Positions 1 to 41,259 of a stretch of DNA of 41,259 nucleotides are shown here, one piece after another. The stretch is from Ectothiorhodospiraceae bacterium (GTDB lineage: Bacteria > Bacteroidota > Ignavibacteria > SZUA-365 > GCA-2699105), in the NCBI GenBank assembly GCA_002699105.1, contig PABJ01000020.1:1-41259 (forward strand), read 5' to 3'. The position numbers and the translations under genes are program-made. A model generated the notes under the pieces. That model worked only from the letters and a program-made list of their open reading frames with translations. It made no database searches and was not told the DNA's origin. Every line of letters begins with the position of its first letter. Within the stretch, counting starts at the first letter, position 1.

Positions 1-87
1 AAAAAAGAAATATAATATGTCATTTCTTCAAGGAATGTCGTAAGTTCCTTCTATAGAGTAGATTGAACCTCTCGATGGAGAATCGTC

Positions 88-1299
88 ATGAGAGCACGAG
101 AAATAATCACAACCATTGTACTCGTTCTTGTATTTGGAACGCAGGTACAGGCACAATTTGAATACTGGGAACAGACAGACGGTCCCAGCAACTTGCGTGT
201 GGGTTCCCTGCTGGTGTTACCTGAAGGTGTCATCGTTGCCGGCACAAACAACGGTATCTATGCTTCTTCGAACGAAGGAGACAGCTGGAGCGCTATTGGG
301 CTGCTTAACAACAACATCGTTGCGCTTGCATACAACACGAGTAAGCATTTGTTCGCAGCTTCCGCTTCGAAAGGTATCTACCGCAGCACGAATGCAGGTC
401 TCAATTGGACCCAGATTTACGATGGGACTGTGCGCTCTGTAGCAATCAGCGTTCGCGGAGATGTCTTCGCTGGAACGCCATCAGGATTGCTCCGATCTTT
501 CGATAACGGTAACACCTGGCATGACGTCCCGTTACCCCTGCAGAGCGGCGTCAATTCGATCCATGTATCGATCAACGGAGAGATATATGTTGGCACGGCA
601 GGACTCGGTGTTTATCGCTCCGACGATCAGGGGAACTCATGGATCAACATGAATCTACCCAATATCGATGTTCAGGCCATCAGCACCGGCGGTAACCTCG
701 TTTTCGCAGGCTCACGGTTCAGCGGGCTTTATCGTACAACCCGCGGAGGCACTACTTGGACAGAGGTGAACACCGGCCTCGAAAGCAGAGATATTCTTGC
801 GATCGTTATCAACAGCACCGGTTATGTGATTGTAGGTACCGGCCAGGAAGGCGCATACCGTTCGCTTAACAATGGCAACTCGTGGCAGAGCTTTAATTCT
901 GGTCTCCAATCGAACGTCGTTTCGGCGCTGGCGATTTCCGGAGAAGGTGTGGTGTTCGCCGGCACAGATAGAAAGCGTGTACATCGCACCGATAAGAGCA
1001 TCGTTGGTATAAGCGACGTTTCGAACACAGCGGAGAACTTCGGGATTCAATCAGTCTATCCGAATCCAATAAGTAGTATTGCAACCATCGAAGTCCAATC
1101 GCAGGACGATGCAACCTTGGAAATCGTAAATACGCTCGGCCGGAAAGTGTATGAGCAAAAGATTGGATCCGGCAGCGGCTCCGTGCAGTGGAGCGGCCTA
1201 AATATGAGCGGTGTCCCCGTCCCTACGGGATTGTATCATGCACGGTTGATCGCGAACGGTACTGTCAGCCCCGCTGCTATGATTTCCGTTCTACGCTAG
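88..1299 (+). CDS. Secreted beta-propeller (YCF48/BNR-like repeats) protein with C-terminal T9SS type A sorting domain
   Basis: N-terminal signal peptide (MRAREIITTIVLVLVFGTQVQAQ); repeated 'GTxxGxYRSxDxGxSW' units; C-terminal 'VYPNPISSIATIEV...GLNMSGVPVPTGLYHARLI' sorting domain pattern. Confidence 0.85.
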   Translation: MRAREIITTIVLVLVFGTQVQAQFEYWEQTDGPSNLRVGSLLVLPEGVIVAGTNNGIYASSNEGDSWSAIGLLNNNIVALAYNTSKHLFAASASKGIYRSTNAGLNWTQIYDGTVRSVAISVRGDVFAGTPSGLLRSFDNGNTWHDVPLPLQSGVNSIHVSINGEIYVGTAGLGVYRSDDQGNSWINMNLPNIDVQAISTGGNLVFAGSRFSGLYRTTRGGTTWTEVNTGLESRDILAIVINSTGYVIVGTGQEGAYRSLNNGNSWQSFNSGLQSNVVSALAISGEGVVFAGTDRKRVHRTDKSIVGISDVSNTAENFGIQSVYPNPISSIATIEVQSQDDATLEIVNTLGRKVYEQKIGSGSGSVQWSGLNMSGVPVPTGLYHARLIANGTVSPAAMISVLR

Positions 1300-1310
1300 T
1301 CGATTAGATT

Positions 1311-1895
1311 TTACTGATAGAGATGCGGGTAGAGCTTTCGCTCTACCGCCTCTATCACAATGTGTATAATCTTGATATGCAGTTCCTGAATCCGGTCGCT
1401 TGTTTTTCCGGGCACGATAATCGGAATATCGCATAGCGGCAGGAGCTTACCCCCCGATTTCCCCAGCAATCCCACGACAGTCATCCCTTTGTTCTTCGCT
1501 TCTTCAGCAGCCCGGATTAGGTTCTGGGAATTCCCGCTTGTGCTGAGTGTCAGCAGAAGGTCTCCCGGTTGACCTAGGGCCTGTATCTGGCGGGCGAATA
1601 CCTCGGCGTATCCGTAATCGTTGGCGACGCAGCTCATATGGCCTGGATCGCTTAGAGCAATGGCCGGAAGCGGAGGACGTTCGTCGCGGTAGCGGCCGCT
1701 CCATTCTTCGGCAAAATGCATCGCATCGCTCATAGAGCCGCCATTTCCGCACGAGATCGCTTTCCCGTTGTACTGAAACGTATCGTACAAGCTTGTTGCA
1801 AACGATTCGACCTTTGAAAACTGCTTCTCATCTTCAATGAATGCTGCAAGACACTCTTGCGCTTCGAGGAACGAATGTCGGATGGATTCCTGCAT
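1311..1895 (-). CDS. gmhA: Phosphoheptose isomerase (sedoheptulose 7-phosphate isomerase, SIS domain)
   Basis: 'GNGGSMSDAMHFAEEWSGRYRDERPPLPAIALSDPGHMSCVANDYGYAEVFARQIQALGQPGDLLLTLSTSGNSQN' matches the GmhA SIS family signature. Confidence 0.93.
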   Translation of the reverse strand: MQESIRHSFLEAQECLAAFIEDEKQFSKVESFATSLYDTFQYNGKAISCGNGGSMSDAMHFAEEWSGRYRDERPPLPAIALSDPGHMSCVANDYGYAEVFARQIQALGQPGDLLLTLSTSGNSQNLIRAAEEAKNKGMTVVGLLGKSGGKLLPLCDIPIIVPGKTSDRIQELHIKIIHIVIEAVERKLYPHLYQ

Positions 1896-1905
1896 TGGTG
1901 AATCC

Positions 1906-3429
1906 TCAGGCTAACGGCAGATTGAGTTTTTCGAGCCGCTCTGCCGAATCCGCTCTCACTTCATCGTGGAGCGAATTGCCATGAGAGTCCATCGTCACGA
2001 TAGCTGCGAAACCTTCAACATTGAAAATCCACTGCGCCTCCGGTACGCCCAATTCTTCCAGGAAGTGAACGCCTTCCACGTTCTTAACCGTATCTGCGTA
2101 GTACTGCGCGGCACCGCCGATTGCATTCAAGTATACGGCTCCGTGCTCATTCAATGCGTCGAGGGTTTTCTTACCCATACCGCCCTTCCCAATCACAGCC
2201 CGCAGTCCAAACTTCTTGAGAACGTGACCCTGGTATGGTTCCTCCCGGATACTCGTCGTGGGCCCGGCAGCTTTCACGTGCCACTGCCCTGAATCATCCT
2301 GCAGCATGACTGGCCCGCAGTGGTAGAGAATTCCCCCGTTCATATCGACAGGCGAATCATTTTCCATGAAGTACTTATGCAGCGCATCTCTTCCCGTATA
2401 CATGGTTCCGCTGATGAGGACGATGTCGCCGACTTTGAGTTTGCGGATGTCTTCTTCGCTCACAGGTGGAACGAGCTTCACTTCGCGTCCTGTCAGAGAG
2501 ATTCCTTGCGCCTTCGCCATTTTCTTCGGATCTGGATCCCGGTAGAGCCAATTGTTGATACTGCCTGTCGCCGGATCGATTTCAACACCGAGACGACGGA
2601 ATGCCCAACAATCGTATGCTACGGATACAAAGAAGCTTGCAGGCAGGCGATGATAGGACCCGACTTTGCAGCCGATCAATGTCCCGTTCCCGCCGAAGCC
2701 CATCGTGCCGATATTCAGTTTGTTGGCATTCTCCATGACGTATTCTTCCAACTGCGCTAGCGCCGGGTCCGGGTTCGTGTCATCCAGTTCGCGGAACAGC
2801 TGGTCCTTGGCATATTTGTAGCCCGCAGCTCTATCTCCGCCAATAGCAACTCCGATCGCACCGACCGAGCACCCCTGACCCTGAGCCTGCCATACCGCAT
2901 GCATGATACATTTACGGACGCCTTCCAAATCGCGTCCTGCATTGCCGAGATGTTCAAGATTCGCAGGCAAGGAGTACTGGATGTTCTTGTTTTCGCATCC
3001 GCCGCCTTTAAGGACGAGTTTCACCTCGATATAATCTTTATCCCATTGTTCCCAGTAAAAGATTGGAGCGCCGCTGCCGATATTATTCCCGCTGTTCTTC
3101 CCTGTAACGGAGTCCACGGTATTCGGGCGCAGCTTACCATTCTTGGTTGCTTCCTTGATAGCCTCCAGAATCTCCGCTTTCATCTCCATCTGATTGGCGC
3201 CTATCGGCGTATAGATTTTGAAGGTAGGCATGCCCGTATCCTGGCAGATAGCACCTTCATTCTCGCATGCCATATCGATATTCTGGGCAATCGTTTCCAA
3301 TGCCAGGGCAGCGCGGGAGCCTTCTTCTTCGTCTGTCATGATGCGCTCCATCGCACGCCTTACATCTGCTGGGAGGTTTGTCGATGTCTGGACGATAAGT
3401 TCATACATGGATTGGCGGAAGTTCTGCAT
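1906..3429 (-). CDS. fumA: Fumarate hydratase, class I (iron-sulfur, fused alpha/beta)
   Basis: 507 aa; 'CQDTGMPTFKIYTPIGA', 'GGGCENKN', 'GTMGFGGNGTLIGCKVGSYHRLPASFFVSVAYDCWAFRRLGV', and C-terminal 'GTMYTGRDALHKYF...GPTTSIREEPY' typical of class I fumarase. Confidence 0.92.
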   Translation of the reverse strand: MQNFRQSMYELIVQTSTNLPADVRRAMERIMTDEEEGSRAALALETIAQNIDMACENEGAICQDTGMPTFKIYTPIGANQMEMKAEILEAIKEATKNGKLRPNTVDSVTGKNSGNNIGSGAPIFYWEQWDKDYIEVKLVLKGGGCENKNIQYSLPANLEHLGNAGRDLEGVRKCIMHAVWQAQGQGCSVGAIGVAIGGDRAAGYKYAKDQLFRELDDTNPDPALAQLEEYVMENANKLNIGTMGFGGNGTLIGCKVGSYHRLPASFFVSVAYDCWAFRRLGVEIDPATGSINNWLYRDPDPKKMAKAQGISLTGREVKLVPPVSEEDIRKLKVGDIVLISGTMYTGRDALHKYFMENDSPVDMNGGILYHCGPVMLQDDSGQWHVKAAGPTTSIREEPYQGHVLKKFGLRAVIGKGGMGKKTLDALNEHGAVYLNAIGGAAQYYADTVKNVEGVHFLEELGVPEAQWIFNVEGFAAIVTMDSHGNSLHDEVRADSAERLEKLNLPLA

Positions 3430-3538
3430 GACGGTATCCGGTATTTATGGACGAGGTGTTTTGGTGCTTGGGTCTAAGAAACTACAGTACTGTAAAATCA
3501 GCATTTTCACGCCACAAGACAAGCCGGTGGTTTTCGTT

Positions 3539-4948
3539 TCAGGACCGGGATTTCATCAGATTGCCAACAATGTATATGCCGATGGAAACGACTAAACCGG
3601 GATACATAGGCTCAATACCGAAAGGGTATTGTGCCGTTCCTTCCAGCGCATTCAGCTGACCGATTGTGAAGATGATGAGCGCCACTGCAAATCCCATTAC
3701 CATGGAGATGAATGTCAAGCCGGCTGTAATTCGGAATTTGCTGTAATACGACGTTACGATTGGCAGGAGTAAGGGCGGGATAAAGAGGGTACCGATGACG
3801 TACCACAGATTAACAATCGAAGGAAAGAGCAGTACACTTACGACCGAAACAACCGCAGTGACTATGAGTCCGGTTTTCGTGTGCTTGTCGACGAATTGTT
3901 CGGATAGATCGTCCTTCCATCGAGCGATCATATCCCGGCCGACCGTAATCGCCGAGACAAACGCAAATCCATCGACAGTCGACATGATTGTCCCAAGCAT
4001 CCCGACGTAGAATATCCCTTTGGCTATCTCGGGTAGAGCCGTCTCTGCGAGCAAAGGAAAGGCAAGCGCTGGATCCTCGATCCCGGGTAATAAAGCTCGG
4101 GCATACAGGCCTGAGAGCGTTGTGATGGTATCGAAGACCATCCAGAATCCGATTGATATGAAAATGCCGCGTCTGGCAGTCGGCGCATCTTTTGCGCTGA
4201 GTGTGAACTGGTGGAAAGGCGGCGAAATTAGTGTCCAAAGCGCAATGAAAAACCAGACGACAATGTACTGCCACGAATTACCCCCGGTAAGTGAGAAATG
4301 CAGAGGCGGCAGGTTGTCCGTCAAAAAGGGTACGATGCCGTGTTCTGCGAACAGGAATCCGAGCAGCACGATAAATCCGAGGAACATCAATCCGAACTGC
4401 AGGATGTCTGTGGAAACCAGCGCCCGGAATCCTCCCCAGTACACATATGCAATCGTAATAACAGCACTTATGAGGAGTGCCGGCAGCAGGTCCAGCCCCG
4501 TGAATACCTGCACAAGGATTGCCAGCATAAGCATGTATGGAGCGGGGGAGCTTACAAAGAATACGATCGCTGATCCGAACATCCCGGTTTTGCGATCATA
4601 CGTTTCATAGAGCATATCACTAATAGAGTAGACCTCGGACTCCCGAACTTTTCGCGCAAAAAATAAGGCAAACACAAGAGCGAATATGTAGTAGGGGAAT
4701 CCGAATACGAACCAGTTCGCAATGCCGTACAGATAGGTGAATTCACCTACGCCAAGGATCCCACCGTACCACGTAGCTACAAGCGCAGCGATAAAGCCGG
4801 GAAGGCTCAGGAGCCTGCCTCCTAGGAGAAAATCGTCCTGTACAGCGCCTTGCCGACGTGTGGCTCGATATGCCAAGAAGGCCAGCAGTCCGATGTAGAC
4901 AGTGAGGACAGTCCAATCGCCAAAGGCAAATGAGATCGTATCAGACAT
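3539..4948 (-). CDS. Sodium:solute symporter family (SSF) transporter
   Basis: 469 aa, ~13 hydrophobic segments; 'YWGGFRALVSTDILQFGLMFLGFIVLLGF' and 'GMLGTIMSTVDGFAFVSAITVGRDM' SSF signatures. Confidence 0.88.
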   Translation of the reverse strand: MSDTISFAFGDWTVLTVYIGLLAFLAYRATRRQGAVQDDFLLGGRLLSLPGFIAALVATWYGGILGVGEFTYLYGIANWFVFGFPYYIFALVFALFFARKVRESEVYSISDMLYETYDRKTGMFGSAIVFFVSSPAPYMLMLAILVQVFTGLDLLPALLISAVITIAYVYWGGFRALVSTDILQFGLMFLGFIVLLGFLFAEHGIVPFLTDNLPPLHFSLTGGNSWQYIVVWFFIALWTLISPPFHQFTLSAKDAPTARRGIFISIGFWMVFDTITTLSGLYARALLPGIEDPALAFPLLAETALPEIAKGIFYVGMLGTIMSTVDGFAFVSAITVGRDMIARWKDDLSEQFVDKHTKTGLIVTAVVSVVSVLLFPSIVNLWYVIGTLFIPPLLLPIVTSYYSKFRITAGLTFISMVMGFAVALIIFTIGQLNALEGTAQYPFGIEPMYPGLVVSIGIYIVGNLMKSRS

Positions 4949-5009
4949 TGAATGGTTTCGTGTTGTCCATGAGCGCTAATGTATTAACCGGAGGGTGGAC
5001 AACAAAAAA

Positions 5010-5030
5010 ATGCCGTCCTTTGGACGGCAT
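5010..5030 (-). terminator. Intrinsic terminator downstream of the 108-aa ORF (5056..5382)
   Basis: ATGCCGTCC-TTT-GGACGGCAT perfect 9-bp stem followed on the minus strand by a T7 run (plus AAAAAAA at 5004-5010). Confidence 0.8.
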
Positions 5031-5055
5031 CAAAATGTCGGCATCGAGGTGAAAT

Positions 5056-5382
5056 TCAGCGGAGTGACTTCTGTTCCAGTTTTGTCTTCTTGGGATGGCG
5101 CATGATGTAGAGCTGCTCAGATGTTTCCCGCGCATCGATATCGCTATCGACAGTGAGATACACCATTCGCTCCATGCAATCGCGGGAAACGCGGATCGCT
5201 TGTTCACCATCCGTGTCGAGATACTTCTTGAAGTAGAGCTCACCGGCAGGGATGGTGTATCCAAATGCGCAGTCCTGATCGTTTTCTGAAACCGAAGTGT
5301 GCCAACTGTATTTATCCGAGGAGATTGAATTGTAGCGATTGAACGCTCGAAGGAAATCTTTTTCTGATTGATAGATCGGCAT
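5056..5382 (-). CDS. Hypothetical protein (108 aa)
   Basis: Stand-alone ORF in a 0.6-kb gap, followed by an intrinsic terminator at 5010-5030; no family recognised. Confidence 0.6.
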   Translation of the reverse strand: MPIYQSEKDFLRAFNRYNSISSDKYSWHTSVSENDQDCAFGYTIPAGELYFKKYLDTDGEQAIRVSRDCMERMVYLTVDSDIDARETSEQLYIMRHPKKTKLEQKSLR

Positions 5383-5558
5383 GGTAGTTCCTCCGGATTC
5401 GTTGACGGTGATATGTTGATTGGTCAGGTTGGAGGCCCCGTGTCAGGTGTTACCGAGGCTAAAAATGGGACTGCAGAGCAGCCCCAATTCCTACAAGCTA
5501 GATAGTGAATTTCCGAATCAAATGAAAGTGAAAAAGTCGAACTTTCTGTCTCCGGAAC

Positions 5559-6026
5559 CTACATTTCGAAGCCCATTGTGCCTTGCTGCATTGCGAACTT
5601 CTTTTGAATGTCGTGATGATGGTTCATCTCCTCTTCAGCAAGGTTTTCGAACATCGTTTTCAGTTCTTCATTCTTGCTGCTTTTCGCCAGGGTTAGGAAG
5701 AGATTCTGGGCTTTCGTTTCTCTCGTGAGTGCAAGTTCCAATATCTGTTCTATCGACTCGGGCGGCGCTTCCGGTTCTTTCGCGGTTGTGTGGGACTGTT
5801 CGACGCCCTTAATAAGGCTCGTATCTTCTACCACAATGCTGCCGTCGTAGATTTCCATCTCTTTCATCGTCGTAAGGAGATCTTCGTGTCCCTTCTCTTC
5901 CTCGACGAGGCTCTTGAGGAAATTCTGCATCTCCACGTTATTCGTTTTTTCGAGCATACCGGCGTAGAGATTCTGTGAGGAGACTTCGTGTTGGATTGCG
6001 ATATCAAGCAATTCGTCTACAGTCAT
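5559..6026 (-). CDS. Ferritin-like/rubrerythrin-family diiron protein (start likely at MTVDELLD; ORF extends to 6053)
   Basis: Two helix-pair repeats, each with E...EEE-x2-HE/H motif ('ESSQNLYAGML...LVEEEKGHEDLL', 'ETKAQNLFLTL...LAEEEMNHHHDI'). Confidence 0.75.
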   Translation of the reverse strand: MTVDELLDIAIQHEVSSQNLYAGMLEKTNNVEMQNFLKSLVEEEKGHEDLLTTMKEMEIYDGSIVVEDTSLIKGVEQSHTTAKEPEAPPESIEQILELALTRETKAQNLFLTLAKSSKNEELKTMFENLAEEEMNHHHDIQKKFAMQQGTMGFEM

Positions 6027-6081
6027 GGTGCATTCGCGTAACTGGTGGAACATCTAGGCAAGGTGTACATCAATATACGCA

Positions 6082-6108
6082 CTGACCGGGCGAATAGCAC
6101 CCGGTCAG
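6082..6108. terminator. Stem-loop, possible terminator between FmdB operon and ferritin-like gene
   Basis: CTGACCGGG-(CGAATAGCA)-CCCGGTCAG 9-bp stem; lacks a strong T-run on the minus strand, so function is uncertain. Confidence 0.45.
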
Positions 6109-6145
6109 CAGAGAAAAATGTCTTTTTATTCGGAGTAAGGCGATG

Positions 6146-6385
6146 TTAGTTCAGCCCGCACATGCCGCCCGCGCATGGAGAGGGTGCAGGAATGCTGCAG
6201 CCACCCGGGCCGCAGTCGCCGAATGACGCTTCTTCCACATTCGATGTAGCAAATGCTGAGAACTGCTTTATCCCTTCTTTGGATCCGCAGGAAGGACAGA
6301 TAATGAGTTCGTCGTTTTCTCGAACCTTGAAAAACACTTCGTATCCTGCGCCGCAGTCGTTGCAGCGGTACTCAAATGTAGGCAT
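6146..6385 (-). CDS. FmdB-family zinc ribbon protein
   Basis: MPTFEYRCNDCGAGYEVFFKVRENDELIICPSCGS: CxxC...CxxC zinc ribbon. Start chosen at MPTFEYRC, overlapping the upstream stop as TAATG (6383-6387). Confidence 0.88.
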   Translation of the reverse strand: MPTFEYRCNDCGAGYEVFFKVRENDELIICPSCGSKEGIKQFSAFATSNVEEASFGDCGPGGCSIPAPSPCAGGMCGLN

Positions 6386-6606
6386 TACTTCTCCTCCGAT
6401 TTTTTCTTCCATTTCCCTGGATCTATCAACCAGGACGCTCCGGCGAGTGCTCCGTATCCGGTGCTAATCGCCCAGCTGCTGGTGATCGGGCAGCTTCCAC
6501 TCGTGCAGCCGATGAAGTACCAATAGGCGAATCCAGCAGAGGCGCCGAGTGCAACGGGAAATATCTTCCGCAATATGCTACCGATCTTTCGTTTGTCATT
6601 TCTCAT
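6385..6606 (-). CDS. Small membrane protein resembling DUF6132 family
   Basis: 'GASAGFAYWYFIGCTSGSCPITSSWAISTGYGALAGASWL': small inner membrane protein with CTSGSCPI motif; translationally coupled to FmdB. Confidence 0.65.
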   Translation of the reverse strand: MRNDKRKIGSILRKIFPVALGASAGFAYWYFIGCTSGSCPITSSWAISTGYGALAGASWLIDPGKWKKKSEEK

Positions 6607-6739
6607 AGTTCTATTTGATGCACGAAGCGAGAAAACGTTTCAGGTGGTATTGGGATGAACCGCTTGTAATTTCTTCAGCGCAAGATTAAAAAAGTACTGT
6701 ACTTTCAGGGCTAAAATACGAACTTTTGTTATCAGAAAG

Positions 6740-7198
6740 TTGGATGATTCACGCGAATTAACCCAGAAACGAATGTTGCTACAGACAAGTACTTCGCCGA
6801 TGCTCCTCATACTAGAACAGCAGACCGACCTCCTCGATTCCATCAGACGGATGACAAACGGCCGTTTCGATTTCGGGTCGGCTCATACCGTCGAAGAGGT
6901 AGTGAAGCTAAAGGAGAAGGCGAGCGTTGCCATGGTCTTACTCGGGCTAGGCTCGTTCGGAAGCGACAAAGGATTGCATCTCATTCGGCAATTGCGTGAA
7001 TCCGAGGCTCTCAAGAGTATCCCAATTATCGCTGTTTTGCCGGAAGCCGATCCTCACCTGAAAGCCGAAAGCCTGCTGAGCGGCTGCACAACTTTTGTCA
7101 TTGAACCCTTAGATCGTGATGGTGTCCTTGCCGTGGTCTCCGAAGTTCTTGGTATTGCAGGGCAAACGCTGGTCAGAATTTCTGCGCCGGCGGAATAG
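6740..7198 (+). CDS. Degenerate receiver (pseudo-response-regulator) domain protein
   Basis: CheY-like pattern 'PMLLILEQQTDLLDSIRRM...VAMVLLGLGSFGSDKGLHLIRQLRESEALKSIPIIAV' but Gly at the expected phospho-acceptor Asp position. Confidence 0.7.
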   Translation: MDDSRELTQKRMLLQTSTSPMLLILEQQTDLLDSIRRMTNGRFDFGSAHTVEEVVKLKEKASVAMVLLGLGSFGSDKGLHLIRQLRESEALKSIPIIAVLPEADPHLKAESLLSGCTTFVIEPLDRDGVLAVVSEVLGIAGQTLVRISAPAE

Positions 7199-7357
7199 AT
7201 AGACGACGCGAAGCCAGGTGTGCTCAAATTACAACCGAATGCATTTTTTCTTTGGAGCGATTTTTGTATTGAGCTATTTTCCAGTACAATGAAGCAGCCG
7301 GTTCGAGTTCTCTCTACCTCCTCGCAACCACCCATATTGAAATAGGAATCACATCTC

Positions 7358-7750
7358 ATGGCCGACTTTGGATTGACAGAAGCTACTAAGAGACTGTTCG
7401 AAGATTTGTTCGCGGAGGTTCCCGAAGTTATCGGTGTGTTGCTGGTTTCGGCTGATGGACTCCCAATCGTCCATGAGCTCAAACCTGGTATTAATGCCGA
7501 ACGCATATCAGCGATGGTTGCTACTGCGGTGAATCTCGGAAAGAAAGTATCGCCAACTGTCGGGATAGGCGAGGTCGGAGAAGTGACCATAAACGCCTCC
7601 GAGGGGAATCTATTTCTCTATATCGTCAATCAATCCGTCACACTGGCAATTCTCACTCCGAATGAAGTCAACATGGGTATGATCTTCTTCAAGAGTGCCG
7701 GGATGGTGGAATCGTTGAAAGAGCTGATCAAAGAACAAGAAAGCGCATAG
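7358..7750 (+). CDS. Roadblock/LC7 domain protein
   Basis: 'VIGVLLVSADGLPIVHEL...AERISAMVATAVNLGKKV...LFLYIVNQSVTLAILTPNEVNMGMI' Roadblock/LC7 pattern. Confidence 0.85.
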   Translation: MADFGLTEATKRLFEDLFAEVPEVIGVLLVSADGLPIVHELKPGINAERISAMVATAVNLGKKVSPTVGIGEVGEVTINASEGNLFLYIVNQSVTLAILTPNEVNMGMIFFKSAGMVESLKELIKEQESA

Positions 7751-7830
7751 CCGGTGAACATCGCGTGCATCCTGTATCGGTCAATAAATGGAACGTCAAT
7801 TAACTAGCGGACTCTGGGTAGCGGCATAAT

Positions 7831-8208
7831 ATGGTTCAACAACAGTTCAAAGACATTTTCTCCGCCCTGCGGAAAGAAATCCCCGAAATCAACGGCATGG
7901 CGATAGTCAGTTCTGACGGGAAGGTCATCACACATGACTGGCAGCTTTCTCCTATCGAACCGGATATGATCGGCGCAGTAGCCGCTGCGATTCTCGGGTT
8001 GGGTAAGAAGACTGTGAAAGTCCTTTCAAAAGGGGATTTCATGCACGTGATCCTTGAGTCAACCAACGGGAATATCTCAGTCTATGGCGCAGGTCCGCGG
8101 GCTGTTCTGATCGTGGGAATGAACAAAGATGCAAACATCGGTTTGATGAATTTACTGGCGCGAATCGCTACCGCACGAATCGCCAAAATGCTTGAAGGAG
8201 CTCGATGA
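7831..8208 (+). CDS. Roadblock/LC7 domain protein (second copy)
   Basis: 'INGMAIVSSDGKVITHDW...DMIGAVAAAILGLGKK...NISVYGAGPRAVLIVGMNKDANIGLM'. Confidence 0.85.
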   Translation: MVQQQFKDIFSALRKEIPEINGMAIVSSDGKVITHDWQLSPIEPDMIGAVAAAILGLGKKTVKVLSKGDFMHVILESTNGNISVYGAGPRAVLIVGMNKDANIGLMNLLARIATARIAKMLEGAR

Positions 8209-9257
8209 TCCTTGAACGGGTACAACAGTTTGCTGACATACTTCACGATCTGACGAGTGGCGAGCCGAAGAGGCTGACATTCTTCCGCATCGGCGGTGTT
8301 TCTCGTTCCTCAAGGATAGAATACGAAGTGATAGGTCACATGGTGGCCGATTCCCCCCACCTCGGCGAAATCCACACGCATATCTTACGGTATCTAAAAG
8401 GTGCTCTCGATGTTGAGGTGTCGATATCCAGGCCCGTCGATCGAACGGGTATTGTCAGGGTTGATCTCATCAACCAAATTTGGCATGCACTTCACCGTTT
8501 GCAGGAGGAAGACGCGGAGCAACTCTTCTTCGATGGGCCGGATTTCGGTATTGTGAGAGCTGAGAAGCCTTCCTGGCGCATCAACAAGCGTTCGTGGGGC
8601 TCAATGCCGGGTGAACTGATGGATTACTTCACAGCCGCACCCAAACCCACACAGAGCTACCTTGTCGATCAGCCGGGTGCGAATGCAGAACACTATTACA
8701 GAACGCTCCTCTCACTCCTTGTGCTCGGTTTCCTGCATTGTGTCTCATCTGACGAAGAGGGGGGGAATGAGGTCACTCCGTTGGCGAACGAGAGTAGGGA
8801 TACATCCGAAGACGCTAGCCCGGACAGTGCAAGCAAAGATCAAATAGACCCAATAGAGCTACTGGGCCTGGATGATTATGAGGCTACAGGGACGGACGGT
8901 TCGAATGGGACAGGACTGCCCAGGAACCCGGCTGATGCACCTATTCAAGAGAATCAATACGTTTCGGAACAGGATGCGACAGAAATATCTCTCACCCGCC
9001 GCAAGCGTAACCCTGCCTTCTTTGGGACCGAGGCTGCACTTGGGCACAAGCCAAAAAGGAATGGCACTGTTGCCGCCGATGAACCATGTTCAGAGGGCAT
9101 TGTCGAGCAGAATGATGAGAATACCAACAGCTTGCTCGATGCCCCTATCGTCGAATCCGATGATGACCTGTCACCTCAGGAGCGGGCGAAGGCCAAGCAG
9201 CGGAAAGTCGCTGGATTAAAGAAACTCCTGCAGGCAGCAAAGAACGGATTTGATTAA
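8205..9257 (+). CDS. Hypothetical protein with N-terminal folded region and long acidic, low-complexity C-terminal region; part of GTPase/Roadblock module
   Basis: 350 aa; ATGA overlap with upstream Roadblock gene and TAATG overlap with downstream GTPase gene indicate translational coupling. Confidence 0.8.
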   Translation: MILERVQQFADILHDLTSGEPKRLTFFRIGGVSRSSRIEYEVIGHMVADSPHLGEIHTHILRYLKGALDVEVSISRPVDRTGIVRVDLINQIWHALHRLQEEDAEQLFFDGPDFGIVRAEKPSWRINKRSWGSMPGELMDYFTAAPKPTQSYLVDQPGANAEHYYRTLLSLLVLGFLHCVSSDEEGGNEVTPLANESRDTSEDASPDSASKDQIDPIELLGLDDYEATGTDGSNGTGLPRNPADAPIQENQYVSEQDATEISLTRRKRNPAFFGTEAALGHKPKRNGTVAADEPCSEGIVEQNDENTNSLLDAPIVESDDDLSPQERAKAKQRKVAGLKKLLQAAKNGFD

Positions 9258-9859
9258 TGCTTGACGTCGAAACTTACTTTAAACTCATCGTCACCGGTTC
9301 TGTGAATTCCGGTAAAACCACGTTCGTTAAAACGATCAGTGAGATAGAAGCATTTACCACGGACGAAATGGCGACCGAGGACGATGTGATGCAGCTAAAG
9401 CAGCTCACGACCGTTGCCATGGATTACGGCCGTAGGACGATCGACGACGACATCGTTCTTCACATTTATGGCACGCCAGGGCAGGAACGATTCGATTTCA
9501 TGTGGGACATACTCGTCGTTGGGGCGTTTGGTGTCATCTTCCTCGCAGATAGTACGGATAAACCCAGCCTGGAGAAGACGAAGAACATCATCGCCTTTTT
9601 CACTGAGCGCTATGATCTCCCATACCTGATGTGCGTGACAAAGCTCGACCTAGCGGACTCGATCGGCTACGACGAAGTGGTGGATTTTATAAATCAGCCG
9701 CAAATAAAAACAATTCCGTTGAAGACAATTGATCCGAATGAATGTATGAACGCCTTGGTGACCTTCTTGACGTTAGCAGTGCAGAAAGAAGAGGACACCG
9801 AGTCCGGCGATGATAATGGGATTGACGGTGCGGATCTCATCGCCAATATAGGGAACTGA
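9257..9859 (+). CDS. Small Ras-like GTPase, CvnD-like
   Basis: G1 'GSVNSGKTTFV', G3-region 'YGTPGQERFDFMWDILVVGAFGVIFLADS', G4 'TKLD'; the GTPGQ.RF.FMWD...GA signature resembles conservon CvnD GTPases. Confidence 0.85.
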   Translation: MLDVETYFKLIVTGSVNSGKTTFVKTISEIEAFTTDEMATEDDVMQLKQLTTVAMDYGRRTIDDDIVLHIYGTPGQERFDFMWDILVVGAFGVIFLADSTDKPSLEKTKNIIAFFTERYDLPYLMCVTKLDLADSIGYDEVVDFINQPQIKTIPLKTIDPNECMNALVTFLTLAVQKEEDTESGDDNGIDGADLIANIGN

Positions 9860-9878
9860 CCCTCCTGAATTTTCCTTC

Positions 9879-10973
9879 CTACTCCGTCTCTTCGGACTCA
9901 TCAATGCTTGGTTTGTTCAAAGGCCCGGCAAGTTTATCCGTGTTCCAGGCAAAGTACTCTGCATCGTTATACCACTTGAAGTATCGCGATGCGTACTCCT
10001 TTCCCGATGCGATGAGTGCATCTGCAGTCCTGTCATCTAGGTCGAATTGCATCGATTTCACGCCCATTGTATCGATGAATACGGTTCTGTGCCAGTCGTC
10101 GTTGTGGATGTGATAGTTCGACTGCCCTTCTATCATCATTTCGATGATACTCCAGGTAAATCCAAAAAAATCGTCGATCCTTACATTCGGGTATTCCGAC
10201 TGATCGCGGAATGTGGCTACTCTTTTAGATGTCCCTAGCCGAAAACCGAGTGTTTCAACATTGTAGACGTAGGGCGATATTTCGCGACCAGAGCTCTTCA
10301 ACGAGGCGTTGTGTGTATCATAGTAGTCGGTTCGTAGCATGTGCCGGTCGCGCATCTCCTCGGCGATGTATTTCTCGCGATCAAATACCTTTACCAGGGA
10401 GTTGCCGGTAAGTGCCCCGTCGGTGTAATAGTCACCACGAATGTTCTGTTTCGCAGCGAAAATGAACGGGATTGACATTGTCAGACGCACTGCATCGGCC
10501 ACGGGGAGGCGCGGGGTGTGTTCGATGGAAAACAATTCGGAGTGACCAGTTGAAATGTTTGTGCTGATGTAGTACTGATCGATAAACCCCTTCGAATCGC
10601 GCTGTTCGTGCAGTTCCTTGAACGTCGCTTCGCTGTTCCCAGTCTTCTGCTTAATGATATTGGCGACCCAGGAACGCAGGAAATCGCCGTCGTACCAACC
10701 GAATTCAGTCACAAGTGAGTTAACATCGAATATCGACGCCCAGGACTTATCCATGAACGAAGTAAAGCTGAGGCCTCGTATGAGGCTTTTTATCTCGCTG
10801 GTTGAATAGCCGAGTCCGATAAGCAACGCATACATAGCACCAAATGAACTCCCGCCGACGCGTTCTATCTGCCTGGTTACTTCCATCTCGTCCAACACCT
10901 CAAATGCACCGAGATACGCGAGTCCTTTCGTGCCGCCCTGTTCAAATACCAGATTCTTAAATGGATAGTTCAT
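9879..10973 (-). CDS. Patatin-like phospholipase
   Basis: 'FEQGGTKGLAYLGAFEVLDEM' oxyanion loop, 'GGSSFGAMYAL' nucleophile elbow GxSxG, 'DGA' catalytic Asp ('YYTDGALTGN'). Confidence 0.85.
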   Translation of the reverse strand: MNYPFKNLVFEQGGTKGLAYLGAFEVLDEMEVTRQIERVGGSSFGAMYALLIGLGYSTSEIKSLIRGLSFTSFMDKSWASIFDVNSLVTEFGWYDGDFLRSWVANIIKQKTGNSEATFKELHEQRDSKGFIDQYYISTNISTGHSELFSIEHTPRLPVADAVRLTMSIPFIFAAKQNIRGDYYTDGALTGNSLVKVFDREKYIAEEMRDRHMLRTDYYDTHNASLKSSGREISPYVYNVETLGFRLGTSKRVATFRDQSEYPNVRIDDFFGFTWSIIEMMIEGQSNYHIHNDDWHRTVFIDTMGVKSMQFDLDDRTADALIASGKEYASRYFKWYNDAEYFAWNTDKLAGPLNKPSIDESEETE

Positions 10974-11033
10974 AGTCTGCCACCTGCTTCATAGACTGGA
11001 CGCTTTCAACCACAATTGTGTGATGGCTAGCGA

Positions 11034-11064
11034 AAAAAATCCCCGCGCCTTGAAGGGCGTGGGG
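11034..11064 (-). terminator. Intrinsic terminator of T4P operon/receiver gene
   Basis: CCCCGCGCC-TTGAAG-GGCGTGGGG stem with minus-strand T7 run (plus AAAAAAAT at 11033-11040). Confidence 0.8.
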
Positions 11065-11088
11065 AGGTTCATTACCCGTATGGAAATG

Positions 11089-11505
11089 CTATGCGAAGCA
11101 TTTCCCAATCGTCAAAATCATTTCGTCAAGATCGACCGGCTTGCTGATTATATCGACTGCTCCGTAGGCGATAGAATCGACGGCACTTTTAATATCAGCG
11201 TATGACGTCATCATTATGGATTTTGTCTCAGGCGTATGTTTCTGAATGTGCTTCAGTATATCAAAGCCGTTCGTCTGCGGCATCCTGATATCCAGGAGTG
11301 CGAGATCAATGCGGTTACCGGCAAGAATCTCAATCGCTTCCTTGCCTTCGTAGGCGACGTGCGTATTGTATCCGGCCTTGCGCAATTGCCTGGCAATAGC
11401 ATCGCAAACGACGCGCTCATCGTCCACGACGAGTATCCATGGCTTCGTTGCATCTATGCCATCCATCGAGTCAGTCTCCACTATGTGACGCCCTTCAGTC
11501 GACAT
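11089..11505 (-). CDS. Stand-alone CheY-like response regulator receiver
   Basis: 'KPWILVVDDERVVCDAIARQLRKAGYNTHVAYEGKEAIEILAGNRIDLALLDIRMPQTNGFDILKHI...SYADIKSAVDSIAYGAVDIISKPVDLDEM'; no output domain. Confidence 0.9.
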   Translation of the reverse strand: MSTEGRHIVETDSMDGIDATKPWILVVDDERVVCDAIARQLRKAGYNTHVAYEGKEAIEILAGNRIDLALLDIRMPQTNGFDILKHIQKHTPETKSIMMTSYADIKSAVDSIAYGAVDIISKPVDLDEMILTIGKCFA

Positions 11506-12816
11506 TTATTCTTCGTTAGCCTTCAGCTTCGCTGCATCGATTTGCTCGAGCAGATTCTTCCGCAGCTTCTTTATCCGTTCCGATTCCCGCTGCAACGTTT
11601 TCTGGCCAACTTTGATTTCATTGAGCTTGCTCGAGAGACGCGTTTCGAGCGATGGGAGGATCCGCGCTTTCAGGATGATGATGAGTTCCTTGCGGACAGT
11701 TTGCACTTCGTCATACCCGAATAGGTACTTCAATCCGAAAACCCACCACGGAAGATCCTTCAGGAATGGTACCCCTCTCCGGATAGTCGTGTAATCATTC
11801 GAAAACAGCCCACCTACTGCGGTTTCCTCTTCGTTGAGAAGGAGTACGGATGTCTCGGCAACGGTTTTATTGATGATAGTCCGCTGAGGATCCGGTACGA
11901 ACGTACTGCGTTCCGCCTGGATGAGCAGATGAACAAACTCAATGGAATCGACCATAAGTACAGTCGGTGTCACGTTGATGATCGTACCCGTGCTATAGAA
12001 TTTTTCGACGGTGTTACCGGAAAAGTCGAGCTGAGTAACCGAGATATCGGCGCCGACTTGAATTCGTCCGGTCTCGTTCGAACGTACTGTAATGGATGGG
12101 CGAGAGATGAGCTCTCCGAGGTTCTCGGATTCGATCATCTGCAGCACGGCAAGCACATCAACGGTGTTACCAAACGAACGAAGGACGGTCTTTTCCCCAA
12201 ACTCAATACCGGTTTGTTCGCTGCCGCCGCCACCACCGCCGCCTTCACCACCTTCCTGGCCTTGCGGCTGGAACTCTGTCGAACCCCAATTGATGACACC
12301 CGTCTGTACGTTGGTGCTGGGTGTGTGATTCGTTAATGCCCAGTCGACACCAAGGCGCTCAAGTTCGGTGCGGTTAGCCTCGAAGAAGATTGCCGAAATC
12401 TCGACCTCACGGGTTTCGATCGCGTTCTCCGCTGTAAGCGTATCGGTAACCACTCCGCCGCCATCGGGGATAGGGAAGACACGCACGTAGTCCGGTGTCT
12501 CCTGGTACCAATAGTTATTGACACGCAGGACCACCTCAAATGCATCCTTCCAGTACATCCGCTGGACGTTCACCTTAATCGGCTTGTTGCTGGAACTCTC
12601 GATAACAAGGACCTTGTCTTCGAACCGTTTGAAGGAATTCTTGAAAATCTCGAGTGCTGTATTGAGAGGTGTCTCCCCAGAAATCGTAATCAGCTCATCG
12701 GGGGCGATATAGTTCTTAATCGGCGGCCGTCCCTGCGCATTGGCTTGCGCCTGAAGAAGAAGCAGGCCAAGCGCACAAAGCGCGATCGTTGCATATTGTC
12801 GTAAAGTCTTCATCAC
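11506..12816 (-). CDS. pilQ: Type IV pilus secretin (PilQ/GspD-like, short form)
   Basis: Signal peptide; short N-domain then secretin core 'ETREVEISAIFFEANRTELERLGVDW...LISRPSITVRSNETGRIQVGADISV...TSVLLLNEEETAVGGLFSNDYTTIRRGVPFLKDLPWWVFGLKYLFG...RKELIIILKARIL'. Confidence 0.85.
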   Translation of the reverse strand: MMKTLRQYATIALCALGLLLLQAQANAQGRPPIKNYIAPDELITISGETPLNTALEIFKNSFKRFEDKVLVIESSSNKPIKVNVQRMYWKDAFEVVLRVNNYWYQETPDYVRVFPIPDGGGVVTDTLTAENAIETREVEISAIFFEANRTELERLGVDWALTNHTPSTNVQTGVINWGSTEFQPQGQEGGEGGGGGGGSEQTGIEFGEKTVLRSFGNTVDVLAVLQMIESENLGELISRPSITVRSNETGRIQVGADISVTQLDFSGNTVEKFYSTGTIINVTPTVLMVDSIEFVHLLIQAERSTFVPDPQRTIINKTVAETSVLLLNEEETAVGGLFSNDYTTIRRGVPFLKDLPWWVFGLKYLFGYDEVQTVRKELIIILKARILPSLETRLSSKLNEIKVGQKTLQRESERIKKLRKNLLEQIDAAKLKANEE

Positions 12817-13721
12817 TACCTACTCTTTATGTCGTTCAGATTGTATTCTTTCCACGTAAGGATGTACCGCTCTTGAATGCCGCCCTTATTGAGCTGGAAT
12901 TCAACCTGTTTCCGGTCGAACATGATCTTCGATACATACCCGAGATAGACGCGGTCGCCTTCTTCGAGCTCGACGCTCTGGCCGCTCTGATCTATGATGT
13001 ATGCGAAATCTTCCGTGAGCGAGACAAGCGTAGAGTTCTCTACCTCAGGTAGTCCGTGGACGTTCGGCGGAATCTCTATCGTCACGATGGAGCGGAACGG
13101 GTTGTTGGCGATAACCGGGATGCGCGTTTGTGATAGGGGTTGCAGATCTGCACTATCCGCGAATAGCGGCTGGTCGGAGTAATACGCCAGCAGATCTGCG
13201 TCGAATTGTACTTCATGCACAATGATGCCAAGCTCGTCGTCTACCCGGTGAACTTCACGGAGATCGACGTTATTCAGCTTCATGACGCGCGGTCCGAATT
13301 CCAAATACTGAACCAGGCGGGCAAAACTATCGAACGGTCCCTGCCCTGCAAGGTGATACCGTACATAGCCGCATCCTTGCTGCTCCACCTGCTCCTGAGT
13401 GATGACATTGAGGTCCAATTCAGGGCTCAATCTCAGTATCTGGTTCAGGTACATATTGGTATAACTTGCCTTTTCTGTCGTCGGCATGGTTTTCGGACGC
13501 AGGCGCCAGAGGACGTCGAGAGATTCGGCACGGTACTTCGCCCGTTCGAGTTGATCCTGGAGCTGTGCGACGTTTTGGAATTTGGCGCGGATCTCTTCGC
13601 GTTCCTTACTTATGTCTTTAAGTTCGCCGGCCTGCATAAGGAAAACATACACGCCGCCGCCGCCCGCGATGAGGAGGAACATAACACCAAGGATGATCGA
13701 GTTTTTGGTTGCGTATGTCAT
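12816..13721 (-). CDS. PilO-like/PilP-like fused T4P alignment protein
   Basis: N-terminal TM + coiled coil + PilO-like region, C-terminal 'NPFRSIVTIEIPP...SVELEEGDRVYLGYVSKIMFDRKQVEFQLNKGGIQERYIL' resembling PilP/GspC HR domain; position between secretin and PilM/N-like gene. Confidence 0.6.
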   Translation of the reverse strand: MTYATKNSIILGVMFLLIAGGGGVYVFLMQAGELKDISKEREEIRAKFQNVAQLQDQLERAKYRAESLDVLWRLRPKTMPTTEKASYTNMYLNQILRLSPELDLNVITQEQVEQQGCGYVRYHLAGQGPFDSFARLVQYLEFGPRVMKLNNVDLREVHRVDDELGIIVHEVQFDADLLAYYSDQPLFADSADLQPLSQTRIPVIANNPFRSIVTIEIPPNVHGLPEVENSTLVSLTEDFAYIIDQSGQSVELEEGDRVYLGYVSKIMFDRKQVEFQLNKGGIQERYILTWKEYNLNDIKSR

Positions 13722-15403
13722 TTGCTCAGATCCTCCATAAGCTGCTGGAGTTTTTCATCTTCCTCTGGGGGAGGGACATCATCGTCTCCTGTTACACCGC
13801 TGATGGGTGCATCGCCCCCGGCAACATCGCCAATCGCCGTTTGGATAGTGTCGTGCCAACGATGAGCCCTGGAGCCTGAATATGGGTAGTGTTCCTCGAG
13901 CATGAGTCCGAAATCGAAATCGTACACCTTGGTTTCGGATATCTGCTCAACTGTAATCTCACGGAGTTGGGTATCGCCAATTCGATGGGATAGACTGGGG
14001 ATACTCCCGCGCGAAGTGCTATATCCTGTCAAAATATATCCTCCGGTCTCAACTTCTGGACGCATTTCACGGAACCAGACATTACCGAGCGAGGCTGTCG
14101 CGTTGGCAAGCGTATCTAAGGTCTCGGACCAACGTTCGCTGCTAATGAGAAGCGTATCAAGGGTTGTCGCCGCCGAAAGGATATCCGTCGATCGAGTTTC
14201 AAGTGTGTTTATTTCATCAATCAATGCTTGCTGGCGAGCCAGCTCGGCGCGTTCCTGATTCAACGCATCCCGCTCTGCGGATATCCGGCCGAGATTCTGC
14301 ACGCCTTGATACCCGATGCCGAGTACAGAGGCAATGATGAGGAAGATCAGCAAGAAGCCATGCCATTTGAGCTGCAGCGTGTTGGTTTGCTGACGGATCT
14401 TTGGAGGAACGATATTGATATCGTAAAACAGCTCGCTCTTCGGCAAGAGCTTTTGCCATGCTGCCGAGATCGGCAGGACGAAGTTATGAATATCCTTGAA
14501 TTCTTCAGTCTTCGGATGGTTCACACGAAGCTTTGTCAGCGAATGAAAAATCGCATACGGATTGTTGGCGAGTATTTCATCGCGCAACCCCATTGACTCA
14601 GCTGCTCCTGCTAGAACGACTTTGTCGGCCTTTGGGAAGCCTGCGAGCTCAGCTGCCAGCTCGATCCGGTTGTTGAGCATGGAAACATATTCTTGGTTTC
14701 CTGCGCCTTGCTGAATCGGCGGTGCGATGAAGTGCAAGTCGGGGCCACGGAGAACGTAAAACCGAGTCTCATCCTTCCCTACATAGATCAGGTGTACAAC
14801 TTCGCCTGCTTTAAACCGGAAGTGTGCACGTGTGATGTTTACGAGCGCTATGTCGTTCGTAGTTATGTGTGTCACCTTTGTTGGCTTCTTGTCGACGCCA
14901 AGAGGGGCACTTAAAGTCGAGAGGATTGGCGGAATCTCAAGTAGGGCGGCAGTCAACACTTTTTCATCGCCTATTTTAGCAATGTCTATCTGATCCTTGC
15001 TTAACGCGATGTTGTTCGTTTTGCTAACCTCTGCGATGATACGATCGATCACTGCCGAACCCTTGTCTTTCGGATCTGCATCTAAGATATCCGTTCGGAC
15101 GGTTGGATCGCTGAACGAGACGGCGATTGTTGCGCCGCGTACATAGTTTGATTGAAGGAAATCGTGAAGTTCCGAGTAATCCGGAGTATCAAGGTCGCCA
15201 GACGCCAGTTCGCCGAAGTCCGAACTTCCATCAAGACTATCAGATTTTGCGGTGAATGCTACCTCGTGATGCGGGAGTTCGAGCGTACCCACACTCATCA
15301 CCTCGAGTTTTTGACCGACCTTGCCTACCGTCGCTAAACGGAGAAGATCGCCTTCCAGTGAGAGCCCTATGCAGACGTCAGATGCTTTTTGATTCGAAGC
15401 CAT
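13718..15403 (-). CDS. PilM-like (actin-like) / PilN-like fused T4P protein
   Basis: 561 aa; N-terminal ~340 aa soluble, then TM 'WHGFLLIFLIIASVLGIGYQGV' and PilN-like coiled coil/periplasmic region; ATGA overlap with PilO/P-like gene. Confidence 0.6.
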   Translation of the reverse strand: MASNQKASDVCIGLSLEGDLLRLATVGKVGQKLEVMSVGTLELPHHEVAFTAKSDSLDGSSDFGELASGDLDTPDYSELHDFLQSNYVRGATIAVSFSDPTVRTDILDADPKDKGSAVIDRIIAEVSKTNNIALSKDQIDIAKIGDEKVLTAALLEIPPILSTLSAPLGVDKKPTKVTHITTNDIALVNITRAHFRFKAGEVVHLIYVGKDETRFYVLRGPDLHFIAPPIQQGAGNQEYVSMLNNRIELAAELAGFPKADKVVLAGAAESMGLRDEILANNPYAIFHSLTKLRVNHPKTEEFKDIHNFVLPISAAWQKLLPKSELFYDINIVPPKIRQQTNTLQLKWHGFLLIFLIIASVLGIGYQGVQNLGRISAERDALNQERAELARQQALIDEINTLETRSTDILSAATTLDTLLISSERWSETLDTLANATASLGNVWFREMRPEVETGGYILTGYSTSRGSIPSLSHRIGDTQLREITVEQISETKVYDFDFGLMLEEHYPYSGSRAHRWHDTIQTAIGDVAGGDAPISGVTGDDDVPPPEEDEKLQQLMEDLSK

Positions 15404-15418
15404 GTGTATTCCAGTGGT

Positions 15419-16747
15419 TTATTGCATCGCGAGCAATTGCTTCATTCGCTTCTTGTTGTTTGCGTAGTTCATCGCCTCGGTAGTCGTGATTTTACGCATC
15501 TTCACAAGCCGCTTGAGATCCTGCTCCATGGTGATCATACCGAGATCCGCGCCTTCCGCTATCATCTGGTAGATCTCACCTGTATTGCCGTTTTTGATCG
15601 CAGAGCGCACAGACGGTGTCACTACCAGCACCTCTTTCGCCAATGTACGTTTCCCGTCCGTCGTGGGCGGAAGTTTTTGCGAAACAACAAGGCGCAACAC
15701 ATCCGCGAGACGGTTCCTCACGCGGTCCTGTTCGATTGGTGGTACCTCGCCAATGATACGGTCGATACTTTCGACGGCAGATGATGTATGGAGAGTCGAG
15801 AACACTTTATGTCCGGAGTCCGTAATCTCGATTGCGGCCATAATCGTATCCGGATCGCGCATTTCACCGATCATCACGATGTCCGGATCCTGGCGCAATG
15901 CCTGTACAGTGCCTTCCTTGAACGATAGCACATCGCGACCGACTTCGCGATGCCGAATGATGGACCGTTTCGGAGTATGGACATATTCAACAGGAGATGC
16001 GACGACTACGATATGTGAATCTGATTCTTGATTATTCATATCGATGATCGCATCCAACGTGGTCGACTTTCCGGAACCTGTGATACCGGTAATGAGGATC
16101 AGTCCTTCCTTCGTAAACCGAAGATTGGTGATGTTCGTGACGTTCTGGTGGAAGTTGTATGACGAGTACTCTCGAACCGTGGCATTGATAGCGCGCATGT
16201 TCATGCCGAGCGAATCAAGATCGAAATACGCTGTTCCACGATACCGATGCATCGTCCCCTCAACCTGCGTTTGAAACGAAAAATCCAAACTACGTTTTTC
16301 GAGAAGTGTAATTCGTTGTTTCGCAGTAACAAGACCTTGGATCATAACATCGGTGAGGAGTGTTGGGATCTCGGGTAGATCAAGTTGCGGAGTTTTATCG
16401 CCATGTATACGCATCCAGATATGTCCCCGGGCACCAAAACTCCCAAGATCGATATCCGAAGCATCAGTTTTACGCATTCGGAGTAGTACCGCCTCATAGA
16501 ACTGGCGTATAACCTGTATCGCACGTTCATCTACTGAATCTAGCTTCTTCGAGATGAATTCCTGGCGTTCCAGACCGAACATGTATGAGGGCATGTCCTT
16601 GACTACGTAGTTCATCGCCGCGAGGGCGTTTTTTACTAGTGGCTCAGGGAGCGACGGGACTCCATGTGGCGGCTGGAGTCCGTTCGAATCCTTTTGCACA
16701 GGAGCTTGCGGCGGTGCCGCCGTCGTTTGTCTATTGGCCTGATTCAT
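15419..16747 (-). CDS. pilT: PilT-like type IV pilus retraction ATPase
   Basis: Walker A 'LITGITGSGKSTTLDAIIDMNNQ', Asp box, Walker B 'DPDIVMIGEMRDPDTIMAAIEITDSGHKVFSTLHTSSAVESIDRII'. Confidence 0.88.
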   Translation of the reverse strand: MNQANRQTTAAPPQAPVQKDSNGLQPPHGVPSLPEPLVKNALAAMNYVVKDMPSYMFGLERQEFISKKLDSVDERAIQVIRQFYEAVLLRMRKTDASDIDLGSFGARGHIWMRIHGDKTPQLDLPEIPTLLTDVMIQGLVTAKQRITLLEKRSLDFSFQTQVEGTMHRYRGTAYFDLDSLGMNMRAINATVREYSSYNFHQNVTNITNLRFTKEGLILITGITGSGKSTTLDAIIDMNNQESDSHIVVVASPVEYVHTPKRSIIRHREVGRDVLSFKEGTVQALRQDPDIVMIGEMRDPDTIMAAIEITDSGHKVFSTLHTSSAVESIDRIIGEVPPIEQDRVRNRLADVLRLVVSQKLPPTTDGKRTLAKEVLVVTPSVRSAIKNGNTGEIYQMIAEGADLGMITMEQDLKRLVKMRKITTTEAMNYANNKKRMKQLLAMQ

Positions 16748-17096
16748 TCTTCGTAGTGCCTTTTCAAATCAATAGCACAGAGGTTGCAAGTGTCTGTTCA
16801 ATCGATATGAGCCCCAAGTTTACTTTGAAGCTAGTTGCTCTGTTCAGTTGAACTAACATTTGAGCCTCCTGTTGCAATCAATTGAATTCATTGTAGATAA
16901 CAAGACTCGTCGCGAGAAGTATATGACTTTCCCGTCTCAGAATCCAGAAAAAACTGGCAATTCTTGCGAATTCTGCCAAATGGCGTATGGACTGTTGCGC
17001 GTTCTCTTTGCGTTCTTGCCCAATGGCGCCGGTAATTGATGAACTAAATCCGCATAGATGACGCATTCTTGTTGCACCTTCTCTTGCTGTTCAAGA

Positions 17097-18896
17097 TCAG
17101 GCAGTTGTGACTGCTGCGACTTCATGGAAGGACGTACCGCCTTCTTTCACTCGTTCGCGCGCAGATGCACGAAGTGTCAGCATACCTTGACTTATGGCAG
17201 TCTGGCGAATTTTTTCTTCATCAATATTTTCACCTGAATCAAAAATGATCTTGCGGACCTCAGGGGAGAAGTGCAACGATTCATGGATGCCCATTCTCCC
17301 CTTGTATCCGCTGTTGCATTTTGAGCAGCCAACCGGCTCGTAGAACGTCTCATTCTCTATTTCTTCGTCGGTGAATCCGAGCGCTTTGGCCTCGACCACA
17401 TCGACCTCTTCGATCTCTTTTTTACAGTTCGTGCAGAGACGGCGGACAAGACGCTGCGCGACAACCAGATTGATCGCGTATGCAATCAGGAATGTTTCGA
17501 CGCCCATCTTGAAGAGACGCGTCACTGCCGAGGGTGCATCGTTCGTATGGAGTGTCGAGAACACAAGGTGACCGGTATTCGCCATCTTGATGGCGGTTTC
17601 GGCCGTGATCTTATCGCGCATCTCACCAACCATCACGATATCGGGATCGTGTCGAAGGATTGCACGAATCGCCTGTTCGAAGCTGAGCTTCGGTGCGATC
17701 TTCAACTGCCGTGCGCCGTGAATCACGTACTCGACCGGATCTTCAACCGTGAGTACGTTCACTTCCGGCGTAACAACAGCGTAAAGCGCGGCAACCAGGG
17801 TGGTGGACTTACCGGAACCGGTCGGACCAGTGAGGATGACAAGTCCCTGCGGCTGGCGAATGGCATCGTTGAACCATTTGAGTGCCATTTTCTGGAAGCC
17901 GATCTTCGAGATATCCTTGATGACCTTTCTGTCATCGAGGATACGAATAACGATACTTTCGTACCGGAGGTGGAATTCCTGCCCGACAACCGGGATGATG
18001 GAGACACGGAACCGGATTACGCTGTTATCGATGACACGCTGAATGAAACCGTCCTGGGCTCGGTCGCGCTCAAAACGATCGACGTTACGGCTTCTATCCT
18101 TAACCACGGCGATGACTGCCTCCGGGCGCGGGCCTTCCAGGCATTGCCAGAGCTGCAGCTTACCATCGATGCGGAATCTGAAGTCGGTAGCGCGGGGGCT
18201 TTTCGGAACGATGTGCACATCAGACGTGCCCTTGCGCGTACCTTCCACGAGACAGCCCTCGAAGAAGTTGATGAGCATGCTCTTGTTGATTTCCTTATCG
18301 AGAGCATCTTCATCGACCTGTGCCGTTTCAAACTCGACCGCATCGATTTCTTCTTCTACATCCTTGATTTGCTCAAGGAAGGTATTTTCGCCGCGTAATA
18401 GCGAGTCGAGATGCGGCTGAAGCTGTGAAAGTTTGACGTAGTACGTCTCGTACTTTCGGGCTTTGAAATAATAGGCTATCCGGGGGATCGTCTTATGCGT
18501 CGGATCGGAGGCGATGATGATGAGCTTTTCCGGAACGTTCTCATCATATTTCAGCGGCAGTGCCTTTGCTTCAGCTACTTCGCGCTTTTGCTCGGAGGTT
18601 AGCCCTTCAAGAAGCTGCTTGATGTAGCTGATCCGGCGCTCATCCATAACGCCTTCGTTGAGATCGAGTTCCTTGAACGCATAGATCTTTGCGATCTCGG
18701 AATAGACTGCGTCGTGGTCGATCTTGAACTCGGATACGAGGATCTGCGCAATGCTGCGCTGCCCGTTCCCTTGTTCTTTCTCCTTGACAGCGAGGGCCTT
18801 GGTGATCGTTTCTTTATCGACAACCCCGCGCTGAAGGAGGACGAACCCTACCTTATCTATCAGCCGCGGTTGTTGCGCTGGAGCTTGTGTCGCCAT
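17097..18896 (-). CDS. pilB: PilB-like type IV pilus assembly ATPase
   Basis: N-terminal MshEN-like region; 'LVILTGPTGSGKSTTLVAALYAV', 'RHDPDIVMVGEMRDKITAETAIKMANTGHLVFSTLHTNDAPSAVTRL', tetracysteine zinc motif 'CTNCKK...CSKCNSGYKGRMGIHE'. Confidence 0.93.
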   Translation of the reverse strand: MATQAPAQQPRLIDKVGFVLLQRGVVDKETITKALAVKEKEQGNGQRSIAQILVSEFKIDHDAVYSEIAKIYAFKELDLNEGVMDERRISYIKQLLEGLTSEQKREVAEAKALPLKYDENVPEKLIIIASDPTHKTIPRIAYYFKARKYETYYVKLSQLQPHLDSLLRGENTFLEQIKDVEEEIDAVEFETAQVDEDALDKEINKSMLINFFEGCLVEGTRKGTSDVHIVPKSPRATDFRFRIDGKLQLWQCLEGPRPEAVIAVVKDRSRNVDRFERDRAQDGFIQRVIDNSVIRFRVSIIPVVGQEFHLRYESIVIRILDDRKVIKDISKIGFQKMALKWFNDAIRQPQGLVILTGPTGSGKSTTLVAALYAVVTPEVNVLTVEDPVEYVIHGARQLKIAPKLSFEQAIRAILRHDPDIVMVGEMRDKITAETAIKMANTGHLVFSTLHTNDAPSAVTRLFKMGVETFLIAYAINLVVAQRLVRRLCTNCKKEIEEVDVVEAKALGFTDEEIENETFYEPVGCSKCNSGYKGRMGIHESLHFSPEVRKIIFDSGENIDEEKIRQTAISQGMLTLRASARERVKEGGTSFHEVAAVTTA

Positions 18897-20305
18897 TCGG
18901 TGACCTTCTTCCGGATTAATTGAAACGATACTGAACCAAATGCGAGGTACATCGGCAGCGATCCCATGCCCGGTGCAGTCTTCGGTTTAACGACCGAGGT
19001 CTCGGAGGAGACGATGGTGATTGCCGTCATGACGATCATAATCAACATGGCGACCCAAAGCTGTACGAAATCGATGATGGATTTCAGCTTGTAGACTGTT
19101 TCGCGCTCGTAGTAGTTCGCGAGCTGCAAGGCTGTTTCGCGGACGGTTCCCGTCTCTGCGCCTGCATGGAAACGCGAAAGTGCCGTTTTCGTAAACACCC
19201 CGGAAGCTTCCATGGATTCGTGGAGGCCGTGCCCCTTTTGGACCATGGCCGGGATCGTGACGGTTTTTATCTGATGTTCGAAATAGGTATTACCGGTGGA
19301 TTCGGCTGCCGTCTTGATGACATCGATGTTTTCGCCTGAGCCGGTATACATGGAATAGAAAACCCGGCAGAAAATCTCGATTGCCGTTTTGTGCATAAGC
19401 TCACCCATGACGGGTATTCGCATACCCATCTTATCAAACCACATTTTGCCTTGGGGATTCATATACGCAGCCACAATGCCGATGCCGGCTGCAATGGACG
19501 CAAGGATGAACCAAATGATGTTAGCGACAAGCCATTCTGAGAAATCAAGCGTCGCAGCCGTCATCGGCGGGAGCTCGATTCCGTACTTGAGGAACATCTT
19601 TGCAGTTTCGGGGAAGATGTAGGCAACGTAGAAAATGACGGCAGCGAACAAGAGTACCAGCGTGATGACGGGCATCATCATGGCGCTCTTCATTTGCTTC
19701 TTGAACTCCAGCTTACGCTCAAGGAACTTCGCGGTCGACTCGTACATCTCGACCATGTTACCGGATTTGGTTGCCAGACCGAGCATCTTCGCGGTGAATT
19801 TCCCGAAGATCTTCTCGTACTTCATGAAGACCTTCTCGCTCTCCTTACCAGACTTCAGATCGTTATTGACGTCCTTCAGTACTTCGCGCAGGGTTTTGTT
19901 CTGCACGTCGTTCGCGAGGAGGGTAATTGCCTCGTTAAACGGAAGCGATTCGCGGAGAAGGTCAGCGCTCAGGCGGACAAAGGTAATGACCTCCGGCATT
20001 GGGACGCCGCCCTGGAAGTCCATCATCTTTTTACGCACGTAGAGAACCTTATACCCGAGGGCGGCGAGGCCCTTCTGGACCTCTTCCTTCGAGAAGGCCT
20101 TCTGTTCACCCTCTATGGGCTTATCGTTGCCCTTCTGGACTTTGTACAGGAAGGTCGTGCGCTTCTCGAGCTTTTGAACCTTAAACGCTCTCCCGCGCGC
20201 GAGTTCCTGGATCTTCTTCTTCGCATCCGATGGATTATCCGCGGTGAGATTGCCGGTAATTATTTTCCCTGATGGGACTACTCCTTGGAACCTGAAATCT
20301 GGCAT
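18860..20305 (-). CDS. pilC: Type IV pilus inner-membrane platform protein PilC/GspF
   Basis: Duplicated GspF domains: 'FVRLSADLLRESLPFNEAITLLANDV...' and 'IEIFCRVFYSMYTGSGENIDVIKTAAESTGNTYFEHQI...VFTKTALSRFHAGAETGTVRETALQLANYYE'. Confidence 0.92.
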   Translation of the reverse strand: MPDFRFQGVVPSGKIITGNLTADNPSDAKKKIQELARGRAFKVQKLEKRTTFLYKVQKGNDKPIEGEQKAFSKEEVQKGLAALGYKVLYVRKKMMDFQGGVPMPEVITFVRLSADLLRESLPFNEAITLLANDVQNKTLREVLKDVNNDLKSGKESEKVFMKYEKIFGKFTAKMLGLATKSGNMVEMYESTAKFLERKLEFKKQMKSAMMMPVITLVLLFAAVIFYVAYIFPETAKMFLKYGIELPPMTAATLDFSEWLVANIIWFILASIAAGIGIVAAYMNPQGKMWFDKMGMRIPVMGELMHKTAIEIFCRVFYSMYTGSGENIDVIKTAAESTGNTYFEHQIKTVTIPAMVQKGHGLHESMEASGVFTKTALSRFHAGAETGTVRETALQLANYYERETVYKLKSIIDFVQLWVAMLIMIVMTAITIVSSETSVVKPKTAPGMGSLPMYLAFGSVSFQLIRKKVTEWRHKLQRNNRG

Positions 20306-20614
20306 CGTTCTATCCTACGGTCGTTATCGTATCCCGTGTAATTGACTCTGGTACTGTTCTTCTTGACTACAATATATGTTGAGGCTGTGCTGAGACAAAC
20401 GACATATATTGCAGTGTTTGTAGTTTTTACATGCAAAGAGAATGCCTAAATCCTGACGGTAGAGGGGTTAGACCGCGGAGGCCGTAAGCGTGTCTATAAC
20501 AAGCGTTTACGAAGGTGGGAGGACTGGGAGGAGATTGCTGAGGGGTATGTGGAACGAAAATATTACAAGACTTTGAAAATGTGACGAAAGTCGATTGTGA
20601 AGAGTCCAAAAAGA

Positions 20615-20646
20615 AACGCCGCTCCTTACGGGGAGCGGCGTTTTTA
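20615..20646. terminator. Strong bidirectional-capable intrinsic terminator downstream of pilin-like gene 1
   Basis: AACGCCGCTCC-(TTACGG)-GGAGCGGCGTT 11-bp stem; T5 on plus side, TTTCTTTTT on minus side. Confidence 0.85.
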
Positions 20647-20680
20647 CGGTTAGGCGAAAGCGCTTAGCAAGCGCGATCTA

Positions 20681-21076
20681 TTAATAACCGGAATAGGTTG
20701 GCGAGCTGACGGCATCCGGTGAGACTGTGATCTGAACCGTTGCACTGGCTACAGTCGAGGATGAACCTACAAGCGTTGCGGTCGAAGCCGTTGCTGCGCT
20801 AACTGCATAGGAACCGTTGGCGTTGATACCGCTGGAAGCAGTCGAGAAACCGAGATCCTGAAGATCGAGGCCGGAGAAGCTGTTGCCGCCGCCACCGAGC
20901 ATAGTCGGCTTGCGATAGTAACCCTGTGCCTGGGAAGCCATGCGGAGAATATCCTGCGTGACGGCATCCTTGTTTGCCTGATCGGCGTTGCTACCGAAGA
21001 TGCTGATACCGACGACCACTGCGATTCCGACGATGATGACGCCGAGGACGATAAGAAGCAATTGTTGTGAACCCAT
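20681..21076 (-). CDS. Non-canonical pilin-like protein 1 (131 aa)
   Basis: N-terminal hydrophobic helix MGSQQLLLIVLGVIIVGIAVVVG followed by amphipathic region and S/T/A-rich C-terminus; SD-like AAGGAG (plus CTCCTT 21083-21088); adjacent to pilC/pilB; paralog at 30413..30829. Confidence 0.75.
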   Translation of the reverse strand: MGSQQLLLIVLGVIIVGIAVVVGISIFGSNADQANKDAVTQDILRMASQAQGYYRKPTMLGGGGNSFSGLDLQDLGFSTASSGINANGSYAVSAATASTATLVGSSSTVASATVQITVSPDAVSSPTYSGY

Positions 21077-21153
21077 TACGGTCTCCTTAGAAGATTATTG
21101 AAGTGAGTGTGAGTAAATGCGATTTTGCTTTTTGTTCGATTTTGAATCTGTCA

Positions 21154-21189
21154 CCAATTTAAAACCCGAATCTTACAGCCGTCTGAATC
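21154..21189 (-). promoter_or_regulatory. Putative activator-dependent promoter P1 of pilin-like gene 1
   Basis: Minus strand: GATTCAGACGGCTGTAAGATT-CGGGTTT-TAAATTGG; direct repeat TCAGACG-N4-TAAGATT, 7-nt gap, -7-like TAAATTGG. Same layout at 21255-21290 and 30881-30916. Confidence 0.6.
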
Positions 21190-21254
21190 ATTGATTAAAC
21201 GTGTTAAAGATTTCGTTTTTCATATTTGGTTTGTGATTCATCATGATTACGCAC

Positions 21255-21290
21255 CCAATATAAACGCCGAACCTTACGGCAATCTGAATC
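21255..21290 (-). promoter_or_regulatory. Putative activator-dependent promoter P2 upstream of pilin-like gene 1
   Basis: Minus strand: GATTCAGATTGCCGTAAGGTT-CGGCGTT-TATATTGG; direct repeat TCAGATT-N4-TAAGGTT, 7-nt gap, TATATTGG. Confidence 0.6.
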
Positions 21291-21380
21291 GATAATGAAA
21301 ACGCAGAAAGGTTGGGTTTATCTTCAGGTTACATTGATGCGAACCTGCGAACGCCCAATAAATACAGGGGTGAAGAACGA

Positions 21381-22802
21381 TCAGACGAGCTGGCGGAAGA
21401 GCAAAAAACTTGCAAAGAGGTAGGAAAAACTGAACACCGGATACAGAATCGCGGCTACTGCGCGGTACTTGGGGATGGGCTTCCAGCGCTTGTACAGAAA
21501 CAATAATGCGAGCGGGAGGAGAGGCAGGAAGTAGCGGCCTTGTACGCCGGCAATAAATGAAGACCCAGGCGGCACCCATGTTATATACACGGCAAATGTC
21601 ACTAACAGTACTGCGGAACCGAGGAACACGAATAGAATCGCACGCTGCCAGCGTTCGATGCGAACCTCATCGGACGTATCGAACAGAGCCGTGGCGAGAA
21701 TGATTGCATAATAGAGAGCGATGAAGGGGCCTGATAGGAGGATGTTCTGTTCATTCCATTGTATGCCGACAAGTCCTTGAAGGTAGAACATCCCTTGATT
21801 CCAGAGATCCTGAGCGAGAATGCCGAGTACTTGAATAGGGTGACCAAGCGAATACGCGACTGCTTCACTGGGATTTGCGCCCGTATCCATAAACGGATTG
21901 TAGATGTCTTTTGCGATGGCATTCCACACCCCTGCCGGGACAACCGCAGCAAGAAGAACCCCGCATGCAAGTGCATACTTCATCCACGGACGACTGAACT
22001 TCCTGCCAGGAATAAGCACTATCAGGGCAGGCAATATGACATAGATTGGCTTGCAAAAGCCGAGCAATATGCCGGTAGCGGCAAGAAGCACCACATACCT
22101 GCTGTTAATCTGTTCGCTCTCGCTGAGGAATGCCTGCCGTGCAACAAGCGCTATGAATAGGAGGATAAGAGCATTCGTGAGCGCGTCCGACGACATGGAT
22201 GCCATTTGGAACATGGACGTTGGTGAGAGCGCTATCAGCATAAACACCCATCGATGCGCGGGCACCAGGTGAATGGCGAACGCAATGAGGACGATGCTGA
22301 AAAGAAGATTGAACACACGCCCCAGGTACATCACCCCGAGCGGCGATAGATTCAGATACCGACCAATGGTAATCCCGAACGTCTGGGGCAGGTACGGCAC
22401 AGGACTATACATAGCAGTATTCGCGAAAGAGACGTACGATGTGTCTTTCTCTTGGAGCGGCATAGTTAGCGCGCCCTTTATCAATTCTACCGGCACATGG
22501 CCGTCATCGTACTGCTGCACCCCTACCCGGAATACATACACACTGGCTGCGAGGGAGCGCGGCAGCACTCCTCCGGTTTTATCATCCCGCTTTTCAGCGA
22601 CGATGTCACCCTGTGAGATCTGATACGCGCGGAAGTAGTGGTTCGGTTCATCCAGCATATAGAAGGGGGGCGTGCCGAACGTGAACAGCAGTCCTGTCGG
22701 CAGTCCGATCAGGATAAAGGCTTTCACGGCGTTCTCGGAGAATACCAACTGGATGGCGCGAAGCAATCCGGCAAACCTTCTACTACGTCGTTGCGCGTTC
22801 AT
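21381..22802 (-). CDS. Polytopic membrane protein, DUF2142-like (GT-C-like)
   Basis: 473 aa; 'GTPPFYMLDEPNHYFRAYQISQGDIVAEKRDDKTGGVLPRSL' followed by multiple TM helices, 'GVQGRYFLPLLPLALL'. Confidence 0.75.
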   Translation of the reverse strand: MNAQRRSRRFAGLLRAIQLVFSENAVKAFILIGLPTGLLFTFGTPPFYMLDEPNHYFRAYQISQGDIVAEKRDDKTGGVLPRSLAASVYVFRVGVQQYDDGHVPVELIKGALTMPLQEKDTSYVSFANTAMYSPVPYLPQTFGITIGRYLNLSPLGVMYLGRVFNLLFSIVLIAFAIHLVPAHRWVFMLIALSPTSMFQMASMSSDALTNALILLFIALVARQAFLSESEQINSRYVVLLAATGILLGFCKPIYVILPALIVLIPGRKFSRPWMKYALACGVLLAAVVPAGVWNAIAKDIYNPFMDTGANPSEAVAYSLGHPIQVLGILAQDLWNQGMFYLQGLVGIQWNEQNILLSGPFIALYYAIILATALFDTSDEVRIERWQRAILFVFLGSAVLLVTFAVYITWVPPGSSFIAGVQGRYFLPLLPLALLFLYKRWKPIPKYRAVAAILYPVFSFSYLFASFLLFRQLV

Positions 22803-23074
22803 AGATTAGTGGACAGGGCAGATTATTCGTTCTAGCTGCAATAGATAGCAATGCTGTGACTCTGACTGGTAAGATCAAACCTACCTGATCTTGAGGTGAG
22901 ATGACAACAGAATGTTTCCGAGAATTGCAGAATTTACCCTTTTGTAAGGTTGCGAGAGAAGTACTGCGATGCTATGTAACTATTACAAGCGATTTAGATT
23001 TCCGGCTTTTACACTACAGACAAATTTCGCTTCTTGGATGTGAAAAGTGTTCCAGAAAGCTTTACCACATACGC

Positions 23075-24664
23075 ATGAGCAAGCAGGCAATCATTATCGG
23101 TGCCGGACCGGCAGGTCTGACAGCGGCATACGAACTCGTCACGAAGACCGACATTAAGCCGGTCATTTTCGAAATGTCAGGAGATATCGGCGGGATATCG
23201 AAGACGGTGTATTACGAAGGAAACCGGATAGATATCGGCGGTCACCGCTTCTTCTCCAAATCGGACCGCGTGATGAACTGGTGGCAGCAAATCATGCCGA
23301 TCCAGGGCGCGCCCTCCAAGGACGAGCGTTTACTGAACCTGAAGTACCAAGGGAAGTCACGGCAGTTTGAACTCCCCGAGGACGGCCCCGATCCCGAAGA
23401 CACCGATAACGTCATGCTTGTGCGCAAGCGCCTCTCGCGCATCCTCTATGGTAGGAGTTTCTACGATTACCCCGTCTCACTCAATATGAACACGCTGGGT
23501 AATCTCGGTTTGCCGAGAGTGATGAAAATAGGTTTCAGCTACGTGAAGACGAGACTGTTTCCAATTCGGGATGAGAGGACTCTGGAAGACTTTTTCATCA
23601 ACCGTTTCGGCCGTGAGTTATATAGTACCTTCTTTAAAGACTATACAGAGAAGGTGTGGGGAGTGCCGTGCCGTGAAATTAAGGCCGACTGGGGCGCTCA
23701 GCGTATTAAAGGTTTGTCGATCTCGAAGACCCTTCTTCATGCCGCGAAGAGCATTTTCAAGAAGAAAAGCGATATCAGCCAGAAAGAAACCGAGACCAGT
23801 CTCATAGAACAGTTTCTGTACCCGAAGCACGGACCCGGGCAGATGTGGGAAACAGTCGCAAAGCATATCACGGATCGCGGTGGTGAGCTGTATATGCATC
23901 ATGAGGTAACGAACCTCAACAACAATGGGAAGAACGTTACTTCCATCACTGTGAAGGACCACAAATCAGGTGATGAACGGGAGATCGAAGGCGATTATGT
24001 GTTTTCCACGATGCCGGTAAAGAACCTCATCAATGGAATGCAGAACGGCGTTCCTGCTGACGTGAAATCTGTTGCAAACGGACTCATCTACCGCGACTTC
24101 ATCACAGTGGGTCTGCTCCTGGATTCGTTGAAGATTCGCAATCAAACCGAGCATCGCACAGTCAATAACGTCGTCCCCGATACATGGATATACATTCAGG
24201 AACCGGACGTCAAAGCTGGAAGACTGCAGGTATTCAATAACTGGAGTCCGTACATGGTCGACGACCTGAACAAGGTATGGATCGGTGTGGAGTACTTCTG
24301 CAACGAGGGCGACGAGCTCTGGGAAATGGATGAAGAGGCGTTCAAGAAGTTCGCTGCCGAAGAGCTCGAAAAAATCAACATTATCGATAAGGACGCAGTG
24401 CTGAAGAGCATCGTCATCAAAATGCCGAAGACCTACCCTGCATACTTCGGCACATACGACCGGTTCGGTGAGATCCGGGAGTATGTAGATAATTACGAGA
24501 ACTTGTTTCTCATCGGCCGTAACGGGATGCACCGCTACAACAATCAGGACCATTCAATGCTAACAGCGATGGTCGCGGTCGAAAATATCATGAATGGTGT
24601 GACTGCAAAGGAAAACATCTGGAATGTGAACACCGAAACGGAGTATCACGAAGAGAAGAAATAG
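23075..24664 (+). CDS. NAD(P)/FAD-dependent oxidoreductase, UDP-galactopyranose mutase-like/amine oxidase family
   Basis: Rossmann motif '[17 protein letters not shown]', '[32 protein letters not shown]', C-terminal '[24 protein letters not shown]'. Start reassigned from 22901 to MSKQAII at 23075. Confidence 0.82.
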
Positions 24665-24676
24665 GGGAGATATCAG

Positions 24677-26479
24677 CTATTGCGATAGCTGCATGATCTT
24701 CGTTCGTACAGTATCGACGGAACAACCGAACTCCCCGGCTTTTGAAAGAAGGCGTTTCGCGCCTTCGATCTTCCCGCCATCGACTAACATCAATCCTAAC
24801 TCCCGGTAAATCTCACAGACGGTTGGATCGGTTTCGAGCGCGCGAATGAAGTTTCTTTCTGCAAGCGCGTAGCGATGTTCTTCCCTGTATAGCTTTGCCA
24901 GGAAGTAATGCGGCCTCACCGACTCCGGAGCAAGCTTCCTTGCCCGGACAAGGTACGACTCAGCCTGCCTATAATTACCCAAATCAGTGTGGGCGACACC
25001 TGCAAACAACATCGCTTCCGGATATTCAGGTTTACGCGCCAGTGCTTTCGTGAAATACGTCAGCGCCGAGTCGGGGAGTTCCTCATGCAAATAGCACATA
25101 CCGATGTTGTGATAGGCGGTTGCGTATGCTGGTGTGACGGCTATAGTACGCTGAAAACACTCCCTCGCGTTGCCGTATTCACGGGTCAGCATGTAATGCG
25201 TACCGAGATTGTTGTTTGCAAGCGGATGGTATGGATCGTAGCGCAATGTATTTGTATACAGCGTCTCGTTACTCTCCCAAATCTGCACCTGTTGATAGCC
25301 CAGGGAACCATAAAGAAGAACTGCGATGATACCAACGGCCAGAGTAGCATACCGGGCGATGCGGTATTTACGAACCAATTCACTGATTCCCCAAATGAAC
25401 ATGATCGATAACCCGATCATCGGGATATAGGTGTACCTATCGGCCATCGACTGCGCTCCCACCTGTACCAAGCCGATAACAGGCAGCAAGGCCACCACAA
25501 AGATCATCCAGCCACTGAGGAACCAGGGATGCGATTTTCTGATGAGGAAACCGGCGATAATTGCACCCAGCAGGACCAATCCCGCGGCAATAAAAAGCAT
25601 AACAGAAGGGTTAAGCTCATGGAGATAGTACATTCCGAGTTCGGTGGGGACGACGATCTTCCCTATGTAGTTCAAATAGGAGACTGCCGCATGTTGGATA
25701 CGCTGCCAGAGAGAGAAATACTCGACAGATGTGACCGTACCGCCTTTCTGCTGCGCTATAATGGCGATGGCTGCTCCGAGAGCACTTAGAAGGAAGAACG
25801 GGATTTTGTCCAGAAGAAGGCGCTTCGCGTTATCCAGCAACGAACGAGATGAGGAGTATGTGTTCAGCGGCCAAATATCAAGGGCAATGAGCAATATCGG
25901 CTGCACGACTGCGATCGGTTTTGCTAGCAGTGCAAACAATGATGCAAGCAACGCAAGTATATAATATGCAGTATCACCGTTCTTGATTCTATAAGCTCGG
26001 TAAGCCAGGAACGAGAGAAGCATGAAAAAGAGGCTGAGGACGTCCTTCCGCTCTGATATCCATGCGACGCTCTCCACGTGCATCGGATGTATGGCGAAGA
26101 TCGCAGCGACGAAGAAGCTCTCCCAGCGGCGCTTCGTCGCCAGCACGAAGAATAGATAGATCAGCAGCGTGTTCGCCCAATGGAATACAACGCTTGTTAT
26201 ATGATGTCCACCCGGCGAAAGTCCATGAAGCTCTACATCGATGATATGCGACAGCCAGGCTAGGGGATGCCAGTTAAACACTTCCAGGCTCGTGAAAGCC
26301 CACACAAGTGTTTCTGCATTCAGCCCTTGCAGTGTCATGGGGTTTTCGTAGACGTAAAGATTATCGTCGAAACTTACGAAATAGAAATGCTGGACATTCC
26401 AATAGATCCCAATAACCATTGCGGTTAGGATGATCCCGGTCAAAATGTGGATCAGGCGATCTCTCGATAGGAGAGTCAT
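24677..26479 (-). CDS. TMTC-like/PMT-type membrane protein with C-terminal TPR repeats (copy B)
   Basis: 600 aa; 'FDDNLYVYENPMTLQGL', 'NWHPLAWLSHIIDVELHGLSPGGHHITSVVFHWANTLLIY', 'AIHPMHVESVAWISERKDVLSLFFMLLS', then TPRs. Confidence 0.85.
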   Translation of the reverse strand: MTLLSRDRLIHILTGIILTAMVIGIYWNVQHFYFVSFDDNLYVYENPMTLQGLNAETLVWAFTSLEVFNWHPLAWLSHIIDVELHGLSPGGHHITSVVFHWANTLLIYLFFVLATKRRWESFFVAAIFAIHPMHVESVAWISERKDVLSLFFMLLSFLAYRAYRIKNGDTAYYILALLASLFALLAKPIAVVQPILLIALDIWPLNTYSSSRSLLDNAKRLLLDKIPFFLLSALGAAIAIIAQQKGGTVTSVEYFSLWQRIQHAAVSYLNYIGKIVVPTELGMYYLHELNPSVMLFIAAGLVLLGAIIAGFLIRKSHPWFLSGWMIFVVALLPVIGLVQVGAQSMADRYTYIPMIGLSIMFIWGISELVRKYRIARYATLAVGIIAVLLYGSLGYQQVQIWESNETLYTNTLRYDPYHPLANNNLGTHYMLTREYGNARECFQRTIAVTPAYATAYHNIGMCYLHEELPDSALTYFTKALARKPEYPEAMLFAGVAHTDLGNYRQAESYLVRARKLAPESVRPHYFLAKLYREEHRYALAERNFIRALETDPTVCEIYRELGLMLVDGGKIEGAKRLLSKAGEFGCSVDTVRTKIMQLSQ

Positions 26480-28536
26480 TCTGCAGCCTGTTTCGCTAAA
26501 GTAGAATCATCGACCGCAACAGGAGCACTCATCCCCAATGCAGGGCTGCGTTGTATGTACCCGTACTTCTCCGGCTCGACGAGCAAAGAACGGATACGGT
26601 TGTGCAGGCCTTCATTGCCCGGCGCCTGGCTCAGCGCCGTCGAGAAGCGCACCAGGGCGGAATCGTATTTCCCTTCCAGTACATTGATGTCTCCGAGGTA
26701 TTTGTGGGCAACGCTGTTGACGTGCCGGAGTTCGGTAGATCGCTGGAACATCGTTTTCGCCTGATCGTACTTGCCCATATCCAGAAAGACCAGCCCGAAA
26801 TTGTTGTATATGTCGTATAAATCGGGATCGACTTTTAGTGCTGCCGTCAGGAATTCAATAGCAAGATCGGCGCGGCCAGTTTTGAGGTAGTAGGACCCGA
26901 GGTTATTCAAGTGTAGCGCCGATGTAGGTTCAAGTTCAACCGCTCGTAAGAGATGTTTCTCAGCAAGCTCTGTACTATCTAATGCCATGTAGGTCTTCGC
27001 CAGATCACCGTGTGTATTCGACTGGGTCGAATCAACAGATAGTGAAGCTTTGTAGTACTGCCTTGCCAGATCGTACTCGCCTAATTCAAGATGAATCGAC
27101 CCGAGGTTGTGCATAACTTTCTTGGAACCCGGTTCCACTCTTAGAGCTGCCTCCGCGTAAGGCAGCGCCTTTTTGTATTCACGCGCGAGGATATAGTGCA
27201 CGGCCAAGTTGGCATTCGCTGTATGATTCGAAGCTGTGACATCTATTGCGTGGAGGTACAGCGTCTCATTGTTCTCCCATGTTTGAATCTGTTTCCATGA
27301 CGTGCCCACGAAAAACACCACCGCGAAGACAATGATTATAAACGAGGCATAGCGCACTGCTGCGTGTTTTCTGGCATATGTGCTGGCGAGAAGGACGATA
27401 AGAAAGAACAGCCCGATATGAGGGATATATACGTACCTGTCGGCCATGGCCTGAGAGCCGACCTGCATCAATCCGATTACAGGTACTAGCGTGCCGACGA
27501 AAAAGAACCATCCAACGGGGATATATGGGTGCGTTCGCCAATACCGAAGAGCCAATACTGCGATAGCAACCAAGCCGATCCCGATTCCCGCGATGAGCAA
27601 GGCATCGAATGATTGCGGATATGGGTAGAATATCGCAAGATCATGCGGGTAGAATGTTAGCCAAATGTATTTCCCATACGAGAGGATAGCGTTCTGAATG
27701 CGGTCGATGAGTAGTGCGCTGGCGCGATGCGTGTTGATAGCTCCATACCCGCTCTGTGCAATAACGGTAACGAATACGGATATTACCGTGAGTACAAAGA
27801 AGGGAATCTTTTCCGTGATCAGGTGTAGATTATCTCTACGAAAATAATGGGTGAAGAAACGCAGGATGCCACTTTTTTCGCCGGTATTCGTGCGCTGTAA
27901 TGGGTAGTAATCGAGGAGCAGGAGCACGAATGGCAAGGTCACGAGCATCGGCTTTGTCATCAGGCCCGCGGCATAAAGCAGCACTGCACCAACGTAATAC
28001 CAGGGTTTGTTCTCGCGCTTGGTATATAGTGCATACACCCAAATCGTCAAGAGGAAGAAAAGAGTACTGAGAACATCCTTTCGCTCAGAGATCCATGCGA
28101 CGGACTCAACGTGCGTTGGGTGAATCGCAAATAGTATCGCGATAATGTATGCTTCAATCTTTCGCCCGGTCAGCTGAAGAATCAGGAAGAACAGAAATAC
28201 AGCGTTCAGAGCATGAAGAAGAACGTTCGTTGTGTGAAATCCCCCAGCGACAAACCCACCGTACAGCTCATAGTCTATTAGGTACGAGAGCCAGGTGAGA
28301 GGATGCCAGTTTGCCATATGCAGTGTGGTAAATGCCCAGCCAACGGAGGAGAAGCTGAGCCCCTGCTCGATCTGTGGTGTTTGCAGCAAATACTCGACAT
28401 CGTCGAAATTTACGAAATCGTAGAAGCGGACGTTTTGGTAGAGTAACAGCGTCCCGAGGAACAGGAGGCCTGCTGCGAGCCAAACGAATTTGTTATATAC
28501 TTTACCGTCACCTGCCATGAAGAACTCCCGGTACAT
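26476..28536 (-). CDS. TMTC-like/PMT-type membrane protein with C-terminal TPR repeats (copy A)
   Basis: 686 aa; 'NFDDVEYLLQTPQI', 'NWHPLTWLSYLIDYELYGGFVAGGFHTTNVLLHALNAVFLF', 'AIHPTHVESVAWISERKDVLSTLFFLLT', then ~6 TPRs; ATGA overlap with copy B. Confidence 0.85.
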   Translation of the reverse strand: MYREFFMAGDGKVYNKFVWLAAGLLFLGTLLLYQNVRFYDFVNFDDVEYLLQTPQIEQGLSFSSVGWAFTTLHMANWHPLTWLSYLIDYELYGGFVAGGFHTTNVLLHALNAVFLFFLILQLTGRKIEAYIIAILFAIHPTHVESVAWISERKDVLSTLFFLLTIWVYALYTKRENKPWYYVGAVLLYAAGLMTKPMLVTLPFVLLLLDYYPLQRTNTGEKSGILRFFTHYFRRDNLHLITEKIPFFVLTVISVFVTVIAQSGYGAINTHRASALLIDRIQNAILSYGKYIWLTFYPHDLAIFYPYPQSFDALLIAGIGIGLVAIAVLALRYWRTHPYIPVGWFFFVGTLVPVIGLMQVGSQAMADRYVYIPHIGLFFLIVLLASTYARKHAAVRYASFIIIVFAVVFFVGTSWKQIQTWENNETLYLHAIDVTASNHTANANLAVHYILAREYKKALPYAEAALRVEPGSKKVMHNLGSIHLELGEYDLARQYYKASLSVDSTQSNTHGDLAKTYMALDSTELAEKHLLRAVELEPTSALHLNNLGSYYLKTGRADLAIEFLTAALKVDPDLYDIYNNFGLVFLDMGKYDQAKTMFQRSTELRHVNSVAHKYLGDINVLEGKYDSALVRFSTALSQAPGNEGLHNRIRSLLVEPEKYGYIQRSPALGMSAPVAVDDSTLAKQAAE

Positions 28537-29508
28537 TTAGGCAGGCTTTGCCCAATACTCCAATGTGCCGCCTCGCCCCATCATTGCTGTAATGATGCTG
28601 TATGGGAGGCCGGCTAAAGTTAGAACTGCCCCTAGAGCAAAAACTGAGGCTCGTGTGATGCCGCCAGTCTCTTTGTAGCGCATTCTTGCTTCAGGGGCGC
28701 GGATAAGATCGTAGAACATGTTGTAGGGCAGCCCCATAAGATTCATGACACTCTGCACGAAACCGAATACGTCTTGCTCAATAGAAAGAGTTCTCTCTTT
28801 GATGATGGAGAAGTTGCTCTCATCGAGTGAGCGCTTCAGCGTCGCGGGGGAGAAATGTCCAAGATGCCGCGGTACGTCAATCGCGAACCACTGCTCTTTG
28901 CTCCAGGTCGACATTGCTCCGCCGAAGTTCGGGACTGCTAGAAGTAGCAATCCATTCTGCTTGGAAATTCTGCGCATTTCCCGCAAGGTTTCTTGATGTT
29001 CCGGCATGTGCTCCAACACATGATAGCATATAATAACATCGAAGTGTTCGTCAGGGAACTGACAATCTGCGAGGTTGGGAGTATTGTATACCGTCACACC
29101 GAAGTTATTCACCGTTGTTTCTGCCATCGATGCGGAATACTCAGTCCCGAACGCTTCCCATCCTCTGCGAGCTAATTCCGCGAGGAGGGTACCGCGACCG
29201 CTTCCTACCTCCAGAACTCGCCCTGCCATATCGAAATGCGATGTAACAGCATCGGCAATTCTGGTGCGGAAATACTGGACTACTTTTTCGAGCGATGTAT
29301 TAAAGCGTTTGCCTTCAGAGCCGTAATATGATTCGGGGTAGTAGCTGCCTAAGGATTCACCATTTGGGCGGGGAGATGTGACGACATGTCCGCATCCAAC
29401 GCATTTTTGCAATGAAAAACGCTCGCCGCTGTAGTGATCTTCCGCATCGTATACCTTCGTGAAGTCACTGTCTCCGCAAATACAGCATGTATCGACAGAT
29501 ACCATCAT
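28537..29508 (-). CDS. Class I SAM-dependent methyltransferase with N-terminal zinc-binding region
   Basis: 'CCICGDSDFTKVYD...CVGCGHVVTSPRP' Cys motif; 'RVLEVGSGRGTLLAELARRGWEAFGTE' SAM motif I. Confidence 0.87.
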   Translation of the reverse strand: MMVSVDTCCICGDSDFTKVYDAEDHYSGERFSLQKCVGCGHVVTSPRPNGESLGSYYPESYYGSEGKRFNTSLEKVVQYFRTRIADAVTSHFDMAGRVLEVGSGRGTLLAELARRGWEAFGTEYSASMAETTVNNFGVTVYNTPNLADCQFPDEHFDVIICYHVLEHMPEHQETLREMRRISKQNGLLLLAVPNFGGAMSTWSKEQWFAIDVPRHLGHFSPATLKRSLDESNFSIIKERTLSIEQDVFGFVQSVMNLMGLPYNMFYDLIRAPEARMRYKETGGITRASVFALGAVLTLAGLPYSIITAMMGRGGTLEYWAKPA

Positions 29509-30302
29509 TGATGCGATAGGTTGGTCGCTTTTAGATCCTGGGCTATGCTCTCCTCGGACTCACGAAATATCTGTGCCTTCCCTAGTCCGATCTTCGAGAA
29601 AAAGAAGCTCATTGCTGTTCCCAGACAGCCAAATCCGTATTTCACACTCCGGTAGAAATTGATAGAGGATGCTTCTGTGAAATACTTGGTTGGACAGCTC
29701 ACTTCTGCAATTGTATAATTCTTCCAGAGTATTTGCGCGAGCATTTGATTATCGAACACGAAATCGTTTGAGTCGCGTTCGAAATCGATATCCTGGAGTA
29801 ATTTCCGGGAGAACGCGCGGTAGCCTGTATGATACTCAGAGAGCTTTGCTCCCATGAGGATATTCTCCGTGAGTGTAAGGAAGCGGTTGGCGATATATCG
29901 CCACCAGGGCATACCGCCTTTGAGAGCATAGCCGCCCAGTACGCGCGATGCGAGAACGCAGTCGTACAGGCCATTGCCGATCAGCGCTGCCATTGAAGGG
30001 ATAAGTTTCGGTGTGTATTGATAGTCCGGATGGACCATAATAACGATATCACCGCCATGCTCGACTGCTAATCTGTAGCATGACTTCTGATTTCCCCCAT
30101 AGCCGAGGTTTTTATCATGCACATAGACGAGAGTGTTTGGAAGCTGCGATGCAACCTGCTTCGTTTCGTCCTTGCTGCAGTCGTCAACGACAATGACGAG
30201 ATCCACGATCTCTTGCTGCATGACTTCTTCATATGTTCGGGTTAACGTTTGGGCGGCATTGTATGCCGGCATCACGACGATGACTTTTTTGTTCTTATAC
30301 AT
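29505..30302 (-). CDS. Glycosyltransferase family 2, polyprenyl-phosphate hexose synthase (DPM synthase)-like
   Basis: 'VIVVMPAYNAAQTLTRTYEEV...DLVIVVDDCSKDETKQVA...NLGYGGNQKSCYRLAVEHGGDIVIMVHPDYQYTPKLIP...YHTGYRAFSRKLL'. Confidence 0.87.
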   Translation of the reverse strand: MYKNKKVIVVMPAYNAAQTLTRTYEEVMQQEIVDLVIVVDDCSKDETKQVASQLPNTLVYVHDKNLGYGGNQKSCYRLAVEHGGDIVIMVHPDYQYTPKLIPSMAALIGNGLYDCVLASRVLGGYALKGGMPWWRYIANRFLTLTENILMGAKLSEYHTGYRAFSRKLLQDIDFERDSNDFVFDNQMLAQILWKNYTIAEVSCPTKYFTEASSINFYRSVKYGFGCLGTAMSFFFSKIGLGKAQIFRESEESIAQDLKATNLSHQ

Positions 30303-30362
30303 GGCACAACACAACTTGGAGTGTTATGGGAAATGATTTCATTCTGCTCACATCAAAACATA

Positions 30363-30385
30363 AAAAAATCCCTTGCGGGATTTAT
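30363..30385 (-). terminator. Intrinsic terminator of pilin-like gene 2
   Basis: AATCCC-TTGC-GGGATT hairpin with minus-strand T-run (plus TAAAAAAATCCC). Confidence 0.75.
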
Positions 30386-30412
30386 GTAGAAAAATCGGAC
30401 CGATTGTAATTA

Positions 30413-30829
30413 TTACCAACCAGCGTATACAGGGTCTTCCATCTTCGCCGGGCGCACAACAATCGTACAGGTGAGTTCAGTACCCCCGCCGTCCCGCTCA
30501 AACTTTGAGTAGCCCACGATGGTGCATACATCACCGTTTCCAGTGACCTCATAGATTCCGTTATCGTTCTCTCCCTTGCCACTAAGGTTCGCGTACATGC
30601 CGACATCTTGGATTGTTATCCCATCAAACGACTGCCCACCTCCGCCAAGCATGGGGTCTTTTTGGTAATACCCTTGTGCCGCGGACGCAATTTTAATGCA
30701 GTCGTGCGTGACGGCATCCTTATTCGCGAGCTCGAGTCCGTTAACGAAAGCAGGAAATGCACCGATGACGATGGCAATTCCGACGATTATTACACCGAGC
30801 ACGATAAGTAAAAGTTGTTGTTGACCCAT
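30413..30829 (-). CDS. Non-canonical pilin-like protein 2 (138 aa, three Cys)
   Basis: MGQQQLLLIVLGVIIVGIAIVIG N-terminus near-identical to 20681..21076; shared 'ANKDAVTxD', 'AQGYYxK', 'MLGGGGxSFxG', 'IQD/LQD', terminal Y(S/A)G(Y/W). Confidence 0.75.
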   Translation of the reverse strand: MGQQQLLLIVLGVIIVGIAIVIGAFPAFVNGLELANKDAVTHDCIKIASAAQGYYQKDPMLGGGGQSFDGITIQDVGMYANLSGKGENDNGIYEVTGNGDVCTIVGYSKFERDGGGTELTCTIVVRPAKMEDPVYAGW

Positions 30830-30880
30830 CGTGTACCTCTATATCATTGATCGCAGCACGCTTGTACCGCTACTGTTGCC

Positions 30881-30916
30881 CAAATATACTCTCATATCCT
30901 TACGGGAATCTTAACC
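30881..30916 (-). promoter_or_regulatory. Putative activator-dependent promoter of pilin-like gene 2
   Basis: Minus strand: GGTTAAGATTCCCGTAAGGAT-ATGAGAG-TATATTTG; direct repeat TAAGATT-N4-TAAGGAT (11-bp phase), 7-nt gap, perfect Bacteroidota-type -7 TAnnTTTG. Confidence 0.65.
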
Positions 30917-30970
30917 GGACATTACACCTCTGAAAGAAATGTCTAGCTCGATGCAATATGTGCAATACCC

Positions 30971-32041
30971 CTATGCAGATTCGCGTACAACTGTTTCAGC
31001 CAGTGGGAGTTTAATGATGAATTCGCTTCCTTTACCTTCCTCACTAAACAGGGTTATCGCCCCTCCATGGGTTTCGATGATCCAGCGGACGATATACAGT
31101 CCCAGCCCGGTCCCTCCGAGCGACCGACTGTGCTCTTTGTCGACTCTGTAGAATCGCTCGAAGACTTTCGCTTGTTCTGCTTTTGGAATACCAATACCTG
31201 TGTCCCGTATGCTGATAATCGCATCATCTTCTTCGGTGAACAACGAGACTATGACACTGCCATTTTCAACGTTGTACTTCACTGCATTATCGACAAGATT
31301 CAACAGCACCCGCCGAAGCCTGAGTGCATCGCCGCGAATGTGTGCATCTTCGATGCGTTCAATTGTAAAGGAAACATTCGACTGCGTCGTGAACATCTCT
31401 GCTTCATCTGCAAACTCTTCAATGAAAGCCCTTAGGTCGATCTCATGATCTTCCATATTCACCTGGCCGATCTGCGATTTTGCGACAAGTAGCAGATCGT
31501 CGATGATCCGGGAAAGCCGAATGACTTCTTCCAACAGCGATCCCAGAATTTCCTGGTACTGCTCGGTGGATTTCGGATGACGAAGAGCAAGCTCGATCTC
31601 ACCGCGTATGATTGTCAAGGGTGTCCGGAGTTCGTGGGAAGCGCTAACAGAGAAGTGTTGAATCTGCTCATACGCTTCGTGCATTTTATCGACCGAGCTG
31701 CGGATCGATGAGATCTTGTCCTGGAATTCCTCCTCCAGGATTGCTGTGGAGAGCGGCGGTGATTCTATTGCTTGTGGGGAGATTTTGTACTTCGAACGGT
31801 GAAGCTGCTCGGATATGAAGAAGCCCACGGTGTAAGAGAAGAATGCACCGACAGGTACGAAGATCAATCCGACGGCAATGAATGTTTGCCTGAAGTAATC
31901 CATCATGTCCTGCGTCATGATTTGCAAAGATGAAAAATGGTATGTAAACACCGCAATGATGAGGCCCGTCACCATGAGTACGACCGCAAAGATCGTGGTT
32001 CCGTAGATGAGGGAGAAGCGGAGTTTTAGCCCAATGATCAT
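30971..32041 (-). CDS. Sensor histidine kinase
   Basis: Two TM helices, H-box 'FSVSASHELRTPLTIIRGEIELAL', N-box 'LLNLVDNAVKYN', G-boxes 'DTGIGIPKAEQAKVFERFYRVDKEHSRSLGGTGLGLYIV'. Confidence 0.95.
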   Translation of the reverse strand: MIIGLKLRFSLIYGTTIFAVVLMVTGLIIAVFTYHFSSLQIMTQDMMDYFRQTFIAVGLIFVPVGAFFSYTVGFFISEQLHRSKYKISPQAIESPPLSTAILEEEFQDKISSIRSSVDKMHEAYEQIQHFSVSASHELRTPLTIIRGEIELALRHPKSTEQYQEILGSLLEEVIRLSRIIDDLLLVAKSQIGQVNMEDHEIDLRAFIEEFADEAEMFTTQSNVSFTIERIEDAHIRGDALRLRRVLLNLVDNAVKYNVENGSVIVSLFTEEDDAIISIRDTGIGIPKAEQAKVFERFYRVDKEHSRSLGGTGLGLYIVRWIIETHGGAITLFSEEGKGSEFIIKLPLAETVVRESA

Positions 32042-32715
32042 AGTTCGGGATCTCTGACAACATATCCAACGCCGCGAATTGTATGGATAAGCTTCGGATC
32101 GAACGGTTCATCCACTTTCTTGCGCAGCCGCGTCATATACACGTCCAAAACGTTCGTATCGCTATCGAATGTCACTTCCCAGATGTGTTCGATGATCGAA
32201 GATCGTGTCATGACGATGTTTTTATTGCGCAGCAGATATTCGAGGAGTTTGAACTCCTTCGCCGTAAGATCGATCATACTTTCGCCGCGTTTAACGCTGT
32301 GCTGCATTTGATCGAGTGTCAGATCGGCAGCGGTCAGAACATTAAATTGTTTATCTGAGTTTGCGCGCCGCACTAAAGATCGAATCCTGGCGATGCATTC
32401 GGCAAGCGCGAACGGTTTTGTCATGTAATCGTCTGCACCGAGATTCAATCCTTCGAGCTTGGTCTCCAGCTGACCTCGTGCTGTGAGGATCAGAACGGGC
32501 GTATTGCTTTCTTTCCGTATCTCCTTTAGCACCTCAATGCCATTTTTTTTCGGAAGCATGAGATCGAGAATGATCGCATCGTAATCTTCGGTTAAGGCCA
32601 GGAATGCGCCTTGCTCTCCGTCGTGTGCAGTGTCGACGGTAAACATCTCTTCCTCGAAGCCTTGTTTCAGGAAGGAGCAAACCTTTTGTTCATCTTCTAC
32701 GATCAGGAGTTTCAT
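32038..32715 (-). CDS. OmpR/PhoB-family response regulator
   Basis: Receiver 'MKLLIVEDEQKVCSFLKQGFEEEMFTVDTAHDG...DYDAIILDLMLPKKNGIEVLKEIR...GADDYMTKPFALAE' plus wHTH 'LTAKEFKLLEYLLRNKNIVMTRSSIIEHIWEVTFDSDTNVLDVYMTRLRKKVD...IHTIRGVGYVVR'. Confidence 0.96.
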   Translation of the reverse strand: MKLLIVEDEQKVCSFLKQGFEEEMFTVDTAHDGEQGAFLALTEDYDAIILDLMLPKKNGIEVLKEIRKESNTPVLILTARGQLETKLEGLNLGADDYMTKPFALAECIARIRSLVRRANSDKQFNVLTAADLTLDQMQHSVKRGESMIDLTAKEFKLLEYLLRNKNIVMTRSSIIEHIWEVTFDSDTNVLDVYMTRLRKKVDEPFDPKLIHTIRGVGYVVRDPEL

Positions 32716-32733
32716 ATCTGAACCTTGTCTCAG

Positions 32734-34449
32734 TTAAGCCACTGGGTCGAGTTTAATTTCACGGATGTGTTTCCCAAAAATCTGTATGGGCGTAATGATA
32801 CCGCGGCAGCTGACAGTAATGCCTTCGCGGTTGACGATGTAAAGAACGCAGGGCAATGAATCTCCGACACCATCTGCCACCTCGAGCGTTCCGAAGTCAG
32901 AGATGGGCGCACTTTCCCAGTGACGTGTCCCGATAATCTCTTCGAACGCGAGGTTTGCGTTCCTGATGACGTCTTCATTTGCATCCAGATGGACAATAGG
33001 AAAAGGGACGTACTTCATCAGGAAGCGGTAGTGTTTCGAAAGCCGTGCATCTGGCGACTGCTGGTTTGCTCTGGTCTCGGATGGTGCTTCGTCTGCTATC
33101 TCAGAGCCGATCAACACGAGATAAGAGGAGAATTGATGATCAACCGGCAGCGTACTGATATGCCATTCGATGAGCGGCGTGCTGGATTGCGCTGCTGCAA
33201 TATGAAACTGCTCCACACGCTTCAGGTTGGTCGAACGGTTTACAGCTGTGTGTAGAGCGCTTTCGACCAGTGCCCGCTCATGGTTCGGAATCAACGAAGA
33301 AACGAATGGCCTGCCATTAAGCTGATAGTTGTCCGAGCCGACCACATCCAGTAGGTATTCGTTTGCATGGACTATGTTGAACTTCGTATCCAACACCATT
33401 ACGAAGGTGTTCTCCACGCTCCTGAGCAGATCATCGATGATTAGATTCGAAGCACCGCTACCACCTTTGTGAATCTCGCCTTCAGCCGATTCATCATGTA
33501 TATGCTCAGTGCCGATAAGCATCGTAAGGGTGTTTTTTGCCGTAATGAAACGGTGTGTGCTCCATGAAAAGTATTTCGGCTTCCCATTCGTATCCGCAAT
33601 CGGTGCAACGATATGTGAAATCGGTTCATGGCTGAACGCTGCTTCGATGCTGCGCCCTCCGTGTTGCAACTGGAAGGTTTCTTTAAGAGTCCGGATCGAT
33701 TCGAATTCGTTTATCGAACGTCCAGTAACCGCCTCGGCAACGGGATTCACGATAGAGATAGACCCCATATCATCGAACACGACAATGAAATCGCTGCTCA
33801 AGTTGGCGGTAGATTCGAGCAGCTGGATCATCGTATCGTACGGAACGGTATTGTCGGCAAATTTCTTCGCACCGCTCGTCGTACGGCTGAACAATCGCCG
33901 CAAGTTCTTGATGTAGTTATATGAAACACTGAGCGCACTGGATAATCCAGTTAACAGCTTCTTCAATCTTGGGATAAGGTTCGAAGATTGGGCAACGATC
34001 ACCATTACCGCGATCACTTCACGATTGATGACCGTCGGCATCGTGAGAGTGGTGAGCGGTTCGTTGTTAACGGTGTAATGGCTTACGACTGGTTGTGGAG
34101 TTTCGCCGGACTCATATGTTGATTTGAATAATGAGGGTAATCCTTCCGTCCAGGGTACAGGATCATTCTCCCAGAACGCCGAAGGCTCCAAGTCGCGGTA
34201 CCCGATGACGTAGCTGTTCTTGTTCTTCAGATATACCGTGACTTCCAGCGCCGCGATCTTTACGCGAAACTCCCGGAACGCCTCTTCGAGAAACTCTTCA
34301 ATTGATGTTACTTCGCGGAATAGAATCTCGTTGAACTGATTTCTCAATTTCAGTTCAAAGTGCTGCCAGCGCAGATCCTCAACGATTGTGTTCACCTCGG
34401 TGACGAGATGATCTATTGAAAAACGTGGCTGCGCTTGCGAGGCAATCAT
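32734..34449 (-). CDS. PAS/GAF-type sensory protein without recognisable output domain
   Basis: 571 aa; repeated PAS-like segments ('DFIVVFDDMGSISIVNPVAEAVTGRSINEFESI', 'TFVMVLDTKFNIVHANEYLLDVVGSDNYQLNGRPF', 'PFPIVHLDANEDVIRNANLAFEEIIG'); no HisKA/HATPase, GGDEF or HTH seen. Confidence 0.75.
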   Translation of the reverse strand: MIASQAQPRFSIDHLVTEVNTIVEDLRWQHFELKLRNQFNEILFREVTSIEEFLEEAFREFRVKIAALEVTVYLKNKNSYVIGYRDLEPSAFWENDPVPWTEGLPSLFKSTYESGETPQPVVSHYTVNNEPLTTLTMPTVINREVIAVMVIVAQSSNLIPRLKKLLTGLSSALSVSYNYIKNLRRLFSRTTSGAKKFADNTVPYDTMIQLLESTANLSSDFIVVFDDMGSISIVNPVAEAVTGRSINEFESIRTLKETFQLQHGGRSIEAAFSHEPISHIVAPIADTNGKPKYFSWSTHRFITAKNTLTMLIGTEHIHDESAEGEIHKGGSGASNLIIDDLLRSVENTFVMVLDTKFNIVHANEYLLDVVGSDNYQLNGRPFVSSLIPNHERALVESALHTAVNRSTNLKRVEQFHIAAAQSSTPLIEWHISTLPVDHQFSSYLVLIGSEIADEAPSETRANQQSPDARLSKHYRFLMKYVPFPIVHLDANEDVIRNANLAFEEIIGTRHWESAPISDFGTLEVADGVGDSLPCVLYIVNREGITVSCRGIITPIQIFGKHIREIKLDPVA

Positions 34450-34493
34450 GAAGGATAAATCAGTCTTGTATTTTTTTATTCAGTGGGGTACTT

Positions 34494-34507
34494 GCTACAT
34501 TTGTAGC
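34494..34507 (+). promoter_or_regulatory. Palindrome GCTACATTTGTAGC overlapping a perfect TAnnTTTG -7 element upstream of radical SAM gene
   Basis: TACATTTG at 34496-34503 lies inside a palindrome with 6-bp arms (GCTACA-TT-TGTAGC) in the divergent intergenic region. Confidence 0.5.
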
Positions 34508-34631
34508 TCTATCCGGTCATTTCTAGTATGAAACGACACCTACAATATTCCGGTGTAGAGGGAGATATATCAAGGATAACCCTTGCCGCGATTGGCAAAT
34601 TCTACAATAGACATGAGGTTAGAAAGCATTC

Positions 34632-35915
34632 ATGGAACAGCACATATCACCCAGAACGCTGTACCGGCTGCCCTGGAACTTCGCTGATAATGCGATTTCG
34701 TGGCTCGAACCGACGAGCATGTGCAATCTGTACTGCGATGGGTGCTACCGGGAAAATCACCAGGGAGCCCATCTATCGCTGGAAGAGGTACAGCGGATGT
34801 TGGATGTATTTGAGGCAAACCGGAAGTGCGACGGCGTCTCAATCGCCGGTGGAGAGCCCTTGACGCATCCCGACATCGTCGAGATCGTCAAAATGGTCAA
34901 AAAGAAGGGATGGAAAGCGATTATCAACAGCAATGGTGGGCTGTTGACGATGGAACTGCTCAAGAAGCTGAAAGCTGCCGGTGTGGACGGATTCACCTTC
35001 CATGTCGATAGCGGTCAGAAACGCAAAGGGTGGACAGGCAAGAACGAACTCGAACTGAACGAACTCCGTCTGAAGCTCGCCACGATGCTGGATGATGTCG
35101 GCGGCATTTCCTGTTCGTTCAATGCCACGATTTACCCGGAGACGATGCAATACGTGCCTGCGCTTCTAAAATGGAGCCAGGAGCATATCGACAAGGTACA
35201 TGTGATGGTGTTTATTCTGTACCGGATGGCTATTCTGGGCAAGGACTTCGACTTCTATGTAGGCGATACGCAGGTGGCGTTCGACGACATCATGTATTCG
35301 AAGAACGACGACAATCGGCGAACGGATGTAACATCGCCTGAGCTTGTAGACCTTATCCGCACCGAATACCCGGATTTCATGCCTTCAGCCTTCCTGAACG
35401 GTACGGAGAAGGCGGATTCATACAAATGGCTGCTCACTGGCCGCATGGGGAACAAGCACCGCATTTTCGGCTATACGGGACCGAAGTTCATGGAGATCGT
35501 CCAGGCTGGGCATCACATATTCAACGATAAATATCTCGCATACTCGACCCCGGCAATGCAGAGAAAGGGAAGACTGTTCTTCCTGCTTGCACCGTTTGAC
35601 AAGGGATTGCGAAAGGTTGCAGCGAATTACTTCAAATCCCTGTTCACGAAGCCGGCTGCGTTCTTCCGTCGGCTACGTTTTCAGTCCGTGATGATCATCC
35701 AGCCTGCGGATATGTTTGAGGATGGAAGAATCAACATGTGCGATGGCTGTCCGGATATCACTGTCTGGAACGATGAGCTTGTCTGGTCCTGTCGGATGGA
35801 AGAGCAGAACAAGTGGGGACAGAATATCCGTGCCGTGCCGCGATCCAAGCCTGCTGAAAAGGAAGAGCTCGTAACGGCTGAACCTCTCATGCCGGAGGAT
35901 GTCGCTGCGAAGTAA
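34632..35915 (+). CDS. Radical SAM protein
   Basis: 'EPTSMCNLYCDGCYRENHQGAHLS' CxxxCxxC cluster, 'VSIAGGEPLTHPDI' GGE motif; C-terminal extra Cys 'NMCDGCPDITVWNDELVWSCRM'. Confidence 0.9.
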   Translation: MEQHISPRTLYRLPWNFADNAISWLEPTSMCNLYCDGCYRENHQGAHLSLEEVQRMLDVFEANRKCDGVSIAGGEPLTHPDIVEIVKMVKKKGWKAIINSNGGLLTMELLKKLKAAGVDGFTFHVDSGQKRKGWTGKNELELNELRLKLATMLDDVGGISCSFNATIYPETMQYVPALLKWSQEHIDKVHVMVFILYRMAILGKDFDFYVGDTQVAFDDIMYSKNDDNRRTDVTSPELVDLIRTEYPDFMPSAFLNGTEKADSYKWLLTGRMGNKHRIFGYTGPKFMEIVQAGHHIFNDKYLAYSTPAMQRKGRLFFLLAPFDKGLRKVAANYFKSLFTKPAAFFRRLRFQSVMIIQPADMFEDGRINMCDGCPDITVWNDELVWSCRMEEQNKWGQNIRAVPRSKPAEKEELVTAEPLMPEDVAAK

Positions 35916-35956
35916 GCTGCGAAGAAACTATCCCGCGAATTCTCACGTATAATTCG

Positions 35957-35988
35957 GGCACCTGCTGCTAGTTGCAGGTGCCTGTTTT
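35957..35988 (+). terminator. Intrinsic terminator of radical SAM gene
   Basis: GGCACCTGC-(TGCTAGTT)-GCAGGTGCC followed by TGTTTTTT. Confidence 0.88.
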
Positions 35989-36041
35989 TTCTGTATTTTC
36001 TGACTACTGATACGTAAAAAACTCAACAGGAGATCGCATTT

Positions 36042-36950
36042 ATGAAATATGTGATACATGTGATATGTGCATTCGTGCTTGTTTCGGGATACGTGCAGGC
36101 ACAAATCTTTACGCCCATCACTGCGAAGGAACTCTACCCGAACGCCCTTGATCAAGCGAAGCAGGAGCTTGCTGATGATGTCGTTCTGGTGAATGTCGTC
36201 TTTGGCCGCGTCGAAGTCTTGGGCAACACGCTTTCCATGGATTGGGATACCGGTGAAGCCGACGGGTGGGTGTACAGATTCTACTCGCCAAGTCTGGACT
36301 CAGTACATCTTTATGCGGCTGTCGAGACGTTTCTCGGACCGCAGGTGCTTTCGCCGCCAGAAGGCAGTGTCCCGGCGATCCCATTCGATGGTGATGTCGA
36401 ATTCACGGACCCCTGGGTCGATTCGCCTGCTGCCCTGGAATCTGCATTGAACGGCGGCGGGAATGATTTCAGGGCGCAGAACCCTGGCGCCTGGATAGAA
36501 TTCGCCATCGGTCTCGAGTTGATTGTGGACTCGCCACTCGCGCCGGCTGGGAAGTACTGGTTGTTTGAATTCCGTTCCGATAACGACTACATCAACTGCG
36601 GCGTGTACGCAGAAACAGGCGTTGCCTACCAGTGCGAACAGCTCGTCAGCGTTGAAGGAATTCCGGAGGCTGCGACATTCCGCCTGGATGCAGGGTATCC
36701 GAATCCGGTCTCGCTCGCCGGCAACCAGCCAATGACAATCCCGTACGGACTGAACAAACGCCAAGACATCCGTATCAGCTTGCACGACGTACTCGGCAAT
36801 GAGATTGCCGTTTTGTACGAAGGCGCAAAATCAGCCGGTGAGTACCGCGAGATTATTAATCCGCGGGTGTTTCCAGCTTCGGGGTTGTATTTCTACAGGC
36901 TCGAGACAGCATCGGGCAGCGCTACACGAAAGATTGCAGTCGTGAACTGA
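36042..36950 (+). CDS. Secreted protein of unknown function with C-terminal T9SS sorting domain
   Basis: Signal peptide MKYVIHVICAFVLVSGYVQAQ; C-terminal 'FRLDAGYPNPVSLAGNQPMTIPYGLNKRQDIRISLHDVLGNEIAVLYEGAKSAGEYREI...GLYFYRLET'. Confidence 0.82.
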   Translation: MKYVIHVICAFVLVSGYVQAQIFTPITAKELYPNALDQAKQELADDVVLVNVVFGRVEVLGNTLSMDWDTGEADGWVYRFYSPSLDSVHLYAAVETFLGPQVLSPPEGSVPAIPFDGDVEFTDPWVDSPAALESALNGGGNDFRAQNPGAWIEFAIGLELIVDSPLAPAGKYWLFEFRSDNDYINCGVYAETGVAYQCEQLVSVEGIPEAATFRLDAGYPNPVSLAGNQPMTIPYGLNKRQDIRISLHDVLGNEIAVLYEGAKSAGEYREIINPRVFPASGLYFYRLETASGSATRKIAVVN

Positions 36951-36978
36951 TCCCAGTTCTGCGGCGGATACGAAAACA

Positions 36979-36995
36979 GGCAGGTTATTCCTGCC
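36979..36995. terminator. Short bidirectional terminator-like hairpin between convergent genes
   Basis: GGCAGG-TTATT-CCTGCC between the T9SS protein and the S9 peptidase, flanked by A-rich and T-rich sequence. Confidence 0.5.
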
Positions 36996-37016
36996 CGTAT
37001 TTATTTCGGGGATTGG

Positions 37017-39032
37017 CTATTTCCTGAGGGCGTACTTTCTGAACCAGGCCATAGTGCGCTCCACAGCGTCGATGTATTGATTCGGCTCGGTCCGGAGTCC
37101 ATGTCCGGCACGCGGGTAGGTTACGAATTCCACTTCGACGCCACGTTCGTTCAGGGCGGCATACATTTCGCGCGAGTTTGCGATGTTCGTATACCGGTCT
37201 TCCGTTCCGTGCAGGATTAACGTCGGAGTAGAGATGCTTGCGGTATATGTTTGCGGGGCGGTACTGATCCAAAGGCTGTTCGCATCGATGGGCTTCTCCC
37301 AGTAATTATACCCGAAGTACATTTGCTCGAACGCAGGCTGGAACGAATTGCTCCAATCCGTAAACCATGAGTAAATCCCGTAGAGGGATATTGCAGCTGC
37401 GAAACGGTTCGTTTGCGAAATCGTCCAGTTCGTCATGTACCCACCATAGCTTCCTCCCATGACGCCCATCTTTGTACTATCCACCATGCCTTCAGCGATG
37501 AGGTAGTCGACAACGTCCATTGCGTCGCGATAGTCGCCGCCGCCGAGATCATACCTGTTGGATTGACCGAATGCGTCGGAGTATCCTGCACTGCCCCGGA
37601 CATTTGGCATCACGACCATGACACCCTCCTGGGCCAGCATCTGCACCGGGTAGTACTGCATCAGCGTATTTCTGAATCTTCCATACGGGCCGCCGTGATA
37701 GGCAAGCAACAGTGGGTGTTTCTTGCCTTTTTCGTATCCCACAGGCTCGATGAGCACGGCTTCGATATCGAATTTGCCATCCCGGCTCGGGACTGTGATA
37801 ACGCGCTGATTGCCAAACCTGAAACTGTTTAGTTGCTCCGTGTACGCCGTCACTGCATCAAACTTACCGCCAATATCCGTGACGATCTCCGGAAGGCTCT
37901 CGACCCCTTCCTCGACAATCGAGATCGCGCCCCTTTCGCTTCCTGTCGCAACATCGAGATTGGATAATTCAGTCCCGTCATCGTGAATCGCTTCCATGGT
38001 ACCGTTCGCCGGATCGATCGAATACAATGCATCGCCTGTACCTTCGGCTACCTGCACAATAATTCTACTTTCGTCGGGAAGCCAGGAGTAATTGGAAACG
38101 CTCCAGTCGAACGATTCGGTGAGATTTCGCCAGTTGGTACCATCCGTGTCAGCAATGACGAGATCAGTCTGAGCGAACTCGATATCAGGCACAGTCTGCG
38201 TGATGAAGGCCATTGTCCCGCCTGTTGGGGAGATGCTCGGCTGCGTCTCCGGACCGGGCACATCGGTGAGCTGCGTCCTTTCTCCGTCGAGGTTCATGCG
38301 CCAGATATCGAACTTCTGGTCGTCATTGTATTCGCCGGTATAGTTTGTCTGATAGACCAAGTATGAGCCATCATTGGCCCAAGAGAGTTGCTCAATGCCG
38401 CGGTCACCACTGAATAGCAGTCTGATTTCACCATTTTCTGCATTTAGCAGCCAAATGGTTTTCTCCCGCTTCGGATCGTCAGTTGAGATGGCATCGACAT
38501 TTCTACGCGGTTCGACCTGTATGTTTCTCGGGCTACCCGCTGGGTACTCACCATCCGAGATCAAGGCTATTTCCGTGCCATCCGGCGACCATTTGTATTC
38601 GTTAACGCCGAGTTCGAGTGCTGTCCAGGTCTGCGCTTCGCCGCCGTCCATCGGCAGGGCAAAAAGCTGGTCGGTTCCTTGCTGCTCCTGAAGCTCGTCG
38701 TCCAGATAGGAGCGAGAGGAAAGAAACGTGAGCCACTGCCCTCTCGGTGACCATGCAGGTGAGTGACAGCTTTCAACGGAGCGCGTCATTTGCACAATTT
38801 CTCCGCTCTGAATCTCCACGCGGTAGATTTGGGTGTTCCATTCGCTGTTGATAAGATCCGGTTTGCGAACCGTGTATGCTACATATTTGCCGTCCGGCGA
38901 TACAACGGCGTTGTCGGGCGTTTCGAATTGTATCTTCTCCTCCATTGTGAGCTTCCAGTCTTGCTGCGAGTAGGAGATACCCGGCAACACAGCAGCCGTG
39001 AGGAGGAAGAGAAAAATGTGCTTGAAGTTCAT
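37017..39032 (-). CDS. S9 family prolyl oligopeptidase/acylaminoacyl-peptidase, exported
   Basis: Signal peptide; WD40-like TolB-type propeller repeats; catalytic 'MGVMGGSYGGYMTNW' and 'LILHGTEDRYTNIANSREMYAALNERGVEVEFVTYPRAGHGL'. Confidence 0.93.
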   Translation of the reverse strand: MNFKHIFLFLLTAAVLPGISYSQQDWKLTMEEKIQFETPDNAVVSPDGKYVAYTVRKPDLINSEWNTQIYRVEIQSGEIVQMTRSVESCHSPAWSPRGQWLTFLSSRSYLDDELQEQQGTDQLFALPMDGGEAQTWTALELGVNEYKWSPDGTEIALISDGEYPAGSPRNIQVEPRRNVDAISTDDPKREKTIWLLNAENGEIRLLFSGDRGIEQLSWANDGSYLVYQTNYTGEYNDDQKFDIWRMNLDGERTQLTDVPGPETQPSISPTGGTMAFITQTVPDIEFAQTDLVIADTDGTNWRNLTESFDWSVSNYSWLPDESRIIVQVAEGTGDALYSIDPANGTMEAIHDDGTELSNLDVATGSERGAISIVEEGVESLPEIVTDIGGKFDAVTAYTEQLNSFRFGNQRVITVPSRDGKFDIEAVLIEPVGYEKGKKHPLLLAYHGGPYGRFRNTLMQYYPVQMLAQEGVMVVMPNVRGSAGYSDAFGQSNRYDLGGGDYRDAMDVVDYLIAEGMVDSTKMGVMGGSYGGYMTNWTISQTNRFAAAISLYGIYSWFTDWSNSFQPAFEQMYFGYNYWEKPIDANSLWISTAPQTYTASISTPTLILHGTEDRYTNIANSREMYAALNERGVEVEFVTYPRAGHGLRTEPNQYIDAVERTMAWFRKYALRK

Positions 39033-39038
39033 ACTGAA

Positions 39039-40871
39039 TCAATAATTGCGGTACGGGTGTTGATATTCGTTTTCGGGGACGGATGGGACACGAACATAGT
39101 CCATGAGTTTGCCGACCGGGTAGACGTTCTTCTTTGCGTCCCAATACGGCGAGCGTTGGTAAAAAAACATGAGCTGTGCGCGTTGATCGTCGGCAGCTTC
39201 CGGGTGTGCAGCAAGGTAGTCTTCGAATTCACTACGAAGGTTTGGCTGTTCCTCCAACATCTTCAGTGCAAGGGGTTCCATTGCGTAGGTCTCGAAATAC
39301 TCCTTGCGTTCGAAGATCCCATCGAAAAATCCCCAGAATACGAAGGAGTCCGGCGCGTCGGGCTCCAGTAAATGAATAGCAGCCTGTGCGGCCTGCTGTT
39401 CCAGCCAGACAACGTAGGTGCCGGCAGGGTAGTAAATCCTCCGTTTGATGACCTCACTATCGAACGACACTGGGTGCCTGCCCTCGTACGGGGATTCTCG
39501 CCACTTTTCATTCGTGAAGTAGTAGGTCTCGATGTCAACGCTCAGCGTATCGGTTAACCTGTGAAGCTTAACGTCGTGCGCGCGAAGGACATCGAGCTGA
39601 GGCTTCCATTCCTGCGGAATGAAGTAGCAGGTCGGTATACGAACATAGCGCTCGGCTACGACGTCGTTATAATACGGCACGCGCAGGGTAACCGGGTTTG
39701 TGTGATCCCACACAGGGTAGGTTCCCCCGGTCAGAGTTGAGGTTCGTTGTTCGACCGGATATGTATGGTATTCGACCGTGTCGGTCTGCTGGGTGCGCGT
39801 CATCCTGATCGGGAAATCGGCGCTGTCGCTGATGGATTGGAAGCGCGCCGAACTTCTTCTATCGGCCTCAATTGCTGCGTTTAGGAGATCGGTGGCTGAG
39901 GTATTTGCGTGTTCGAGTATTTCGATGAGGAGATGGTACATCGAATAGACGCGCGTCTTGAATGGCTTGAGGCTGTGCGCTTCGAGAAGAATGCCGCAGC
40001 GGTTCCGGATTGCGATATAACCTGTACTGAACCGAGGGGGAGCGGCGTAGGTGACGATGCCCTGCGAGAGGTCTTTCCGTTCCCGAGGGAACACGTACGG
40101 ATATATTGGATCCCCGCGCTCCTCCATGCCCTCGGTCATACTCTTGATGAGTCCTTTCTGCCATGTAACAATCGGCGGAGAGGCGTTCTCATACATTTCC
40201 ATCGCATAGGTGATGTTGTACTGGAAATCTATCCCATCAGTGACATGGCAATCTATTGCGACCTCCGGCAGCCAGTCGTTGAAGAGCGCAAGCCAGGCAC
40301 GCATCTCGGGCGCATCCGCTTTCAGGAAATCCCGGTTGAGGTTGTAATACTGACTCGTCGTGCGCCAACCCATCTCTTCCGGGCCGTCCTGATTGATGCG
40401 GTTGTACCTGCTTTGCCGCTCGTGCCCGTCGAGATTGAATATCGGGATGAAAAGAATCGTCACGCTGTCGGCCAGCTGCTCTAACTTCTTCGTGATTGCG
40501 ATCTCCCGAAACAGCATCATTCCGGCATCCTTCCCGTCGATCTCACCGGAATGTATTCCCGCGAAGATCAGTACCACAGGCTTCCCGAGCGCACGAGATG
40601 CTGCAGGCGTAAACGCTCCGTGTTTTGAGAGGACTGCCACCATGAGGGGACGGCCTTCCGGTGTTTCGCCGAAATACTTCGTTTGCACCCAGGGTGTTGC
40701 CTCAGCCATCCTATCGAGATAGGCGTACGTCTCCTCATACCGGGGGCTTTTCATCCCGCCAGATTTTTCAAACGGCGTTTCCCAGTCCACCTCTTGGGAA
40801 CCGCAACCGGCGACAATAATGAAAGCGAGAAGGAAGAAAAGGTGATGCTGCACTATAGGGCTGTATTTCAT
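39039..40871 (-). CDS. M14 family metallocarboxypeptidase-like protein, lipoprotein/exported
   Basis: Lipobox-like 'LAFIIVAGCGSQ'; Zn ligands 'IFAGIHSGEIDGKDAGMML' (HxxE), 'IPIFNLDGHERQSRYNRINQDGPEEMGWRTTSQYYNLNRDFLKADAPE', 'DCHVTDG'. Confidence 0.88.
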   Translation of the reverse strand: MKYSPIVQHHLFFLLAFIIVAGCGSQEVDWETPFEKSGGMKSPRYEETYAYLDRMAEATPWVQTKYFGETPEGRPLMVAVLSKHGAFTPAASRALGKPVVLIFAGIHSGEIDGKDAGMMLFREIAITKKLEQLADSVTILFIPIFNLDGHERQSRYNRINQDGPEEMGWRTTSQYYNLNRDFLKADAPEMRAWLALFNDWLPEVAIDCHVTDGIDFQYNITYAMEMYENASPPIVTWQKGLIKSMTEGMEERGDPIYPYVFPRERKDLSQGIVTYAAPPRFSTGYIAIRNRCGILLEAHSLKPFKTRVYSMYHLLIEILEHANTSATDLLNAAIEADRRSSARFQSISDSADFPIRMTRTQQTDTVEYHTYPVEQRTSTLTGGTYPVWDHTNPVTLRVPYYNDVVAERYVRIPTCYFIPQEWKPQLDVLRAHDVKLHRLTDTLSVDIETYYFTNEKWRESPYEGRHPVSFDSEVIKRRIYYPAGTYVVWLEQQAAQAAIHLLEPDAPDSFVFWGFFDGIFERKEYFETYAMEPLALKMLEEQPNLRSEFEDYLAAHPEAADDQRAQLMFFYQRSPYWDAKKNVYPVGKLMDYVRVPSVPENEYQHPYRNY

Positions 40872-40971
40872 ATCATTAAATGTCTGTTTTGAACCCTGAA
40901 TAATACGCCAATCTCAGGACTTCAAGAAAGTCCCTTCGTACCTGCAAGAGGATGCATTGGAGAAACAGCGA

Positions 40972-41259
40972 ATGGAATCGACGGAAGAAAAAATTGCCAG
41001 ACTGAGTGCGGAGACTGTAGAAATAACTCCATACAATCCCGACTGGGCTGATCGCTATTTGATGGAGCGGAAGCACATTGAGAGCGTTTTGCCGGATGGA
41101 TTCATCGTACGTATTGAGCATGTCGGCTCCACCGCGGTACCAGGGTTGGCAGCGAAACCAATCGTTGATATGCTGATCGAGATCAGCGATGGTGAGAGGG
41201 GAAAGACTCTTATCCCGCAAATTCTTGAACCGCAAGGATACGATTGCATTTGGCGCCCG
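40972..41259 (+). CDS. GrpB/UPF0157-like protein (partial, truncated by window edge; not in supplied ORF list)
   Basis: Open frame from ATG 40972 to the window end: MESTEEKIARLSAETVEITPYNPDWADRYLMERKHIESVLPDGFIVRIEHVGSTAVPGLAAKPIVDMLIEISDG...; 'YNPDW...IEHVGSTAVPGLAAKPIVDMLI' is the GrpB signature. Confidence 0.88.
   Translation, partial: MESTEEKIARLSAETVEITPYNPDWADRYLMERKHIESVLPDGFIVRIEHVGSTAVPGLAAKPIVDMLIEISDGERGKTLIPQILEPQGYDCIWRP

Follow-up and report, generated by a model that had tools for sequence, protein, structure and literature searches.

To our knowledge, removal of a leader by an A24 peptidase has been treated as the universal and defining step of type IV filaments, whether these are pili, type II secretion systems, competence devices or archaella. 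In canonical pilins the leader has to be removed and Glu5 pairs with the N-terminus of a neighbouring subunit, and the programs that search for pilins depend on the leader motif. Denise et al. (PMC6668835) count the prepilin peptidase among the parts of the ancestral machine and propose that the MSH systems, with no such gene in their loci, borrow the peptidase of another system, while Berry and Pelicic (PMC4471445) note only the Nanoarchaeota as having no detectable prepilin peptidase; leaderless subunits are not described in the portions of these two papers that were available to us. Our search of the open-access literature returned no description of leaderless pilins or of their motif; subscription papers and preprints lay outside its scope, and an earlier description is not excluded.

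Here we analysed a window, meaning the whole stretch of 41,259 nucleotides presented above, in which the gene at 20681..21076 had been proposed to encode a pilin-like protein without leader, cleavage motif or Glu5. We compared the locus with the features expected of a type IVa system: the machine parts (both ATPases, the platform, the secretin and PilM/N/O), the lollipop fold (an N-terminal helix of ~50 residues and a small beta sheet), homology of that helix to known pilins, a charged leader with Gly or Ala at -1, Glu at +5, and PilD in the genome. Our conclusion is that 20681..21076 quite likely encodes the structural subunit of a machine for type IVa-like pili (PilB, PilC, PilT, PilM/N, PilO, PilQ) that has no need of a prepilin peptidase. 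The relevant features of the window are these:

20681..21076, reverse strand: leaderless type IV pilin gene, 131 aa, ATG start; identified by its open reading frame, ribosome-binding site, upstream stop, AlphaFold2 fold and profile matches
20614..20643, reverse strand: strong intrinsic terminator directly 3' of the pilin gene; 12-bp stem with 8 G-C, T tract
18860..20305, reverse strand: PilC-like inner-membrane platform, 481 aa; PF00482 5e-32; NCBIfam PilC/GspF below the equivalog cut-off
17097..18896, reverse strand: PilB-like extension ATPase, 599 aa; PF00437 3e-98; best NCBIfam match TIGR02538 PilB, 8e-126, below cut-off
15419..16747, reverse strand: PilT-like retraction ATPase, 442 aa; TIGR01420 pilT_fam 6e-92, 308 bits against a cut-off of 319
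13718..15403, reverse strand: probable PilM-PilN fusion, 561 aa; family profile matches PilN of 3jc8 at 1.6e-10
12816..13721, reverse strand: PilO-like protein, 301 aa; family profile matches PilO of 3jc8 at 2.3e-5; PF04350 in 6 of 14 family members
11506..12816, reverse strand: PilQ-like secretin, 436 aa; PF00263 2.8e-25; TIGR02515 PilQ 1.9e-25, below cut-off
11089..11505, reverse strand: single-domain response regulator at the cluster end; PF00072 2.2e-30
30413..30829, reverse strand: second leaderless pilin paralogue, 138 aa, N-terminus MGQQQLLLIVLG; 51% identical to the 20681..21076 pilin

The gene context could be read directly. The cluster has the pilin gene at its head, followed by PilC, PilB, PilT, the probable PilM-PilN fusion, PilO, the PilQ-like secretin and the response regulator, and this order is widely conserved among relatives. 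The type IVa machine parts are all present at the family level, below equivalog cut-offs. NCBIfam preferred the type IVa PilB and the PilT family, always under the curated cut-offs, so the machine represents a divergent offshoot of type IVa systems. Within the family of the fusion protein, PF05137 (PilN) was matched in 8 of 16 members, and the PilM-like NCBIfam match was weak (0.0067). Within a sample of 198 genomes from the window's phylum, 73 (45 genera) encode the pilin, usually in multiple copies per genome, and these 73 and no others encode the cognate PilC. The terminator scan was expected to return 1.3 sites per region, and the stem at 20614..20643 is unusually long; we infer that termination here would permit higher expression of the pilin than of the downstream pilC.

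Several neighbouring genes deserve mention. The forward-strand genes at 7358-7750, 7831-8208 and 9257-9859, near the pilus cluster, encode two roadblock/LC7 (MglB-like) proteins and a small Ras/Arf-like GTPase that has MglA among its weaker matches. Since MglA and MglB determine where other bacteria place their type IV pili with respect to cell polarity, these proteins may steer the leaderless pilus. A beta-propeller protein with a C-terminal type IX secretion sorting domain is encoded at 88-1299 on the forward strand. The second pilin lies in a region (24677-34449, reverse strand) that encodes a glycosyltransferase, a methyltransferase, two TPR membrane proteins and a group of sensor kinase, response regulator and PAS proteins, and with such flanking genes glycosylation of the pilin is conceivable. 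In relatives, the only extra genes that recur between pilB and pilT are those of minor pilins and of a cyclic-nucleotide-binding protein; the latter, a small protein in the Balneolota clusters (L077:14070-14573, with equivalents in other Balneolota loci), might regulate the pilus in response to a second messenger.

The protein encoded by 20681..21076 on the reverse strand reads MGSQQLLLIVLGVIIVGIAVVVGISIFGSNADQANKDAVTQD..., and its N-terminus, M-G-S-Q-Q-L-L-L-I-V-L-G, constitutes the first residues of the hydrophobic helix: the transmembrane segment begins at the start, with neither leader nor Glu5. A Shine-Dalgarno-like AAGGAG precedes the ATG by 6 nt, and an in-frame TAA lies 7 codons 5' of it with no start codon in between, which makes a longer leader impossible. 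An in-frame extension upstream, which would have refuted the original prediction, was looked for and does not exist, being ruled out by this stop codon and by conservation of the start.

That conservation was directly observed across the family. Among 85,462 species genomes scanned we found 488 relatives of the pilin; the best 80 of the 488 came mostly from Balneolota, Ignavibacteria, Kryptonia, candidate division KSB1 and Calditrichota, and included cultured Fodinibius, Gracilimonas and Aliifodinibius strains. In 162 genes of relatives MG.QQ sits at the start codon, and 159 of these have no upstream in-frame start. This set had been chosen by the MG.QQ motif itself; as a motif-independent control, a profile from residue 28 onwards was searched against the stop-to-stop frames of the fetched loci. 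It recovered 152 distinct members, 150 with the MG.QQ N-terminus and 2 with MANKELLL, both of the latter likewise without leader, so the MG.QQ start proved conserved in a search independent of the N-terminus. The class III pattern matched twice in this control (one pilin, one PilV-like protein), within or beyond the helix and not as a leader. The two MANKELLL variants (L017, forward strand, frame from near 1968; L079, forward strand, near 10510) carry Lys4 and Glu5 counted from Met1.

The start 'MGQQQLLL', nearly invariant in the family, begins at the start codon; with the start codon abutting the helix and no start further upstream, a charged leader with Gly or Ala at -1 is absent. None of 146 distinct family proteins has D or E in residues 1-24, and 143 have no charged residue at all at positions 1-25. 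Position 8, which occupies the Glu5 register, is L, V, I or M in all 146, and Glu at +5 is therefore also missing. The predicted lack of leader, cleavage motif and Glu5 is confirmed by the upstream stop, the conserved start and this set of proteins, which also rules out a chance feature of one gene. Residues 26-45 carry a mean net charge of -1.4, a value that, as far as sequence can tell, would be compatible with a cytoplasmic N-terminus.

The pilin fold is a prediction, and a confident one. AlphaFold2, run with 38 sequences, modelled the product of 20681..21076 with a mean pLDDT of 95.3 as a helix (residues 3-55) and a small sheet of four strands, the lollipop architecture. The best Foldseek match in the PDB was the N. 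meningitidis minor pilin PilV (probability 0.99, target TM 0.71), with a weak E of 0.08; the next match had a probability of only 0.47. The six best PDB matches of the family profile, including geopilin, PilE1 and PilA5 (E 0.0018 to 0.13), were pilins save one entry, 6xxe ('uncharacterized protein'), aligned in the same register. The N-terminal helix is thus homologous to that of known pilins, on evidence that is weak in E-value but consistent in register. The helix aligns without gaps to mature pilins at a single offset, residue n of the leaderless protein being mature residue n-3: Gly17 corresponds to Gly14, Phe27 to residue 24, Leu8 to Glu5 and Gln4 to residue +1. The gene therefore encodes essentially a mature pilin plus three residues. 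Gly2 had been considered as the cleavage residue, which this register does not favour, since it sets the canonical +1 at Gln4 and not at residue 3.

Neither Pfam nor NCBIfam contains an adequate model for the leaderless pilin. A Pfam match to MacB_PCD was weak (0.002, below cut-off) and is best read as similarity of the N-terminal helix; nothing else fits. The description of the protein as pilin-like is thereby borne out by the fold and the profile matches, and no known non-pilin family competes with it.

Many relatives also carry three minor-pilin-like genes, either between pilB and pilT or in a cluster of their own, encoding proteins of ~165 aa (PilV-like), ~180-230 aa (PilW-like, with '...DFRKIGY') and ~340-490 aa (PilX-like). 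All start with the helix, for example MNTGQMLLTLGALILLSLV, MNLGLMTSYIIGGILLIG and MGRALLIYTVV, and no genuine class III motif was found in them even when start codons were disregarded. PilW-like proteins were present in 65 of the 198 genomes, every one of these genomes being among the 73 with the pilin; no PilW-like gene was found in the incomplete genome of the window. AlphaFold2 modelled one PilW-like protein as a 56-residue N-terminal helix and a sheet (pLDDT 86), for which Foldseek returned no match to solved pilins, and Pfam and PDB profile searches did not identify the minor pilins by name. Their PilV/W/X identity is an inference from architecture, order and motifs, the motifs being those we presume to mark the known families.

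As predicted, the window contains no PilD/GspO gene, and no A24 peptidase (PF01478, PF06750) was found in the rest of the assembled genome, which is 74% complete. A separate type II secretion locus of the same genome (L169:6913-16351, contig C192) encodes a canonical GspG pseudopilin, EDGFSLTEILVVIVIIG. As part of that separate locus, this canonical protein does not supply the canonical major pilin elsewhere that would have spoken against the proposal. No gspO gene is present in the locus, which stops close to the edge of the contig. Because the assembly is only 74% complete and the type II secretion locus has a canonical pseudopilin, the genome may encode PilD in its missing part.

The distribution of PilD across the phylum was observed directly and tests the point more strongly than the window's own genome does. 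An A24 prepilin peptidase was undetected in 65 of the 73 genomes with the leaderless pilin, which accordingly have the system without the PilD expected of a type IVa machine; 64 of the 65 are listed as about 98-100% complete, the genome of the window being the exception, and 9 are single-contig. All 8 genomes with PilD also carry canonical N_methyl pilins, and PilD was found in 0 of 62 leaderless-only genomes (Fisher p = 1e-8, a value that overstates independence because the genomes are related). Neither PilD nor canonical pilins were found in Fodinibius, Gracilimonas, Aliifodinibius, Kryptonium, Chrysopegis or the Balneolaceae chromosome CP051242; the last is closed, and the Fodinibius, Gracilimonas, Aliifodinibius and Kryptonium genomes are from cultured organisms. 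In the KSB1 genomes PilD and canonical pilins were both found, and PilD occurs alongside the leaderless system in KSB1 and Calditrichota genomes. A further 15 genomes of the same order, not screened for the leaderless pilin, yielded no PilD (0/15). From this distribution we conclude that PilD tracks canonical pilins and not the leaderless system.

These results make it likely, in our view, that there is a branch of type IV filaments, in a bacterial lineage related to the Bacteroidota, whose major and minor pilins are encoded already mature, without prepilin peptidase, class III signal peptide or Glu5; since the PilV/W/X-like proteins of relatives are leaderless as well, the change would extend to all pilins of the system. 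In the mechanism we propose, the hydrophobic N-terminal helix would act as an uncleaved signal anchor inserted N-in/C-out, a topology that is inferred. Gly at position 2 favours methionine removal by methionine aminopeptidase, and Met1 may be removed by deformylase and this enzyme; at most this removal would be needed, and both it and the absence of any other cleavage are inferences. The subunit would then be loaded into the filament by PilC and PilB without leader removal or PilD methylation, which they could do because the protein is already assembly-ready. The conserved uncharged Gln3-5 cap, together with the fully hydrophobic helix, would replace the canonical pair of N-terminus and Glu5 by uncharged contacts, a role for the glutamines that is likewise inferred. 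That the system forms retractable surface filaments is inferred in the absence of microscopy, genetics or N-terminus data.

Could processing still occur? A dedicated non-A24 peptidase might cut a very short leader, Met-Gly or Met-Gly-Gln, which we consider unlikely. The invariance of Gly2 would fit such a cut, since canonical prepilins are cleaved after a Gly, and the Ignavibacteria PilW-like proteins start with MGFSTLIDILG, which recalls a canonical G|F(S/T)L(I/V)E site preceded by a leader of two residues. However, methionine removal explains Gly2 equally, the register puts the canonical +1 at Gln4, the PilV-like minor pilins mostly begin with MNTG or MSDYS and lack Gly2, and no additional peptidase gene recurs in the pilus clusters of relatives. 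The original prediction had left the choice between an undescribed leaderless class and an unusual peptidase encoded elsewhere; the former is well supported by the conserved start, the pilin fold and the PilD distribution, whereas nothing speaks positively for the latter, although it stays possible. It is very improbable that an A24 enzyme is present after all, too divergent or unassembled to be seen, and acts on an unrecognised leader. The incompleteness of the window's genome leaves room for this, as do G078 and G175, in which canonical pilins are present and PilD was not matched; but the same search detected PilD in 12 of 14 control genomes and 29 of the 198 phylum genomes, and a lineage-specific PilD profile gave, at E<=0.1, the same 8 of 73 with none added, so that a weak model was rejected as the cause. 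The closed genomes already largely refute it, PilD being absent from the 9 single-contig ones, and there is no leader available for cutting.

A different doubt concerns the machine, which might build a short periplasmic pseudopilus or DNA-uptake device from the pilin-like protein and not a surface pilus. Ten of 38 family members weakly match the DNA-uptake minor pilin ComP_DUS (best 9e-5), and we found no report of imaged pili for these organisms. Against this, the PilT-like ATPase, the PilM/N-, PilO- and PilQ-like proteins, the several paralogues per genome and the terminator point to an abundant, retractable subunit. We give this possibility little credence, and it would leave the PilD-free conclusion unaffected.

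If the leaderless, peptidase-free reading is true, insertion and assembly of the subunit do not inherently need leader cleavage or the pair of N-terminus and Glu5, and a natural PilD-free system would reveal which parts of the leader-cleavage step are dispensable. The roles of Glu5 and N-methylation become directly testable in cultured strains, and the pilin 'missing' from genomes like that of Melioribacter roseus may be a member of this family.

Among known systems, the small type IV pilins of Geobacter and Thermus (geopilin, PilA5) are the best remote matches of the family profile, with a gapless N-terminal helix. They are made with a leader that PilD cuts; the leaderless pilin, unlike them, has only three residues before the canonical +1 and Leu for Glu5. 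The type II secretion pseudopilins serve a homologous machine, and the same genome encodes canonical GspG at L169; that locus differs in the classical GFSLTE site of GspG, in the absence of PilT and in a PilC/GspF homologue only 21% identical to the PilC of the window. The MSH loci (PMC6668835) and the Nanoarchaeota (PMC4471445) resemble the present case in a locus or genome without recognisable prepilin peptidase, but MSH genomes encode a peptidase with another system, and for the Nanoarchaeota the latter paper says merely that none was detected. The type IVa pilus (PilA, PilB, PilC, PilD, PilT, PilM-Q) differs in its PilD, class III leader and major-pilin Glu5, and the machine proteins described here fall below the curated cut-offs; the leaderless system nevertheless shares with it the content and order of PilB, PilC, PilT, PilN, PilO and PilQ, the pilin fold and, in relatives of the window, the PilV/W/X-like set of minor pilins.

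Follow-up and report, generated by a model that had tools for sequence, protein, structure and literature searches.

A putative OmpR/PhoB-type operator array and its candidate regulator at pilin promoters of an uncultured Bacteroidota-type lineage

Introduction

The best-known control of pilin genes is exerted by NtrC-type regulators acting together with sigma-54. The pho box consists of 11-bp direct repeats, often arranged as two tandem 22-bp boxes, that replace the -35 region, and it is from PhoB that the class II promoter geometry of OmpR/PhoB-type activators is known. For Bacteroidota, TAnnTTTG has been established as the sigma-A -7 box; its mapped position in Flavobacterium psychrophilum is -12 to -5 (PMC9723704). 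In the literature that we searched, which was covered in part, we found no described pilin regulation for the Bacteroidota-type lineage, and nothing on OmpR-type pilin control or on Ignavibacteria pilin promoters.

Here we analyze a 41,259-nt stretch of DNA (contig PABJ01000020.1, hereafter the window) from this Bacteroidota-type, Ignavibacteria-like lineage that harbors two pilin genes preceded by arrays of direct repeats. We assign a probability of roughly 0.8 to the reading that these arrays are class II OmpR/PhoB-type activator promoters, which would be bound by the response regulator encoded at 32038-32715 and thereby raise transcription of both pilins.

Methods

The home assembly comprises 3.22 Mb in 208 contigs and is 74% complete, and the genome-wide counts reported for it are pattern searches. 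Array anatomy was derived by aligning the sites of diverged pilin genes. A weight matrix was built from 21 sites originating from other genomes only, with the window sites and near-duplicates excluded. Relatives were searched with the array pattern TMA-N8-TMA-N8-TAAG-N10-TANNTTKS, and counts were compared to those of a reversed control.

Results

The pilin genes and their surroundings

Pilin 1 (20681-21076, minus strand; 131 residues, N terminus MGSQQLLLIVLGVIIVG...) adjoins pilC/pilB-like genes and has relatives in 36 of 61 genomes, and pilin 2 (30413-30829, minus strand; 138 residues) is its paralog at 51% identity. No family was found for either protein in Pfam, NCBIfam or PHROGs. Both start with MG(S/Q)QQLLLIVLGVIIVG, the usual prepilin leader and Glu5 being absent. 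Just past pilin 1, at 20615-20650 on the minus strand, a T run comes after a GC-rich hairpin (CGCCGCTCC..GGAGCGGCG), resembling an intrinsic terminator between pilin 1 and pilC. The two pilins are separated by approximately 9 kb (21381-30314) with glycosyltransferase-, methyltransferase-, oxidoreductase-like and other genes, which may be an insert for the glycosylation of pilin or of the surface; in genomes G008 (737 bp apart) and G013 the two pilins adjoin.

Layout of the three arrays

The preliminary description of this DNA had proposed three minus-strand sites of shared layout, each with two half-sites 11 bp apart and a 7-nt gap to a -7-like element. The letters, the half-site spacing and the gap stand, as does the separation of the two copies at pilin 1, which is exactly 101 bp. 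The ends were however placed 3 bp too far, and the corrected spans of that pattern, 33 bp each, are 21154-21186, 21255-21287 and 30881-30913. Similarly, the two half-sites claimed per site are present, but the sites hold four in total, with two more located upstream on the same 11-bp phase.

At full extent, the putative proximal promoter/operator of pilin 1 covers 21154-21208 (minus strand), with half-sites TTTAA (21208-21204), TTTAAT (21199-21194), TTCAG (21187-21183) and TGTAAG (21177-21172) and the -7 box TAAATTGG at 21161-21154, a layout that is matched in relatives. The putative distal promoter/operator (21255-21309, minus strand) is laid out as the proximal copy, with the -7 box TATATTGG at 21262-21255. 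For pilin 2, the putative promoter/operator is found at 30881-30935 (minus strand), with half-sites TTTCA (30935-30931), TGTAAT (30926-30921), TTAAG (30914-30910) and CGTAAG (30904-30899) and the -7 box TATATTTG at 30888-30881. Counted from the end of the -7 box, the pilin 1 start codon is 77 nt away for the proximal copy and 178 nt away for the distal one, and for pilin 2 this distance is 51 nt. The pilin-2 box TATATTTG is an exact TAnnTTTG, the sigma-A -7 box of Bacteroidota, and both pilin-1 boxes are one letter off, reading TTGG rather than TTTG, with TAnATTkG as the consensus.

Throughout the window and its relatives the half-sites follow the succession TTwCA, TGTAAT, TTmAG and TGTAAG, with each start exactly 11 bp after the previous one. 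As the half-site types alternate, the array can be viewed as two 22-bp units (TTwCA-TGTAAT and TTmAG-TGTAAG). The start of the final TAAG lies 14 bp before the TA of the TAnnTTkG box at all matrix training sites and at all three window sites. Among the aligned sites, spacers and flanks are far more variable than the half-sites, as expected if the latter are bound by protein. Two hallmarks of OmpR/PhoB class II promoters are present: direct-repeat half-sites spaced by about one helical turn (10-11 bp), and a fixed distance from array to -7 box with overlap of the -35 region, the position of which is predicted from the box.

Specificity in the home genome

The genome-wide scan that had been suggested as a check recovered the three sites only, and none in the reversed control; within the window, the same pattern with up to 3 mismatches gave 3 matches as compared to 0.11 expected from shuffles. 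Because this pattern had been fitted to the three sites, we also made an independent test using the matrix. Applied to the 41-kb window, it returned the proximal pilin-1 site (54.7 bits), the distal pilin-1 site (42.4 bits) and the pilin-2 site (37.3 bits) with nothing else above 6 bits, and the best score in ten shuffled windows was 2.5 bits. A random frequency of the motif, which had been put forward as an outcome that would speak against the proposal, is hence not observed, with three sites only and with shuffles and reversed control near nil.

A resemblance arising by chance, or a functionless remnant of the duplication that generated the pilins, might still be argued from the fitted pattern and from the paralogy of the two genes. 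The shuffles, the independent matrix and the excess over reversed controls speak against it, as do the occurrence of the array before unrelated genes in relatives (see below) and the retention of half-sites while spacers and flanks vary; we therefore reject both the chance and the leftover-duplication variants, the likelihood of which we judge to be negligible.

Relaxing the search of the home genome to 3 mismatches added two poor matches as compared to one in the control, and so we do not claim further members there. No array was found before pilC in the window (best matrix score -10.7), and the large T9SS-tail protein that belongs to the putative regulon in relatives was not found in the home genome, which may reflect the incomplete assembly. 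In the home genome the array is present at pilin promoters only, and, at 74% completeness, the wider regulon thus rests on the relatives.

Conservation and targets in relatives

The order yielded 36 exact array matches, spread over 14 of 16 genomes, against 1 in the reversed control. At class level (26 genomes) there were 2 matches versus 3 in the control, and in the phylum outside the order (147 genomes) 11 matches were recovered, fewer than in the reversed control there. Pilin genes follow 19 of the 36 order matches and pilC follows 2, with the remainder preceding an orthologous protein of approximately 875 residues with a T9SS C-terminal tail (7), exported protease-like proteins (4), a CheW protein (1) and other or unknown genes (3); additional pilC sites in other genomes of family f2 score with the matrix. 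The initial notion of a pilin promoter element accordingly holds for the pilins, but in relatives the putative targets also include pilC, T9SS-tail, protease and CheW genes.

The secreted T9SS-tail protein was observed with the array at loci L118, L119, L122, L123, L127, L129 and L130, and exhibits a sub-threshold similarity to heparinase II/III. The cheW gene with the array is located in G012. In family f2, the genes directly upstream of the regulator pair encode a CheB-like protein and a receiver-kinase hybrid (locus L063, 2909-5299), and these neighbors and the G012 cheW array are a putative chemosensory link to the pilus regulon. In relatives the regulator has a second receiver/kinase gene next to it, for which we considered a PilS-PilR identity; this was rejected, as the gene is a receiver-kinase hybrid adjoining the CheB gene and not of NtrC type.

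Tandem copies at pilin 1 recur in other genera and are spaced independently, at 101 bp in the window, 105 bp in G008 (three copies) and 131-132 bp in G005, G010 and G012 (two copies each). The G008 copies are near-identical beyond the core, the signature of a putative recent duplication, and the other genomes keep mainly the core.

Outside the order but within the phylum, two of the few matches, in loci L152 and L153 of family f27, show the same grammar close to base 1140 on the minus strand. These boxes contain TTTAAG-type half-sites in 11-bp steps, with the distance to TATCTTTG as in the order. The gene that they precede is membrane cytochrome-like, and L153 additionally has a histidine kinase gene immediately upstream. 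It is possible that they represent a parallel OmpR-type box in another lineage.

The third pilins of some relatives differ. Those of G001 (L067), G003 (L064), G009 (L069) and G015 (L056) have no array and display TGGCACG-type -24 boxes instead, the G011 locus (L072) being less clear, and third pilins in family f3 carry a weaker array. Considering that these third pilins have sigma-54-like promoters and no array, the pilin paralogs of the order appear to be divided between OmpR-type and sigma-54-type control.

The candidate regulator pair

The protein already named as a candidate partner of the arrays is the response regulator at 32038-32715 (minus strand), which with its Response_reg and Trans_reg_C domains belongs to the OmpR/PhoB family. 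It is paired with a histidine kinase (30971-32041, minus strand; HisKA and HATPase_c) for which hydropathy indicates two hydrophobic segments joined by a short loop, features that would be compatible with sensing within the membrane. Exactly one close ortholog of the regulator (73-79% identity) is present in 15 of 16 order genomes; the exception is G002, where the copy beside the kinase and pilin is cut short by the end of the contig. The ortholog is mostly found beside a pilin, and the synteny regulator-kinase-pilin(s)-pilC-pilB is kept in families f2 and f3.

Across the order, the recognition helix reads TNVLDVYMTR(L/I)RKK without further variation. In the class-level homologs (best hits, which may or may not be orthologs) the helix differs, as exemplified by TNIIDVYVNHLRNK, and their genomes are without the motif. 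Such co-variation of helix and motif points to the adjacent regulator as the candidate binder, and together with the domains and the order-wide pilin synteny it supports the original assignment. Of the solved chains, it most resembles the response regulator in entry 1kgs. Within NCBIfam it comes closest to the heavy-metal subfamily TIGR01387, where the score of 267.2 bits falls short of the cut-off of 279.2, and with the PhoB equivalog model the regulator reaches 190.6 bits, below the cut-off of 296.2.

With 45 first-look response-regulator candidates in the genome, the arrays could alternatively be bound by another OmpR/PhoB-family member. We find this improbable in light of the location of the regulator next to a pilin across the order, its single close ortholog per genome and the co-variation of its recognition helix.

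Proposed mechanism

We favor a model in which the kinase at 30971-32041 would drive phosphorylation of the regulator at 32038-32715, and the phosphorylated regulator would then bind the arrays and increase transcription of both pilins. Each 22-bp unit would suit one regulator dimer on one helix face. Assuming that the box occupies positions -12 to -5, half-site starts are predicted near -59, -48, -37 and -26, and the placement of a half-site where the -33 element is otherwise found suggests class II activator geometry. Transcription had been proposed to start approximately 7 nt downstream of the box; if the pilin -7 box is of the standard Bacteroidota type, the start should rather be about 5 nt past the box end. 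Pilin 1 would then be served by two tandem promoters, with starts near 21149 and 21250, and pilin 2 by a start near 30876. The comparative evidence is congruent with the earlier suggestion of OmpR/PhoB-type operators over the -35 region, duplicated at pilin 1; in substance the original observation holds, and the case for it is stronger than first presented.

The last half-site, at around -26, would be inside the region contacted by RNA polymerase, a position that could also suit a repressor, and the regulator might consequently bind the arrays and mainly repress the pilin promoters. The array however replaces the -33 element and keeps the same distance from the -7 box in every genome, suggesting a need for activation, and repressor sites are usually placed less strictly, rendering repression highly improbable. 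It is from this geometry that we infer activation rather than repression; binding, start sites and signal are predictions of the activator model.

A more far-reaching scenario is that, in this order, the OmpR/PhoB-type pair has taken the place of PilSR/sigma-54 feedback in controlling the major pilins, with the kinase sensing pilin in the membrane and setting the tandem promoters, and with the third pilin remaining under sigma-54 in some members. It would entail a kinase almost without an extracytoplasmic part, and paralogous pilins switched by two unrelated activator types, and we regard it as doubtful.

Discussion

Judged from sequence comparisons, the window arrays are a further instance of an established mechanism, and they come with a regulon that spans the order and a clear candidate for the regulator. 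For an uncultured lineage of Bacteroidota type, they provide a well-defined operator code across the order and a candidate for the regulator that controls type IV pili, and place pilins under a candidate OmpR/PhoB-type activator with sigma-A promoters, as opposed to the NtrC-type and sigma-54 control that is best known. In relatives, the arrays connect surface proteins with a T9SS tail, as well as one chemosensory gene, with pili, and the operator code may be exploited to predict regulon members in unculturable genomes.

Among described systems, PilS-PilR of Pseudomonas and Myxococcus is similar in that a two-component pair adjoins pilin/pil genes and presumably controls pilin transcription. 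In contrast, the window regulator possesses Trans_reg_C and is without a sigma-54 activator domain, and the window promoters are of the sigma-A type, TAnnTTkG, rather than sigma-54 promoters; no -24/-12 promoter (TGGCAC-N5-TTGC) was found upstream of either window pilin. The heavy-metal regulators CusR, CopR and CzcR are represented by the NCBIfam model nearest to the window regulator, which nevertheless scores below the curated cut-off and has pilus neighbors rather than metal efflux genes. With Bacteroidota sigma-A promoters the window sites share the -7 box letters, TAnATTkG, whereas the -33 TTTG at the usual distance is missing and a half-site is found there instead. Finally, relative to PhoB and the pho box, the half-sites read TTmAG/TGTAAG as compared to the CTGTCAT type, the regulator does not qualify as a PhoB equivalog, and the targets are pilins and not phosphate genes; the architecture is nonetheless alike, with 11-bp direct repeats at a fixed distance to the -10/-7 box and a winged-helix regulator of the OmpR/PhoB family.
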